Of a stretch of DNA of 55,154 bases, positions 1 to 55,154 are shown in pieces; position 1 is the stretch's first letter; each line of letters opens with the position of its first letter. A model generated the notes under the pieces. The model saw nothing but the letters and a program-made list of their open reading frames with translations. It was not told the origin of the DNA and ran no database searches. The DNA comes from Heliophilum fasciatum (GTDB taxonomy: Bacteria; Bacillota; Desulfitobacteriia; Heliobacteriales; Heliobacteriaceae). A program made the position numbers and the translations under genes. The stretch covers positions 1-55,154 of the forward strand of contig NZ_SLXT01000021.1 of NCBI RefSeq assembly GCF_004341395.1, given 5' to 3'.

Positions 1-46
1 TACGGTTTGCGGCTATTTTCTTGATTAATTTGGAAAAAACACGGTT

Positions 47-580
47 TCAACGGATACCATACTTGGTTCCATTGGGTTCCTGGACGGACTCTAATAGCAT
101 CAATTCTAGGATTTTTCCGAATTGCTCGTTGGTTCTCGTAAAACCAGCGAGCTTTTTTTCTATATCTACCTTTGCAATCACTTCTTCTTCTAGGTTGAAC
201 CTGTCTTCAAATAAGTTTTTATATGAAAGATTCTCAGCTGATCGAAGCGGAGCATCCATTGAAACTTCGGTACATAAAGTTCGTTTTAATCGATTACAAT
301 ACCTTATGAAATCGATCTCTTTATCTTTTGCATAGGTATGAAATCGTTGGGTAAAAGCCGATCTCCCGTCATACCCCACCGACGCTTTCCAGACCACTTC
401 TTCTAATTCACTAATAATCAGGTTCAATTCTAGTCCGGTTAGCCGGGAATACTTCCTTGCAGTGTGTTCGACAACAGGGGCCATGAGTTCCAGAAGGCGG
501 GCTAGTGACTCTTCGCTAGGATCTTGGTCACACATCAACGCTGTTTTATTTATTAACGTCATGTCGATTATTCTCGCCAT
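47..580 (-). CDS. Sigma-70-like phage transcription factor, possibly truncated
   Basis: This 177-residue protein has a sigma region 2-like layout: an N-terminal helical part around SRLTGLELNLIISELEEVVW, an FDG-like GYDGRS segment, then IDFIRYCNRLKR. It resembles the protein at 53547-54230; both share a G(F/Y)(T/A)(R/K)TNE segment and GT(N)KY near the C-terminus. The start has a strong site (AAAGGGGGGTGAGAA before ATG). The reading frame stops at TGA (47-49), but codons beyond it to the window edge still read as a basic helical tail (NRVFSKLIKKIAANR) that lines up with the region-4-like tail of the paralogue. The gene may therefore be broken by a nonsense change, or may naturally lack region 4. 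It is divergent from the membrane XRE gene at 729. The expected role is alternative sigma factor or sigma-like activator of phage genes (inference). Confidence 0.6.
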   Translation of the reverse strand: MARIIDMTLINKTALMCDQDPSEESLARLLELMAPVVEHTARKYSRLTGLELNLIISELEEVVWKASVGYDGRSAFTQRFHTYAKDKEIDFIRYCNRLKRTLCTEVSMDAPLRSAENLSYKNLFEDRFNLEEEVIAKVDIEKKLAGFTRTNEQFGKILELMLLESVQEPNGTKYGIR

Positions 581-728
581 TTCTCACCCCCCTTTCAATG
601 ATATTAGATGCCGCCATAGTCGTAATTTCGTGACGGAAAATTTAATTGATAAAAGTAGATGTTTCGGGAAATACTTCTAGGGCATATTCGATTCCATACA
701 TAATTAATTTCAAGGGGTAAAATGTTTA
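581..728. promoter_or_regulatory. Divergent control region between sigma-like and XRE genes
   Basis: This 148-bp spacer separates two divergently read regulators, as in lysogeny switches. It contains two related motifs, TTTCGTGACGGAAA and TTTCGGGAAA, about 30 bp apart, which could be operator half-sites. No convincing -35/-10 pair stands out. The XRE gene has an AAGGGGTA ribosome site near 712. Operator function is inferred from position only. Confidence 0.35.
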
Positions 729-1685
729 ATGGCTGCACGAAGGGCCGATCCTATTTCTCCAGAAGAACGGGTGGAAATATTAAAAAAACAGGTCGAAGCC
801 GGTGCTTATCTCGCTCATTTACGTAAACAAAAAGGCTTAACGTACTCACAACTAGGTGAACAATTAGGGGTTTCGGCATCCTATTTATCCCGATTGGAAA
901 AAGGTGGGGAATACCCCAGTGATCATCTTGTACGGAAGATCGCTAATCATTTCGAAATAATGGAATCTGATCTTTTTGAAAAACTAGGTCGTAGCCCATT
1001 GATCGCCCGGGAAGTGTTGGAACGTCATCCCCACCTAGCGAAAGCATACGAACAGGTTGAAAAAGATCCTGATTTCGACGACATTGAAAAAAATCAATTT
1101 TATGATGAAATTGCTCAGATGTATCAGGTAGTTTACGAAAGACGTAAATCATCTATTAAATCAGTTTCTAGTAGCAGCAAGGGGGCAGTTCTTATCTTGG
1201 GTACGAGTAGTTTCTTCTCCTACCTGATAGAAGGCAGGGACGCTGTTGACGCTTTTTTTATAGCCAGAATGGGCTGGCATAACTACGTGGTATTGGAGGA
1301 TTTACTCACCTTATTTTTAGGAGGAATAGTTTTCGCACCGTTGATAACTTACGTAAACTATAGGTTGCTAAAAGGTGTTCATAAATGGGTTACTAAAGTC
1401 AGTAAGAAAGTTCAAATCGTAAATGTCATTTCTGAGGACGGAGCAGAACATCATTTTTCCGATCCTGAAAACTTTTCGGATTATATCGATTTGCTCTACT
1501 TGGCAATTTTTCCACAAAAGCGACAATTGCTTTCGAGACAAAATGGAGAAACCCTGTATTACATTAAAAAAGATCTTCAACGCTCCAGGGCTATTTGGAA
1601 ATGGCTAATTACTATCGTATTGATTTTTTCGATTATCGCTTCGGTCTTGGTTATTGGAGTTACACCTGATCCCACTCAAAAATGA
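729..1685 (+). CDS. XRE-family HTH regulator fused to a membrane domain
   Basis: This 318-residue protein has an N-terminal XRE helix-turn-helix (about residues 27-80: YLAHLRKQKGLT, LGVSASYLSRLEKG). It continues into a helical linker with PSDHLVRKIA and AREVLERHPHL, then a C-terminal part with hydrophobic segments near residues 190-215 and a strong one near 290-312 (WLITIVLIFSIIASVLVIGV). DNA binding plus membrane anchoring suggests a regulator tethered to the envelope. The HTH and linker are clearly homologous to the protein at 54374-54784, where the membrane part is a separate gene. It is divergent from the sigma-like gene at 47-580. Its 3' end overlaps the primase gene by 81 bp on the opposite strand. 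The signal sensed is unknown, and an anti-sigma or repressor role is inference. Confidence 0.75.
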   Translation: MAARRADPISPEERVEILKKQVEAGAYLAHLRKQKGLTYSQLGEQLGVSASYLSRLEKGGEYPSDHLVRKIANHFEIMESDLFEKLGRSPLIAREVLERHPHLAKAYEQVEKDPDFDDIEKNQFYDEIAQMYQVVYERRKSSIKSVSSSSKGAVLILGTSSFFSYLIEGRDAVDAFFIARMGWHNYVVLEDLLTLFLGGIVFAPLITYVNYRLLKGVHKWVTKVSKKVQIVNVISEDGAEHHFSDPENFSDYIDLLYLAIFPQKRQLLSRQNGETLYYIKKDLQRSRAIWKWLITIVLIFSIIASVLVIGVTPDPTQK

Positions 1686-2621
1686 AGATTGAAAAGTATT
1701 CATCCCATCAATGATTTTGAGTAACTCTCCTCTGCTTAGATCGTTCACATCCTTAACATGATCAGGCAGTTGAAGTTGTTCCAGTTCCACAAAACCACCC
1801 ATCTGATCGGTTACTTCTTGGGCAATTTTCTGTCCGGCCCTATCATTATCAGTTGCTAACACCAGTTTCCGAATGGGGGATTGAATCAGAAGGTTTCTCT
1901 GTTGCCTGCATAAGTTCGCCCCACCCAACGCTACCGCAGGAAATCCTGCCTGCCATAGCGTAATCGCATCGATCTCACTTTCAACGATGAACACTCGCTC
2001 CGCATTAACCTTATAAACGACGTTTAAACCGTAAATATGATTACGCACAGGCTGCCCACCGAGGAAATACCAAAACATTTTCCCATGAACACTCCGAAAC
2101 TTTATATTCACTAGCTGTCCAACCTTATCGAACCAGGGGAAAGTTATGGCCCGGCTTTTCCGGTCGTATCCGATATGAAAAGCCCGTTGATACTTTTCAC
2201 TTATTCCTCGTTGCTTTGCAAGGTAAGGATGCCGAAAAGAATAATCCTGTAAAACTGCCGGGTCTAATAAAAGACTCGGCTTTTTCTTTTCTGTCAAGTT
2301 CAAATTCAGCGTCAAAGAATCTGGATCGGCAATTTTGCTCCCATATTTTTGGAGCAGGTAATCTGCCGTTTCCTCAAATGTCTCATTTCGTAGCCAGGAA
2401 AGCAGTTTTACAAATTCGCCTTTATTCCATTCGGGATCATGTGAGCCGCTGTCCAACCATACCCCACGTTCTAAATGAATAGCGAAACTGGGGTTTTTCT
2501 CATTCCGGAATGGGGAACATGCTATAAAGTTCTTTTCCGTCCAACGGGGCCGCTGCCACTCATAATTCTCGATCTCTGCCCTGATATTTACCCGAATTTC
2601 GTACCCCCGGACGGTAATCAT
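1605..2621 (-). CDS. Toprim-domain DNA primase (DnaG-like), degenerate zinc ribbon
   Basis: This is a phage primase of 338 residues. The N-terminal CHC2-type block is recognisable from CSPFRNEKNPSFAI (about residues 35-48) and a W-D-S-G...GEFVKLL segment, but most zinc-ligand cysteines are missing. The Toprim core follows with VFIVESEIDAITLW (acidic motif) and ATDNDRAGQ (DxDxxG). It should make RNA primers at the fork with the DnaB-like helicase encoded just upstream. The start ATG overlaps the stop of a 37-codon gene (ATGA). The last 81 bp overlap the convergent XRE gene. The C-terminal 25 residues after the Toprim fold are low-complexity and polar (SNNQDRSDNRKNQ), lie in this overlap, and may be poorly conserved. 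Confidence 0.8.
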   Translation of the reverse strand: MITVRGYEIRVNIRAEIENYEWQRPRWTEKNFIACSPFRNEKNPSFAIHLERGVWLDSGSHDPEWNKGEFVKLLSWLRNETFEETADYLLQKYGSKIADPDSLTLNLNLTEKKKPSLLLDPAVLQDYSFRHPYLAKQRGISEKYQRAFHIGYDRKSRAITFPWFDKVGQLVNIKFRSVHGKMFWYFLGGQPVRNHIYGLNVVYKVNAERVFIVESEIDAITLWQAGFPAVALGGANLCRQQRNLLIQSPIRKLVLATDNDRAGQKIAQEVTDQMGGFVELEQLQLPDHVKDVNDLSRGELLKIIDGMNTFQSSFLSGIRCNSNNQDRSDNRKNQYDSN

Positions 2622-2731
2622 ATAGCAACCCGTTTCCCAGTGACGGCTTCAGCGAAGTCTACCCACTTGGGCAGTTTGTTTTCTGTTTTGGTTCCATACG
2701 CTTCAGAACGTTGGGACTGAAATTGTTGCAT
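2618..2731 (-). CDS. Small 37-residue protein upstream of primase
   Basis: The ORF begins MQQFQSQRSEAYGTKTENK and ends VTGKRVAI. It has a good ribosome site (AAGGGGTGA, 7-8 bp before ATG), and its TGA overlaps the primase ATG, so it is probably translated and coupled. No function is recognised. It could be an N-terminal piece split off the primase or a short replication accessory peptide. Confidence 0.5.
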   Translation of the reverse strand: MQQFQSQRSEAYGTKTENKLPKWVDFAEAVTGKRVAI

Positions 2732-2763
2732 TTTCGTTCACCCCTTCGTTTATTCTTTTTTTG

Positions 2764-2793
2764 AAGTAATAACGTTTTGACGTAAAAACTTCA
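2764..2793. repeat. Inverted repeat in the helicase-primase spacer
   Basis: GAAGTAATAACGTTTTGACG and its continuation to ACTTC form an imperfect 30-bp dyad in the 140-bp AT-rich gap between the DnaB-like gene and the 37-codon gene. On the minus strand it is followed by an A-run, not a T-run, so it is not a typical terminator for the operon. It may be a regulator site or RNA structure. Confidence 0.3.
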
Positions 2794-2871
2794 TAACAAA
2801 CTGCTTTGCTATATTAACGAATGGACATACATTAGTCTATCTGTAATTCGCGGTAACTTTCCCAAACTAAA

Positions 2872-4140
2872 CTAAAATAGGTCAGTTACATCCGTTTCTC
2901 GTACATATCCCAGGTTAAAATTCACGGATAATTCTACAACTTTCCCCACATTTGGTTTCCGGCATTTCTCGATTGAAATTTTGCCGATTCCGTCTGCTGC
3001 ATCAAAGGTTAGGACGGTTGCCGCATCTTGGATCACCGCTATAGTTTCACTATAATCGGTCAGCTTCGGGGGCTTTACGATTCTGTTCCCCTCGTCATCT
3101 TGCTTTGCCCCCTCTTTTTCCGCAGCACCGGGGGTTTGGTGAACCACTAGACCCGCCACCCCATACCGCCCGAAAAGCTGCCGAAGTCGCCGCGAAGTCG
3201 AAGTCATAGCATCCCGTAGCCCTTTTCCCTTGCCATGAATCATCAGGTTAAAGCCATCGATGATCACCATTTTTGTATCGGGAAAGGTTTGCAGATCGGC
3301 TTCGATGGCCTCCAAGGTTAACCCGCCCGGCAGGTCTTCCATCGTCTTGATAACATAGGCACCCTGGAATTCTGCTACCTCTGGGGAAAAGGCTTCTAGG
3401 TATCTGAAATAGGCTTCTTCGTTGTCCAGCAAGCCCCGTCGTAGCTTCACATTATCGAATTTGCCCATAAGCGTATCCAGGCGAAGGCTTTGCTGCTTCT
3501 TTGAAAGTTCAGGCGAATAATGCAGCACCGGAAAACGATTTTCCCAGGCCGTAAGGCCGATATGCGAAGCGATCCACGATTTACCCCGGTTCGTGAAAGC
3601 CATTAGCAAGATAAAGTCGCCCGTTTCGAATCCCCCTGCTAAGTCTTCGGTCAGGGTCGCGTATGGGGTAGGAATATAGATCGATTCGCGGGCTGTCTTC
3701 GCTTCGTCGTACCATTCCCGCCGTTCGTTACCGTTGGCTGCATAGTTCGTTCCCAAGGAAAAGGTCGAAGCGGTTAGGGCTTCAATCCGGGCCGTTTCTT
3801 CCTTTAGCCAGGTAATGAATTTATCACCCGGTAGTTCGGAAAACTTGCTCCCAGCCTGATTTTGCAGCAGTTCGAAGGCTTGCAGCTTTGCGGTCTGGGC
3901 CTTTAATCGGGTACAAAGAAATTTGAAGGTGTCCGATACGCTGGGCATATAATCAAATTCAGTGAATTCCGCTGCCACCGTCCGGGGATCGGGGGCTTGT
4001 CCGTTATCTTTCACATAGTCACGTATAAATGCATACACCTTTTCCAGTGTGGGGAAATCATCGCTGTCAATGTTGTATAAATAAAGTTGCTGAAATGCAT
4101 TTTCATCGATGGCTTTGGAAAGCAGTTGTGATTCCAGCAT
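2872..4140 (-). CDS. DnaB-like replicative helicase
   Basis: This 422-residue protein is a RecA-fold hexameric helicase of the DnaB/gp41 type. It has an N-terminal helical domain (residues 1-140), then a RecA core with the Walker A-like segment AFTNRGKS, the Walker B segment MVIIDGFNLM and a later VVHQTP element typical of DnaB motif 3-4. It should unwind DNA at the phage fork. Its start overlaps the stop of the loader gene (TAATG), so the two are translationally coupled. The ribosome site is AAAGGCGGGG. The Walker A has NRGKS rather than the classic GxGKT/S, as in some phage DnaB proteins. Confidence 0.85.
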   Translation of the reverse strand: MLESQLLSKAIDENAFQQLYLYNIDSDDFPTLEKVYAFIRDYVKDNGQAPDPRTVAAEFTEFDYMPSVSDTFKFLCTRLKAQTAKLQAFELLQNQAGSKFSELPGDKFITWLKEETARIEALTASTFSLGTNYAANGNERREWYDEAKTARESIYIPTPYATLTEDLAGGFETGDFILLMAFTNRGKSWIASHIGLTAWENRFPVLHYSPELSKKQQSLRLDTLMGKFDNVKLRRGLLDNEEAYFRYLEAFSPEVAEFQGAYVIKTMEDLPGGLTLEAIEADLQTFPDTKMVIIDGFNLMIHGKGKGLRDAMTSTSRRLRQLFGRYGVAGLVVHQTPGAAEKEGAKQDDEGNRIVKPPKLTDYSETIAVIQDAATVLTFDAADGIGKISIEKCRKPNVGKVVELSVNFNLGYVRETDVTDLF

Positions 4141-4901
4141 TAAAAAAGCCCCGCCTTTCTATGGTCTACACCCCGGAATGAAACGGGGATCGCGGCCCCC
4201 TCGATCCGGCTTGCGATCCGATCATCCAGCAGTCCGGCGATCTCGTTCAATGGCAGGTTCGACGTGTAAATGCTCGTCATTCCCTCGATGATCCGCCCGT
4301 CGATCACTTCGTAGAATTCGGATCGGTAGGCTTCCGTTGCTTCACGAACCCCAATATCATCTAAGACCAACAATTCGGCCCGCAGCATTCGCCTTTTTAG
4401 TTTGTAATATTGATAGCTTGCAGCTTGCTGCATCTCTGGGGTTCCGCGAAACTGGGCATTAAACGCATTCTGATACTTCGACGCATTGACAAAAAGGGCA
4501 GGGATTTCGTCGATCTGCCGTTCCTTTTTTACATGCTGAATCGTCCGGGCCACCATGAATTCATTCAGGATCGCCACCGCTGCCGTTGTCTTCCCAGTTC
4601 CGGTTCCTTTGGGGTTGTCCAACTGGGGAATCGAAAAAAGATATAGCCCGCAGCCCTTTGCCACTTTCCCCAGCACATCGGCACAATATTTTTGAACGGC
4701 AGTACAGGCCACCGGATTATCCTGTTCGAAGGGAAGTCTTGCCGCTGTCACCCCGGCATAGGTCTTCGGAATCCCGGCCAGGCCCCAGATCCCGCCGCGT
4801 CCTGTTTCCCCTTGCAGCTTTAGAAAGGCATAACATAGGGGGCCGCAGAAGGCGAGGTTTCCGGCCTGCTTGCACTTGCTCTTTAATAGGCAGTTGTCCA
4901 C
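4140..4901 (-). CDS. DnaC/DnaI-like helicase loader ATPase
   Basis: This AAA+ loader of 253 residues has a Walker A segment NPKGTGTGKTTAA (about residues 92-104), a Walker B segment LLVLDDIGV (about 175-183) and a downstream SIYTSNLP sensor 1. The N-terminus carries a cysteine cluster (CLLKSKC, then CGPLC) that may bind zinc, as in other DnaC/DnaI loaders. It should load the DnaB-like helicase encoded immediately downstream. The start is GTG after AAGGGGG. It follows the initiator gene with a short gap and its stop is coupled to the helicase start. Confidence 0.85.
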   Translation of the reverse strand: MDNCLLKSKCKQAGNLAFCGPLCYAFLKLQGETGRGGIWGLAGIPKTYAGVTAARLPFEQDNPVACTAVQKYCADVLGKVAKGCGLYLFSIPQLDNPKGTGTGKTTAAVAILNEFMVARTIQHVKKERQIDEIPALFVNASKYQNAFNAQFRGTPEMQQAASYQYYKLKRRMLRAELLVLDDIGVREATEAYRSEFYEVIDGRIIEGMTSIYTSNLPLNEIAGLLDDRIASRIEGAAIPVSFRGVDHRKAGLF

Positions 4902-4914
4902 GCTTCACGCCCCC

Positions 4915-5790
4915 TTAAATCCGGTCTATCAATGCCAGCAGTTCATCGTCTGTCCTGCCACCATGTTCCGGTATATTCATTCTTACTTCCCGCTGCTGGG
5001 CTACTGCTAGGGCCTTTTCCGCCATCCATGTAGCCAGGGCCGCTATGCTAGGCCGGGGGAATTTTTGAAGGCTTCCCCATTTCTCGTACATTTCCACTGA
5101 AATGTCTACCATCTGCCGCAGTTGTTCCGACGAGTATTGCCCCATCAGATTCTTTTTCACCAGCTTTGTTTCCCTGGGCCAGTTAGGGGAATAGTTCGCG
5201 TTGTATTTCTTCCGGTATCTCTGGCAGAAATAGCGGATCACACTTTGAGCCGTCGCAAGGTCTTCAGCGATTGCCGCCGTTGCTTCATCAGCTTGAGCCG
5301 CTGCTGTCTTACTGTTATTACAGTTAATAACCGGGGGATCAGATATATCCGTATTCTTTGTATATACAAGATGAACGGGGTCGTTCGTTTCTGCTATGGG
5401 GTCGTTCATTTCTAATACGGGGTCGTTCATTTCGTATATGGGGCTGGGCATCACCTGGGCCGCAGGAAGGATCTTATAATGGGAATATTCGGCCTGGGAA
5501 TTCGGCAGCTTCCGCATTTCCCGCACAAAAATTGCTTCCCCATTCCACCGGAATTCAAGTAGTGAGTTCACCCACCGGCTAATTGTGCATCGGTTTTTTC
5601 CTGCTAACATTGCAAGGGTTGTCTGGGAAGGCCAGCATTCGCCTTTTTCATCCATATGGGCCGCGATAATGCACAGCAGCATCCATCGTTCCGGCCCCAG
5701 CTTGGCGATCAATTCGCTCGTTATCGCTGACTTTAACACCCGAAATCCAATTAGTTCGGCCTCGGGGTGTTGAATGTTTGCGGTTTCCAT
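4915..5790 (-). CDS. Phage replication initiator with winged-helix domain
   Basis: This 291-residue protein carries an N-terminal winged helix like those of Gram-positive phage initiators: WMLLCIIAAHMDEKGECWPS followed by LAMLAGKNRCTISRWVNSL. The middle contains three heptads of the form (E/T)-x-NDP(V/I), encoded by a 21-bp DNA iteron. The C-terminal half (about 185-290) is helical and DnaD/loader-interaction-like, with RYFCQRYRKKYNANYSPNW. It is the first gene of the initiator-loader-helicase-primase operon. The start at 5790 is chosen because GGAGG lies 10 bp upstream; an ATG 13 codons earlier is possible. Role: recognise the origin and recruit the loader. The iterons suggest that the origin lies inside this gene. 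Confidence 0.75.
   Translation of the reverse strand: METANIQHPEAELIGFRVLKSAITSELIAKLGPERWMLLCIIAAHMDEKGECWPSQTTLAMLAGKNRCTISRWVNSLLEFRWNGEAIFVREMRKLPNSQAEYSHYKILPAAQVMPSPIYEMNDPVLEMNDPIAETNDPVHLVYTKNTDISDPPVINCNNSKTAAAQADEATAAIAEDLATAQSVIRYFCQRYRKKYNANYSPNWPRETKLVKKNLMGQYSSEQLRQMVDISVEMYEKWGSLQKFPRPSIAALATWMAEKALAVAQQREVRMNIPEHGGRTDDELLALIDRI
5377..5439. repeat. Three 21-bp iterons inside the initiator gene, candidate origin
   Basis: GGGGTCGTTC(G/A)TTTC starts at 5377, 5398 and 5419, a perfect 21-bp period. AT-rich DNA containing TTATTACAGTTA lies just to the left (5316-5370). Iterons next to an AT-rich stretch within the initiator gene are a known origin design (lambda O, many Gram-positive phages). 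A related 21-bp-spaced pair occurs at 30587-30621. Confidence 0.6.
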
Positions 5791-5797
5791 GATCTCG

Positions 5798-6004
5798 TTA
5801 CCTCCGTTCCCTGGGTTTGATACCGACATTTCCCCACAAGTGGTTTATCGTTTTTACATGGAAGTCATGATCGGACATTCCACAGTCCGGGCATCTCTTG
5901 TATCCCGTCCAGTTATCCTTTTTAAAATTCCGCCATTCACCGCAGTACGGGCACCACAGATCGCCCTTCCGCTTTTTCTTTGCCGGGTCAATGAATTTGA
6001 TCAT
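5798..6004 (-). CDS. Small zinc-ribbon protein
   Basis: This 68-residue basic protein has two CPxC knuckles (CPYCGEW and CPDCGM) 19 residues apart, followed by a His-containing tail, so it is a likely zinc ribbon binding nucleic acid or protein. The ribosome site AAGGAGG is 8 bp from the ATG. It lies directly upstream of the initiator gene on the same strand and is probably cotranscribed with the replication operon. Specific function is unknown. Confidence 0.7.
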   Translation of the reverse strand: MIKFIDPAKKKRKGDLWCPYCGEWRNFKKDNWTGYKRCPDCGMSDHDFHVKTINHLWGNVGIKPRERR

Positions 6005-6069
6005 CTTTTTAAACCTCCTTATGCTGTTTTGATTTCGTTTCGTGTTCTGATTTGTGACAAAAAAATAAA

Positions 6070-6093
6070 CCCGCCAGCCATACGGCCAGCGGG
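6070..6093 (-). terminator. Intrinsic terminator after holin
   Basis: An inverted repeat CCCGCCAGCC / GGCCAGCGGG with a 4-nt loop is followed, in minus-strand reading, by TTTATTTTTTT. It ends the lysis genes before the replication operon. Confidence 0.75.
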
Positions 6094-6109
6094 CAGACGT
6101 TCCTTTTCT

Positions 6110-6334
6110 TTAATTGTGAAGGGTCTTTGTGACATCATATAAGCCACAAGCGGAAAGACCAGAAATAAGTCCGTTCAAAATTCCGGTTTGCAGGTTATCT
6201 GCCGGTACCAGAAATACACCACCAAGAATACCCAAAACAAGAGAAATCGCGGGGACATACTTGGGGTCAATATAATTTTTTGCAAGTTGGCCTAGGGCCA
6301 CAATAACCCCGGTAATCATACTAGCTTCGAACAT
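6110..6334 (-). CDS. Phage holin
   Basis: This 74-residue hydrophobic protein has two membrane segments, around residues 5-18 (ITGVIVALGQLA) and 27-45 (VPAISLVLGILGGVFLV), plus a weaker one near 50-65. Size and pattern match small phage holins that permeabilise the cell membrane to release endolysin. It starts after GAGGTGA. It lies downstream of the amidase, separated by a hairpin, and completes the lysis module with the BhlA-like gene. Confidence 0.75.
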   Translation of the reverse strand: MFEASMITGVIVALGQLAKNYIDPKYVPAISLVLGILGGVFLVPADNLQTGILNGLISGLSACGLYDVTKTLHN

Positions 6335-6360
6335 TAAAAAATCACCTCAATAATTTAATG

Positions 6361-6404
6361 GGACAGGGGCAGCACAGAAGTCGCTTCCTCTGTCCCGTGC
6401 TATT
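6361..6404 (-). terminator. Hairpin between amidase and holin
   Basis: GGGACAG and CTGTCCC bracket a GC-rich loop. In minus-strand reading the hairpin is followed by an AT-rich but not uridine-pure stretch (ATTAAATTATT). It could be a weak terminator or an attenuating structure between the amidase and holin genes. Confidence 0.45.
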
Positions 6405-6438
6405 TAGATACCGCTTCCGGGTATGATTTGTAACACGA

Positions 6439-7119
6439 TCAAGCACTTAGTTTTTCAAATAGGCCCATTCTGTCTAATACCACCACGATACGGTAAAAAG
6501 ATTGATCCCCCAGGGGGTCAGTAATCAATCCTTTTTGGTGTAATTTGATCAAGGTTGGTCGTGCCCACTCCGGGATTTTGTCATAGAGTTTCTGGGCTTC
6601 AATTTTGGCCTGCTCCGCTGCTTGCCGGGCCATTTCTGCATCCAGTCGGGTTTTTACTCCCGCGATAAATTGATCCCAGTGGGGAAGGATCAAATGGGGG
6701 CAATCTTTACCCGTCCAGTTTTTATGAGGCACCACGTTTTCAAGCGGGATTCCGTTTTCAATCAGTAGCTTGCAAACAAGATCCTGGGCATTGGCTTCAG
6801 CTTTCGCCAGATCCCCATCAGCATTTTCACAGATTTCGATTCCCACGCTGGTTCGGTTGCCGGGGCCATTTGTGCCATCCCCGGCATGCCAGGCGTTTTC
6901 AGTGATCGGCAAATGTTGAATGATCTGCTTATCGTCAACGGTATAATGCCAGCCCGTAGATCCCGCAGCCGTTGATTTGATATATTCTACATGCCCGGCA
7001 GCATTGGCTCCCTTGCTGCTGTTCCCAGTATTGTGAATCGTGAGATATGCAGGTTTCATCGGATAGCCGGGCCGATTTCTTGCACCCTTTTGGATCAATT
7101 CTTGTGTGATTTCTACCAT
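6439..7119 (-). CDS. N-acetylmuramoyl-L-alanine amidase (endolysin)
   Basis: This 226-residue endolysin is of the Amidase_2 (PGRP-like) family. The zinc-site segments are visible: LTIHNTGN (first His), WHYTVDD, AWHAGDG, and the C-terminal HKNWTGKDCPH with His and Cys-Pro-His. It cleaves the amide bond between MurNAc and L-Ala of peptidoglycan. After an Ala/Gln/Lys-rich linker (about 165-185), the C-terminal 40 residues (IPEWARPTLIKLHQKGLI) look like a short wall-binding or SLH-like repeat. Its neighbours are the BhlA-like holin upstream and the holin downstream, giving a complete lysis cassette. Confidence 0.9.
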   Translation of the reverse strand: MVEITQELIQKGARNRPGYPMKPAYLTIHNTGNSSKGANAAGHVEYIKSTAAGSTGWHYTVDDKQIIQHLPITENAWHAGDGTNGPGNRTSVGIEICENADGDLAKAEANAQDLVCKLLIENGIPLENVVPHKNWTGKDCPHLILPHWDQFIAGVKTRLDAEMARQAAEQAKIEAQKLYDKIPEWARPTLIKLHQKGLITDPLGDQSFYRIVVVLDRMGLFEKLSA

Positions 7120-7134
7120 GTTCTTTCTCTCTCC

Positions 7135-7383
7135 TTAGCTGTTTTTGTGGTTCCGAATCTCGTTTTTAATCTCTTGCACATCATCAGAAAGCCGTTCATA
7201 CTGCCGGGCCAGGGATTCAAACTGTTTTGACATCTCAGATAAAAAAGCCGTCAACTTGTCCTCTCTACCCCTTGATTCATTTTGCTGCCGCCTGCCCTCT
7301 TGCAGTTGATAGACGTAAAGGGAAACAAAAAGGCCCGCCCAAACCCCTTGTTTTAATGCTTCACTTACAAGGGTATCCACCAT
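7135..7383 (-). CDS. BhlA/UviB-like holin
   Basis: This 82-residue protein has one N-terminal hydrophobic segment (KQGVWAGLFVSLYVYQL) and a charged coiled-coil C-terminus (LARQYERLSDDVQEIKNEI). This matches the BhlA/UviB family of phage holin-like proteins, whose signature is a QG.(W/F)A.LFV core. The start is placed at 7383, where GGGGGTGAG precedes ATG. The amidase gene follows by 15 bp. It probably forms the holin partner for lysis. Confidence 0.75.
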   Translation of the reverse strand: MVDTLVSEALKQGVWAGLFVSLYVYQLQEGRRQQNESRGREDKLTAFLSEMSKQFESLARQYERLSDDVQEIKNEIRNHKNS

Positions 7384-7447
7384 CTCACCCCCGGCTGCAT
7401 GTTTAGCTTTTGAGTTCAATAACAACGGCACTTGAAAAATAAAAAAA

Positions 7448-7463
7448 GACGTTGTTTCACGTC
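7448..7463 (-). terminator. Terminator after tail gene block
   Basis: GACGT/ACGTC stem with a 6-nt loop (GACGTGAAACAACGTC on the minus strand) followed by TTTTTTTATTTTT. It lies directly after the stop of the 56-codon gene and separates tail genes from lysis genes. Confidence 0.75.
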
Positions 7464-7634
7464 TTAATCTTTGGAAAGCATATCGATAATCAGATCCAAC
7501 TTTTCAGCCAGGGAATCCAGGGTGGCCTTCTCGCCCTTTGCTTTTTTGCTTGCATGTTCCGCGATCTTCGCTTTGATCAACTGTTCCTTAATCTCTGCTT
7601 GTGTTTTATGGATGGTCAGGGTTGGCTTGCTCAT
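7464..7634 (-). CDS. Small 56-residue protein at end of tail operon
   Basis: The ORF begins MSKPTLTIHKTQAEIKEQL and ends IIDMLSKD. It is highly charged and helical. Its ATG overlaps the stop codon of the upstream gene (TAATG), which indicates translational coupling. The position, between the last fibre-associated gene and the lysis genes, is where Gram-positive phages often carry an XkdX-size protein. No domain is recognised. A terminator follows immediately. Confidence 0.55.
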   Translation of the reverse strand: MSKPTLTIHKTQAEIKEQLIKAKIAEHASKKAKGEKATLDSLAEKLDLIIDMLSKD

Positions 7635-8020
7635 TATTCTTCAACCTCCACCATGAGATAGGCAGGATCACACCCCGGCATGATCGTGCTAAGTGTAATC
7701 GAAATAACCCCTTTGGCGTTGCTGATAAAATCGAATTCAGCTTTGCTATTCACAGGGGCCAGGATCAAGTTTACGGGGTCGGCCCCCATCCGGGCCACTA
7801 CCACTTCAATCGGTTCGGTAATACCCGGCTGGGGGGTGTCCTGCCAGTCCATGATCTCAACATTCAACGGCAGGGCTTCCCCGATCTTGATCACGTTCTT
7901 TCCCCCGGTTACAGTGATTTTCTTTGCCCCACAATAAACAGACTTTGAAAAGGTAAAATCGCCATCCTTTTCAATCTTATAGATGATTCCATTTTCTTCA
8001 ATGTAGTCCACCGAATGCAT
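7634..8020 (-). CDS. Phage tail-associated protein, unknown function
   Basis: This 128-residue beta-rich protein has an immunoglobulin-like feel (KITVTGGKNVIKIGEALPL, then IEVVVARMG and MVEVEE at the end). The start at 8020 is set by GGGAGG seven bases before ATG. It sits in the distal tail gene block between a fibre-like gene and the 56-codon gene, with coupling to the latter. It is probably a minor tail or fibre accessory protein. No family was recognised. Confidence 0.55.
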   Translation of the reverse strand: MHSVDYIEENGIIYKIEKDGDFTFSKSVYCGAKKITVTGGKNVIKIGEALPLNVEIMDWQDTPQPGITEPIEVVVARMGADPVNLILAPVNSKAEFDFISNAKGVISITLSTIMPGCDPAYLMVEVEE

Positions 8021-8038
8021 CGAAAAACCTCCCAATTA

Positions 8039-8656
8039 TTAAACCATCCGAATATAGTACACAGCCCATTTAGGGTTAGGGGTTGAGTTACTGCTGCCTG
8101 ATCTCACGGAAAGTTTGAAGTTAGTATCACAGTAAAACATTGGGGGAATCGTAAATTGTGCCTTGGTGGAAAAAGTTACCGATGAATGGTATGGGTTGGG
8201 CAAGAAATACGCATTGCTTCCGTGTGACGTACTTGTAACATCGTTGTTTGTAGTATTGTAATACTCCACAATGCCGTTTGATCCGTTAGCCGTTGAACCC
8301 GATACGTTAAAAATATTGGCCCCATCAGCCACCAGGGTATAGTAGGCATATTGGCTGGTCGTGCCCAGGTCAACGTAGCCACCCAGGATCAGAATCGGCC
8401 CGGTTAATTCAAACATATCCACAGTAATATTCGCTGAAACCGTGTTTTGGTATCTTCCATATTGAATATATACTTTTTTGCCCGCCATCCACGGGGTTCG
8501 GGCTAAGGCTGTATTCACGGTCGAAAAGTTAGTATTCACGGTGTCTTTAAGATCGCCCAGCTTTGAATGAACGCTACCTGTGCCACTAGACGAATCTGTC
8601 CGAACCCCTAGCTGCCGTTGCAAAAAGGAAATCAGTGTTTCCGTTGCTCCAAACAT
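8039..8656 (-). CDS. Putative tail fibre/receptor-binding protein
   Basis: This 205-residue protein has a short helical N-terminus (TLISFLQRQLG, LGDLKDTVNTNFSTV), followed by a Ser/Thr/Asn/Gly-rich beta region ending in WAVYYIRMV. Low charge and Tyr/Asn/Thr richness are typical of receptor-binding tips. The start at 8656 overlaps the stop of the upstream gene (TAATG) after a G-rich ribosome site. It is likely a distal tail fibre component. There is no catalytic motif. Confidence 0.5.
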   Translation of the reverse strand: MFGATETLISFLQRQLGVRTDSSSGTGSVHSKLGDLKDTVNTNFSTVNTALARTPWMAGKKVYIQYGRYQNTVSANITVDMFELTGPILILGGYVDLGTTSQYAYYTLVADGANIFNVSGSTANGSNGIVEYYNTTNNDVTSTSHGSNAYFLPNPYHSSVTFSTKAQFTIPPMFYCDTNFKLSVRSGSSNSTPNPKWAVYYIRMV

Positions 8657-9387
8657 TACAAAGCCCCCCGTTTCAGGTATGATCCGTTCCATGTGAAGGT
8701 TAAAACATCCCGAATCCCACCCTGGGACGTACCCGCAGGGGGCAAATATCGGTACATTTTAGAAATCACTTCACCGCTATATTCAACGGCAGTAAAGCCG
8801 CTGCCATAAATCCCGTGCCTGAACAATCCGCTTTCCCCGGAAAAAATCTTGTAATGGGCTGAATTCACTTGGCCCCAGGCCCCCGCCCCGTTGCGTTGAT
8901 AGGTTGGATAGTTGGCATCCTGGGCCGCTTCTCCATGCAGCCGAATATAGTTGGTTGCATCCCCAGCTTTCCGCACTACTAACCAGTAACGTGCCCCGCT
9001 GGTTAGGCCCGTAAGGTCAAAGGGGATAGATACATAGGCTTTTGACGTAGTAACGAATTCAGCAGGCAGCACCATCTTTTTTAATAAAATCCCTTCGCTG
9101 CTGTCGTCCGTCACTAACCCCGCCCGGATTTCGATCACTAGATCGGCACCACTCCCACCCTTGACCAGTTCCAGTTCCACCCGTGCGACCTCCGTTACCC
9201 CCAGGGAAGTGAAATAAATTGCCGTATCATAACTTGAATTATCGAATTGATACACGCCCGCCCCGGTTTTCCCGTCCACTTGGGTTCCGTCATAAACAAG
9301 GGCGAAAGGCTGAATAGAGATCAGGGAATTCATAGTTGCTTCATCGATCACCGTTGTTCCATTCTTAAAAGCATTGATCACCGTCAC
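8656..9387 (-). CDS. Putative tail fibre protein
   Basis: This 243-residue, beta-rich protein opens with MTVINAFKNGTTVIDEATMN. A lectin-like jelly-roll region follows (VELELVKGGSGADLVIEIRAG, then SIPFDLTGLTSGARYWLVVR), which resembles carbohydrate-binding sandwich domains of phage baseplates. The C-terminus (VLTFTWNGSYLKRGAL) is coupled to the next gene. It is probably part of the host-recognition apparatus at the tail tip. Confidence 0.55.
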   Translation of the reverse strand: MTVINAFKNGTTVIDEATMNSLISIQPFALVYDGTQVDGKTGAGVYQFDNSSYDTAIYFTSLGVTEVARVELELVKGGSGADLVIEIRAGLVTDDSSEGILLKKMVLPAEFVTTSKAYVSIPFDLTGLTSGARYWLVVRKAGDATNYIRLHGEAAQDANYPTYQRNGAGAWGQVNSAHYKIFSGESGLFRHGIYGSGFTAVEYSGEVISKMYRYLPPAGTSQGGIRDVLTFTWNGSYLKRGAL

Positions 9388-9398
9388 TGGGCCACCCC

Positions 9399-9818
9399 CT
9401 ATTCTTCCGCTGCAATAGTGATCCGGGCTTCCACCGTCAGCACGGTATTTCCCGCTTTCGACCAGGGCTGGGTTAGCAGGTTTAACATTGTCCCGCTACC
9501 CGCCACATCGGTTCCACCGATAAAGATTGCCGCTTTGGTATGATCACCGTTACATTCACCCTGCAAAATTTGAGTCCTGAACCTGATCAAGCTGCCTGAT
9601 ACGATAATCGTTGAAACGGGTTTCCGCAGCACTTCCACGATTGTTTCACCGGGGGCGGAATCATCCCCCACCACTAAATAAGGGCTGGGCAGTTCTGCAA
9701 TGGTTTGGGATAAAAGCAGCAGCCCAGCAGAAGTAATCGAATTAAAAAGGGGGCCGCTCACGGCTCCCCCTTCTTCTTCAAAAAACCATTCACCCTTCAG
9801 CTTTACATTTTCCATCAT
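9399..9818 (-). CDS. Tail/baseplate-associated protein
   Basis: This 139-residue beta-rich protein begins ENVKLKGEWFFEEEGGAVSG. Such small proteins in baseplate regions often describe a boundary or collar component with a field-value pattern (LVVGDDSAPGE, FRTQILQGECNGDHTKAAIF). Its ATG overlaps the stop of the upstream frame (ATGA). The function is assigned only from position within the distal tail block. Confidence 0.5.
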   Translation of the reverse strand: MMENVKLKGEWFFEEEGGAVSGPLFNSITSAGLLLLSQTIAELPSPYLVVGDDSAPGETIVEVLRKPVSTIIVSGSLIRFRTQILQGECNGDHTKAAIFIGGTDVAGSGTMLNLLTQPWSKAGNTVLTVEARITIAAEE

Positions 9819-10243
9819 TGGGAAATAACCACCTCACCGCATAGGTTGATCGTTTCATCAAGGATCTTCTTTGTGTTTTTATAGCGAATTCCCCCGCCAT
9901 AATGGGCCAGTTTGAAAAATCCGGGGTAAGGTACGGTCACAGGTTCACCCAGGGCCACTTCCTGCCACCCGGTATAATTCACCCCGTCTGTACTTGTTTT
10001 CACCTTTGCCGTTACTCCCGGCAGGTTGGAATCCTTGGGCAGCACCAGCAGCCGCGATCCCACCGTTGCAATACCGGGCCTGCTTGTACCTTCAACGATC
10101 AAGGAAAAATAATTCAGCTTGGGGGAAGTAGGAAGGTCGGTCGTCAGGCTTTGCCGCACTTGCAGGGCTGCCGTTGAAAGGTCTAGCCCAGGGGTTAGGC
10201 CCGGCACTTGGCCCCGTTGGTTGCCGCCTGCCACCCTTGCCAC
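9815..10243 (-). CDS. C-terminal part of tail hub protein in a shifted frame
   Basis: This open frame of 142 codons contains QVPGLTPGLDLSTAALQV followed by a module STDGVNYTGWQEV. The preceding hub frame ends in a similar module, STDGGGTWQGWQAATNG, and in phage tail proteins that module is normally followed by exactly such an (I/V)PGL.PGTDLS segment. The two frames overlap by 49 bp and differ by -1, with a GGGG run at the junction. It is therefore likely the C-terminus of the 10195-12426 product, joined by ribosomal slippage, or severed by a one-base deletion. Independent initiation at the in-frame ATG is less likely, since no good ribosome site is seen. Confidence 0.65.
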   Translation of the reverse strand: MARVAGGNQRGQVPGLTPGLDLSTAALQVRQSLTTDLPTSPKLNYFSLIVEGTSRPGIATVGSRLLVLPKDSNLPGVTAKVKTSTDGVNYTGWQEVALGEPVTVPYPGFFKLAHYGGGIRYKNTKKILDETINLCGEVVISQ

Positions 10244-12426
10244 GTCCCGCCCCCATCGGTTGAAAGGTTCGTTTCAATCACCACATCGCCGGGGAATTCC
10301 AACACCGTGAAATCAATATCTGCCGTCCCGTTCCCGCCATCATGGTTCACCACTACCACGGGACGAATAAAGGCCACCCCTGTTTTCACCGGGCCAGGGC
10401 TTGCCGGGTTGGGGTACGTTGTTACCGTTGGACTATCACTATACCCTTTAACGTACCCCGTGAACGTCTGCCACCCACCCGCCACGGTAAGGGGCGTCCC
10501 GTTTGAAGCATAGAAATATTGTCCAGTATGGGCATCGGCCCCGGCTGCATTGATCAACGTCAACCCATCAGCCGCCAGCCCTTCCACGCCCACAAAACAA
10601 GCCGCCCCGCCTGCCGTTGGGTCTACGGATTGCCTGATCCGGGCCTTGATCACATATACCTTGGTAGCATCAAAGGGGATTAATGTTTTCATGCAGTTCC
10701 ACACCATGCCACCGGCACAACGTAGGCAGACCCCATCGGTTGCCGTCCCGTCATAATAAATAAATTTCGTTACCGTGCCCGATCCGCCCACGTCATCCCA
10801 GGCATCATTCAAGGTCAAGAATTGATCTTCCGCAAGGGTTCCCGCCATCGCTTCCCAGCCGATCCGGGTTTGGTCTACGCTGCCCAGCCCGGACAGGGAA
10901 AGCTGCTGCACCCGGTTCCCGCTGTTGCCCGTTGTAATGGAAAGCGATCCGTCCGTGTTGGCCTGTACGTTGGTAAGGGTTCCAGATTGGAAGTCGGCCT
11001 GCACATCTTCAATTCTTGTCACCGTGTAGGGGGTTTGGTCCAACAGTTCTTCCCGGCTACTCTCAATATAAAAGGGTAGCTGCCCCGCCTGGGTAACAAG
11101 CTGATCGCCAAAAGAAAGCCCCTCTGTACCGTAAACCAGCTTATTCAGTAAGGTCGTGACGTTGATCCCGGCCTTCTGGGCACTTACCAGGGATTGCAGC
11201 ACATCCGGGATTCCCACCAGCCGCCCGCCATAACTAACCTGATACGTCCACAGATCCGGGGTTAAGGGGGTAAGGGTTACTTTTTGGATCATGAAAGTAT
11301 TTTGAATTCCCCGGTCGGGTAGATCGATGGATACATATTGGCCCGGCATCCATCCCGGCATCTCTGTTTCAAAGCTGCCGCGAACCTTGGGGTTTGAATT
11401 CTGCCGTAAGTCAGCCATGCCCGCAGCTTCAGCCGCTTCGATAGTGGAAAGGGCTTTGTCAACGATCACATGCTCATACACGCCATCGCCGCCCTGCACC
11501 CCCGCAAGGGCCGCCTGGGATTGCAGATCGTCCACCGTTGTAATCACGTCCAGATCGTAACGATAGCTGAAAGTCAAGGTTGCCCCGTTTGTAGGGGTTA
11601 CGGTCTGCTTGCTTGCTTTCACATACTTTTCATTGACGTTCACCAAAAAGGCCACAGCTTCTTCTTTGTCCACCCCTTCAGTTCCCACGATTACGCCCGC
11701 CCCGGAAATCTGCATGGTTAGGTTGTGGGGTTTATGGGGAAGGGGCCACGTCCGGGCCGCTCCATCTGCTTTAATCTCATAAACAAAAGGGGCGGAAAGC
11801 ATAGTCCCGCCCCGTACATAAACCCGGTTACGCAGCCCGGCAGTATCCACCGAATGCTTTAGGTTGCGAAACGGGGCTGAATCGTTAAGGGTTGCCGTCA
11901 AATAAGCGGGTTCTTCCGCTGGATCAAAAAACCACACATCCCGGCTATAATCCACAAACCATTCCCACCCGCAGTATTCAGCCAGCTTTTTGAAACAGTC
12001 CGAAGGGGCCATGTAATCAAACAAGATTATCGATACTGTAGGGGCACCGGGCCTAACATGATCGGTCGTGAAAAGGCCCTGCCCATACTTCAGAATAATA
12101 TCTTTGGCGATCCAGTCTGCCGTTTGCCCTTCGTAGGTTTCCACCACTAGCCGCCGGTTCAGTTGGAACGTGTAATCCTGGGCTGTTACGTCCCAGATAT
12201 GCAGGCCGCCCACCGTCCGGGCCAGGTTCACCGAATCGATGATCCCGGCAAACATACGCACCCCGGAAAGTTCAACGATGATCTCGTCACCCTCTGAAGG
12301 CTGCACGTTTTTGATAGAGAAAGAGCAGGTATCAACAACAGAAGTTAATACCTGCTCGATAGAAATACCTTCAAGAAGCACATTTGTAATCTGATCTTCA
12401 CCCGCGATCAAGAATACATCAGCCAT
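10195..12426 (-). CDS. Tail hub / tail-associated receptor-binding protein
   Basis: This 743-residue protein follows the tape measure gene directly, with overlapping stop and start. The N-terminal 400 residues resemble the gp44/late-control-D hub fold: VELSGVRMFAGIIDSV, the repeated beta modules around LHIWDVTAQDYTFQLNRRLV, and WFVDYSRDVWFF. The C-terminal third looks like a carbohydrate-binding sandwich (QYFYASNGTPLTVAGGWQTF, FTVLEFPGD). It should form the central hub at the tail tip. No separate Dit gene is visible between tape measure and hub. The frame seems to end prematurely at a G-run, with the natural C-terminus in the -1 frame (9815-10243). Confidence 0.75.
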   Translation of the reverse strand: MADVFLIAGEDQITNVLLEGISIEQVLTSVVDTCSFSIKNVQPSEGDEIIVELSGVRMFAGIIDSVNLARTVGGLHIWDVTAQDYTFQLNRRLVVETYEGQTADWIAKDIILKYGQGLFTTDHVRPGAPTVSIILFDYMAPSDCFKKLAEYCGWEWFVDYSRDVWFFDPAEEPAYLTATLNDSAPFRNLKHSVDTAGLRNRVYVRGGTMLSAPFVYEIKADGAARTWPLPHKPHNLTMQISGAGVIVGTEGVDKEEAVAFLVNVNEKYVKASKQTVTPTNGATLTFSYRYDLDVITTVDDLQSQAALAGVQGGDGVYEHVIVDKALSTIEAAEAAGMADLRQNSNPKVRGSFETEMPGWMPGQYVSIDLPDRGIQNTFMIQKVTLTPLTPDLWTYQVSYGGRLVGIPDVLQSLVSAQKAGINVTTLLNKLVYGTEGLSFGDQLVTQAGQLPFYIESSREELLDQTPYTVTRIEDVQADFQSGTLTNVQANTDGSLSITTGNSGNRVQQLSLSGLGSVDQTRIGWEAMAGTLAEDQFLTLNDAWDDVGGSGTVTKFIYYDGTATDGVCLRCAGGMVWNCMKTLIPFDATKVYVIKARIRQSVDPTAGGAACFVGVEGLAADGLTLINAAGADAHTGQYFYASNGTPLTVAGGWQTFTGYVKGYSDSPTVTTYPNPASPGPVKTGVAFIRPVVVVNHDGGNGTADIDFTVLEFPGDVVIETNLSTDGGGTWQGWQAATNGAKCRA

Positions 12427-14456
12427 TAAAATTTAACCCCCCGCCGAATCAATTGTCTTTCCAGTTCGGCCCAGATTTCTTGCCCGTTGCTACCGTTGAT
12501 CGTGATATTGAAACTGTTCCCCTGGTTGCCCACAGAAAGATCCGGGGCCGTCATTGCCGGGGCCGCATATCCACCCAGGCCGCCCACCGCAGCAGCCGCC
12601 ATCGCTTGCCCGGCAGCCGTCACTGTTCCAGCTTCCGCACCCATCCCCAGGGCAAACCCTTGGGCAGTATATTTCCCCATCTGCATCATTACACGGGAAG
12701 GGGAATGAATATCTAAGGCCCTTGATGCTGCATCTGTTACCCGCCGAAACACACCCAGGGCCGCATTGTATAAATAACTTGCGAAGCTGGTTAAACCACT
12801 AACAAACCCCATGATCACGTTTTTTCCCATCGTTACAGCATCGGTTTTGATCAAGTTCCAGGCGTTCATCAGGGTTTCTTTTACCGTCTGCATGCAGATC
12901 ATAAGTTTAGCTGGGGCCGCGTTGAATGTGTCCATGATCCCTTGCCACAGGGCCACCGCTAACCCCCACAGGGCCACCTTTCCTTCGTCCCATAGGGTTT
13001 TCATGGTTTCCCAGGCCGAAGCGGTAATGGTATTGATCCCACCCAGCTTTTCCGTTGTCATTTGCTGAATACTGCTTGTGGTACTATTCCAGGTTCGGGA
13101 AATCCCCGCCCATGCCGATTCGACCGCACCTTGGGCCGATTGCATGGCCCCGGAAATCGCCCCCTGCACACTTTGAAAGACTGAAGCAGCCACCCCGGAA
13201 ATACGGTTCCAGGCTTCGGTCAAGGTCTGGACCACGGCTGCCCCCGCCTGGGCCACTTGGTTCCATACGTTAGAAAGATAGGCAGAAATCGAACCCCAGT
13301 TCTGATAAAGATAGATCCCGGCAGCCACTAGCAGTCCGATAGCCACGACCGCAGCCCCCACCGGGCCAGCTAGGGCCGAAGTTGCAAGCGAAAAGGCTTT
13401 AATAGCTGCCGTCGCTGCCTGCACCTTCGCGATCACTTCAAAGGCTGCAAACCCCGCCGCGATCCCGGTTAAGATCGGGTAGATAATAGGCCAGTTAGTT
13501 ACTAATAGGGTAAATAAGCCGGTTACTGCTGCCGTGATAGCGTTAATAACCGCAGCCACCCCAGGGGGAAAAATGGCTTCAATGGCCCCGGCAAGCCCGC
13601 CCGCTTTGAAGCCGTCCGAAAAGGCATTAACAAAATTGATCGCCAGGGGCATCAATTCCTTTAATTTTGCCGAAACGGGTTCAAACACCATTCCCAGCAG
13701 CATGTTCACGTTATCGGAAAGAGTGGAAAGCATACCTTTGAACGATTGGCTTTGCTTGTCCATCGCCCCGGCGAATTTCGTGCCCATCGCGTCAATCAAG
13801 GCAGGCACCGCTTGTTCCGCCATAATCTTACCTTGGGACGATAGATCCATAAGCTGCTGCTTACTCATGCCCATCTTTTGGGCCATCAGATCCCAGGCCG
13901 GGATTCCTCTTTCCGCTAGTTGGTTCATTTCCTCCGCCGAAACTTTCCCCTTCGTTGCCATCTGCCCCAGGGCCATCGTAACACCTTTTAACATCTCCTG
14001 ATCGCCACCCACGGCAGCTACCGCATCACCCAAGGCTTTCAAGTTGGGCATCACGCTTTCAGCTTGGAAACCCATCGCCAGCATCAGCTTTGCCGAATCT
14101 TGCAGGCCGGGGAATTCGAACGGGGTTGAAGCCCCAAACTGCTGCAAGTCCTGGATCATGGCTTTGGCCCGGTCTACCGATCCCAGCAGGGTTTCGAATG
14201 AGATCGCCGCCTGTTCTAGATCGGCGTTGAAAGAAACACCTTTCCCCAGGGATAGGCCGCCCAAGGCTGTACTCACTGCACCGATGGCAGGCAGGGCCAC
14301 CGCTTGGAAGCCGCTGAACGCTCTACCCATCAGCCCGCCCGATTCGCCCATTTCCTTGCCAGCGTCACGAACCTGCCCCATCGCTGTTTTAATTGAATTC
14401 TGGACGTTGGAAACATCAGCCGTAAATTTAACTAATACGCTGGACAATGCCGACAT
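12426..14456 (-). CDS. Tail tape measure protein
   Basis: This 676-residue protein starts SALSSVLVKFTADVSNV and contains the tape-measure hallmark (about residues 75-200) QAAISFETLLGSVDRAKAMI, followed by TPFEFPGLQDSAKLMLAMGF and KVSAEEMNQLAERGIPAWDL. A hydrophobic stretch (about 315-390) and an Ala/Gln/Trp-rich helical region follow, ending before SPSRVMMQMGKYTAQGFALG. It sets tail length, and its size implies a tail of roughly 100 nm. The start at 14456 follows GGAAGGGGG. A strong terminator lies just upstream, so it may have its own promoter. Confidence 0.92.
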   Translation of the reverse strand: MSALSSVLVKFTADVSNVQNSIKTAMGQVRDAGKEMGESGGLMGRAFSGFQAVALPAIGAVSTALGGLSLGKGVSFNADLEQAAISFETLLGSVDRAKAMIQDLQQFGASTPFEFPGLQDSAKLMLAMGFQAESVMPNLKALGDAVAAVGGDQEMLKGVTMALGQMATKGKVSAEEMNQLAERGIPAWDLMAQKMGMSKQQLMDLSSQGKIMAEQAVPALIDAMGTKFAGAMDKQSQSFKGMLSTLSDNVNMLLGMVFEPVSAKLKELMPLAINFVNAFSDGFKAGGLAGAIEAIFPPGVAAVINAITAAVTGLFTLLVTNWPIIYPILTGIAAGFAAFEVIAKVQAATAAIKAFSLATSALAGPVGAAVVAIGLLVAAGIYLYQNWGSISAYLSNVWNQVAQAGAAVVQTLTEAWNRISGVAASVFQSVQGAISGAMQSAQGAVESAWAGISRTWNSTTSSIQQMTTEKLGGINTITASAWETMKTLWDEGKVALWGLAVALWQGIMDTFNAAPAKLMICMQTVKETLMNAWNLIKTDAVTMGKNVIMGFVSGLTSFASYLYNAALGVFRRVTDAASRALDIHSPSRVMMQMGKYTAQGFALGMGAEAGTVTAAGQAMAAAAVGGLGGYAAPAMTAPDLSVGNQGNSFNITINGSNGQEIWAELERQLIRRGVKF

Positions 14457-14485
14457 ACTGATCCCCCTTCCAGGCATAAAAAAAA

Positions 14486-14523
14486 GCCCGCCGCCGCCAT
14501 CACACAGGACAGCGACAGCGGGT
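14486..14523 (-). terminator. Terminator between tail chaperone and tape measure
   Basis: The minus strand reads CCCGCTGTCGCTGTCC, a loop, then GGCGGCGGCGGGC and a run of eight T. It lies after the gpGT stop and before the tape measure start. Confidence 0.75.
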
Positions 14524-15142
14524 TAATTCCGATCTTTGTTGAATTGTTTCTGCAATTTTTCCAGGGTTTGCAGTTGTTCTTCCCTATCGATTCGCTTGTA
14601 TTCCGTCTGCTTGCCCAGCAGCAGATCCGGGGTAACGGGCCGCTTTAAGTTGCCGCTTGCATTCATCAAGTTCGCAGCCAGCCACGCCGTCCGGTTATAT
14701 TCAGCTTCTTGAAGTTCCCTTTCCTTTTCATGGACAGCTTCTAACATGGTCAATAATTCATCCAGGGTTAGGTTCCAGAATTCATCGGGGGTAATCCGAA
14801 GCGATCTGAAAGCCGCTTTTTTCAGCAGGGGCCAGTCGCTTCGGTCTATACGTTTTTTCTTGTTGCCACTTCAAAGGCAGCCGCGATCTTTTCTTGCACT
14901 TGGGCAAAATTTTCAAAGTCCACCATTTCACCCACTTGGGTTTCGGTCAATTCAGTATCTTCATGGATCAGGCCCGCCCACAGGATCACCCGGATTGCCT
15001 TGATCCCCAGGTTGGCCCCGTCCATTTCCCCCACGTTCACGCCCAGCTTATCTTCAATTTCAGCCAGGGCATTTAATGTATATCGAAGGTTCCGGGGCTT
15101 ATCCAGTTCGATTTCCACGATTCCACGATGTTTATTAGCCAC
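14523..15142 (-). CDS. gpGT-type tail assembly chaperone by -1 frameshift
   Basis: The extended product reads through the gpG-like frame (14846-15142), slips by -1 on A_AAA_AAC, and continues DWPLLKKAAFRSLRI...LTLDELLTM, then EAVHEKERELQ to the stop at 14523. The T part with W-P-L-L-K and ITPDEFWNLTLDEL is characteristic of tail chaperone extensions. As in lambda G/GT, a small fraction of ribosomes would make the long form, which brings tail tube subunits to the tape measure encoded next. An internal ATG (14753) lies within the extension, but no strong ribosome site precedes it. Confidence 0.82.
14846..15142 (-). CDS. gpG-like tail assembly chaperone
   Basis: This 98-residue acidic protein begins ANKHRGIVEIELDKPRNLRY and ends AAAFEVATRKNV. 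It contains ALAEIEDKLGVNVGEM and AIRVILWAGLIHEDTELT, the helical pattern of Gram-positive phage tail chaperones. It is the short, unshifted product of the gpG/gpGT pair and sits between the major tail protein and the tape measure, the canonical place. It ends in TAG (14846-14848) four codons after the slippery AAAAAAC. Confidence 0.82.
   Translation of the reverse strand: MANKHRGIVEIELDKPRNLRYTLNALAEIEDKLGVNVGEMDGANLGIKAIRVILWAGLIHEDTELTETQVGEMVDFENFAQVQEKIAAAFEVATRKNV
14852..14858 (-). promoter_or_regulatory. Slippery heptamer AAAAAAC for -1 frameshift
   Basis: The minus strand reads A AAA AAC in the gpG frame (codons AGA AAA AAC GTA TAG), a canonical X XXY YYZ slip site. Re-pairing in -1 gives AAA AAA CGT ATA GAC and opens the T extension. 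No downstream pseudoknot was worked out. Confidence 0.8.
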
Positions 15143-15165
15143 GATCTAGCCCTCCAAAAAATGAA

Positions 15166-15193
15166 GCCCGAAGGCTTGCGGCAGCCATCGGGC
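15166..15193 (-). terminator. Terminator after major tail protein
   Basis: GCCCGATGGCT...AGCCTTCGGGC on the minus strand forms a long GC-rich stem followed by TTCATTTTTT. It sits between the major tail protein and the tail chaperone gene. Confidence 0.75.
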
Positions 15194-15214
15194 CTTTTAA
15201 TTTTCAATCAAATA

Positions 15215-15634
15215 TTAGGCGTTAGTTGCCACCGTCAACGCACCCGAACCCGTTAAGGTCAGTTTATACGTCCCGCCATCATCAGCCGGGAATTCATAGG
15301 AAAAATCGGTGATATACACGTTGCCCGTGTATTTTTTACCGGAAGGCACTCGGATTTCCGCTTTAAGAACGTCTCGCCCGTTAAAAGCGGTGTCCATCGC
15401 GTCCAGGGCAGTATCACCCGTCACCATGAAGCCATCGCAATCAATCGACCAGGAAAGCACCCCGGCAATGTTTTCAGCCCAGGCCCCGGTTTCTTTGGAC
15501 GTTGTATCGATCACCTTTGCCGAACGGTTCAAGGTTGCCCCGTTTTGGCCGCCCAGCACGGTATAAGTTGGGGTTTCAGGAGTTCCACCCGTTTGAACAT
15601 ACAGCAGCACGTCCACGCCCGCCACTTTAGCCAT
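15215..15634 (-). CDS. Major tail (tube) protein
   Basis: This 139-residue protein starts AKVAGVDVLLYVQTGG. Features of siphovirus tube proteins include VIDTTSKETGAWAENIAG, WSIDCDGFMVTGDTALDAMD and the closing AD-GTYKLTLTGSGAL. It polymerises to form the tail tube around the tape measure. The start at 15634 follows AAGGAGG. It is bracketed downstream by a strong terminator, which would let its abundant expression be independent of neighbours. Confidence 0.9.
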   Translation of the reverse strand: MAKVAGVDVLLYVQTGGTPETPTYTVLGGQNGATLNRSAKVIDTTSKETGAWAENIAGVLSWSIDCDGFMVTGDTALDAMDTAFNGRDVLKAEIRVPSGKKYTGNVYITDFSYEFPADDGGTYKLTLTGSGALTVATNA

Positions 15635-15647
15635 TTTCGTTTCCTCC

Positions 15648-16019
15648 TTATAATTGTTCAATTAGGGTTTCAAAATTAAGGGAATACAGCACCCGCCCGG
15701 TTTCATCGGTTCCAAGAAATAAGGGGGCCGCTTGTTGGGCAATACAAAAAATAACGTGAGTATTCCCCACGTTAAAATCACGCTTACCGTTTAACAGGTC
15801 GTAAATCTCCCAGGCTTTTGAATCGGCTAATGCCGGGGCTGTCCCTCTCACCAGGATTTGAAAAGTCGGTCTGCCCACGTTGGCCCGATCATCCACCGGC
15901 CTACCGCCTGTTACCTTTACTACTCCGCAGTTAGGGCCTGCCGTTGCCGGGAATGTATTAGCAAAAAGGGGCAGGTCAATCGCGGGGCCGATATACTCAA
16001 TAAGTTCCATCAACCGCAC
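15648..16019 (-). CDS. Tail terminator / tail completion protein
   Basis: This 123-residue protein begins MRLMELIEYIGPAIDLPLF. The pattern with GRPTFQILVRG and ALADSKAWEIYDLLNGK matches minor capsid/tail completion proteins (gp17/DUF3168-like) encoded just before the major tail protein in Gram-positive siphoviruses. It caps the tail tube to stop polymerisation. The gene order (gp10-like upstream, tube protein downstream) supports this. Confidence 0.75.
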   Translation of the reverse strand: MRLMELIEYIGPAIDLPLFANTFPATAGPNCGVVKVTGGRPVDDRANVGRPTFQILVRGTAPALADSKAWEIYDLLNGKRDFNVGNTHVIFCIAQQAAPLFLGTDETGRVLYSLNFETLIEQL

Positions 16020-16023
16020 GATC

Positions 16024-16470
16024 TTAGCCCCCTTTTTTGATCAGGTCTTGCAGTTCCGCTTCAATATGCTTTCTGTACGCTTCTTTCTCACCTTCCAGGG
16101 GCCGGGTTAAAAACTTACTGCCTACCGGGTAATGCTTATCGCTCATACCCACCCCGCCCGGCTTGTTTTCCGATCCCGGCCCCAGCTTATATTCCCCTTC
16201 GTGCATGATGATCGCATAATTGAAGTTCGTGCTTTTCTTGCCCCGTCTTTCCCGGATTGTATAGGAAACCGTTGCCGTTACATTGTCCGGGCCTGCCTGC
16301 ACTTCTTTAGCAAAGGATTTTTCAAGAATACCCTTATCATGGGGGGCAGTTTCAGATGAAACCCGAACAAGGTCATCGGCACAATCATCGACAGCCCGCT
16401 TTAACCTCTGTTCTAGCTTACCCTGCACCTTTGCCAGCACTTTATCGTTGATCGTTACCTTCACGCCCAT
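16024..16470 (-). CDS. HK97 gp10-like head-tail protein
   Basis: This 148-residue basic protein begins MGVKVTINDKVLAKVQGKLE and contains CADDLVRVSSETAPHDKGIL, the typical HK97-gp10 signature (APHDKG.L..S), followed by YAIIMHEGEYKLGPGSENK. It is a minor component of the head-tail interface. Spacing is 1 bp to the upstream head closure gene and 4 bp to the tail completion gene, consistent with a single operon. Confidence 0.85.
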   Translation of the reverse strand: MGVKVTINDKVLAKVQGKLEQRLKRAVDDCADDLVRVSSETAPHDKGILEKSFAKEVQAGPDNVTATVSYTIRERRGKKSTNFNYAIIMHEGEYKLGPGSENKPGGVGMSDKHYPVGSKFLTRPLEGEKEAYRKHIEAELQDLIKKGG

Positions 16471-16782
16471 TTATACCGTCACCTTTGTAAAAAGGGGCTT
16501 GCCGCCTAGATCCCGGATAACCTGCACAACCAGCGGGCTTTTCACATACGCCAGCCCGCTTTCATCTACCCATTCAATAGCATCACTGAAGCCGATCTGT
16601 ACTAGCCCCTTGATCAGAATATCAGCCGTTGTCTGCACTTCGCCACCGTTGGGGCCTTGAATCCGATCTGTCTTTTCATCAATCCGGCATTTATACGCTG
16701 TTTGAATACCCGCCGCCGGTACACCCCAGGCATCCAGTTCGCCGCCCTTGGTAATACTGACCGTCTGCTTTAAGGGGATCAT
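16471..16782 (-). CDS. Head closure protein (SPP1 gp16-like)
   Basis: This 103-residue protein begins MIPLKQTVSITKGGELDAWG and has a beta-barrel-type pattern with CRIDEKTDRIQGPNG and TTADILIKGLVQIGFSD. Position between the connector adaptor and gp10-like protein fits the head closure (stopper) role. It overlaps the upstream gene by four bases (ATGA). Confidence 0.75.
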   Translation of the reverse strand: MIPLKQTVSITKGGELDAWGVPAAGIQTAYKCRIDEKTDRIQGPNGGEVQTTADILIKGLVQIGFSDAIEWVDESGLAYVKSPLVVQVIRDLGGKPLFTKVTV

Positions 16783-17126
16783 CGGTCATACCTCCCCACA
16801 CGCCGCCCCAAAAGGATCAGGACTTCAGGGGAAATCGGTTTCACCGTTTCACCGCTAACTTGCACCCCGGCAACGCCCACACTCCGAACCCCTTGCTGGG
16901 TTTTTCTCACCGCTTCATCCATTCGTAGCAGCCAGATCGCTTGTTCATACATTGCAGCAGCGGGCAGGGGCCGGTTGTCTGGGGTGTAGATCTTAAAATA
17001 TCGATAAAGCTGCTTTTCGGCCTGCTCTAACGCCCGCCGCTTGGTGTCTGCATCAGCTTCCACCCATTCCGCGTTATGCAGCACATCGGCAAAATAAAGA
17101 TCTGCTGCCGTTACATCAGCCGCCAT
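16779..17126 (-). CDS. Head-tail connector adaptor (gp6/gp15-like)
   Basis: This 115-residue mainly helical protein begins MAADVTAADLYFADVLHNAE and contains KRRALEQAEKQLYRYF and AMYEQAIWLLRMDEAVRKTQ, followed by a short beta tail (GVAGVQVSG). The helical bundle with W-L-L-R matches phage connector adaptors that dock on the portal. It is coupled to the head closure gene. Confidence 0.75.
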   Translation of the reverse strand: MAADVTAADLYFADVLHNAEWVEADADTKRRALEQAEKQLYRYFKIYTPDNRPLPAAAMYEQAIWLLRMDEAVRKTQQGVRSVGVAGVQVSGETVKPISPEVLILLGRRVGRYDR

Positions 17127-17155
17127 TTGTAATCGTCACCTCCCGCTTTCCGGGG

Positions 17156-17356
17156 CTACTTTTGGGCCGCAGGTTTAACTTTTTTCGATTCACCCTGCTT
17201 CACTTCTTCAACGGGTTCGCAGGCATAGCCATAATCGTTCACAAGAATGAATCTTTTTTGTTCATCCTCCACAATGGCTTCACCAATGACAAATAAAACC
17301 CCATCCGTCACCCCGCTATAAGTCGGGTTTGGGGTTGTTACGCGATATTTCGCCAC
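17156..17356 (-). CDS. Small hypothetical protein between capsid and connector
   Basis: This 66-residue protein begins AKYRVTTPNPTYSGVTDGVL and ends in a Lys-rich tail (KKVKPAAQK). Many Gram-positive siphoviruses encode a small protein here. The beta pattern GVLFVIGEAIVEDEQKRFIL resembles short capsid-associated proteins. The start is GTG, after GGGGAGG about 7 bp upstream. Possible decoration role (inference). Confidence 0.55.
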   Translation of the reverse strand: MAKYRVTTPNPTYSGVTDGVLFVIGEAIVEDEQKRFILVNDYGYACEPVEEVKQGESKKVKPAAQK

Positions 17357-17387
17357 CGTTCAATCCTCCCCTATATAGAAATAAAAA

Positions 17388-17417
17388 ACGTGATAGGGGG
17401 GTTAATCCCTATCACGT
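17388..17417 (-). terminator. Terminator after major capsid gene
   Basis: ACGTGATAGGG and CCCTATCACGT form an 11-bp perfect stem, and the minus strand continues with TTTTTTATTTC. It would isolate capsid expression from downstream genes. Confidence 0.85.
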
Positions 17418-17429
17418 CATAGAAATCGA

Positions 17430-18347
17430 TTAGCCAGCCACAACACCTTTTTTAACATGGTTAAGACGGGCAGCAGCACGGGGATGGAATACAGCCATAC
17501 CACAGTAGAATTCGATCCGGGTACGGAAAACAGGTTTTTCAGCGATTTCGCCCAGGTCACGCACGTTCACGCCGCCATTCCGTAAGCCGCCGACATACTG
17601 TTCAGCACCGAATTTCACAGCATAGAGGGAAGCCGTGTCGGTTGTGCCGCCAGCTTTTGCAGCTTCCGTAAAGCCCAAAATTTCCGTGCCCGTTGCGTCC
17701 GTTTCAATTACACGAATGGGGATGCCGCCATAGGTTGCCACGGCACGACCGAAGGCATCAGTCCCGTTTTCAATGTAGTGAGTGGACTTTTGAAGCAGGG
17801 TTTTCAGTTCACGCCGCATCGCTTTGGACATGAAAAGGGCATCGGGTTCGCCTTCTACGGCATCGATCAATTCGTCAATCATGCCGATGGTCAGAACACC
17901 ATCGCCCCCGTCAATCACTTGGGCACCAGTAAGACGTTTCTGCAAGCCATCGAATTGACCTGTTTGGGCAGTATCGCCTTTGAAGAAAGCACGAGTGAAT
18001 TCAAGGGCCAGGGCTTTTGCTTTCATTTCCGTATGAATGGCCCGGATGTCTTGGACGTTGCCGCGGGTTTGCACTAAAAATTTGTCAACGTCTACATCGC
18101 CACCCAGAATGTAAAGACCTTCAGAAAGTTGGTTCACAACGCCTGCCGATTCCGTGTATGCGTTGTTCACAGTACGAAACGCGATACCGGGCAGGGTTTC
18201 TTCTTGGTTGTACTTATACGAGTTACCCGCGATTTCCATCCAGGGCAGCAGTTCCATAACCGCAGAATTCCGGGCGAAGGTTTCTACAACGCCACGTTGC
18301 AAGGTATCGGTAGAAAGTTTAGCTACTTCAGTAATCGTCAAAGCCAT
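17430..18347 (-). CDS. Major capsid protein, HK97 fold
   Basis: This 305-residue protein begins ALTITEVAKLSTDTLQRGVV. It has an N-arm/E-loop style start, LPWMEIAGNSYKYNQEETLPG, and the P-domain helix with EMKAKALALEFTRAFFKGD. The later parts GMIDELIDAVEGEPDALFMS and GGIPIRVIETDATGTEILGF are typical of the A-domain. It forms the icosahedral shell, together with the scaffold encoded upstream. No prohead protease gene is visible, so maturation may be cleavage-free. The start at 18347 follows AAGGAGG. Terminators lie on both sides. Confidence 0.88.
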   Translation of the reverse strand: MALTITEVAKLSTDTLQRGVVETFARNSAVMELLPWMEIAGNSYKYNQEETLPGIAFRTVNNAYTESAGVVNQLSEGLYILGGDVDVDKFLVQTRGNVQDIRAIHTEMKAKALALEFTRAFFKGDTAQTGQFDGLQKRLTGAQVIDGGDGVLTIGMIDELIDAVEGEPDALFMSKAMRRELKTLLQKSTHYIENGTDAFGRAVATYGGIPIRVIETDATGTEILGFTEAAKAGGTTDTASLYAVKFGAEQYVGGLRNGGVNVRDLGEIAEKPVFRTRIEFYCGMAVFHPRAAARLNHVKKGVVAG

Positions 18348-18401
18348 TTTGCTATTTTCCTCCTTAGTAATTGCGGGAATTAACATAATCGGGCATAAAA
18401 A

Positions 18402-18426
18402 AAGAACGGGGTTTCAATCCGTTCTT
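18402..18426 (-). terminator. Terminator between scaffold and capsid
   Basis: AAGAACGG and CCGTTCTT pair around a 9-nt loop, followed on the minus strand by a T-run (TTTTTTT). The stem reaches into the scaffold stop codon. Confidence 0.8.
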
Positions 18427-19027
18427 ACTTGCTGCCATAAGCAGCCCGAAGCAGTTGGGCCGGGGTCAGTTTGTTCAGATCCGTAGTCTGGGCTTGTCCG
18501 GGATTGGTTGCCGCTCCCACAGGTTCTTCCCGTTTGGTACTCTTGAAAAACCCTTTGCTTTCCGCTTGGGTCAGCCATTCCAGTCGAGCTTCAGGGGCCA
18601 TACTGCCGGGGATCAGATCATGGAATTCTTTTGGCACCGCTTTCAGCTTTGCTTCCAGCATGCCGTTGATCAGGGCTTCAAGCTGCTGCACACGGTTGGA
18701 CGTTGTTTTCACTTGTTCTTTGTGTTTCGTCAGATCATCAGCAGTTGATTTATAAAGTTCTTCAAACTTGCCCTGCTGTTCTTTCGTCTTGCGATCTTGG
18801 TCGTTTTTCTCGGCAAGCAGTTCATCTAGCTTGCTTTGTAATTCCTTGTATTTACCATTCACTTCATCGAAACGGGTTTTGGGAATCATGATTTCTGCCG
18901 GTGTTTCTTTAGTTTCCGGGGCCTTTTTCGGTTCCGGGGCTGGGGTTACTTCTTGGGCCGGGGTTGGTTCCGGGGTCGGGGGTTCTTCTGCGAAAAATTG
19001 AAGGTTCATTGTCTGGGAATCTTTCAT
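18425..19027 (-). CDS. Scaffold protein (gp20-type)
   Basis: This 200-residue protein has a Pro/Glu-rich N-terminus (PPTPEPTPAQEVTPAPEP) and a long coiled coil (about residues 60-130: FDEVNGKYKELQSKLDELLA). The C-terminus ends LTPAQLLRAAYGSK. This is the classic layout of phage minor structural protein GP20/scaffolds that line the procapsid and exit after assembly. It sits immediately before the major capsid gene. The start at 19027 is chosen from AAGGAGG about 12 bp upstream of ATG; an earlier in-frame ATG at 19120 lacks a site. Confidence 0.85.
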   Translation of the reverse strand: MKDSQTMNLQFFAEEPPTPEPTPAQEVTPAPEPKKAPETKETPAEIMIPKTRFDEVNGKYKELQSKLDELLAEKNDQDRKTKEQQGKFEELYKSTADDLTKHKEQVKTTSNRVQQLEALINGMLEAKLKAVPKEFHDLIPGSMAPEARLEWLTQAESKGFFKSTKREEPVGAATNPGQAQTTDLNKLTPAQLLRAAYGSK

Positions 19028-19147
19028 GGCTGGTTTGTCCTCCTTGCCCTTCGCTTGTTGTCCGGGTTGCGTCCCGTTGGGCAGTATTAGGGCAGGAAAG
19101 TTTATCGTCTTTGCTCCCATTGGACGTATAAAAAGACAAAAGAAAAA

Positions 19148-19171
19148 AGCACCCGGTAAAATCCGAATGCT
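19148..19171 (-). terminator. Terminator after small gene downstream of MuF gene
   Basis: The minus strand reads AGCATTCGG, loop, CCGGGTGCT, then TTTTTTCTTTTG. The stem is imperfect but well placed after the 51-codon gene. Confidence 0.65.
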
Positions 19172-19185
19172 TTGAAAGGTCGCTG

Positions 19186-19341
19186 CTACTCTTCAGGGGA
19201 ATTCAAGGTTTCCGCTGCTGCCGCTTGGTATTCCTCGAATTCCTTTACTACATCTTCCGGGGCACCAGGCAACAGGTGCCAGTTTCCTGGCTCCATTACA
19301 AACCAGGGGCTATCAAAAAATTTTGGTCTGATTGTAAACAT
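19186..19341 (-). CDS. Small protein paired with MuF gene
   Basis: This 51-residue acidic protein starts MFTIRPKFFDSPWFVMEPG and ends AAETLNSPEE. AAAGGGGG lies 9 bp before the ATG, and the start is one base from the stop of the MuF gene, so it is coupled to it. Short proteins here are common in siphoviruses. Because the MuF protein carries a C-terminal metallopeptidase-like domain, an immunity or chaperone role is conceivable but unsupported by any motif. Confidence 0.55.
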   Translation of the reverse strand: MFTIRPKFFDSPWFVMEPGNWHLLPGAPEDVVKEFEEYQAAAAETLNSPEE

Positions 19342-19342
19342 T

Positions 19343-21067
19343 TTAGTTTCCCCCTTTGCGGATTTCCACGAACGCTTGATCCAAGGCTTCCCCCACCTCT
19401 TTCGCAATAGGCCGGGGGTTGGGGTTGTGTAGGTACTCAGCAACGGCTTCAGCGAAGAATTCAGCATCGCTGCTTGTTGCGTACTCACTAAGTCCGCTCT
19501 TAATGTCCTTCTTGTGCTTTACCCACAGATCCATAATAACTTTCTGCCGATGGCTGGGGTGATTGTTCCTTAAAAAATTATCGATTTGGTGTGCAAACTC
19601 ATGGGTAATTACAGAAGAAGGAGCATCGGTTCCAACCGGATGAAATCCAGACTGGGCACAGTGTTCGGTCGCCTGTCTCAGTTTATCGTAGCTTTTTGCA
19701 TATTCCTGGTTAAAGCAGATCCCTTCTTGGGCTTTCCACGACCAGTTCGTGCTTTGTGCCATTACATTGCTTGAAACCTTTGGGGGTCTTGGGGTGATTC
19801 TTTTCGCGATCTCCCGCTGTTCCTTTTCTGTTTTGGTTGGGTATCCTTGCTTGATTATTTTCAGGTTTTCTTCCACTTTAGCTTCAAAAAGGGCTTTGTT
19901 TCGGATTTGGCACGTTGAAATCCATTTGGTTGCCGTTACTTCTTTATATCGGGTACGCAGTTTTTCCAGGGTTTCATTCAATTCGTTAGCCAGCCGCAGG
20001 TCGTGATCCTTATAGTCTACGTGGGCGATCCCTAGCTTCTTCATGGCCCATTCTGCCGCTTCTTTCAGGGTTTTGGCAGGTTGGTATTTAAGGGCTACCT
20101 GCTCTTTAGGGGCCGGGGGTTCAATCTTTGGCTGCTGCTCATAAACTTTCGTGAAATCCCCCATATCCGGGTAATTTTTCGCCATCGTCCGGGCTGCATC
20201 TTCAGCCTTCTTCCGTAAAGACGGGGGCAACAGGGAAAGATCCCTGATCGGGGAAATATGATGTTTGCAGTTGGGGTGAAAAATTTTCCCGCTATCTCGA
20301 AGCTGCTGGTACGTTGGGAAGCCGGGGGTCTGCCCATTGATAGAGACCACCATACCCTCGAACACCCGGCAAGCATCAGTTGCCCCGTGAGAGGATACCA
20401 CAGCCAGATCCACGCCCCGTTCTAGGGTTTCCGTACGTACCCCCTCGATATGGGCCTGGGTTAGCTTTGTTCTCACTACCATTTCCGCATAGGTTGAAAG
20501 CTGCCACCTTCGCCCGGCTACATCCACGATCCCCACCCATGCTTCACGTTGCAGCCGTTCCGATAGCCCTTTCGCCGCCAGCTTACCCGCGATTTCGCTG
20601 GTTAAGGTTCGACGCCCTTGTTGTTCAATGGCCCTCGTCCTAATTGTATCGCTAACCACCGATCTTACAAGTTGCTTGACCTTCCGATCTGTATTTTTTG
20701 TAGCCAGCAGCAGATCCCCATACGTATCATTGATCAACGCTTCAACGCTGTTCTGGGCCAGCATAGAGAAAGAGGAAAGGGAAGCTGCTTCAGCCAGTGA
20801 AGTCGCTTCCCCCAGGGACAGCAAGGCCATTGCCTGCCCGTTCTTAAATTGCTTTTTAATCACTGTCTCACACCAGGATTTCGTTGAATCGTCAAGCCCC
20901 TTTAAGATGAAAGCGATCTGGTTCATCAGCGATTCCGATTGGGATAGTTCAATGGCATTCCCGGTATTTTTGAGAATGATAGCTGTTTCTTTGAACGCTT
21001 TTTTGTAATACTTCACAAGCTGATCCACGTCCCGATCATACTTGGGCACCGGGGGCTTTTCCGCCAT
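19343..21067 (-). CDS. MuF-type minor head protein with C-terminal metallopeptidase-like domain
   Basis: This protein has 574 residues. The N-terminal 300 residues are the minor head (SPP1 gp7/MuF, min_cap2-like) domain: helical start, the RTKLTQAHIEGVRTETLERG helix, then a conserved cysteine/His block DACRVFEG...GKIFHPNCKHHISP. The C-terminal 230 residues add a different domain, ending with a zincin motif HEFAH (about 489-493) and a downstream EFFAEAVAEY (third ligand near residue 536 or 540). In many temperate phages MuF proteins carry such toxin-like C-termini that may be injected with DNA. The start overlaps the portal stop. Catalysis is predicted, and the target is unknown. Confidence 0.8.
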   Translation of the reverse strand: MAEKPPVPKYDRDVDQLVKYYKKAFKETAIILKNTGNAIELSQSESLMNQIAFILKGLDDSTKSWCETVIKKQFKNGQAMALLSLGEATSLAEAASLSSFSMLAQNSVEALINDTYGDLLLATKNTDRKVKQLVRSVVSDTIRTRAIEQQGRRTLTSEIAGKLAAKGLSERLQREAWVGIVDVAGRRWQLSTYAEMVVRTKLTQAHIEGVRTETLERGVDLAVVSSHGATDACRVFEGMVVSINGQTPGFPTYQQLRDSGKIFHPNCKHHISPIRDLSLLPPSLRKKAEDAARTMAKNYPDMGDFTKVYEQQPKIEPPAPKEQVALKYQPAKTLKEAAEWAMKKLGIAHVDYKDHDLRLANELNETLEKLRTRYKEVTATKWISTCQIRNKALFEAKVEENLKIIKQGYPTKTEKEQREIAKRITPRPPKVSSNVMAQSTNWSWKAQEGICFNQEYAKSYDKLRQATEHCAQSGFHPVGTDAPSSVITHEFAHQIDNFLRNNHPSHRQKVIMDLWVKHKKDIKSGLSEYATSSDAEFFAEAVAEYLHNPNPRPIAKEVGEALDQAFVEIRKGGN

Positions 21068-22581
21068 TATTGATCACCTTCCAGATCGGGGATTTCCTCC
21101 TGGGCCATTTTTTCTTGAACGGCTTGCAGATCCGCTTCACTCATGGAATTAAAAATGGAAGGGTCCGCTGTCCCTTCCGCTTCAGTGATTCTTTGCAGTT
21201 CTGCTTCAGCCTGTTCTTCCGTCAAGTCATCCAGCCACATCAAGGCCGATTTCTGGGAGATCGTTGGCTTCCCGCCCGTCCGAATTGCCATAACGTTTGC
21301 CATCTCAGCGGCATCGTTCGGCAGCCCATCCTTAAATTTAATCTTGGGAATAACGGTTTCATACCCTAGATCGCCCACCCGCGATTTTTCTAGAAGCTGG
21401 GCCACAAGCAGCACCCTTTTCAGGCCCTTATCATAATACTGCCGTTTGCGGTTCACCTTCGCCAGTAATGAGTTAAGCCGCCACTTAATGGCCAGGCCCG
21501 ATGATCCGCTTGTCCCGGCGTCACCCGCACCCAAGGCAATTTCAGGGATTTCACAGCTAATCAATAGCATCTGCACCAGCTTTTCCAGTTCAGTGAAAGC
21601 TGCTTGCAGTTGACCATCCCATGTAATGTATTGGGGCACCACATCATCTTTTCCCATCACTTCGAACACCTTGTCAATGCCCGCCCGAAAAATGGGGTTC
21701 CCCTGTTCATCTTCCCCTAGGGTTCCCGTTGGGACAGCCATCGCGGGATCTGCATGCTTATCCAGAATACTAGAAATCTGGGAAATACGATGGTTAATTT
21801 CATCAAACAGGGCTTTGCTTTCTGTTAGGTCATCAATACCCTCCCAGGTATCATCGGTCGAAAAGTTGGGCACATGGACAAGCAACGGGAAAGCCACCCC
21901 AGTTTCTACGACATGCCGGGCTGCCACGATCTCGGAATAGATTTTCCATTCCACGATCTCATTTTCCACCGTAATATTTACCGGGTTCATTCGGTATTGA
22001 GCATAAGAAATCATGCCGGGATAATGGCTTTCTACATTCAGCACCCATTGATCGCCATCTGAACCAGCCACCAGGACAGGGAATGCAACGTGAAGGGCCA
22101 CGATTTTGCCTGCATTGCCTGGGTCTGTTTCCGGGAATACGAATTCAGGGTTTTGACTTTCAATAATCACCCGGAAAGGGTCAGATTCCGGGCCAATGGC
22201 CCCGCCATACTCCTGCCCCCATCTGATTTTATAGAAGCTATCCCCCCGATAGGCATTGGAGAGGGCACTTTCATAATTTGTAATGTTCAACGAATTATCT
22301 TCCGCGATACGCTCTAAAGCTTCCTGTTCAGGTGAGCTATCGGCCCGGCCTGCTGAATAACTGGGCTGCTCCCCGAAAAGGAAGTCTGCCGATTTTTTAC
22401 ACACCACGCCGGGCAGGTTTGCGGAAATATAAATGAGTTCACGCCGCCGCCCGGAAAGCCGATCCTGCACCCGCTGGAATACGTCTGCATGCTTCCCCAT
22501 GAAGAGCTTTCGATTCTCCCGATAACGCTTGATCCGGGCAGCATGGGCCACCGGGGGATAGCTTTCACCGATTTGGAACAT
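21067..22581 (-). CDS. Portal protein (SPP1 gp6-like)
   Basis: This 504-residue portal begins FQIGESYPPVAHAARIKRYR. Core portal segments are visible: VVCKKSADFLFGEQPSYSAG, LFDEINHRISQISSILDKHA, the GAGDAGTSGSSGLAIKWRLN element typical of SPP1-family portals, and RKRQYYDKGLKRVLLVAQLL. It forms the dodecameric DNA entry ring, docking the terminase. The start at 22581 follows GGAGG about 10 bp upstream, and a longer in-frame ATG upstream at 22692 lacks such a site and would overlap the large terminase. Confidence 0.9.
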   Translation of the reverse strand: MFQIGESYPPVAHAARIKRYRENRKLFMGKHADVFQRVQDRLSGRRRELIYISANLPGVVCKKSADFLFGEQPSYSAGRADSSPEQEALERIAEDNSLNITNYESALSNAYRGDSFYKIRWGQEYGGAIGPESDPFRVIIESQNPEFVFPETDPGNAGKIVALHVAFPVLVAGSDGDQWVLNVESHYPGMISYAQYRMNPVNITVENEIVEWKIYSEIVAARHVVETGVAFPLLVHVPNFSTDDTWEGIDDLTESKALFDEINHRISQISSILDKHADPAMAVPTGTLGEDEQGNPIFRAGIDKVFEVMGKDDVVPQYITWDGQLQAAFTELEKLVQMLLISCEIPEIALGAGDAGTSGSSGLAIKWRLNSLLAKVNRKRQYYDKGLKRVLLVAQLLEKSRVGDLGYETVIPKIKFKDGLPNDAAEMANVMAIRTGGKPTISQKSALMWLDDLTEEQAEAELQRITEAEGTADPSIFNSMSEADLQAVQEKMAQEEIPDLEGDQ

Positions 22582-22594
22582 GGCCTTTTCCTCC

Positions 22595-24289
22595 TTACAG
22601 TCCGTTGGGCTTGTTGTGGAAGATTCGCCGCCTGTTTGCCCCGCATAACTCAATCGCCATTTGAAGGGCATCGGGTAGATCATCATGATCATGGGACGGG
22701 AATTGCTCCATCATCTCCAAAAGCAATCGCTGCTGCCGCATAAAACGTAAAATCCCTTGTTCCACTAAAGGTTCAAGGGATTCAATTCGTTCTTCTTTTT
22801 TGCCCCTGCTTACCACAGCTTTTAGTTTGGTATGGTAGACGTTACGCCGGGTTAGAAGTTCCCGAAGCTGCCGGAAAAAATCATGCTGGGCCTGCACGGT
22901 TTCCACGGAAAAAATTTTGTGACGATATTCCCCAATCTTGTCGGCCACAACTAGAAGGGCTTCATGGGCCGGGCACTTCTTCGCCCAGGCATCCACTACA
23001 TATAACACCCCTGTTTTTCTGTTCCGGGCCACCGTTACAATCGCGTTATAGTCTGATCGGCTGTTTTTACCCATTGCAATATCCCAGGCCCCAAAATAAT
23101 CGACAGCCCGCCGATCTAACTCTCCATAATCAAAAAACGTGAACAAGCTGGGCCGAAAAATTTGGCTTTCTTCATCCACGGGTGAATTCATAAATTCAGA
23201 AGAAAAGGCCCGCGATCCGATGTTAACCTTTTCAATCATCAGCTTTAGAAAAGGGAATCGGCTGGGCCATAACACTTCCACGCCCCGCTCCATTTCGTCC
23301 CGGTTTGTGGCATATAAAGCTAAGGCATCATCCATTCGGTTCGGGTTGTCCACGTCCCGGCAGATACTTTCGAATTGTTCCCATAGGTCTTCCCGTTCGG
23401 GCCGGGATAGGATCGCGGAATAGACCCGGCTTTCGAAGTCGGCCCGTTTCAGCACGGTAGGCAGCAAACCGTTCGGGTGTACGATGGTTCCCATGTATAG
23501 AAAAGCCGTCCGGGTTGGATCTCCGATAGGCACGACTACAGAATTAAACCAGTGTAGATTTTTTTCCCGTAGTTCTGGGGTATTCGTGTTTTTCGCGGAT
23601 TCCAGATCGTCCAGAATGACAAGATCGGGCCGATATGATCCGTTCCGTTTACCCCGAAGCTGCTTGCCCATAGATGCCGATTCAATCAACACGCCTGATG
23701 ATGTTAAAACGGCTTCCTGGTTGTCTTTCTCGTTCATGCTTTTTCGGGGGCTTAGGAATTCCCCAAAGTCTTCCCGCAGCTTTTCGTTAAACTTTAACTG
23801 TCCGGAAATCCATTCAATAAACTTTTTACTCATGCCGTCTGTTTCTGAAATGATTAGGATATATTTTCGCTTACCATAGACAATTTGGTGAACAGGGAAG
23901 CAGTTGGATAGATATGCCGATTTTGCATGCCCCCTGGGTGCCGCCCAGCCGATCCGGGCTGTTACGTTATCCCCTGAAACTTTGTCTAGCAGGCCGCAAA
24001 GTTCCCGATGAAAGTTTGGGGCTGTTGCCATCGTTGATCCGGTAGGGATTAGATTCTGTTCGTTGCTTGGGTTCCGTTCGTCGGAAAAGTATTCATAGCA
24101 GAAATAAAGTGCGTCTGACTCCGCCCGGTCTATACGCCTTAGCTTTACGAGTTCCCGCAGGTCTTCTGCGAATGCTGCCCGCTGGTAATCGGTTAGGCCG
24201 CGATTTGCTTCCAACCGTTCATATAACTGCACCTTTTCTTCCAGCAATTTTATCCGATGTTGCCGTAGGGGTTTATTAAGAGTATTCAA
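22595..24289 (-). CDS. Terminase large subunit
   Basis: This roughly 564-residue packaging motor has an ATPase domain with an atypical Walker A segment (APRGHAKSAYLS) and a Walker B (LVILDDLESA), followed by MGTIVHPNGLLP (coupling motif). It also has a nuclease domain with FGAWDIAMGKNSRSDYNAIV (catalytic Asp) and HDHDDLPDALQMAIE near the C-terminus. It cuts and pumps DNA through the portal. The probable start is TTG at 24289, about 10 bp after GGGAGA; an upstream TTG at 24310 is possible. Unusually, the small subunit gene lies 5.5 kb upstream, with an integrase and a restriction-modification operon in between. Confidence 0.92.
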   Translation of the reverse strand: MNTLNKPLRQHRIKLLEEKVQLYERLEANRGLTDYQRAAFAEDLRELVKLRRIDRAESDALYFCYEYFSDERNPSNEQNLIPTGSTMATAPNFHRELCGLLDKVSGDNVTARIGWAAPRGHAKSAYLSNCFPVHQIVYGKRKYILIISETDGMSKKFIEWISGQLKFNEKLREDFGEFLSPRKSMNEKDNQEAVLTSSGVLIESASMGKQLRGKRNGSYRPDLVILDDLESAKNTNTPELREKNLHWFNSVVVPIGDPTRTAFLYMGTIVHPNGLLPTVLKRADFESRVYSAILSRPEREDLWEQFESICRDVDNPNRMDDALALYATNRDEMERGVEVLWPSRFPFLKLMIEKVNIGSRAFSSEFMNSPVDEESQIFRPSLFTFFDYGELDRRAVDYFGAWDIAMGKNSRSDYNAIVTVARNRKTGVLYVVDAWAKKCPAHEALLVVADKIGEYRHKIFSVETVQAQHDFFRQLRELLTRRNVYHTKLKAVVSRGKKEERIESLEPLVEQGILRFMRQQRLLLEMMEQFPSHDHDDLPDALQMAIELCGANRRRIFHNKPNGL

Positions 24290-24370
24290 GTTTGCACAAT
24301 CTCCCACCAATTAATTATTTTTAATTTATTCGTATATTTTAGTAAAATAACAGAATTTAACAAAAAGGAA

Positions 24371-24395
24371 GGGCACTTGTTTATGACAAGTGCCC
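24371..24395 (-). terminator. Terminator of the type III RM operon
   Basis: GGGCACTTG / CAAGTGCCC forms a perfect 9-bp stem with a 7-nt loop, followed on the minus strand by TTCCTTTTTG. It lies after the res gene stop (24498) and marks the end of the AT-rich insert. Confidence 0.75.
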
Positions 24396-24497
24396 CCGCA
24401 TCTATTCATTTGATAATACAGATAGAGAGTGTCCGGTCTATAAATTAGTTTATCTTTCGGAGGAAATAACAAGCTTAAACTTATTTATAATAGCTGA

Positions 24498-26684
24498 TTA
24501 TGGATAGATTTTAATGTTATTTTTTAACTTCGGCAAGCTGTTTGTCTCAGTTATTAACTTAATAACACTTGTATGAATATTAGGATCCTGGCTTGATGTT
24601 ATTTCTCCAGTTACCTTCCTATAATAGTAACCTCTTTCTTTAGATACCATTCCCACTTTTATGCCCGTAGGTAGTCCTAATAGCTTACTTTTCAATGAAT
24701 CATTTAACAAGTGCTTTCCTTTTACTTCCAACGCAAGTAACCAACCGTTAGGTAGCCAAACAAGGAAGTCGGGATAAAAGTGTCTACTTCCATCTTCAGA
24801 GGGAGAAGGTAAAGGTATTGAAAAAGAAGACATTCTTACCTGATTTCTAACCCACGGGAAACCTGTAGATTCTATAGCATTGGCCGCTTCAATTTCATCA
24901 TTATTTAGAGCGGAGTACCACTCGTGTAATGCATTATTAAAAAAAACTTTATTTACTGGTCTTAATTCTATATCTCCTACTATTGGAATAGGAAACTTAA
25001 ATTTTTCTATCTCTATATCTACACAATTATCATAAATCGGAATTAATCTATTTACTGCACGCTCATGTGCCTCTTTTTCAGCACGACTCCCTCTTGAGAA
25101 ACTCTGCTTCCATTCCTTCTCACTAAGCCATTCAGTGTCTATTTGTGGCCATATTTGTGGGTTTCTTTCATCTAAAGCTTCTCTGACAGCATCCATAAGA
25201 GTAATCCTTATACTCTGTCCAAACTGCTGTTCCTCAATTGGCCCTATTAAACATCCATCACCAGTTGCTACTTTTTGAACTACTGCTTTTCCTTCACTGC
25301 TACACCACTCTTTAGGCATGCCTCCAGGAATAGGAATTTCTTTTGTTGCATTTTTAATATCGTTTAATCTTTTCTCTATCGTTAACCTTAAAGAAGGTAG
25401 CCTTTTATATTCTTTCGCAGGAACTTTAATAGGTTCTTCTTTCGGTTTAACAACCTTTATATTGACAACGCCTTCCCTTTCTAGATAAGTTTGAACATCG
25501 GAAATTATTTTTTCATAATTACCATTAAGGCAGTTCAAAACAAAGAATGCTGTGTTTAATATTTCATTATCAAAATGGTTCCCCATTGGTTGCCTTAATA
25601 CCCGTCCAATTATTTGAGTTATTCTATTAGTTGAATTCGTATCTTGATCTATATAGGCAAGGTATACCTCCGGATCGTCCCAACCTTCCTGCAAACGTTT
25701 ATTAAAAATAATATGCTTATAATGTTTTCCTTCCATATCCTCAAGTGTTTCAGCATACAGTACCCCTCTCGGTAGTATAGCTGTTTTGCTTTTTTTTGTA
25801 GCTAATACTATGGTAGAGGGACTAACCCCTAATCGTATAAGGGCGTCCATTATCTGATACGGACGTTCTTTTGAATCCTCCACTACATATATGATTTTTG
25901 GGTTAATATTTGAATTCACCAAGCGTTCTTCAAGATGTTTTAGTTTTTCTAAAGCGATTTCTATTCTAGTTTCCCAGTTGTGTCTGTAATCTCCTATTTC
26001 AAGGGTCGTCTTTAATAGTCCATGATCTACTATTCTTTTAGCTGGAATATGTATAGGTTCTATTGGCCACGGCTTCAGTTGATCTGGAAGTGGACTTGCT
26101 GAAGCAATCAAATATGCAGAAGGATTTAACTCGCCAAGTCGATCTAATTGTGCTACAGATGCATTATGGCCTTCATCATAGACTATGATCAATGGTCTCC
26201 TTCTCATATTTTTTAGAAGAACCCAAAAACTATCCCCGCCATCTTGTGTAGCTTTTGTTAATTTTAATGATTCTTTATCGCCTCTATTCCATAAACCAGT
26301 CGTAGCTACAATAATATCTAATCCTTCATTCTTTTCTATAATATCTGTTTTTATATCATCTGATAAATTTGAGGCTTCATAAACATCCGCATGGGACAAC
26401 AATGTATTATATTTTCCTAGTAAGTTTATAAATGTTTGTTTAACCACAAAAGATAAGGGTGTTGTCCATAGAACAATCGCTCCTGGTTCAACAGGAAGAC
26501 TTCCAAGAAATTTAGCCATAATAGGCGTTTTTCCGCCCCCGGTGATTACCTTTAATTGCAAAACACACGTTTTTTCATCCTTAGTAGGATGGCCCCCCTG
26601 TACTCTCCAAAAAGGATTATATTGTCTTAAACCATTATACAAATGTCGTACAGCTTCTTCCTGAAAGTCTTTTAACGTAAACAT
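24498..26684 (-). CDS. Type III restriction enzyme, Res subunit
   Basis: This 728-residue helicase-nuclease is AT-rich in codon use, unlike the phage genes around it. Helicase motifs appear in order: Walker A ITGGGKTPIM (about 47-56), VYDEGHN (DEAD-like), SASPLP (motif III), EGWDDPEVYLAYID and IGRVLRQP (motifs V-VI). The C-terminus has a PD-(D/E)XK nuclease: YPDFLVWLPNGWLLALEVKG. It needs the Mod subunit for recognition and cuts after translocation between two head-to-head sites. It starts 14 bp after the mod stop, so the two form one operon. Confidence 0.92.
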   Translation of the reverse strand: MFTLKDFQEEAVRHLYNGLRQYNPFWRVQGGHPTKDEKTCVLQLKVITGGGKTPIMAKFLGSLPVEPGAIVLWTTPLSFVVKQTFINLLGKYNTLLSHADVYEASNLSDDIKTDIIEKNEGLDIIVATTGLWNRGDKESLKLTKATQDGGDSFWVLLKNMRRRPLIIVYDEGHNASVAQLDRLGELNPSAYLIASASPLPDQLKPWPIEPIHIPAKRIVDHGLLKTTLEIGDYRHNWETRIEIALEKLKHLEERLVNSNINPKIIYVVEDSKERPYQIMDALIRLGVSPSTIVLATKKSKTAILPRGVLYAETLEDMEGKHYKHIIFNKRLQEGWDDPEVYLAYIDQDTNSTNRITQIIGRVLRQPMGNHFDNEILNTAFFVLNCLNGNYEKIISDVQTYLEREGVVNIKVVKPKEEPIKVPAKEYKRLPSLRLTIEKRLNDIKNATKEIPIPGGMPKEWCSSEGKAVVQKVATGDGCLIGPIEEQQFGQSIRITLMDAVREALDERNPQIWPQIDTEWLSEKEWKQSFSRGSRAEKEAHERAVNRLIPIYDNCVDIEIEKFKFPIPIVGDIELRPVNKVFFNNALHEWYSALNNDEIEAANAIESTGFPWVRNQVRMSSFSIPLPSPSEDGSRHFYPDFLVWLPNGWLLALEVKGKHLLNDSLKSKLLGLPTGIKVGMVSKERGYYYRKVTGEITSSQDPNIHTSVIKLITETNSLPKLKNNIKIYP

Positions 26685-26698
26685 TGGATCCTCCTAAA

Positions 26699-28288
26699 TT
26701 AATACTTAAGCCGTTGTAGAATTTTGTCCGGTATCTTTTGAAATTCAAATGATATTCCATCGGGGGCTACTGTTGTGCTTTTCGCATATATTCGTACTGT
26801 TCCTTGACACTCCGATTTGTAAGCCTCTTCGTATATAAAATCTAAATCCTTACTAGTCATTCCTGAATTTTTCCCATTCCAAACTAATGCAATACCTCTT
26901 CCGTTTCTAGCTTTACCAAATAGGTATTTATTGGTAGGAAGCTCTTTAACACCCTCTAAATCGTCCGTATCTAATATTAGTTCAATGATTTCTTCACGTT
27001 GCATTTGTAGAATTGCTTCTGCATCAACCTTAGAAGTTATTCTTTTAAACGTAAATCCTCCTGGTATAGGACTTACTTTTCCTTTAGCCCATTCACCAGT
27101 AATTACACGTTTTATTCTTTCTGCTGTTAGTGTTAAGCAGAAATTATCTTTGCCGTTTCCATTTTCCACTAAGATAAATCTTCTATTTCCACCATCTTCA
27201 CTATTTAATTGTAATGTTGCTTGCCCAGTTGTTCCGCTACCAGCAAATACGTCCATAACAATACCGTCATCAATACCTGCAATCTGTATTAGATACTTTA
27301 TTAGTTCTACCGGTTTAGGAGTATCAAAAACCTTACTTCCCATGATTTCTTTTAGAGCTTTAGTTCCATCAGCATTAGTACCGAATTCAGTTAAAATACT
27401 TCTATAAGGAATATATCTCTTGTCGTTAGTCCTTATTTTTTCGTAAGCAACGTATGTAGAATTATCCCTTTTTACGAATTCTACATCCCCATTATTAACA
27501 GCTTTCAGTAGATTATCTTTTTTCCACCGCCACCGACCTTCAGTGCCATCATTTCTAATAGGCCAAACATCTACGCCATCAGGACCTGGTATAGGAAACC
27601 ACATCGTTTTTCGGTCTTCTCGCCTCGAACCTGCACCCCATTTATTTAACTCCCTACCACGCCTGTAGGGACCTTTTTCGTCACTCAAATTTAATTCATA
27701 TTCTTCCATTTCCCTTTTCTTAAAGTTACACTTATCAATTTTTCGAGCATAACACAAAATATATTCGTGTTCAGTGACAATATTTGATTCTCCACTTCCA
27801 CCCCCTTTTTTTGAATGATAAACCATAATTCCAATTTTATTTTGAGGACCAAAAACTTCATCCATTAGTAGTCCAAGTCTATAGATCTCCCTATCATCTA
27901 TAGAGACAAAAATAACCCCGTCCTGAGTAAGAAATCTTCTAAGCATTTTTAATCTGGGATACATAAATTTTATCCATTTTGTATGACGTCCTCCGTCATC
28001 TTCTCCTACCCATTCTCCTGGACCTTCATCGTTCCAATCATCCTTGTATCTAAAATCTTTATTCCCGGTATTATAAGGTGGATCAATGTAAATTAATTGG
28101 ACTTTTCCTTTATATTTTGGCAATAAAGAAACCATAACATGTAGATTGTCACCTTCAACAATAAGATTATCTTTATACTCGACTGATCCAAATGAATCTC
28201 CTCTCGTTAACTTTCTAGGAGTAATTAGTACCCTTTGTCCTGATTCTTTTCCATCCCAAATTAACGAGATTCCAACTTTATTAGACAT
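26699..28288 (-). CDS. Type III DNA methyltransferase, Mod subunit
   Basis: This 529-residue adenine-N6 methyltransferase of the beta class has DPPYNTGNKDFRYKDDW (motif IV) at about 70-86 and the SAM-binding motif DVFAGSGTTGQA further on (about 345-356), in the order IV then I. The middle (about 150-320) is the target-recognition region. It methylates one strand of an asymmetric site to protect host and phage DNA, and forms a complex with Res. The start at 28288 follows AAAGGTGAT; the longer frame to 28342 lacks a site. Its AT-rich codon use contrasts with the flanking phage genes. Confidence 0.92.
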   Translation of the reverse strand: MSNKVGISLIWDGKESGQRVLITPRKLTRGDSFGSVEYKDNLIVEGDNLHVMVSLLPKYKGKVQLIYIDPPYNTGNKDFRYKDDWNDEGPGEWVGEDDGGRHTKWIKFMYPRLKMLRRFLTQDGVIFVSIDDREIYRLGLLMDEVFGPQNKIGIMVYHSKKGGGSGESNIVTEHEYILCYARKIDKCNFKKREMEEYELNLSDEKGPYRRGRELNKWGAGSRREDRKTMWFPIPGPDGVDVWPIRNDGTEGRWRWKKDNLLKAVNNGDVEFVKRDNSTYVAYEKIRTNDKRYIPYRSILTEFGTNADGTKALKEIMGSKVFDTPKPVELIKYLIQIAGIDDGIVMDVFAGSGTTGQATLQLNSEDGGNRRFILVENGNGKDNFCLTLTAERIKRVITGEWAKGKVSPIPGGFTFKRITSKVDAEAILQMQREEIIELILDTDDLEGVKELPTNKYLFGKARNGRGIALVWNGKNSGMTSKDLDFIYEEAYKSECQGTVRIYAKSTTVAPDGISFEFQKIPDKILQRLKY

Positions 28289-28572
28289 AGATATAATCAC
28301 CTTTCTAAAAAAAACAAATAATATTAATTTATTACTAGCCAAATTATTTCCTGTAAAAATGTTTGATATATCGTTCTACACATGAAAGCAAAATCCTTCT
28401 AGTGATTTATAAAATTTTAAAAATTTTTCTCTTATTTCCTGGTTTTTACTTGTTCAGGGATTTAACTGCCACAAATGTATCACCTCATAATTTTATTATT
28501 CCCCAGTATATTACACCTCTCTGTATAATTTTGTATAGAGCTCTTAATCGCCAACAAATGTTTTTAGACAAA
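28289..28572 (-). promoter_or_regulatory. AT-rich promoter region of the mod-res operon
   Basis: On the minus strand TTTACA, a 17-bp spacer and TAATAA occur about 40 bp before the mod ribosome site and could be the promoter. A small dyad CTCTGTATA / TATAGAG (near 28529-28550) lies next to the integrase stop. No gene was seen in this AT-rich spacer. Confidence 0.4.
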
Positions 28573-29496
28573 TCAAGTCCATTCTAGTTCATTCACCGCA
28601 GTCGCCAGATCGTCAGGGCCAGGCTGGGTATAAATAATCGTCGTTGCTATACAAGGATCGCCGTTCGCCTTTTGGTGCCCCATCAGCCGGGCCACCACGT
28701 CCAACGGAATCTTCCGGCTTGCCAGTTCATGCCCGAAGGTATGCCGCAGGCTATGGCAAGTAAGATGATCAATCCCTGTCATATCTTTGTACTTGTTGAT
28801 AATCACCTGGGCTGCTCTTGTGGTCATTTGGGGCGATCTATTCGTAAAGAAAAGGTAGTCATCGGCCTGCCGTGGGAATTCCGCTAGGTACGTCACCAGC
28901 ACCTTCCGCACATCGTTATTTAACGGAATCTCCCGGTACTTGCCCCCCTTACCGTTGCGAACGATCAAGAGTCCTTTACGATCAGACAGGCTTATATCAG
29001 ACATTCGCACGTTCACCGCTTCATTCACCCGCAGCCCCGTATGTAAGAAAACTGTTATCAACGCCAGATCCCGCAGGTTGCCCTGTTGTCGAACGGTACG
29101 CACCAGCATGTTCTGTTCATTGCGGGACAGCCACTTTATGTTCTGGGCCGGTGTCGGCACGTTCTCCACGTCAGCGGCAGGGTTGTCCGGTATATCGCCG
29201 CGTTTGACGTAGAATTCAAAGATCACCCGTAGCTGAGTTATGGTCAGGGCCACAGTACGGGGTTTGTAATGATTTCCAGCCCACCTTTTGAAACGTGATA
29301 CGTCCGATTGAAGCACTAACCCCAACCCTCGGGGTGCCCCCTGGGGGTGTGGTGGGGGTGCGGCTTTCCATGATTCCGTCGCGTCCCGTTCACGGTCGAA
29401 CCATTTACTGAACCGCTGCCATGTTGCTTTGTACTGTTGGATCGTTAATGGACTTTTCCCCCGCTGTTCCAAGTCTGCTATGAATTGTTCAATCAT
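28573..29496 (-). CDS. Tyrosine recombinase / phage integrase
   Basis: This roughly 307-residue enzyme has an N-terminal SAM-like core-binding domain (FIADLEQRGKSPLTIQQYKA) and a catalytic domain with Arg in HTGLRVNEAV, a Lys-containing beta hairpin (NGKGGKYREI), HSLRHTFGHEL (HxxR), LMGHQ and the nucleophile Tyr in IYTQPG. It catalyses site-specific integration and excision. A Pro/Gly-rich loop (APPPHPQGAPRGLG) interrupts the N-terminal domain. The start is uncertain: 29496 follows a weak GGAAGG; 29526 is possible. GC-rich, like the phage genes, so it belongs to the prophage rather than to the RM insert. Confidence 0.9.
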   Translation of the reverse strand: MIEQFIADLEQRGKSPLTIQQYKATWQRFSKWFDRERDATESWKAAPPPHPQGAPRGLGLVLQSDVSRFKRWAGNHYKPRTVALTITQLRVIFEFYVKRGDIPDNPAADVENVPTPAQNIKWLSRNEQNMLVRTVRQQGNLRDLALITVFLHTGLRVNEAVNVRMSDISLSDRKGLLIVRNGKGGKYREIPLNNDVRKVLVTYLAEFPRQADDYLFFTNRSPQMTTRAAQVIINKYKDMTGIDHLTCHSLRHTFGHELASRKIPLDVVARLMGHQKANGDPCIATTIIYTQPGPDDLATAVNELEWT

Positions 29497-29525
29497 AAAA
29501 CGCCATCTACCCTTCCACGTTATCA

Positions 29526-29608
29526 ATATGTGATCAAATATTCCGGAGATAACGGGGCCAATTTATTAGGGTTCCGGTCTTTATTATACCATATTTGATC
29601 GCATATTC
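29526..29608. promoter_or_regulatory. Paired inverted repeats upstream of integrase
   Basis: ATATGTGATCAAATATTC (29526-29543) is repeated inverted as CCATATTTGATCGCATAT (29589-29606), 15 of 16 core bases matching, separated by about 45 bp. Spacing and position suggest a regulator or integrase binding site controlling int. Nothing coding is seen from here to 29762. Confidence 0.5.
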
Positions 29609-29768
29609 TAAAGAAGAACGAATAAGCACTTAAGCCTTCGGTCCAGTGATAACTTGCAACGGCAGGGCCAGCAGCAAGTCCGTGATTATCCATACCAAGG
29701 CTGTAACAGGCCGGGCCAATCACGATAAGGACTGGGGAATGTATAAGTCACCAAGAAAAAAAAATAAG

Positions 29769-29796
29769 GGCAGCCGCCCGAAAAGGGGAAGCTGCC
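29769..29796 (-). terminator. Terminator after small terminase
   Basis: GGCAGC / GCTGCC bracket a 16-nt GC-rich loop, and the minus strand continues CTTATTTTTTTTT. It directly follows the stop of the small terminase gene. Confidence 0.8.
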
Positions 29797-29800
29797 GTGA

Positions 29801-30235
29801 TTATTCACCCAGGGCCTTTTTCAGTTCTTCGATTTCCGCTGCCAGGGCTTCATCCGATCTGTTATCCTCAACGGTTGCCGTGATCTCCTTCACGTCTGTT
29901 AGCTTGCCCCGGTTCTTCAGCAGCAGTTCAAGGGCTTTCAGTTGGGTCTTTTCGTTATCGGCTCGTACTAGGCCACGTAGCCGCACGTAGGCTTCAGTAA
30001 TGAAATCCTCCATCAAGAGGTCGGCAAGGTAATTTTGATAGGCCAGGAATTCCGGGTCTTGCTTCCAGCGGTAAATTGTCCGTTCACTTACCCCAACCTG
30101 TTCCGCGATCTCAGCGATGGTCAGCCTGCCGTCCAGTTCATTGCCCACAAAAAGTTCCGCTGCCTTCGCCTGCTCGGGGGCCACAGCGAATGCAGCACGT
30201 CCATTTCTGCCACTCTTAACCTTTCTCTCTGCCAT
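29801..30235 (-). CDS. Terminase small subunit (HTH type)
   Basis: This 144-residue protein has a basic N-terminus (AERKVKSGRNGR) and a helix-turn-helix, LTIAEIAEQVGVSERTIYRWK (phBC6A51-like), that should bind the pac or cos region. A coiled oligomerisation part follows (KTQLKALELLLKNRGKL), with an acidic C-terminus (EEIEELKKALGE-like) that contacts the large subunit. The start at 30235 follows GGGAGGTGAT. It starts the late gene direction, but an integrase and an RM operon separate it from the large subunit. Confidence 0.85.
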   Translation of the reverse strand: MAERKVKSGRNGRAAFAVAPEQAKAAELFVGNELDGRLTIAEIAEQVGVSERTIYRWKQDPEFLAYQNYLADLLMEDFITEAYVRLRGLVRADNEKTQLKALELLLKNRGKLTDVKEITATVEDNRSDEALAAEIEELKKALGE

Positions 30236-30297
30236 GTTCTGATCACCTCCCGTTCGGAATTCTGATTTTTTCCTTCTATAAAACAGGCACAAAAAAA

Positions 30298-30316
30298 GGG
30301 CCGCGATATGCAGCCC
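30298..30316 (-). terminator. Hairpin with T-run upstream of small terminase
   Basis: GGGCTGCATATCGCGGCCC on the minus strand folds into a short stem followed by TTTTTTTG. It would stop minus-strand transcripts entering the small terminase gene from the spacer. Confidence 0.6.
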
Positions 30317-30586
30317 GTGTTTATGTCATATGCCGGTAAAAATCCTGCCCTATACGTTAAGCCTACGGTAAGTCCTTGATTGCCCACAGCAGCCACAGAA
30401 AGCCATCCTTAAGACCGTCCAGTATGGTCAGCCTACGGTTCAACAATAAAGCCCCCTGCCCTCTTACTCACTTATAGTATAGACCTAGAAGTATTCTTTA
30501 CAAGTCGGGGACGGGCTGCTTACAGTATATATACAGTAATAGATCAGTTATTACAGTTATACAATACATATCTTTATATATAAAAT

Positions 30587-30621
30587 ATGAACGGGGTGTT
30601 ATACAGAATGAACGGGGTGTT
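30587..30621. repeat. Two 21-bp iterons related to those in the initiator gene
   Basis: ATGAACGGGGTGTT starts at 30587 and again at 30608, exactly 21 bp apart. The initiator gene has the same core, ATGAACGGGGT, at 5371 plus 21-bp-spaced iterons. Read on the minus strand this stretch gives PVHILYIK, close to the initiator's PVHLVYTK but interrupted by stops, so it is either a relic of a second initiator gene or a second origin-like site. Confidence 0.55.
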
Positions 30622-30881
30622 TCACTTGGTATAACAGATTATCATTTTTGGATGTAAAGAATGTTCTTAATGCTATACCTTGAGTATCAACCTTAGAATA
30701 TCCCCATAAAAAACTTTGGCCAACCGTCGATTTCCTTCCTTGTCCGATTTTTTCGTTAATGTATATTTCATTAACCGGGGCAAATCATTCAGGACTATAC
30801 TAATTTTTTTATATAAATCCGGACTGTTTAATATAACATAAATAAAACACTATTAGTTTTTGGATTTTATTCTTGTTTGAT

Positions 30882-31841
30882 TTACGAATTGTGATGAAAT
30901 ATGGCCCTTCCGTATTTAGATGTAAAGTATTTAGATGTATAAATATCATCATAATTTTTTTGTTTCATCTTACATACTTCAGAATACAATTCAGATTCGG
31001 GTAGAATAGAATCTATGAATTCCCAATTATTTTTTTCTTGAATTATAATTACTTGGTAGTATTCTTCTCTTAAATTATTTGATATTGACTCATGGCTAGC
31101 AATTACTTTTTTAGCAGATTCACAGTTTCTTGTTTTGTAATCTTTACAGAAATCACAGTATCCCCAAGAACCATCATCGCATTTCCACCTATTTAATAAA
31201 GGAACCAATACGTTACTATAAAATATTAATTTTGGAGGATTTTCGAAGTCTATTATTGCTTTATTAATTTCACTAATTGCATCAGGATATTCCTCACATA
31301 TGGTAATAATTTTCGGTTTAACGCTAAAAAATTTTTCAATACCCCCGTATTTGGAAGATATGTATTCTAAGTAATTTTTTATTAACTTAGATGCCTGACT
31401 TAAACAGTCGTTATTTTTATCTACAAGTAAAAATCTAAATTCTATTGGTACTTTATAAGGCCAGGCTATATTGAGATCCGTTAGCACGAAGCCAGATATA
31501 ACTTGAAAATAATAGTCCAACGCGGCCAAAGAAGCCGTACCCGGACCACACCCAATATCTAGTATAGTAATTGTTCTAAAACCTCTACTTAATAAATCTT
31601 CGCCCTTTAATGAAATATCGTGCAACGTATGCTGTATTTTTAAAAAGTGTCTAGGAAAGTATTTCTTGAAGAAACCTTTAACATCATTTATATCATTAAT
31701 TGCTACATTATAAGTAAGTTGAGTATCATCATATGTTTCAATCTCTGAACGATACACATGCCTCATTTCAGGAGAAAGCTTCCATGCACCATTGTGGATT
31801 AGCCATCCTTCAACCTTTTCTAAAACTCTTTTATTAATCAT
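30882..31841 (-). CDS. Class I SAM-dependent methyltransferase with cysteine cluster
   Basis: This 319-residue, strongly AT-rich gene has a clear SAM-binding motif ILDIGCGPGTASLAALDYY (about 95-113) and a later LIFYSNVLVPLLNRW segment. A cysteine cluster follows, CDDGSWGYCDFCKDY with a further Cys eight residues on, likely a metal site. The GPGTA motif plus this Cys-rich insertion resembles Rsm22-like proteins, so an RNA or protein methylation role is possible. The gene sits 11 bp after the DUF1848 gene and is probably cotranscribed with it. The substrate is unknown. It could act in a phage-defence or modification pair. Confidence 0.65.
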   Translation of the reverse strand: MINKRVLEKVEGWLIHNGAWKLSPEMRHVYRSEIETYDDTQLTYNVAINDINDVKGFFKKYFPRHFLKIQHTLHDISLKGEDLLSRGFRTITILDIGCGPGTASLAALDYYFQVISGFVLTDLNIAWPYKVPIEFRFLLVDKNNDCLSQASKLIKNYLEYISSKYGGIEKFFSVKPKIITICEEYPDAISEINKAIIDFENPPKLIFYSNVLVPLLNRWKCDDGSWGYCDFCKDYKTRNCESAKKVIASHESISNNLREEYYQVIIIQEKNNWEFIDSILPESELYSEVCKMKQKNYDDIYTSKYFTSKYGRAIFHHNS

Positions 31842-31852
31842 TTATATCACCT

Positions 31853-32740
31853 TTAATCTATATATTGTGAATTTGCATAACAATAGTCACAACCGGTATA
31901 GCACTTTTTTGGGGGCCATCCACCTATATCAATTGAATGCGTACACCCACAAAGAGCTCTTTTCTTGGGTTGTTGTAATGATGTAACTTCCTTATCTGGA
32001 TGTAGTTGGCTTAGTAACTCACCGTCAATACACCTTGTCACTGGAAAGCCTTGTACACAACATGCTGATATAAGAATGTTATATTTATCTTCCAACTTTT
32101 TTAGCCATACTTTAGTTTTTTCACGTTCATCATTAGAAGGTGGGTAGATAGTACATCCTAAGTCTTTAAACCTTTTATCTACTTTTCTATGCATTCCATT
32201 CTCTAGAAAACTAAAACTGAAGTGCTTTATTCCATATCCTGAAGCTTTTTCTACGATATTTTCAAACAGAAAAAGACTATTAAATATTTTTTGGTTAAAA
32301 TCAATGATTCTTACTATAGGATCTATCCTCAATCTAATTCTTTGCGGGTTTTCTACTAATTGTATTAGACTTGGTATAGCATCTAAAGAATCAATATACG
32401 GAGGGCTATTGGGTTCAAGAACTAGTGGTTTTCCATCTTTCTTTGTTCCTAGTATCATTTCACCTAATCCGGTAATAGTTAACTGAATATACAATGGTAT
32501 ATTTCGTTTTTTTAGTTTCTCTAAGTATTCTAACAACGGGTTAGCTAACAATGCTCTAGGATGCTTGGTCCATAGAACTAAAGTATGAATATTCATACCT
32601 TTGACGTATCTTTTCTCAACTTCATCTATTAAATCTTTTGGATAATATTTAGGCATATCGGTCATTCTTGAAGCACTTAATATGATTTTGTTAGCTTCTT
32701 TTTTATTAGCGTCAATGGGCTTTCCGTCAAATATCGACAT
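31853..32740 (-). CDS. DUF1848-family radical-SAM-like protein
   Basis: This 295-residue protein begins SIFDGKPIDANKKEANKIIL followed by SASRMTDMPKYYPKDLIDEV, the typical DUF1848 opening. It ends with a C-terminal cysteine set: ALCGCTHSIDIGG then KKCYTGCDYCYAN, where CxxxCxxC followed by YA resembles a radical-SAM/spore-photoproduct-lyase-like iron-sulfur site placed at the C-terminus. The segment FHFSF/FSFLENGM-like core and RIRLRIDPIVRI fit a TIM-barrel. Function in this family is unproven. A run of ten G lies immediately upstream of the start, where a ribosome site would be. Confidence 0.75.
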   Translation of the reverse strand: MSIFDGKPIDANKKEANKIILSASRMTDMPKYYPKDLIDEVEKRYVKGMNIHTLVLWTKHPRALLANPLLEYLEKLKKRNIPLYIQLTITGLGEMILGTKKDGKPLVLEPNSPPYIDSLDAIPSLIQLVENPQRIRLRIDPIVRIIDFNQKIFNSLFLFENIVEKASGYGIKHFSFSFLENGMHRKVDKRFKDLGCTIYPPSNDEREKTKVWLKKLEDKYNILISACCVQGFPVTRCIDGELLSQLHPDKEVTSLQQPKKRALCGCTHSIDIGGWPPKKCYTGCDYCYANSQYID

Positions 32741-32742
32741 GG

Positions 32743-32752
32743 CCCCCCCCCC
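32743..32752 (-). repeat. Homopolymeric G10 tract at the ribosome site of the DUF1848 gene
   Basis: Ten consecutive C on the plus strand (G10 in the gene's sense) lie two bases before the ATG, in place of a normal ribosome site. Such tracts change length by slippage and can switch translation on or off. Confidence 0.6.
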
Positions 32753-32975
32753 AATCCTCAGTCGTAGTAAAACACGAGTATTTTATGCTACTAAATATAT
32801 AGTGTGCTATTGAGGGTATATAATTTCCAAATCTACCTTAAACGACAAATATATATACAATATTAATTGTTTTTACAGCGTAGACCCATTTTATACCAAC
32901 CCATTGCCTTTATACTTAGTCTCTGTCGATGCTTAATAAGTAGAACACGTCGTTATCTTTTAGATCATCTAATGT

Positions 32976-33179
32976 TTAATACTTTTGGTCCAACTCTTCA
33001 GCCACTTCACGCTTCCACAGAGTTCTTAAGATAAGGTATTGTGCCTGGTCACCGTTCTGTTTGGCCTTGTTCATTTCGATTTCTAGACGCTCTCTCTTCG
33101 AAAGGGCATCTCCTTTATCACTACAGCCGGGCAACATCAGAATACTGAGAAGTAAAAACGAGACCAATTTTAAATTCAT
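32976..33179 (-). CDS. Small lipoprotein
   Basis: This 67-residue protein has a signal peptide (KLVSFLLLSILMLPGC) whose LPGC is a good lipobox, so the mature part begins at Cys19 and would be anchored outside the membrane. The rest is charged and helical (KRERLEIEMNKAKQNGDQAQ). AGGTTTTTTTATG with GGAGG upstream supports the start. Function unknown. An intergenic stretch follows without genes to 33732. Confidence 0.7.
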   Translation of the reverse strand: MNLKLVSFLLLSILMLPGCSDKGDALSKRERLEIEMNKAKQNGDQAQYLILRTLWKREVAEELDQKY

Positions 33180-33486
33180 AAAAAAACCTCCGATTCAAGA
33201 AGTATCCAATAACATATTCTTGGAAGGAGGTGTTTTTCCTCTTCTCAAATTTAAACATAAGCCAAAGGGTTGACCCAGTAGCAGCCTTCTATTAATTGTC
33301 AGCTTTACTGACCTCCCCATATAAACCCATGCAAACTGGGTTTCCGTACGGATATACGGAGATCCGTAGTAGATCAGTAATTACGGTTTACAGTGTCTTA
33401 ATACCGGGCGTATGAGGGTATTAATTTTTTCGGATAAATTGGGTATGCATTTTCGTGAAGGTACCGTGGTTAGCGATAGCGGCAAT

Positions 33487-33596
33487 GGTTACACCTCTCC
33501 CCCGCTATTTGCAACACAGTTATCACCTAATAATCGGCAGAATGGTACGTGAGGGCACACGATGGTCGACGTTTGATGCTGTGTTTGCCGTGGGGG
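33487..33596. repeat. Dispersed repeat family A, copy 1
   Basis: GGTTACACCTCTCCCCCGCT is followed by TTATCACCTAA and GACGTTTGATGCTGTG. The same elements recur at 34466, 37228 and 39266. GC-rich, non-coding and located only between genes of the accessory region. This copy is followed by the terminator hairpin at 33631. Confidence 0.65.
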
Positions 33597-33630
33597 TGTT
33601 GGTTATTGAAAAAGAAATCAAACAATAAAG

Positions 33631-33655
33631 GCCAGGATGAACGTCCTGGCTTTTT
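33631..33655 (+). terminator. Terminator hairpin, copy 1 (GCCAGGA/TCCTGGC)
   Basis: GCCAGGA TGAACG TCCTGGC followed by TTTTT reads as a plus-strand intrinsic terminator. A near-identical hairpin occurs at 36874, though neither has an obvious gene just upstream. Confidence 0.7.
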
Positions 33656-33732
33656 AGCGTTGAATATCAAATCTTTGTGAAGTGCGGACTACCGGAATTT
33701 TTGAAATCAAAATTAATAGCTATTTCTAATAA

Positions 33733-34212
33733 TCAAAAATTATTTTCGATTCCTATCTGATTCTTAATCTGGGTCAATTCTTCAATTATATTATCAATAC
33801 CAGCCATTTCTACTTTTATTAAAAATTCTCGCCGTTCTTTAGCCTGTGACTCATCTTCAAAAAGAAGGACGTAATTATGCCAAAATGCTTCTTTTTTTTC
33901 ATATTGCACGAATAACAAACTACCTTCCCTACCAAAAGCCTCTTTTATCTTGTTTAAGATTAAAAAGGAGCAACCTGTTTTTATGTAATCACCCTCTGTA
34001 CTAGTTGAAACTGTATCGATGGTAATAGCCGTAGTTAAAGCATCATAATAATCTCCTGTGCCCTTAAGTATTGATACCATGACTTCGTTTATGTACGTAT
34101 AGTCGTTATAACCCGAACATAAAGCAAAGTTGAATTCATTCATATTATTTACCATTTGAATAATCCACTTCGAGAAATTTTCAACATCGCCTCTTTCAAT
34201 TATTTCAGACAT
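33733..34212 (-). CDS. Hypothetical protein
   Basis: This 159-residue cytosolic protein begins SEIIERGDVENFSKWIIQMV. AAGGAGGTAATTCG before ATG fixes the start at 34212. It is acidic, with no signal peptide or membrane segment, and ends EELTQIKNQIGIENNF. No family recognised. AT-rich, and lying alone between repeat copies A1 and A2, it may be part of a mobile cassette. It could form a stand-alone enzyme or immunity-type protein; nothing in the sequence decides. Confidence 0.65.
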   Translation of the reverse strand: MSEIIERGDVENFSKWIIQMVNNMNEFNFALCSGYNDYTYINEVMVSILKGTGDYYDALTTAITIDTVSTSTEGDYIKTGCSFLILNKIKEAFGREGSLLFVQYEKKEAFWHNYVLLFEDESQAKERREFLIKVEMAGIDNIIEELTQIKNQIGIENNF

Positions 34213-34465
34213 CGAATTACCTCCTTGATTTATTGTCTTGTTGCGTAAAATTAAGACTACTTTAATCCCCAAATAAACCCATTAGAAAGAAAGTTCATTA
34301 GGCCAAAGGTTTCTTTTCCCGATAGCTTATACCTCCCTTTTCAATGACGATATACCTATTATGGATAATAATGTTCTGTAGTAATTGTTAAAATCCTGCC
34401 TTTTACAGCAAATTTCGTGTAACCAATCGCGAACTTTTGTTCAATATTCGAGGGAACATCGTAGC

Positions 34466-34632
34466 CCTCTCCCACGCAATTATCGCCCAATCTTAGCCAG
34501 TTGGCACGTGTGGTCACAGGATGGCACAGGTTCAATGCCGTGGGGTTACTGGGGTAAACAGTTTAGGGCGAGATTTCAGTAGGCGTTACGAGGCACGTGT
34601 GGGGCGGTTTTCGACGGAGGGGGCGGAGATTG
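34466..34632. repeat. Dispersed repeat family A, copy 2
   Basis: Shares TTATCGCCCAATCTTAGCCA, GTTGGCACGTGTGG and ACAGTTTAGGGCGAGATTTC with copy 4 at 39266, almost base for base, and the outline with copies 1 and 3. Located in the 610-bp gap between the hypothetical gene and the lipoprotein gene. Confidence 0.7.
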
Positions 34633-34789
34633 TGTGGGACTGTGATATATAGCAAAGAAAACAGCGTGGTCATTGTAGTTATGCTATGTTTTCCATTAAA
34701 ACCAAGAAGCATATTGATTAATCTTTCATCGAAGGTTATTCTTATTATCAGGATTTAAATTATGGAAAGGTGTGATGGTTTTGGATTTA

Positions 34790-34817
34790 TTGACAACCCT
34801 TTTAAGCCATGTATTCT
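34790..34817 (+). promoter_or_regulatory. Sigma-A-like promoter of the SmpA-like lipoprotein gene
   Basis: TTGACA (34790-34795), a 16-bp spacer and TATTCT (34812-34817) precede the GGAGG ribosome site (34835-34840) and the GTG start at 34847. Confidence 0.6.
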
Positions 34818-34846
34818 TTAAATAATTGAGAACCGGAGGGATATAT

Positions 34847-35719
34847 GTGAATAACAATATATCAACCAACAAGAAATTGCTGATGTATTTTTTTATATCA
34901 ATACTTTTGACATTTGGCCCTGTCGCTTGCTCAACACAAAGTGAGCCAATTACCTTAACTCCCGAGGAAGAAAAATATCAAAAAAGCTTAGTACTAATCC
35001 GCAATCACGATTATGAATCCGCTAGAAATATTTTACACGAAATAGGTGGCTATTATAAAGATAGCAGAAAGTTAATTTTATTTACAAACGCAAACATTTT
35101 TGTCCAGAAGATGTATAACTCCGAATTAAGCGAAACCGACAGAATTAATTCTAACGAATTAGCTTTGTCAGTTCTATCAGAAATAAAAGATGGCGATTTA
35201 AAAGAATTCCAGAAGGACATCGATGAATTGAGAAAAAAGGTAAATTATGAATCAGTATATATCAAAGCAAAAGGATATTTTGAAAAAAAACAATATGACG
35301 CAGCTGTAGATTATTTTAATAAAATTCCTGGCTACAAAGATAGCAATAGAATGTACAAGTTATCTCAGGTCTTTAAGCTCATTAAAGACGAAAAAATATA
35401 CAGCCATGTCGATAGAAATAATTTTAAATCTGAACTAGCTAAAATAAATATTACCTCTGATGAATACGGCGAATATGCAGCTGAGATCTCCACTTCTATC
35501 GATGAAATATTAAAAAAAGAAGAATGGCCACAACTTCAAAAGGCAAAAAGTGGTGTAAGAATTGGCATGACAAAAGCGGAAGTTTTAGAATCAAGTTGGG
35601 GAAAGCCACAGCATGTAAATAAGACTACAACATCGTATGGGACAAGTGAACAGTGGGTATATGGAATTAATAGTTACTTGTATTTTGAAGATGGTATTCT
35701 CACTGCAATACAAAACTAG
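34847..35719 (+). CDS. Lipoprotein with tetratricopeptide-like repeats and a C-terminal SmpA/BamE-like domain
   Basis: This roughly 290-residue protein has a signal peptide (LLMYFFISILLTFGPVAC) with lipobox GPVAC. The middle holds helical repeats that look like TPRs (about 60-110 and 140-180: ARNILHEIGGYYKDSRKLIL, FEKKQYDAAVDYFNKIPGYK). The C-terminus is a SmpA/OmlA-like domain: GVRIGMTKAEVLESSWGKPQ, then EQWVYG and YLYFEDGILTAIQN. It should sit outside the membrane. The GTG start follows GGAGGG; a TTG start 7 codons upstream is less likely. The role is likely envelope-associated, the partner unknown. Confidence 0.75.
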   Translation: MNNNISTNKKLLMYFFISILLTFGPVACSTQSEPITLTPEEEKYQKSLVLIRNHDYESARNILHEIGGYYKDSRKLILFTNANIFVQKMYNSELSETDRINSNELALSVLSEIKDGDLKEFQKDIDELRKKVNYESVYIKAKGYFEKKQYDAAVDYFNKIPGYKDSNRMYKLSQVFKLIKDEKIYSHVDRNNFKSELAKINITSDEYGEYAAEISTSIDEILKKEEWPQLQKAKSGVRIGMTKAEVLESSWGKPQHVNKTTTSYGTSEQWVYGINSYLYFEDGILTAIQN

Positions 35720-35765
35720 TTTTCTCAATCTTTTATCAGCAACATAAAAAGGGGTTATTATATTC

Positions 35766-36326
35766 ATGGAAATTATGCCTCAGATAATAATCAATAATTC
35801 CACGTCATCGTTAACAATGAATATCATTAACTCTCTAGGTGTTATTATTGCATTAATTGGTGCCTGGATTTCCGTGAAAAAGTATTTTCACGAGAAAAAC
35901 AAAGAGGTATACGAAAAAAGATTAAACGATGTTTATTCACCTTTATTCGGATACTTGGTTAAACAAGAAAAGTTCAGAGAACTATACGTTCCAAATTTCA
36001 ATCGCAAAGGATTCCCTATTCTTACCTCTAATAAAACAGAACTATTAGATCGCAAGAAATTTATTGAATCATTAAATAAGACCAACTTCGGCTTAGCAAG
36101 GCCAAATCTAATAATACTTATAAATATATATGAATTGTTGGTTAATTTAGAAGAAACACTAGAAGAGAACAGTCCTGAATGGGAAAAGGCATCGGCGGAA
36201 AAAGTTAAAGTCGAAAATGAATTATACGAAGAAATTCTAGACGGATATATAGAAACTACCAAAAGACTCAAATTAGATGATAATATCTTAGCATTATACA
36301 AACTCAAGTTTGAAAATCATCAATAA
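35766..36326 (+). CDS. Hypothetical membrane-anchored protein
   Basis: This 186-residue protein has one N-terminal transmembrane segment (LGVIIALIGAWISV, about 24-37) and a helical, charged C-terminal part (NEVYEKRLNDVYSPLFGYLV-like). A one-pass helical protein with an EKRLNDVY.PL..Y pattern is common in phage-defence-associated and mobile islands, but no function is known. It follows the lipoprotein gene by 46 bp in the same direction and may share its promoter. Confidence 0.65.
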   Translation: MEIMPQIIINNSTSSLTMNIINSLGVIIALIGAWISVKKYFHEKNKEVYEKRLNDVYSPLFGYLVKQEKFRELYVPNFNRKGFPILTSNKTELLDRKKFIESLNKTNFGLARPNLIILINIYELLVNLEETLEENSPEWEKASAEKVKVENELYEEILDGYIETTKRLKLDDNILALYKLKFENHQ

Positions 36327-36344
36327 AATATTATTTTTCACCAG

Positions 36345-36414
36345 TTGACTTCCCTGCCCCACCAAAAGCGATACTCACCCCGCGACCACCACTGGCCGAC
36401 TCCAAGGGACAGCG
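36345..36414. repeat. Dispersed repeat family B, copy 1
   Basis: TTGACTTCCCTGCCCCACCA, then ACCACTGGCCGAC and CCAAGGGACAGCG. The same order recurs at 41026-41092. Placed after the hypothetical gene. A dyad GCCTCCAAGGTT / AACCTTGAAGGC follows (36452-36477). Confidence 0.65.
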
Positions 36415-36551
36415 GGACTAGGACAACCGCAATCGAGCGAGACAATACAAAAGCCTCCAAGGTTAAAACCTTGAAGGCCTGTTCCGGAAAAAATCGTTGT
36501 TCCGACTCTACCCTGTTTTGGTAGCATGAAGTTGATTAAAGAAGCGAAAAA

Positions 36552-36616
36552 TTGCTACAGCACTGTAGCAGTTACTGTAGCAATCTGCCGGGTTTTCTGT
36601 AGCAATTTCTATAGCA
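36552..36616. repeat. Cluster of five CTGTAGCA motifs
   Basis: CTGTAGCA (or CTATAGCA) occurs directly at 36563, 36575, 36597 and 36609, and inverted as TTGCTACAG at 36552. The cluster is about 100 bp from the truncated tRNA-Pro, a geometry like integrase arm sites beside an att site. Confidence 0.5.
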
Positions 36617-36716
36617 TTCTCAGTCAGAGCAGATCGTCCGAACACCCCAAACCTTATAACACCGGGCTTTCCGACGATCTAGACATCAAGTATCAGGCCA
36701 TGTATTCCTCCCCACC

Positions 36717-36766
36717 CTTGGTTCGGGACCAAGAGGCCGCAGGTTCAAGTCCTGTCGCCCCGACCA
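36717..36766 (+). pseudogene. 3' half of tRNA-Pro (anticodon CGG), likely att scar
   Basis: CTTGG TTCGGGA CCAAG forms an anticodon arm with CGG at 36724-36726. It is followed by the variable loop, GCAGG TTCAAGT CCTGT T-arm and CGCCCCGACCA acceptor end with encoded CCA. The 5' half (D-arm and acceptor 5' strand) is absent. Integrases commonly use tRNA 3' ends, leaving such a half at the distal junction. Confidence 0.75.
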
Positions 36767-36873
36767 TAATCATATCGGGCTTTTACAGTGTGAACGTAGG
36801 GGTTATGGTGTTAGTGACGCCTAATGTGACTCCTATGAAGTTTCAAAACAGATGAATATCGAGTAAACACGAA

Positions 36874-36900
36874 GGCCAGGATGAACGTCCTGGTCTTTTT
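36874..36900 (+). terminator. Terminator hairpin, copy 2
   Basis: GGCCAGGA TGAACG TCCTGGTC then TTTTT; only a base or so different from the hairpin at 33631. The shared AGTAAACA/AACAATAAA flank suggests that both copies belong to one repeated element. Confidence 0.65.
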
Positions 36901-36960
36901 GCGTGTTTGTTAAAATTTTTTAACAATGCTGTCCTGCGCGGGGTTAACGTGGGTCGCGGA

Positions 36961-37541
36961 GATTCCCGGTCGCACAGTAGTAGCGGTGCTTCCCTGTCGC
37001 GGGGCACGGTGGCTACGGTGGCCGCAGTGGTAGCGGGGGTTCCTCGTCGAGGAAACACGGTGGGCTAACGATCGGCAACGCTGCTCCCCCATCGCGGAGA
37101 CACAGTGGGTAGCGGGGGCGGCGGGGGGTTGCGGTGGTTCCCGGTTGTGGAGGCGTGGGCATAGTGGGTTAATGATGGCGGCAGTAGTAGCTGTGGTTCC
37201 CTGTCGTGGGGCACAGTAGTCAGCAGTGGTTACGCCTCTCCCCCGCTATTTGCAGCGCAGTTATCGCCTAACATTCACCAGATGGCACGTGAAAGCACAC
37301 GATGGGCGACGTTTGATGCTGTGGTTATCGTGGGGGAAACGGTCTACGTTGCGATTTGACTGGCGTTAACGGGGCACGTGTAGGGCGGTTTTCGACGATT
37401 GCCGGAAGCGTTATGACCGTGGGCACAGTTGTTACGGTGGTTAGCGGGGGCGGCGGTGGTTACGGTGGTTCCCGGTTGTGGAGGCACGGTGGCAGCGATG
37501 GCCGCAGTGGTTACGCTGCTTCCCCGTTACGGAGGCACGGT
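36961..37541. repeat. Degenerate GC-rich hairpin array, about 50-bp period
   Basis: At least eight units of the form (G/C)TTCCC.GT.G.GG.(G/A)CACGG occur at about 36961, 36987, 37037, 37083, 37134, 37194, 37467 and 37518. Most are spaced 46-60 bp, linked by GGTGGY(T)A(A)CG-like sequence. Many units are self-complementary around CCC.G/C.GGG. The array is interrupted between 37220 and 37460 by repeat A copy 3. No plausible protein in any frame. Confidence 0.65.
37228..37410. repeat. Dispersed repeat family A, copy 3
   Basis: GGTTACGCCTCTCCCCCGCT, TTATCGCCTAA, GGCACGTGAAAGCACACGATGG-like core and GACGTTTGATGCTGTGG match copy 1; its tail with GGCACGTGTAGGGCGGTTTT matches copies 2 and 4. It lies inside the GC-rich array. 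Confidence 0.7.
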
Positions 37542-37557
37542 GGCTAACGATGGTGGC

Positions 37558-37617
37558 TTGACTAATCATTTATGTATAGCTATACTATGCATAGGTAAAC
37601 TATGTATACAAGGAGGG
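37558..37617 (+). promoter_or_regulatory. padR promoter with overlapping operator-like dyad
   Basis: TTGACT (37558-37563), 17-bp spacer, TATACT (37581-37586), then AAGGAGGGAG (37610-37619). Overlapping repeats TATGTATAG / CTATGTATAC flank the -10 and resemble PadR autoregulatory operators. Confidence 0.7.
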
Positions 37618-37626
37618 AGATTATAA

Positions 37627-37959
37627 GTGAGGATAAATAAAGAATTGTTAAAAGGTAGTACCGTTATCTTAGTCTTAAGCTTGCTTGAATGTGAATCTTT
37701 GTATGGGTATCAAATGATAAAAAAAATTGAAAATAAATCGAACGGAGTTTTTCAATTCAAAGAAGGAACTCTATACCCTATTTTACATTCCTTAGAAGCC
37801 GAAGGCATGATAGTGTCTTACTGGTGGGGGAATGAAGGTACTAGACAAAGGAAATATTATCGAATTACCGATAAAGGAAAGCGATTATTAATAGAAAAAC
37901 TACAGGAATGGGAAACATTTAGGTCAACCGTTGATAGGGTCTTAACGGGGGAGGTGTAG
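37627..37959 (+). CDS. PadR-family transcriptional regulator
   Basis: This 110-residue protein has the PadR winged helix: LKGSTVILVLSLLECESLYG at the N-terminus, YQMIKKIENKS, KEGTLYPILHSLEAEGMIVS and the wing RKYYRITDKGKRLL. These regulators repress their own operon and respond to a ligand or envelope stress. The GTG start follows AAGGAGGGAG. The permease-like gene begins 2 bp after the stop, so it is the immediate target and partner. Operator-like dyads overlap the promoter. Confidence 0.9.
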   Translation: MRINKELLKGSTVILVLSLLECESLYGYQMIKKIENKSNGVFQFKEGTLYPILHSLEAEGMIVSYWWGNEGTRQRKYYRITDKGKRLLIEKLQEWETFRSTVDRVLTGEV

Positions 37960-37961
37960 AC

Positions 37962-39158
37962 ATGGGCACAGTAAGAGATGTTAAAATAGACGAGTACATA
38001 GAAAAGGTATGTTCACAAATTAAATTCCGTGAAGTTCACCAAGAAATAAAATTAGAATTAAAGGGCCATCTTGAAGAATTGATTGAGGAACTTTTATCTG
38101 ATGGTTTATCAGAGGAGCAAGCCGTCGACAAGGCAATTCTCCAAATGGGGAGTTTTCAGAGTTTAGGAAAAAAATTAAATGAAATCCATAAGCCTAAGCC
38201 GGAATGGTCTATTTTATCATTAAGCTTAATTTTTTTAATCATTAGCATATTTTCTATGTATTTAATTGAGCGACAAGGAATACTTCCTGTTACTTCGATC
38301 TTTACCAGAAGTTTAATATTTATGGTCATTGGGATGTTAATGGTTACTGGTTTTTATTTATTTGATTATAGAAAACTTGAACCTTATTCAAGACATATTT
38401 ATTGGGGCATTAGTTCCATTTTATTTTTAACAATTATTTTTGGCTCACAGGTAAACGGCAAATCTTACTTTAGCATAGCTGGCATTTCTATCGACGTAGT
38501 AGAAATCAGCCCAATGTTGTTTGCTGTTGCTTTGGCAGGTATATTTAAAAATTGGAATTGGAGTGAAAAAGTTAGTGCGTTACAAGGTCTGGCATTATGT
38601 ATAATACCAGTAGCTTTAATCATATCATCAGGTTCTTTTTCTTCGTCAATGATAATGTTTGTTGCTTGTATCACGCTAATGATTGTAACTGGGGCAGGGG
38701 TTTTGAACTATCTTTCAATATTTGGATTTTATTCTCTGACTATCCTAGCCTTTGTGATCATGTACAAAATACAGGGATTCTCTGTATTCGTGTTTTCAAT
38801 AGGTACATCACAAGGTGCAGGAATTCATACAGATTTTGTTTTCACTTACATATTGCATACTTTTGGATGGGTAGTTTCTATAGTTTTAATTGCATTGATT
38901 ATCATATTTCATGTTCGACTTTTAAAAGTTATAGGTGTAGCCAAAAACAATTATGCTAAATTGATGATCAATGGATTTATAAGTATTTTTGCTGTCCAAT
39001 ATATGTGGAATATATTAATGAACCTTGGATTTGTTCCGATCACTGGGATCGGATTGCCATTTATAAGTTATGGTGGGTCACAACTATTATTAAATGCGAT
39101 GTCACTTGGGCTAATATCAAGTATTTATAGACGTAGAAATATTTCATCTACAATATGA
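37962..39158 (+). CDS. FtsW/RodA/SpoVE-like membrane protein with permease-prefix domain
   Basis: This 398-residue protein starts with a soluble HAAS/permease-prefix helical domain (about 1-75: YIEKVCSQIKFREVHQEIKL, EQAVDKAILQMGSFQSLGKK). About nine membrane segments follow, ending with the FtsW/RodA signature GFVPITGIGLPFISYGGSQL and a YRRR end. FtsW-family proteins are glycan polymerases or flippases, but the loop catalytic region is short here, so catalysis is uncertain. Coexpression with PadR suggests an envelope-stress module. Confidence 0.85.
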   Translation: MGTVRDVKIDEYIEKVCSQIKFREVHQEIKLELKGHLEELIEELLSDGLSEEQAVDKAILQMGSFQSLGKKLNEIHKPKPEWSILSLSLIFLIISIFSMYLIERQGILPVTSIFTRSLIFMVIGMLMVTGFYLFDYRKLEPYSRHIYWGISSILFLTIIFGSQVNGKSYFSIAGISIDVVEISPMLFAVALAGIFKNWNWSEKVSALQGLALCIIPVALIISSGSFSSSMIMFVACITLMIVTGAGVLNYLSIFGFYSLTILAFVIMYKIQGFSVFVFSIGTSQGAGIHTDFVFTYILHTFGWVVSIVLIALIIIFHVRLLKVIGVAKNNYAKLMINGFISIFAVQYMWNILMNLGFVPITGIGLPFISYGGSQLLLNAMSLGLISSIYRRRNISSTI

Positions 39159-39196
39159 CTAAATCGATTTCCTTTGAAGGTGAATCCTCCTTGGGC

Positions 39197-39258
39197 AAAA
39201 CCGATAAAGAGTAATCACCTGATTTTCACACCGCCTCGCTTGAGGCGGTTTTTCATTT
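39197..39258 (+). repeat. Relic of an SLH gene 3' end plus terminator, copy 1
   Basis: AAAACCGATAAAGAGTAA (K-T-D-K-E-stop) is followed by TCACCTGATTTTCACACCGC, then CCGCCTCGCTTGAGGCGG with TTTTT (terminator 39231-39253). Only the last five codons of the SLH gene remain here. It is matched at 40939-41000. Confidence 0.7.
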
Positions 39259-39265
39259 AATGACT

Positions 39266-39421
39266 GCGGTTATCGCCCAATCTTAGCCAGTTGGCACGTG
39301 TGGCCACAGGATGGCGCAGGTTCGATGCTGTGGCGCTGCTAGGGGAAACAGTTTAGGGCGAGATTTCAGCAGCGTTAACGGGCAACGTGTGGGGCGGTTT
39401 TCGGCGGAGGGGCGGAGATTA
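39266..39421. repeat. Dispersed repeat family A, copy 4
   Basis: Nearly the same as copy 2 over TTATCGCCCAATCTTAGCCA and CAGTTTAGGGCGAGATTTC. It lies between the SLH relic and the cyclase promoter region (TTGACG near 39538). Confidence 0.7.
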
Positions 39422-39635
39422 CGCTAATAAAGCAACAACAGCCCTCCGTTGCCGAAGGACTGTCGCTGCCGGTCATTAATTGAGTTAGCCATAATTATTA
39501 ATAGATATCACTTGGAATTAAAGGAGTTTATCATTCATTGACGAATAATTTTTGTAAAAAATAAACCTAAAAAAGAGTTGACCAATGAATATATTTTCAC
39601 AATCAAACACTAAGTGCACTAGAGGAGTGAGAGAA

Positions 39636-40802
39636 ATGATCCCTCAAGATAATTTTCCTATTAAACTATTAAAACAAAAATACCTATTAGCACTAATAAT
39701 AATTATAAGCACGATATGTATTAGTTTTGCTATAAAATCATATCAAATAAACATGAGCAGTCATTATGCACTTTTGATTAACATGAGCGGAAAACAAAGA
39801 ATGTTGTCTCAGAAAGTTGCTATATTAGCACAAGAATTGGGGTACAGTAATTCTGATAAGAAGGATTCAATAAAGGCCGATTTAAAAGAAACAATCGCGC
39901 TAATGAACTCTAATCATGCTTTCTTAACTCAATACACAATTAGTATTCCGTATAATTTGGAGCAAAATCTACTCTCATTTTACGAGACAACAAACAATTT
40001 AATTGATACCCCAAATACTGAGATTGATATTAAAAATCCACAAATTAATCAAATTCTTTTGCTAACCAAAGGAGAACTTATACAAGCACTAAATCTAAAA
40101 GTTAGTGATTTTCAAAAAGAGAGTGAATCAAAGACCAAGGAGTTAGAAATAGCCGAAATAATCTTGCTTTTAGCAACTTTATTAGTTCTTGGTTCAGAAC
40201 ACTATGTTATTTTTCGTCCATTACAAAAAACACTACATCAAACGCATCGCGAATTAGAATATGCTAACCAAGAGTTGATATTGTTGTCTTCACTTGATGG
40301 TTTAACAGGTGTTACAAATCGTAGATATCTGGATAATTATCTCGATAAAGCTATTAGTACAGCTACACAAACTAATACACATTTGTCGGCCATCATGGTA
40401 GATATCGATTATTTCAAGGCATATAATGATACATACGGTCATCTTGAGGGAGATAATTGTCTAAAGAAAATTGCTACAATCCTCAAGCAGAATATTCGCA
40501 ATGAATCTGAGGTTGTAGCAAGATACGGAGGTGAAGAATTTACGATAATTCTACCAAAAACAAACATTCATCATGCCGCTATTATTGCAGAGAGAATAAG
40601 AAAAGAAATCGAAGATTCAAAAATTGAGCATAAAGGCTCCCTAATTTCAAATCATGTAACAATTAGTTTAGGGGTTGCCGAATTAGTTCCAAATAGACAA
40701 CCTGAGTTAGGATTAGCGTTAGCTGACCAAGCTCTGTACAAGGCAAAACAAGGCGGTAGAAACCAAGTATATTGCTGGCCTCCTGAATTACTTGAACAAT
40801 GA
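39636..40802 (+). CDS. Diguanylate cyclase with PilJ-type sensor
   Basis: This 388-residue membrane sensor has TM1 at about residues 15-35 (LLALIIIISTICISFAI), a PilJ/NarX-like extracellular part with LINMSGKQRMLSQKVAILAQ, a second membrane helix near 170-190 (AEIILLLATLLVLG) and a GGDEF domain (about 220-380) with ARYGGEEF as the active-site loop. It makes cyclic-di-GMP from two GTP. The usual inhibitory RxxD site is replaced (NESE), so it may escape feedback. The start at 39636 follows GAGGAGTGAGAGAA. It is flanked by two copies of an SLH gene tail. Confidence 0.88.
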   Translation: MIPQDNFPIKLLKQKYLLALIIIISTICISFAIKSYQINMSSHYALLINMSGKQRMLSQKVAILAQELGYSNSDKKDSIKADLKETIALMNSNHAFLTQYTISIPYNLEQNLLSFYETTNNLIDTPNTEIDIKNPQINQILLLTKGELIQALNLKVSDFQKESESKTKELEIAEIILLLATLLVLGSEHYVIFRPLQKTLHQTHRELEYANQELILLSSLDGLTGVTNRRYLDNYLDKAISTATQTNTHLSAIMVDIDYFKAYNDTYGHLEGDNCLKKIATILKQNIRNESEVVARYGGEEFTIILPKTNIHHAAIIAERIRKEIEDSKIEHKGSLISNHVTISLGVAELVPNRQPELGLALADQALYKAKQGGRNQVYCWPPELLEQ

Positions 40803-40827
40803 TAATTTAGACTGGAAGAGAACCGCT

Positions 40828-40956
40828 GCGACTCTCTGCATCAAGTATGGCATCGTAAAAGGAGCCAACGCGATATTGCTGCCCAATAAGAACATCAGCC
40901 GCGCGGAAACCGCTGCGTTGGTTGTGCGTATGCTGGAAAAAACCGATAAAGAGTAA
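40828..40956 (+). pseudogene. Fragment of an SLH-domain protein (C-terminus only)
   Basis: The frame reads ATLCIKYGIVKGANAILLPN then KNISRAETAALVVRMLEKTD and stop. This is the last third of an S-layer-homology repeat (G...F.P...I(S/T)RAE.A....RML), the cell-wall anchor of S-layer proteins. No start codon or upstream repeats are present. The fragment directly follows the cyclase stop, showing a rearrangement. Confidence 0.75.
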
Positions 40957-41000
40957 TCACCTGAATTTCACGCCGCCTCGATTGAGGCGGTTTTTCATTT
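40939..41000 (+). repeat. SLH gene 3' end plus terminator, copy 2
   Basis: AAAACCGATAAAGAGTAA, TCACCTGAATTTCACGCCGC and the terminator CCGCCTCGATTGAGGCGG TTTTT (40973-40995) match copy 1 at 39197-39258 with four or five differences. The two copies flank the cyclase gene in direct orientation. Confidence 0.75.
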
Positions 41001-41025
41001 GGTAGCCGCTATTATCGCAACATCA

Positions 41026-41092
41026 TTGACTTCCCCGCCCCACAGAGCGATACTCTCACTGCGGCCACCACTGGCCGACGCCAAGGGACAGC
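41026..41092. repeat. Dispersed repeat family B, copy 2
   Basis: TTGACTTCCCCGCCCCACAG, ACCACTGGCCGAC, CCAAGGGACAGCG in the same order as 36345-36414. From here to 41375 no gene was seen. The sequence becomes GC-rich toward the phage module. Confidence 0.65.
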
Positions 41093-41375
41093 GTATTTGA
41101 ACCCCGCTGCCCCATCAACTTCATAGCGTCAACCATCGGAGGGCGGCTTGTTACCTAACCTTCCGTAACAACAGCATAGCGACCACAGCGATATTCCTTA
41201 ACCTCGGGTTCTTTAATGGCTGAGTTTCAACAACAGAATAATAATCATTAACTTCGTGTAATTATGGTGTTATGACAACCAAATAAAATTACTCGAAGAA
41301 GCAGTCAGACCTCCGTTGCCTAACGAAGCTCCCAACGATGCAGTTATCAAAGAGCGATGAGCCACAGTGCCTCAG

Positions 41376-41732
41376 TCACGCCGACTCACAGTAATACCGC
41401 TTCTTCCGCATCCGATCCTTACTGCAAGTAGCCATCACGCCCACATGTTCCGACGACATCTCGCGACGGCACCTCAGCTTCCACTGCCCTTCGTTCAACG
41501 CTGGGTACTCAGTACGGCTCACTTTATCCGGCTGATTCACCGAGTCTCGCAGTAAATAATTCGCCAATCGCTCCAACTGTTGCCCATCGGGCACTTCGCC
41601 AACCTGCGCCACATACGCCTCAATCAGATCGTCAACGGCTTTCACACGCCAAGGAACCGGCATATCCTGCGATACCAACTGTGTGACCGCTTTGCGAAAT
41701 GAATCTTTGTAATCATGGGAATCTGCGGACAT
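41376..41732 (-). CDS. Hypothetical phage protein with C-terminal cysteines
   Basis: This 118-residue protein has a helical N-terminus (KDSFRKAVTQLVSQDMPVPW) and a C-terminus with three Cys in basic surroundings (LRCRREMSS, ATCSKDRMRKKRYYC). It is the last gene of the early operon and its ATG overlaps the stop of the sigma-like gene (TGATG), with GGAGG five bases upstream. The function is unknown; zinc binding is possible but only three Cys are visible. Confidence 0.55.
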   Translation of the reverse strand: MSADSHDYKDSFRKAVTQLVSQDMPVPWRVKAVDDLIEAYVAQVGEVPDGQQLERLANYLLRDSVNQPDKVSRTEYPALNEGQWKLRCRREMSSEHVGVMATCSKDRMRKKRYYCESA

Positions 41733-42067
41733 CACGCCACCTCCTTATGTTCACTCACCTCGGCAATCCGCTGGATTGCAGTCCGTACATGATCACTCAC
41801 GGCTTGCTGCGAAATGTTCAGCCAGTGCGCTGCGTCCCTCTGCGTAAAATCACGAAGGAACACGAGGTATAACGCCTGCCGCTGCCGCTTGGTCAACTGG
41901 GCTTCGCGGATGGACTGCGCTAAGTCCAGCAGCAATACGCTGGCGTCGTAATCGCCACGGGTGTAGCGTGATTCCCTAACGTGATGCAGATGGATCAGCA
42001 TGGCGTAGATGCCGTAATCTTTGTCCAATGGGTACGCGTCCTCCAGTCGACGCTGCCGGGTTGCCAA
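41732..42067 (-). CDS. Sigma region 4-like HTH protein
   Basis: This 111-residue protein carries LTKRQRQALYLVFLRDFTQR DAAHWLNISQQAVSDHVRTA-type sequence, which reads as sigma-70 region 4 (turn ISQQAVSDHV is the recognition helix). The N-terminal half is helical and unlike region 2. It may be a small sigma-like late-gene activator or ArpU-like regulator. It starts with TTG and has a weak ribosome site, so expression is likely coupled or low. It sits at the downstream end of the early module, fitting a middle/late switch. Confidence 0.6.
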   Translation of the reverse strand: MATRQRRLEDAYPLDKDYGIYAMLIHLHHVRESRYTRGDYDASVLLLDLAQSIREAQLTKRQRQALYLVFLRDFTQRDAAHWLNISQQAVSDHVRTAIQRIAEVSEHKEVA

Positions 42068-42085
42068 ATCAACAACTTTGCCCAG

Positions 42086-42631
42086 TTACGCCACCTTCTT
42101 TGTCAGATTGATGAGCACTTGATCCATCTGGCGATACATCTCCTTCACGGAGCCTTCGTTCTCAATTTCAAAGTCGACGAACAACTTGTCCACGACCTTC
42201 TCGGTCTTATGGCGGATGCGGTTCACGTTGACCTGATCGCCCAGCGCTTTCATGCGGCGGATGCGCGTAATCTCCGATGCGTTGACGCGACCGATGAGGA
42301 AGCCGTTATCCATCATGGAAAAATACTCGTCCCACTGGCGAATGTCGGTGACCACGATGTTGTCATCATGGCGGGTTTCTTCATCAATGCGGCGCAGTAA
42401 ATGATTGATCCACACATCAGACTCGATCTTCCGCATAGCCTCCCCTACGTTCTGGTACAGTGTGCGCGGTTTGCCGTTAGCGTCTGCGCCGGGGAACAGC
42501 TGGCTACAGAGATCGCGGATGCCGTCGCCCAGTGCAAAGCGTTTGAAGCCAAGGTAGTTCACGAGGTAATCGGCAGCGGTGTCTTTTCCAGCACGCATCT
42601 TTCCTGTCAAAGCAATCTTCATTCCTGTCAT
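42086..42631 (-). CDS. Deoxynucleoside monophosphate kinase
   Basis: This 181-residue P-loop kinase begins MKIALTGKMRAGKDTAADYL (Walker A GKMRAGKD). It continues with FKRFALGDGIRDLC, VVTDIRQWDEYFSMMDNG (acidic Walker B-like) and HKTEKVVDKLFVDFEIEN near the C-terminus, a layout of T4 gp1/phage dNMP kinases. It phosphorylates dNMPs, including modified ones, feeding the polymerase. It is coupled to the small gene upstream (TAAATG). Confidence 0.8.
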   Translation of the reverse strand: MTGMKIALTGKMRAGKDTAADYLVNYLGFKRFALGDGIRDLCSQLFPGADANGKPRTLYQNVGEAMRKIESDVWINHLLRRIDEETRHDDNIVVTDIRQWDEYFSMMDNGFLIGRVNASEITRIRRMKALGDQVNVNRIRHKTEKVVDKLFVDFEIENEGSVKEMYRQMDQVLINLTKKVA

Positions 42632-42847
42632 TTATGCAGCAGTCCTTTCTTTTCGCTGTTGATCAATGATTAGCCAACGGTGGAGCAGTTCCAGTCGATT
42701 ATTTAGATGCTGGTAATAATCAAGTTCCTGATGTGTGAAGCGGTGGGTCTTTTGCAGGTTAATCATGTTGTTGACGTAGATAACGAACAGCCGCGCTTCC
42801 CCTTCCGCTTGGGCCAGTAGGGTGCGATAGTCGATAACTTTTCCCAT
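42632..42847 (-). CDS. Small hypothetical phage protein
   Basis: This 71-residue protein begins GKVIDYRTLLAQAEGEARLF and is helical and basic at the C-terminus (LLHRWLIIDQQRKERTAA). The start has AAGGAGG upstream. It sits between methyltransferase and dNMP kinase genes in the early operon. No domain recognised. Confidence 0.6.
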   Translation of the reverse strand: MGKVIDYRTLLAQAEGEARLFVIYVNNMINLQKTHRFTHQELDYYQHLNNRLELLHRWLIIDQQRKERTAA

Positions 42848-42858
42848 ACTGTGCCTCC

Positions 42859-44121
42859 TTAACTGGCTCTTGCCCTTGCGACTTCGGCGTACTCTTCCTC
42901 ACGCTCAATCAGGATATAGTTGAAGCCGTGCTTCCTCGCTGCCACTGCGGTGCTACCGCTTCCACCGAAGGGATCGAGTACCGTGCCTCCTGGCGGTGTG
43001 ACCAGTTTGATCAGCCACGCCATCAGGTCTACCGGCTTTACGGTCGGGTGGTGGTTGCGGCTTTTCACGGGCTTACGCTCCTTGCCGTCCATTGTGTAAG
43101 GACTGTTGATGACGCCACGACCGCTTCCGGGATAGGTGCGACGTTCTTCCAAGTTGATGACGTTGCCCTGCCAGTCGGAATTGCGGTCTTTTTTGCTGGA
43201 CTTCTTCGATAGCTCCTGTGGCGTGATGTTGAAGTACGGGCTGAACCACTGGTCGGCATCGGTGGTTACGCAGTTGGCGGGGAAACGTCCCTCCACTGGC
43301 GGTAGGCCGTCCGGCGTCATGTAGCCGATAACCTCGCTGGAGTTCTTCCAACTGTTACCCTGATTTTCAACCGGACTATGGCGTAGCTTCTTCCGTTCGT
43401 TATCGTTGGCAAACGGAATCCGGCAATCGCGGATATTGATCGCGCCGGTGCCGTACTGCTCGACCGTATCGCAGATGGTGCCGATCAGCGGTTTCCTCGC
43501 CATAATTACCGGCTCATGTGCGGGCTTGATCGATGAACCCCAGCCGTCCCACTGCTTGGCAAGTTCAGTCGTAGGCTCACTGATGAAGTGAACAATCTTG
43601 CCGGTCTTCTCCCCCGCGAACATCGCTGAACCATACTCGCGACCGTGGCCGTTTCTGATGTCGACGACTTCGCGCTGGCCGATGATGTGACGCTCGACAC
43701 CGGCTTTCTTATCGAAGGCTTTGCTAATGTCCATGCTCTTAGGAAAGCCGCTGACGTAAAGCCACTCGATTACATCGCGAATCTCGAAGCCTCCCATACG
43801 CAGCGCAATGGTCATTAAATCCTGTGTGCGAGTCCCGGAGAAGCACAAGATGTGCCCTCCGGGTTTCAGTACGCGAAACACTTCTGTCCAGATCGCGGGG
43901 CCGGGTACGAAGGAGTCCCACGTCTTGCCCATGAAGCCTTTCGCTCGATGCGCGTAGTCCTCACCGGTCATCCATTTCGTGAGCACTTCGCGGATGTTTG
44001 GTTCTTTCGATAGGCCGTAAGGCGGGTCGGTTACGCAAGCGTCGATGGAGTTATCCGGCATCGTCTTGAGCACGTCAAGGGAATCACCGGTAAGTACAGT
44101 GTTGAGCGGTAAGTTCGTCAA
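42859..44121 (-). CDS. Phage DNA methyltransferase (DPPY type)
   Basis: This 420-residue enzyme has ACVTDPPYGLSKEPN (motif IV, about 27-41) near the N-terminus and VLDPFGGSGSTAVAARKHGF (motif I) near the C-terminus, so it is a beta-class DNA N4/N6 methyltransferase. A central region of about 200 residues includes the target domain. It likely protects phage DNA from host restriction. The start is TTG at 44121 after GGAGG; it overlaps the DUF5049 gene stop by four bases. Confidence 0.87.
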   Translation of the reverse strand: MTNLPLNTVLTGDSLDVLKTMPDNSIDACVTDPPYGLSKEPNIREVLTKWMTGEDYAHRAKGFMGKTWDSFVPGPAIWTEVFRVLKPGGHILCFSGTRTQDLMTIALRMGGFEIRDVIEWLYVSGFPKSMDISKAFDKKAGVERHIIGQREVVDIRNGHGREYGSAMFAGEKTGKIVHFISEPTTELAKQWDGWGSSIKPAHEPVIMARKPLIGTICDTVEQYGTGAINIRDCRIPFANDNERKKLRHSPVENQGNSWKNSSEVIGYMTPDGLPPVEGRFPANCVTTDADQWFSPYFNITPQELSKKSSKKDRNSDWQGNVINLEERRTYPGSGRGVINSPYTMDGKERKPVKSRNHHPTVKPVDLMAWLIKLVTPPGGTVLDPFGGSGSTAVAARKHGFNYILIEREEEYAEVARARAS

Positions 44122-44336
44122 TCGCGTTCCTCCTTGTCTTCCACTACTTGAAAGCCCTCTAAGCAACCTTGAAAGTAATCTTCGCGATGTTCCTCAATCC
44201 AGAGCACCAAGCGATAGAACTCCATATCGTAGGCCACTCGTTGCACTGCGTGTGTGTCCAGCATGTTGGTTTTTCCGGAAAGGCGAACCTGTTCAAGCAT
44301 CTCCTTGACAGCTTTCGGGATCGTAATCATGGCCAT
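44118..44336 (-). CDS. DUF5049-like small phage protein
   Basis: This roughly 72-residue protein begins AMITIPKAVKEMLEQVRLSG and contains KTNMLDTHAVQRVAYDMEFY and LVLWIEEHREDYFQG. The pattern SG(K)TNM(F/L)D..AVQ.(I/V)A and the final EEHR..Y match the DUF5049 family found next to methyltransferases in Gram-positive phages. AAGGAGAG upstream of the ATG supports the start. Role unknown. Confidence 0.75.
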   Translation of the reverse strand: MAMITIPKAVKEMLEQVRLSGKTNMLDTHAVQRVAYDMEFYRLVLWIEEHREDYFQGCLEGFQVVEDKEERD

Positions 44337-44399
44337 CTCTCCTTCATTAAAAACGGTGGATGTTAGCTTATCTCTGTATCCCCGCTGGTTCAAGTGGAG

Positions 44400-45308
44400 T
44401 TAGCTGGCCTTCTCCCACATCGTCTTCGCACGTTTGCCCATTGTGCCCATCAGCAAATCATAGACGTCCGTATCCCCCAGGTCGCCGTTAAGCGGGCCAA
44501 ACTGGGCCAACAGTTGCCGCAGTGTGGGCCGCTGTTCCCGCAGCTTGAACATGGCTCGGCGGTGGTCATCGCTGTGAGCATGGTGTTCCCGCAGGGTTTC
44601 CCACTTCTCCGGATCGAGTTGGCGGACAGCTTCGAACATGGCATTTACGATCTGCCACGTCTCCCCCTGTGTGCCGCGCTCCCAAAGCCGCTGTTTGAAC
44701 ACATGCTTCGCCAACGCTTCCTCCGAGAAGTCCAGCATGAACGGCGGCATCATCACGCCCATCGGGTACAGCGATCGGATGGCTTGTAGCGGTTCGTTCG
44801 ATTCCTGCCGCAGTTGTTCGCAGCGGGCCAACTGTGCTTCCATCATCTTGCTGTAGGCCAAGGTGTCGTGAGCTTCCGTTGGGATAACGTAGCCCCAGGG
44901 CTTGTTGGCGCGGAAGCCACCGGCGATACGGCGGTTACGGAGTGTGTAGGTCACGAGATGATCGTAGGTCGGTTTGCCTACGCCGATAAACAGGAAGCTC
45001 ACGCTCTCGCCACGGATCGGCTCGTAGGAATGACCGGCCCTGACCATGCCATGAAGGAAGCGCTCGGTGTTCCCCATATCATCGTAGCGCCCAAGGTACA
45101 ACGCAGAGGCGAAGGCGCTGGCTTTGCGGCCTTTATCGGTGGAGCGCAGTACGATGACGCGACCGTACTGGCGAACCTGATCGCCTTCATTGACGAAGTT
45201 CTCATTAATGAAGTGTTCAATCTTGCGGATATCGGGGATGCGCTCAGGGTCAAGGCAGACGCGAGAACTCCAGGCGATTTGATCAATGTCGATGGTGAAT
45301 TTTTGCAA
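44400..45308 (-). CDS. Divergent ThyX-like (flavin-dependent thymidylate synthase-like) protein
   Basis: This 302-residue protein shows a ThyX-like fold pattern: FLHGMVRAGHSYEP..SVSFLFIG (ThyX KHGH..P.EH..FTF), then YTLRNRRIAGGFRANKPWGY in place of the RHRxxSxNExSxRY motif, and LQAIRSLYPMGVMMPPFMLD with VFKQRLWERGTQGETWQIVN, like ThyX ARxVLP...N.RSL..F...R..AQ.EI. ThyX makes dTMP from dUMP with FAD. Here the serine and second His of the signature are lost, so activity or substrate may differ, e.g. modified pyrimidine synthesis. The start TTG follows AAAGGAGA. It is flanked by dUTPase and dNMP kinase genes, which fits nucleotide metabolism. Confidence 0.6.
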   Translation of the reverse strand: MQKFTIDIDQIAWSSRVCLDPERIPDIRKIEHFINENFVNEGDQVRQYGRVIVLRSTDKGRKASAFASALYLGRYDDMGNTERFLHGMVRAGHSYEPIRGESVSFLFIGVGKPTYDHLVTYTLRNRRIAGGFRANKPWGYVIPTEAHDTLAYSKMMEAQLARCEQLRQESNEPLQAIRSLYPMGVMMPPFMLDFSEEALAKHVFKQRLWERGTQGETWQIVNAMFEAVRQLDPEKWETLREHHAHSDDHRRAMFKLREQRPTLRQLLAQFGPLNGDLGDTDVYDLLMGTMGKRAKTMWEKAS

Positions 45309-45327
45309 AAGCGATGTCTCCTTTCAT

Positions 45328-45519
45328 TTAAGAGGCGTCTTTGTAGTACTGCTTGGCATCGATGGCATACTGAACTCGCTTCGCTGCCCACGCTAACGTA
45401 TCCGCTTTGCTTTGCAGACTTCGAGTATCGCCTCCATTCAACAACAGATTCCGGCATCGTTCTTCGGCAGAAAGAAACTCATCTCTCAACAAGTACAAAA
45501 TGGCCATCTCGTTACTCAT
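45328..45519 (-). CDS. Small hypothetical phage protein
   Basis: This 63-residue helical protein begins SNEMAILYLLRDEFLSAEER and ends YAIDAKQYYKDAS. AAGGGG precedes the ATG. Located between the ThyX-like and dUTPase genes in the nucleotide operon, with no recognised domain. Confidence 0.55.
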   Translation of the reverse strand: MSNEMAILYLLRDEFLSAEERCRNLLLNGGDTRSLQSKADTLAWAAKRVQYAIDAKQYYKDAS

Positions 45520-45522
45520 GAT

Positions 45523-46005
45523 TTAACCCCTTCCTGTATGTCCGAATCCGCCGTTGCTGCGCTGGGTAAACGATAGCCGCTTTACCTGCAAAAACTCAAT
45601 TTCATGATGTACATACTTAAAGACCAGTTGAGCCACACGGTCACCCTTAGATATGTCGACAGGCTTATCCCCGAGGTTAATGAGAATCACGCCAATATCG
45701 CCGGTATAGTCGGCATCGATCGTGCCGGGACTGTTCAGCACAGTAAGACCGTGCTTCAACGCCAGGCCGCTACGTGGGCGAACTTGCGCTTCCATCGTGG
45801 ACGGCACCTGAATGGCGATACCGGTGCGAACGAGTACCCTCTGACCGGGGCGTAATTCGATCGTTTCGAACGAATCATTGTAGGGATCGCTAACATTACC
45901 GGGGCTAACAACGTCTAGCGCGTAGAGGTCAAAGCCGCTGGAAGACTTAGTTTGCTGTTCGGGAAGAATGGCACCCGGATGCAGACGGTTGATTAGAACT
46001 TTCAT
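45523..46005 (-). CDS. dUTP pyrophosphatase (dUTPase)
   Basis: This 160-residue trimeric dUTPase shows all five motifs: SSGFDLYAL (motif 1), RPRSGLALKHGL (motif 2), NSPGTIDADYTGDIGVIL (motif 3), KGDRVAQLVF (motif 4) and RSNGGFGHTG (motif 5, C-terminal). It hydrolyses dUTP to dUMP, preventing uracil misincorporation and supplying dUMP. AGGAGC precedes the ATG at 46005. It is downstream of nrdD. Confidence 0.92.
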   Translation of the reverse strand: MKVLINRLHPGAILPEQQTKSSSGFDLYALDVVSPGNVSDPYNDSFETIELRPGQRVLVRTGIAIQVPSTMEAQVRPRSGLALKHGLTVLNSPGTIDADYTGDIGVILINLGDKPVDISKGDRVAQLVFKYVHHEIEFLQVKRLSFTQRSNGGFGHTGRG

Positions 46006-46018
46006 GCGGTGCTCCTTT

Positions 46019-48898
46019 CTAGGCCACGTTGTTGAACTGACGTTTCGGGTACTCATAGTTCTTACGCACATCGCCCCAAGAAGAAACCTTCGTGAAGTAG
46101 CCGATCACTCGCGTGAGGTGATCGACAATCGGTTCTCCGCAGATGGGACAGGTCGTGCCATTTCCGACAATCGACGTGTGCCCCTGTGCACAAATTCCAA
46201 AGCCGTAGTTGATCGCGAAGTGTTCTACGCCCTCAGCCAACGACAGGAGAATCAGCTTCTTCATGATGGCAGGGTCGGTGATTCGCTCTTGAACATTGAG
46301 GTGCAAGATGCCGCCGCCGCTGACGTGTTTCATAAAGCGCCCGGTCAGCTTGATGCGATCGATGCTTCCCATATCGGCGATCAACGGGATGTACTGGTTC
46401 GAGTAGAGTTCAAAGGGCTGCTTGTCGCCAAAGACCAGCCGGTCCTTTTTGGCCAGCGTGATTGCCGTGCTCTCCGCAGGGATTTCTTCGGTGTTGAAGG
46501 AATGACCGGTTTCTTTACTGAAAGCAACGGCATATTCCTCAGTGCGCTTCAGGACTTCTTCGGTGAATGCTTGTCCTTCTTGTGTTTCCATATCCAGTCC
46601 AAGAAAATGACACATCTCATACTGGCCGTGGATGCCGATCGTGGAGAACAGCATATCCAAGGAGAACCAGTGCAGCGGCTTGAAGAACTTGAGAAATCCT
46701 TGATCGACGCGGCGGCGCAGGATTTCTTCACGGTGCACCAACAGTAGATCCCTCGCCATCTTCAACCGGCGATCCAACAGCGCAAAGAAGTGCTTTCGAT
46801 CATGGGCTTCTAACGCGATTCGCGGGAAGTTGATGGTGACAACTCTGTGGGCGCCGATGTTAAGACCGCCGTTACCAAAGCTGTCGGCGCGATACGTCAT
46901 TCGCTCGGTATCATTTACAAAGCGACAGTTATGCGTGATTAACCCATTGGCAAGTTGGAATGTGTGTTCTTCAGTATCAACTTCAAAACAATACGCCTTT
47001 TCTACTTTTTCTTTCAGGACTGGCTGGATATCGGTAATATAAAACCAAACTTGATGCCCATTTGAATCCTTTTCCCATACGCCTCTGTAACTTCTTGTTG
47101 TCAGACCAACTGAGTCGTACAGCTTCACACAATAGACGGTTGAGTCTCCGTATCCAGTGGACCGATTATCCTCCAACTTCACATTCGTAACACGCCCAAG
47201 ACTTGCTGCGACCGCAGATAAATCGGCAACCATACGTTTTGAGGTCGTGTAGATGCGTTCTTTTGCTCCACCATCCGTGGCAAGATACCCGTCGAGTAGA
47301 CCTTCTCTGAACGGAATGCTCTTTTGTAATGCTCGGCTATTAATGCCTTTGTTCTTGGCACCGTCTCCGATGACAAATTCCCGAATCAATGCCTTTACCG
47401 TCGATGAGCGAGTCGTCAGGTTTAATACATTCCCTTTATCTTGGAAGTGAACGGTTCCGCCTAATTCCTCGGAAATGAATGTTTGTAACTTGTTAAATAC
47501 ATTCATTTTTGTAGTGTTGTTCAATGAAAAGATGGCTGTTCCGTTGCTAATGCATCCGTCCCCAAGATAAGCCCCAACCAAGTATCCGAGGTCATAAGAG
47601 CCACCGTTCCCTTCGTATGGAATTAGGTTGAATGGAAGGGTGTCTCCTACAACAAGGTCTTTTGTCTTCAGCGTACCTCGTTGGGTTACGTTCAAATGAT
47701 TATCTGTAACTGTGACCTTATGACCGTTTGATAACGTTATTTCATAAAAATCTTTACTCTGAACTTCAATAAATCGACCTTTTACAAATCTTCCCTGATG
47801 CAATAACTCATAGGTTTGCTTCTCTTTCCTTCCGAGTGAACCGATTTTGACCTTAAATAATCCTTTGAAATTCCGAATAATCACTTCTTCATCTTTTGCT
47901 AACGGACACATTGCGATCTTCGAACCTTCGTTAGCGTAGATGTTCTGCGATCCGAGCTTCACATTAATCGCGCTGATGAAATTGAGGAAATCATGGTCGA
48001 CCGGTTGACGGTTTTCATCGACGGAAAGATTGACCGTCATGACCGGGAAGCGATACGGCAGTCCCGTCTTGGGATCGCCTTCTGCGAAGAAGGCAGCGAT
48101 TACCTTCTGTACGGCCATCACATACTCGACGTCGATGGCTGTGCCGTCGGGGTAGCGGTACTCGGAAAACAGCTTCTTCAGGTTCTCACGGTCAAAGATG
48201 GATACGTTAGAAAACGGCGATTGCCCTGAAATTCTGAACTTGTTGTTTGCGACGTGAACAAACTTCTGCCACAGGTTTTGGATGTAGGCGCGGTCCTCTG
48301 TTTCCTCGGGATCACGACCTTCCTTTTGGAGATACCACGCCAGATTGACAATGAGGTCTCCCGGCGCGACGGCCCCCGCAAACTCCTGACTGAGATCCAT
48401 TACGACCTCAGTGACTTGCGCGACAAAGCTATCGGATCGTTTCGGCGGCAAGCTGTGCAACTGGCCGTAGGGGCGACCGTCCACCATCAGGTTGGCGGTG
48501 GAGAAGGCGAAGCAGTACGGCACTTGAATACCGTGGCCGGAACTGTCGTGGAAGTACAACTCCCCTCGCCAAATCGCGGTAATCAACTGGTTAGCTCTGC
48601 GAAATCCGAAGCGTTTCTTCGCGTAGCGCCACAACAGATAGTAGCCCTCCAACTTGAGAATCCCTTTGGTAATCTCCGCTTGATAGTTGTTGGCCGACAT
48701 CTCCTCGTTGGAATTAGCATTCTGATCGACGCTAACATCAGCAAGGCGCTTGGTGAAGTAATCGTGGGACATTTGACCCACGTCAATCTTGTTGGGGCTA
48801 ATCCCTTCGAGTTCTAACTGCTTGATACCGAGAGGGTCTTTGGCAAACTTCTGATACAGGCGATCAAATTCCGCTTCAAAAGTAAGTGCTAAATTCAA
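46019..48898 (-). CDS. nrdD: Anaerobic ribonucleotide reductase NrdD with an intein
   Basis: The 959-codon frame is an NrdD of about 632 residues interrupted by a 327-residue intein (residues 331-657). The extein has the class III pattern: GELYFHDSS near 112-120, an ISGQSPFSNVS segment near 223-233, SVDENRQPV, INFPRIALEA after the intein, a zinc site (C903, CPIC 917-920) and the C-terminal RVIGYF glycyl-radical region. It reduces ribonucleotides to deoxyribonucleotides without oxygen, after activation by NrdG encoded upstream. The TTG start overlaps the nrdG stop (TTGA). GGAGG lies 9 bp upstream. Confidence 0.92.
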   Translation of the reverse strand: MNLALTFEAEFDRLYQKFAKDPLGIKQLELEGISPNKIDVGQMSHDYFTKRLADVSVDQNANSNEEMSANNYQAEITKGILKLEGYYLLWRYAKKRFGFRRANQLITAIWRGELYFHDSSGHGIQVPYCFAFSTANLMVDGRPYGQLHSLPPKRSDSFVAQVTEVVMDLSQEFAGAVAPGDLIVNLAWYLQKEGRDPEETEDRAYIQNLWQKFVHVANNKFRISGQSPFSNVSIFDRENLKKLFSEYRYPDGTAIDVEYVMAVQKVIAAFFAEGDPKTGLPYRFPVMTVNLSVDENRQPVDHDFLNFISAINVKLGSQNIYANEGSKIAMCPLAKDEEVIIRNFKGLFKVKIGSLGRKEKQTYELLHQGRFVKGRFIEVQSKDFYEITLSNGHKVTVTDNHLNVTQRGTLKTKDLVVGDTLPFNLIPYEGNGGSYDLGYLVGAYLGDGCISNGTAIFSLNNTTKMNVFNKLQTFISEELGGTVHFQDKGNVLNLTTRSSTVKALIREFVIGDGAKNKGINSRALQKSIPFREGLLDGYLATDGGAKERIYTTSKRMVADLSAVAASLGRVTNVKLEDNRSTGYGDSTVYCVKLYDSVGLTTRSYRGVWEKDSNGHQVWFYITDIQPVLKEKVEKAYCFEVDTEEHTFQLANGLITHNCRFVNDTERMTYRADSFGNGGLNIGAHRVVTINFPRIALEAHDRKHFFALLDRRLKMARDLLLVHREEILRRRVDQGFLKFFKPLHWFSLDMLFSTIGIHGQYEMCHFLGLDMETQEGQAFTEEVLKRTEEYAVAFSKETGHSFNTEEIPAESTAITLAKKDRLVFGDKQPFELYSNQYIPLIADMGSIDRIKLTGRFMKHVSGGGILHLNVQERITDPAIMKKLILLSLAEGVEHFAINYGFGICAQGHTSIVGNGTTCPICGEPIVDHLTRVIGYFTKVSSWGDVRKNYEYPKRQFNNVA
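46928..47908 (-). mobile_element. Intein with LAGLIDADG homing endonuclease in nrdD
   Basis: Begins at Cys331 (CPLAKDEEVIIRNFKG) and ends VEKAYCFEVDTEEHTFQLAN...ITHN before Cys658. Splicing block B shows TDNH (398-401), block G ends in HN|C. Two LAGLIDADG-like motifs, LGYLVGAYLGDG (437-448) and EGLLDGYLATDG (532-543), indicate a homing endonuclease. Insertion separates the extein sequence KIAM from CRFVNDTER. Confidence 0.92.
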
Positions 48899-49344
48899 GC
48901 TGCTTTCCTCCGTTTATCGAATACGATTTGATTGGAACTCGCAGGGAACCCTCCAGTTTGTAACTCCTGATCGTATTCCCCGGCAACGATGACGTCGCAG
49001 TAGGTCGCGATCTCACTTGGAACTTGGTCCAGTTGATAACCGGTGTACAGCCAGGTTTCTAAACCAAGGGCTTTCACGCCGATCAACAGTTCTTGCAGTG
49101 CTTCCGGCTGTTCTAACGGTTCTCCACCAAGGAAGGCCGCGGCATCATAGATGTGCAGATGTTCCTCGATGGAAGCAAGAATCGTTGCGACTTCGATTTC
49201 GATGCCATCATGGAAGGACTGTAGTGCCGGGTTGTGGCATCCTTCGCAGCAGCGATTACATCCTTGAAAAAAGATGCTGTACGCGATGCCGTCGGTATCG
49301 GATGTATTAAGGTCATGGACGCCACCGATACGCACTGTGGTCAT
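48895..49344 (-). CDS. nrdG: Anaerobic NrdG activase
   Basis: This 149-residue radical-SAM protein has the iron-sulfur motif CNRCCEGC (CX3CX2C) followed by NPALQSF and GGEPLEQPEAL later (about 80-95). It activates NrdD by making the glycyl radical. The start at 49344 follows GGAGGTAGC. It overlaps the resolvase-like gene stop and the nrdD start, so the three are translationally coupled. Confidence 0.9.
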   Translation of the reverse strand: MTTVRIGGVHDLNTSDTDGIAYSIFFQGCNRCCEGCHNPALQSFHDGIEIEVATILASIEEHLHIYDAAAFLGGEPLEQPEALQELLIGVKALGLETWLYTGYQLDQVPSEIATYCDVIVAGEYDQELQTGGFPASSNQIVFDKRRKAA

Positions 49345-49676
49345 GATGCTACCTCCTGCACACTGTCGGCGGTAACTTTCCACTTACGAAATCCCTGCCG
49401 GTCAATCCAAACCCACAGTTCGAAGTCCATCACATCGCCGAAATTGTAGTCGTTGATTAACGCTTTAATCTCCGCGATCTCCTTTTGATAGCTGGACATC
49501 GAGAACCGCTTGGTGCGTTTTGATTGCACCGCGACAATGCGTTCTTTTTTGATGCCAAGCACATCAATTTTGGAGTGGGAACCGGCGGAGCGAAGCACCA
49601 AATAGCCTCGCCCCGTCAATTCATGGACGATCTTCCGTTCAATCTCATAGCCGCGCTGATAGTTCGTTCGCGCCAT
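49341..49676 (-). CDS. Hjc-like Holliday junction resolvase
   Basis: This 111-residue nuclease begins ARTNYQRGYEIERKIVHELT and continues LVLRSAGSHSKIDVLGIKKE, then IVAVQSKRTKRFS. Archaeal-type Hjc has RG..IE..L...L...G....R..GS....D(V/I)..., then (V/A)(V/I)Q.K (E/Q-x-K): the catalytic Asp and Gln-x-Lys are visible. It cuts four-way junctions in replication/packaging intermediates. The start at 49676 overlaps the upstream gene stop (TAATG). Confidence 0.75.
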   Translation of the reverse strand: MARTNYQRGYEIERKIVHELTGRGYLVLRSAGSHSKIDVLGIKKERIVAVQSKRTKRFSMSSYQKEIAEIKALINDYNFGDVMDFELWVWIDRQGFRKWKVTADSVQEVAS

Positions 49677-50629
49677 TACGCCGCCTCCGCTGCGTTCGAT
49701 TGACAGCGTGGTTTGTACGGGCAAAAGATGCACTTCGTCGGATCGGCGGGAGGAATCTTTCGCGCTTTAACCATCGACGCCACCCGAGCAAACTTGTCGA
49801 TCAGTTGGCTCCGGTCTTCATCAGTCACGTGTAAGTAAAACGCTCGCATATCCGGCTTCGCATCACCCCCTTTCATCCAACTGTCTTTGGCCAGCGATTC
49901 ATACACGATGAGAAACTCGTCCAGATCGAACAAGAGCGAATACGCCACGCACTGCAACTTGTGATCGTCCTGTGCGTCTTTCATGCGATAGCTGCCTACT
50001 GTTGCAATTGTCGTGGACTTTGTCTTGAACTCCAGACCGATGGAACTGCCATCGCGATACGTGAGAATCCCGTCCATCATGCCGTGAATCTGAAACGGGA
50101 CATTCGCTTCATCAAACAAGCGTACCTGACGGATATTCCGCTCCCACGCCGGACTTCCGTTTGGCAATCGGCGAACTTTGAATCGCGGATGTTTCAGATA
50201 TTTCTCGGCATACAGCAAGTCCCTTTGGACAGCCGCATGGACAGCGGTTCCATTTCTGGCCCATCTACGCTGATACGGGAAACGATCCTCCATCGACTTT
50301 GGAGTGCGAGTTGCTTTATAATAGAGTTCACGTTCACATTTATAGGCCGACGAAGGCGAGAATGTCGTTACACCCGGCTGAAAGTGAACGCCCTGGCGAT
50401 TGGGATCGAGTCCATCCAGTTCATCCTGGAGAAAGTAGCGTTCGAGTTCGATATCATTCTCCACGTCAAGGGAATGAATGGCGTCAAAATGGTCAAGAAT
50501 CGCTGTTGTTACTTCACGGCTCCGTTCGCTTTTCCATGAGACCACTTCATCACGCAGTTCCTTGGCTCCGGTGCGACTAACTAAGCTGCCGATACGAACC
50601 ACTCCTTTTTTGTAATGCCTTCTCCCCAT
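49676..50629 (-). CDS. RecB-like PD-(D/E)XK nuclease with Cys cluster (Cas4-like)
   Basis: This 317-residue nuclease has the RecB/Cas4 core: HGMMDGILTYRDGSSIGLEFK with K-T-K-S (D...E-x-K), then DHKLQCVAYSLLFD (QxxxY), and ends CIFCPYKPRCQSN, completing an Fe-S-like cysteine cluster with Cys109 (YKCERELYYKATR). It should be a 5' or 3' exonuclease for recombination or end processing. The start is uncertain (50629 or a GTG at 50602), since no strong ribosome site precedes it. It overlaps the polymerase stop. Confidence 0.8.
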   Translation of the reverse strand: MGRRHYKKGVVRIGSLVSRTGAKELRDEVVSWKSERSREVTTAILDHFDAIHSLDVENDIELERYFLQDELDGLDPNRQGVHFQPGVTTFSPSSAYKCERELYYKATRTPKSMEDRFPYQRRWARNGTAVHAAVQRDLLYAEKYLKHPRFKVRRLPNGSPAWERNIRQVRLFDEANVPFQIHGMMDGILTYRDGSSIGLEFKTKSTTIATVGSYRMKDAQDDHKLQCVAYSLLFDLDEFLIVYESLAKDSWMKGGDAKPDMRAFYLHVTDEDRSQLIDKFARVASMVKARKIPPADPTKCIFCPYKPRCQSNAAEAA

Positions 50630-52860
50630 CGGGTCATCAAGTCGGTGTCCACTTTTAAGGGAATATCCAGTTGGGCGGCGCAGGTCATGCAGTGCTCCAT
50701 TTCGGCCACTTCCTGCGCGGTAATCGATGCGTCGACAATCATCAACGCTTCATCGTGAACCGTACCGCACAGCGCCCACCCTTTCGTTGTGCAATATCGA
50801 TGCAGGTTCAACATGGCTCGTTTCATGATGTCGGCAGCGGTGCCTTGGATAACGGCATTGACGCTTTGTCGCCGAGCCGATTCCACGTCGCGCTTCACAT
50901 CGCGGAATTGATTTTTCAACTCGCGAGGGATCGCTTTGTTCTGCCAGAAGTCCACAGGCAATTCATCGACACCGAGCAGTTTGCAAATCTCAGCGACCGT
51001 CCGATCATAGACCTTGGCTTTTTGCCGATGACCGGGGAATCGACGCTTGCGACCGTAAAGCGTCTCTACGTACTCGTTTTCCTTCACGAACTCGTGGGTG
51101 CTTTTAATGAAGGAATGCACTCGCGGATACGTCTGAAAGAAGTCCCGAATGAACTGCTGCGCTGCTTCTTCCGTGATACCAAGCTGGCTCGACAGCGTGT
51201 GCATACTCGTCCCGTACATCACCGCAAGAAGCCCGACCTTCATCATCTTTCGGTACTTCGACCCATCACCGCAGTCCTCCATCGGAACCTTGAACACCCG
51301 GCTTGCCAGCGTCGAATACAAGTCCTGACCCCGTAGGTACGGTTCTTGCAGATGGGGATCGCCGCTGATGTGCGCCAGAACCCGTGGCTCGATTTGCGAA
51401 AAGTCGCTACCCACCAACAGCTTGCCGGGTGGTGCCACAATCAGCTTTCGCGCCTTCGTGGGCAGATTCTGCAGATTCGGCTCATTGCTGGAGAATCGTC
51501 CGGTCACCGTGGCCACTTGATTGAAGGAACCGTGGATGCGACCGTCCGATTTCATCTGTTCCGGCAGTGCTTCCACGTAGGTGCTGAGTAGCTTGGAGAG
51601 TTCACGATAACGCAAGAGCACCTCAATCCCCGGATGTTTGTCGCGCAGTGCCTTCAGCGTTTTCATATCCGTCGATCGCCCGTTGACTTCCGGTAATTGC
51701 AGTTCATCATAGAATTTCCGAGCCAACTGAATGGGAGAGTTAAAATTCAGCTCACCGAAATGGTCGTGAAGCGATTGTTGAAGCTTGGTGATTTCTTGCC
51801 GTAGTTCTTCGCCATAGACCCCGGCATATTGCCGATCAATCAGGAAGCCGGTCTGTTCCATATCGACACAAACGTCAATCAGCGGATTCTCCAGATCACG
51901 ATACAGCCCGTCCAACTTCGATAACCGGTTCAGGTGCTCCCGTTGCCACTGATACAGTTTCCAAGTGAGGTGCGTGTCCTTGGCGGCGTAGACCAGGGCA
52001 ACATCTAAGGGAACATCGTCAAAGCGGGTTTTGCCAAACAGGTCTTCAAAGGTGTGACTCGTATCGTGGAAGCCGAAGAATTTTCCATACTTGGTCGCCA
52101 GATTCTTGAGGGCGTACGACGGTTCGTTCTCGTTGAGCAGCGCCATCGCCACGCGGGTATCATGAGCCAAGCCGCGCATCCGCACGTTGTGGCGTAGCAA
52201 CATGTGGATGTCGTACTTGGCGTTATGAAGCACTTTGCCAATGGCGGGGCTGCTCAAGCACGGTTCGAGCCGTTTCAAGACCGTGGTTCGATCAAGTTGC
52301 TGCCCGACCTTATGGGCTACCGGGATATACACGTGGAAATCGGCCTTGGGAAGCGTCAGCGACATCCCAACAATCACGTCATTGTAGACATCAAGCCCAG
52401 TGGTTTCGGTATCGAAAGCCACGATGGTTTCCTGTGCAAGATCTGTGACCAATTGGGCTAACTGTTCTCCCGTTTGAATGAGGCGATAATTTGCGGGGGT
52501 TTTGGCAACCATATCTTTGAGTACCGTATGCTTGCGAAGATCCTGTAACTCACGCCATAACCGTAGTGCGTGGGCTTTCGTGAACTTCCGCAAACTTTCA
52601 ACACCCACGCCGATCTCGCCAGCATCAATCGCAGCTTTAACCGTCTTGAGCCGTTGTTTATCGAGATCAGTAAGCCCCGTTTGAAAGATGGCTTTCTTGA
52701 AGGTGCCGGTGTAACTTGTCCAACCGGTGACCCACACTTCATCCCACGTCGGTTCACGCTTCGCCATTTCCTTCTTGTGTTGGGCTTCCCACACACGATC
52801 CAATGCGTTGGGTAGCGTTGGTTCCCTTAATCCCTCCAGTTGCAGTTTTGGATTGATCAT
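50581..52860 (-). CDS. Family A DNA polymerase with 3'-5' exonuclease
   Basis: This 759-residue replicative polymerase has an N-terminal region of unknown fold (1-140), then a DnaQ-type exonuclease with FDTETTGLD (150-156), LHNAKYDIHML and YAAKDTHLT (291-299). The polymerase domain shows motif A SDFSQIEPRVLAHIS (485-499), motif B KYRKMMKVGLLAVMYGTS (535-552), RQSVNAVIQGTAADIMKRA and motif C VHDEAL (701-706). The residue matching E. coli Phe762 is Leu545, which in viral PolA genes is often linked with temperate or slower-replicating phages. It overlaps the SSB gene by one base. Confidence 0.93.
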   Translation of the reverse strand: MINPKLQLEGLREPTLPNALDRVWEAQHKKEMAKREPTWDEVWVTGWTSYTGTFKKAIFQTGLTDLDKQRLKTVKAAIDAGEIGVGVESLRKFTKAHALRLWRELQDLRKHTVLKDMVAKTPANYRLIQTGEQLAQLVTDLAQETIVAFDTETTGLDVYNDVIVGMSLTLPKADFHVYIPVAHKVGQQLDRTTVLKRLEPCLSSPAIGKVLHNAKYDIHMLLRHNVRMRGLAHDTRVAMALLNENEPSYALKNLATKYGKFFGFHDTSHTFEDLFGKTRFDDVPLDVALVYAAKDTHLTWKLYQWQREHLNRLSKLDGLYRDLENPLIDVCVDMEQTGFLIDRQYAGVYGEELRQEITKLQQSLHDHFGELNFNSPIQLARKFYDELQLPEVNGRSTDMKTLKALRDKHPGIEVLLRYRELSKLLSTYVEALPEQMKSDGRIHGSFNQVATVTGRFSSNEPNLQNLPTKARKLIVAPPGKLLVGSDFSQIEPRVLAHISGDPHLQEPYLRGQDLYSTLASRVFKVPMEDCGDGSKYRKMMKVGLLAVMYGTSMHTLSSQLGITEEAAQQFIRDFFQTYPRVHSFIKSTHEFVKENEYVETLYGRKRRFPGHRQKAKVYDRTVAEICKLLGVDELPVDFWQNKAIPRELKNQFRDVKRDVESARRQSVNAVIQGTAADIMKRAMLNLHRYCTTKGWALCGTVHDEALMIVDASITAQEVAEMEHCMTCAAQLDIPLKVDTDLMTRWGEGITKKEWFVSAA

Positions 52861-53540
52861 TAGAACGGCAGTTCTTCCGTCGATTCGTCAATCGGTGTTA
52901 CACCTGCATCCGGCAGTTCATTCGTAAAGCATCGCTCAACGGGAAACCCGGCCTTCTCTAATTCCTCAATCTGCTGCTGCCGGGTACGCGGTTGAAGGAC
53001 AGCCTCATAAATTTCATCTTCCACCGCACCCTTGTCAAAGCGGTTAAACTTTTCCCGGTCATCGGGTTTCAGTTTAATGATCGGATTGAGCGTGAACGTT
53101 GTGTCTACTTTGGTTCCGGTTCGTTTGAACACAAAGGCCAGTTCAGCGAGGTCTTCTTGATATTGCTCGATCGTCTGGATCAATCCGTGGGCTTGTCCTT
53201 GGCTAGCATCAAAGATACGCACCATCCCTTCATCGATATCAGCCATAGCAAAGAGGTAGCGTTTACGAGCACGAAGTGACTCAAACTCTTCCACACCGGC
53301 CTTTGCCGCCTCACAGTGGGCACATTTTTGCCCCGCCGGTTCAATGCACGGCTGCGTGTAGATGCCTTGCTGATACAGACCGTGGGCACGATATTCCACG
53401 TAATCTTCGGGCGACAGTAAACGAACACGCACCGAGTCGCCGTCTTTCAATCGGATAAACACCTTCTTGAAATCGATCGCGGAGTTTCTCTTGTTGACAG
53501 ATTCCTTGGCATCTTTACCTTTCGCTGTGATTACACCCAT
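52860..53540 (-). CDS. Single-stranded DNA-binding protein (gp32-like)
   Basis: This 226-residue protein contains RLKDGDSVRVRLLSPEDYVE, a cysteine cluster PCIEPAGQKCAHCE (CX8CX2C), which resembles a zinc site of T4 gp32-like ssDNA-binding proteins, and an acidic tail ending ESTEELPF, the usual protein-interaction tip of SSBs. It coats ssDNA at the fork of the PolA-type polymerase encoded directly downstream. It follows the sigma-like gene with six bases between, so it belongs to the same operon. Confidence 0.75.
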   Translation of the reverse strand: MGVITAKGKDAKESVNKRNSAIDFKKVFIRLKDGDSVRVRLLSPEDYVEYRAHGLYQQGIYTQPCIEPAGQKCAHCEAAKAGVEEFESLRARKRYLFAMADIDEGMVRIFDASQGQAHGLIQTIEQYQEDLAELAFVFKRTGTKVDTTFTLNPIIKLKPDDREKFNRFDKGAVEDEIYEAVLQPRTRQQQIEELEKAGFPVERCFTNELPDAGVTPIDESTEELPF

Positions 53541-53546
53541 GTTTCT

Positions 53547-54230
53547 TCATCCTCCATAATTGTGTTGTTTTTTACTCTTAAAAATCGTTTGTGGAGACCA
53601 TTCTTCAAGCGCAAACCCGCCCGTTTGTGAAATACCTTGAAGATATGCTCTAAAATGTTGTTTTGCTCGTTGCACCCCCTTTCGGCAACGGGCATCGTAT
53701 TTGTTCGTACCAAATACGGTGCGTGCGATCTCATTTTTTGGGCGATCCGCATATAACAAGCGAATGATGGCTCCATAATGCTCGTTGGTTTTGGCATAAC
53801 CATCGAGTATTTTTTTTATGTCCATTTCTTCAATCACCGATTGCTCGAATGGCTCCAAACTCGGCAGGAACTCCTTGTGATTGCCGTCTTCTTCATCAAG
53901 AATTTGGTCTAACGAAATTGTTCGGCTGGGATTGCGTTTTTTTGCTAAATGATAGCGTAACGTACTGGCCATTGCAGGCTCGGAAAAATAGGTCAACCTC
54001 TGCAAAATATTGGTTTCTCCGTTAAAATTCCGTGCCGCGTTCCATAACGCTTGAGAATAGACGCTTTCAACGTCACTCGCTGGCATTTGATAACGCCGCT
54101 CCCGATCTCTTGCTTCTTTTTGGATCGAAGGCTTTACTTTTTCAAAGAGGCGATTGAAATAGCTTTCATCCTTTGACTCCGCGTATCGTAACGCCATTTG
54201 ATCAAGCTGCTTTACCTCGGCTTCCTTCAT
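53547..54230 (-). CDS. Sigma-70-like phage transcription factor, full length
   Basis: This 227-residue protein has region 2-like sequence (LFEKVKPSIQKEARDRERRY, DVESVYSQALWNAARNFNGE, TLRYHLAKKRNPSRTISLDQ) and a region 4-like HTH (NEIARTVFGTNKYDARCRKG, VQRAKQHFRAYL). It is paralogous to the left copy at 47-580 and longer at the C-terminus. It is the first gene of the SSB-polymerase operon, so it may drive or regulate it. The start at 54230 follows AAGGAGCC; a longer frame to 54275 exists. Divergent from the XRE gene at 54374. Confidence 0.7.
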   Translation of the reverse strand: MKEAEVKQLDQMALRYAESKDESYFNRLFEKVKPSIQKEARDRERRYQMPASDVESVYSQALWNAARNFNGETNILQRLTYFSEPAMASTLRYHLAKKRNPSRTISLDQILDEEDGNHKEFLPSLEPFEQSVIEEMDIKKILDGYAKTNEHYGAIIRLLYADRPKNEIARTVFGTNKYDARCRKGVQRAKQHFRAYLQGISQTGGFALEEWSPQTIFKSKKQHNYGG

Positions 54231-54373
54231 GATCCAAGGCTCCTTCCCGTTTGATTTCAAGTTGTTTAGGAACACTAATCACACAACGTGTTATTGCCTA
54301 CAAGCGTATATGCTTATCTGCTTAACGTTAGGCTACAAGAATGGACGGAGGCTCCAACTGGATATGGTTATAC
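54231..54373. promoter_or_regulatory. Divergent control region of the right sigma/XRE module
   Basis: Contains AAGCGTATATGCTT (near-palindrome) and the repeated motif CTTGTAG(C/G)C(T/A)A on the minus strand, 29 bp apart, good operator candidates. A GGAGG at 54346 is 23 bp before the chosen XRE start, unusually far. No clear sigma-A promoter was identified. Confidence 0.45.
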
Positions 54374-54784
54374 ATGAATGAGAGTCGTGAAGAACGAATT
54401 GAAAAAGTGTCCCGAAACATGGACGTGGGCGAGTATCTCAAAGAATTACGTGCACAAAAGGAACTGTCTCTTACCCGAGTCGGGCAGGATCTAAAGGTAA
54501 GTGCCACCTATCTTTCAGAAATTGAGCGAGGCCAAAAAGTTCCCAGTGATCATCTCATTCGGCAAATGGCTTCCTACTACGCGATTGATGAAGATTTATT
54601 ATTCTCAAGGTTTGGAAAGGTACCGGTCGCTGCACGTCGGGTGCTTGAGGATCATCCTCGCTTAATGAAAACACTCGCTGACATCGGACGCCACGATGCT
54701 CTTCCCGAAGATAAAAAACAAGACTTGTACGACTATTTGGATCGTCTATACGAAAGCCTTGGAACTCGAAAAAAAGATTCATAA
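54374..54784 (+). CDS. XRE-family HTH regulator (soluble)
   Basis: This 136-residue protein starts NESREERIEKVSRNM. The HTH is YLKELRAQKELSLTRVGQDL then KVSATYLSEIERGQKVPSDH. The linker PSDHLIRQMASYYAIDEDLL, AARRVLEDHPRL and YDYLDRLYESL align with the left protein (729-1685) through about 90 residues. The membrane half found there is absent; it is encoded by the next gene. The start is chosen by alignment to the left paralogue; an in-frame ATG at 54341 is possible. Confidence 0.8.
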   Translation: MNESREERIEKVSRNMDVGEYLKELRAQKELSLTRVGQDLKVSATYLSEIERGQKVPSDHLIRQMASYYAIDEDLLFSRFGKVPVAARRVLEDHPRLMKTLADIGRHDALPEDKKQDLYDYLDRLYESLGTRKKDS

Positions 54785-54806
54785 CCTTTTAAGGAGGTTT
54801 TCTGCA

Positions 54807-55154
54807 ATGTTATTCTTTGATAATGGCGCAGGCTCTTTTTTTCACTATTTCGTGGCCACCTTCGGCTGGGAATTTGCGGTTCGTATAAAAGGATTCTTCG
54901 GGATTATTGCGGGAGTTCTTCTCGGAATTGCACTTACCGTTGTATATGGAGCGATCATCTACCTCCGTATTCGCCGTGCCCATAAACTCATACAAGAGAA
55001 GGAACTCGAAAGTTTTCCTGAATATCTCTCCTTATTGATCATTCCGCAGGAGGTCAATCCTGTTTTAGCTAACGCAAAATGCCCAAAAGCTGACGACATT
55101 GCCTGTCCGGAACCTGCTGTATATAATGGCCATAGGAAATACGGAAGGGAAAAA
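54807..55154 (+). CDS. Membrane protein, partner of XRE regulator (partial, runs off window)
   Basis: The visible 116 residues begin LFFDNGAGSFFHYFVATFGW, with a membrane segment at about 28-52 (GFFGIIAGVLLGIALTVVYG), followed by a short charged stretch (IRRAHKLIQEKELESFPEYL) and a variable region with two Cys (NAKCPKADDIAC). Its layout parallels the C-terminal half of the left XRE protein (FFIARMGW, membrane helix, FSDYIDLLYL-like). AAGGAGG precedes the ATG by 9 bp; it is 22 bp from the XRE stop. No stop codon is reached in the window. Confidence 0.7.
   Translation, partial: MLFFDNGAGSFFHYFVATFGWEFAVRIKGFFGIIAGVLLGIALTVVYGAIIYLRIRRAHKLIQEKELESFPEYLSLLIIPQEVNPVLANAKCPKADDIACPEPAVYNGHRKYGREK

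Follow-up and report, generated by a model that had tools for sequence, protein, structure and literature searches.

At both ends of a 55154-bp stretch of Heliophilum fasciatum DNA (the window, i.e. the entire contig C21 of a 3,142,229-bp genome in 73 contigs), a gene encoding a sigma-like protein is located divergently to a gene encoding an XRE-type protein, as described in an earlier note on this sequence. There is a probability of roughly one half that the XRE protein acts as a CI-like repressor of its prophage, usually has a membrane partner and faces an early operon headed by a gene of the sigma-70 family. The locus would govern the choice between lysis and lysogeny in a group of related siphovirus-type prophages of Heliobacteriaceae. 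The assignment as repressor of the promoter in front of the sigma gene is based on the isolated position of the XRE cassette on the opposite strand, the antirepressors encoded in these prophages and the exchange of the cassette. A lysogeny or replication switch, as the earlier note proposed, is still the best reading of the locus.

Each end of the contig is occupied by a prophage, with host-like genes in between. The left prophage (1 to ~30 kb) harbors integrase, terminase, portal, capsid and replication genes, the right one (~41.4 kb to the contig end) genes for NrdD, a methylase, a DNA polymerase and an SSB-like protein, and IMG/VR lists two separate viral contigs within the window. Domain and phage-family matches confirmed that both pairs adjoin phage replication genes (Table 1). 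The NrdD of the right prophage (46019-48898, minus strand) is a protein of 959 amino acids with an intein-like insertion (Intein_splicing, E 1e-5); the homologue in a prophage of Heliorestis convoluta comprises 640 amino acids (L124, 16359-18281). Near the far end of the prophages, a small sigma-region-4-like gene is found (window 41732-42067, minus strand; L125, 4045-4341), possibly encoding a regulator of late genes. The C-terminus of a minor capsid protein (19343-21067, minus strand) is weakly similar to metallopeptidases (Peptidase_M90, E 3e-4).

Table 1. Features of the two sigma/XRE loci and adjoining genes in the window
Feature	Position	Strand	Remarks
Insertion sequence (IS) end, 22-copy repeat	1..91		cuts the left sigma gene short
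Left sigma-like gene, truncated ORF	47..580	-	sigma proper is 92-580 only: region 2, linker, start of putative region 4
5-bp target duplication TAATA/TATTA	92..96		second copy at contig C37 beside the rest of the sigma gene
Divergent spacer, left pair, 148 bp	581..728		promoters/operators presumed
Left XRE repressor-like protein with fused membrane region	729..1685	+	HTH at residues 24-84
Phage DNA primase (Toprim)	1605..2621	-	upstream part of the left replication operon; convergent, overlaps the end of the XRE-membrane fusion gene
DnaB-like helicase, DnaC-like loader, HTH_36 initiator	2872..5829	-	remainder of the left replication operon
SSB-like protein	52860..53540	-	downstream of the right sigma gene; phrog_6883, ssDNA-binding families
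Right sigma-like gene, intact (sigma2 - linker - putative sigma4)	53547..54230	-
Divergent spacer, right pair, 143 bp	54231..54373
Right XRE repressor-like protein, soluble, 136 aa	54374..54784	+
Separate membrane-partner gene, truncated	54807..55056	+	homologous to the membrane part fused in the left protein
End of second repeated element, 5 matches	55060..55154		interrupts the right membrane-partner gene

The left sigma gene is interrupted by an insertion sequence at position 91/92. Positions 1-91 gave 22 matches in the same genome, mostly at contig ends, the final ~15 codons of the left open reading frame are IS sequence, and the DNA similarity to the closest relative of this gene (in H. 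chlorum, 78%) stops at about position 91. The missing C-terminal codons, encoding putative region 4, are found at the start of contig C37, next to the opposite end of this IS, and are followed there by SSB and polymerase genes; the left copy is thereby left without this region. The IS has imperfect terminal repeats (GAGTCCGTCC and GAGTCTGTCT). Reading of the left TGA stop codon as recoding was rejected, since the stop is located within the IS sequence. This 22-copy IS-like repeat generates an AT-rich 5-bp target duplication, breaks the assembly and strikes at least two prophage control genes; in a third prophage of the same genome (L118, C35:1-2511), a KilAC antirepressor gene is cut by the same IS end.

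The right pair is built differently. Its XRE gene had been taken in the earlier note as one open reading frame from 54374 to 55154; the XRE protein ends at 54784, and the membrane open reading frame contained in the claim does exist, but as a separate gene, starting at 54807 and preceded by its own ribosome-binding-site-like AGGAGG. This gene is cut at about 55057-55060 by the second repeated element. A membrane-embedded XRE protein would therefore apply to the left fusion protein only, the right XRE protein being not embedded in the membrane. Both sigma/XRE copies in the window are thus broken by mobile DNA and probably non-functional. The homology claimed for the two pairs was confirmed for both the sigma-like proteins (26% identity, E 1e-16) and the XRE proteins (39% identity, E 9e-33). 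The shared motifs NE(Q/H)(F/Y)G, PSDHL(V/I)R and LE(R/D)HP.L are real, but GT(N)KY does not reflect homology: the left match, GTKY, is accidental because it is IS-encoded.

A sigma2 fold was predicted for the sigma-like protein, in agreement with its earlier assignment to the sigma family. In an AF2 model built from 12 relatives (mean pLDDT 77; residues 1-90 with pLDDT >=90), region 2 superimposed with that of SigC of M. tuberculosis (Z 11.3, rmsd 2.1 over 88 residues), and the model also matched sigmaE of E. coli (Z 10.7). With sigmaS and sigma32, it aligned over both domains, with a large rmsd resulting from domain placement. The linker is disordered in the model and region 3 is absent. A C-terminal helical, HTH-like region is present in the right sigma protein and its relatives, where the corresponding BacL2 region matched at 1e-12 and Pfam Sigma70_r4_2 only at 0.098. 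The top NCBIfam match of the right protein was BacL2 (NF041508) over the full length (E 5.9e-19), with 68.7 bits under a curated cut-off of 200; none of 61 genomes contained a BacL2 match above this cut-off. Matches were also obtained to the sigma70-ECF family TIGR02937 (7.5e-6) and, in five of 12 members, to Pfam Sigma70_ECF. The protein is a genuine but divergent sigma-70-family member with putative activity.

Both XRE proteins contain an XRE / Cro-CI type HTH, as indicated by HTH_31 scores of 50.7 (left) and 51.7 bits (right) at a gathering score of 27. HTH_25 was matched by the fused left protein with 19.2 bits, below the cut-off of 24.6, and with 26.7 bits by the right protein, which has no membrane part. 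Neither protein matched the RodZ C-terminal domain or a Pfam S24/LexA-type autocleavage domain. The hydrophobic helices of the left fusion protein span residues 188-206 and 293-311. Separate membrane partners have a size of 118-180 amino acids, usually with two strong hydrophobic helices as well as a loop of at least 60 residues bearing a conserved 'NP....Ev' motif. They could not be assigned to a known family in Pfam or NCBIfam, and an SdpI domain was not matched by any of 16 membrane proteins at E 0.1. A profile made solely from the separate membrane proteins detected the C-termini of the two fused proteins at E 1.5e-6 and 3.5e-7, whereas the best unrelated open reading frame reached 0.07 and the best of 200 shuffles 1.5. 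Judged by this profile, the fused and separate membrane parts are homologous, which suggests that the XRE protein and its partner work together. The basic residues flanking the conserved loop suggest that it is cytosolic; in the fused form, such a topology needs an extra membrane segment before the first strong helix. No support emerged for sensing of the envelope, put forward in the earlier note: this charge pattern points to a loop inside the cell, and no sensor or ligand-binding domain was recognised in the membrane partner.

Across five genomes of Heliobacteriaceae, profile and tblastn searches revealed 14 strong sigma loci. At 13 of them, including 11 besides the window pairs, an XRE gene of the same family is encoded divergently at a distance of roughly 60-410 bp, so that conservation of the pair in other prophages was corroborated. 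A membrane component is located beside most of these XRE genes, as a separate two-helix gene in nine pairs; a fusion as claimed for the XRE protein is found in only two (the left copy of the window and the related one in H. chlorum), and two pairs have no membrane gene. Where flanks are visible, the common order is DNA polymerase, SSB, sigma, XRE (followed by the membrane protein) and primase, with the XRE-membrane cassette (XRE-TM) inverted between primase and sigma inside the replication operon. At the fourteenth locus, on contig C35 of the same genome, sigma directly follows primase without an XRE gene in between; XRE-TM therefore appears as an optional cassette placed antisense into the replication operon. 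Distances between sigma genes correlated with those of primase at r 0.93 versus r 0.65 for XRE, which places sigma in the replication module and marks the XRE cassette as the part exchanged more readily. Between the left prophage and locus L063, identity was 30% for XRE, 84% for SSB and 64% for primase. Replacement of a cassette with its neighbours kept, as these identities suggest, is as expected of immunity modules.

Beyond Heliobacteriaceae, the XRE-membrane cassette is nearly always encoded without sigma. In prophage-like regions of the same class lacking sigma, it faces genes for small Cro-like XRE proteins, DUF7768 or Bro-N. Together with the tighter tracking of primase by sigma and the sigma gene on C35, this distribution contradicts an obligate sigma-XRE tie. 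Of 398 genomes sampled across the phylum, seven contained the membrane family, each of them belonging to the class of the window genome. One XRE-TM pair is borne by LC810155.1, a Bacillota plasmid of 52 kb, with E 5e-42 for the XRE and 2e-12 for the membrane protein; the region 21671-30060 of this plasmid (L034) contains two XRE genes of the family, one with a two-helix membrane partner, in a ParM/replication region. The Paenibacillus plasmid NZ_CP090979.1 carries, divergent from an XRE gene, a gene with weak similarity to sigma (E 3e-6); genes for AgrB and LytTR proteins follow immediately downstream (6404-14715, L036). Close relatives of sigma were not found in phage and plasmid records, nor were those of two membrane proteins in phage records; for the XRE part, phage and plasmid records gave distant matches only.

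In the complete H. convoluta prophage, located at about 1.473-1.515 Mb, integrase, capsid, lysis, replication and nucleotide genes are all oriented in one direction, and XRE and its partner alone are encoded on the opposite strand. A profile search identified this XRE gene as the sole member of the XRE family in the H. convoluta prophage and in the visible window prophages. In several of the prophages, genes for the antirepressors Bro-N, ORF6N and KilAC adjoin primase, which fits a repressor that has to be inactivated. The spacers contained no common operator above shuffles, and promoter and terminator scans gave counts about equal to shuffles. As leads, a strong inverted repeat was found in the L043 spacer only (TAACGTTATTG..AAATAACGTTA), and TAGATGTA half-sites occurred in several groups of spacers. 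In the spacers of L039, L040 and L041, an inverted repeat TACCACTA...TAGATGTA upstream of XRE is shared by all three, partly with compensating changes, and is a possible operator.

What we infer comprises repression, the target promoters, contact between XRE and the membrane protein, and the role of sigma. On the strand opposite to the early operon, only the CI-like XRE protein would be encoded with its two-helix membrane partner, separate or fused. The early operon would begin with sigma, followed by SSB, DNA polymerase and genes of nucleotide metabolism. In the lysogen, the sigma promoter is most likely shut off by XRE. Once repression is relieved, for which the antirepressor genes immediately upstream of primase might be responsible, sigma would be produced and would steer RNA polymerase to promoters of the phage. 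By binding XRE, the membrane partner may keep or titrate the repressor at the membrane and in this way determine its strength or its induction. Against assignment as a repressor count the lack of a shared operator, of an S24-type domain or another CI hallmark, the C35 locus without XRE, the two pairs without membrane gene and the closer relation of sigma to primase than to XRE.

Rather unlikely is that XRE-TM is a self-contained lysogenic accessory of the superinfection exclusion or addiction type, which represses only itself and has sigma as a neighbour by chance. Small membrane proteins encoded next to a repressor frequently act in exclusion, many related genomes as well as plasmid LC810155.1 carry the cassette without sigma, and C35 has sigma without the cassette; however, the complete prophage offers no other repressor candidate of the XRE family, the place facing the early operon is kept at 13 loci, and the fusion of XRE with the membrane part speaks for the two acting jointly in regulation. 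A more specific form of the repressor reading, regarded as unlikely, is a repressor that works at the membrane: the two-helix partner or fusion would hold XRE and release or clamp it after a membrane event, e.g. infection by another phage, and thereby gate sigma and the lytic programme. Quite improbable is sequestration of the SdpR-SdpI kind, where such an event (e.g. DNA injection by another phage) would cause the partner to pull XRE off the DNA and switch sigma on. The cassette of repressor and membrane protein, present as two genes in nine loci and fused in two, is in line with it, but a permanent fusion would keep XRE at the membrane at all times, a ligand-binding domain was not recognised and two pairs have no membrane gene.

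An envelope-sensing XRE-TM that acts directly on sigma in an anti-sigma-like manner, as the earlier note had it, is very improbable. Sigma and XRE-TM do adjoin in most of the 13 loci, usually with a membrane component, but XRE-TM is widespread without sigma and sigma also occurs without XRE-TM; moreover, two pairs miss the membrane gene, the conserved loop is probably cytosolic and sigma covaries less with XRE than with primase. Hardly to be expected is a sigma protein that chiefly reprograms the host, e.g. its sporulation, instead of phage genes. Sigma factors of phages that alter sporulation have been described (PMC9429907), and the host proteins nearest to the family profile are SigH-like; this relation is only a distant one (E about 1e-15), and the gene heads phage replication genes.

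Among these readings, the CI-like repressor facing a sigma-headed early operon can be compared with several known systems. In the lambda immunity region, cI-rexA-rexB is divergent from cro and the early operon. The heliobacterial locus likewise has an HTH repressor and a membrane protein on one strand and the early lytic operon on the other, but its first early gene encodes a sigma factor instead of Cro, the cassette lies between primase and SSB, the membrane partner is unrelated and sometimes fused to the repressor, and a cleavage domain was not found. In SdpR-SdpI of B. subtilis, a repressor is held by a membrane immunity protein. A small repressor encoded with a membrane protein, and possible sequestration, are common to both, whereas the repressor here is of the XRE and not the ArsR type and its partner, sometimes fused, has no SdpI match. 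RodZ-type anchored HTH proteins resemble the fused form in having an HTH and a membrane helix, with a weak HTH_25 match, but the fused form is a phage protein with two helices and a cytosolic-looking loop that does not match the RodZ C-terminal domain. BacL2, the regulator of Enterococcus bacteriocin 41 (NF041508), is the best NCBIfam match of the right sigma protein, which in contrast is encoded in a phage operon rather than on a bacteriocin plasmid and scores under the cut-off. As in other Bacillota phages, a sigma-70-family gene is present in temperate phages of spore formers (PMC9429907), here paired with XRE-TM and without a close phage or plasmid relative. A prophage repressor probably opposed by an antirepressor is reminiscent of the Gifsy systems (PMC3121763), the antirepressors here being Bro-N, ORF6N or KilAC proteins that adjoin primase.

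In a limited open-access literature, no paper was found on a prophage repressor that has this membrane family as a partner or as a fused part. Since both pairs are interrupted by IS elements, the window copies are poor experimental material; intact relatives are present in Heliorestis convoluta and Heliobacterium mobile. If the proposal is true, the lysogeny switch gains two unusual parts, a repressor with a conserved membrane protein and a sigma factor facing it. It would provide a concrete route for a prophage to couple its repressor to the membrane and an initial entry point to regulation in heliobacterial prophages, which have received little study. As a lysogeny switch, a repressor whose dedicated membrane partner is sometimes fused to it is an undescribed variant; its principle is that of the lambda repressor and early operon.
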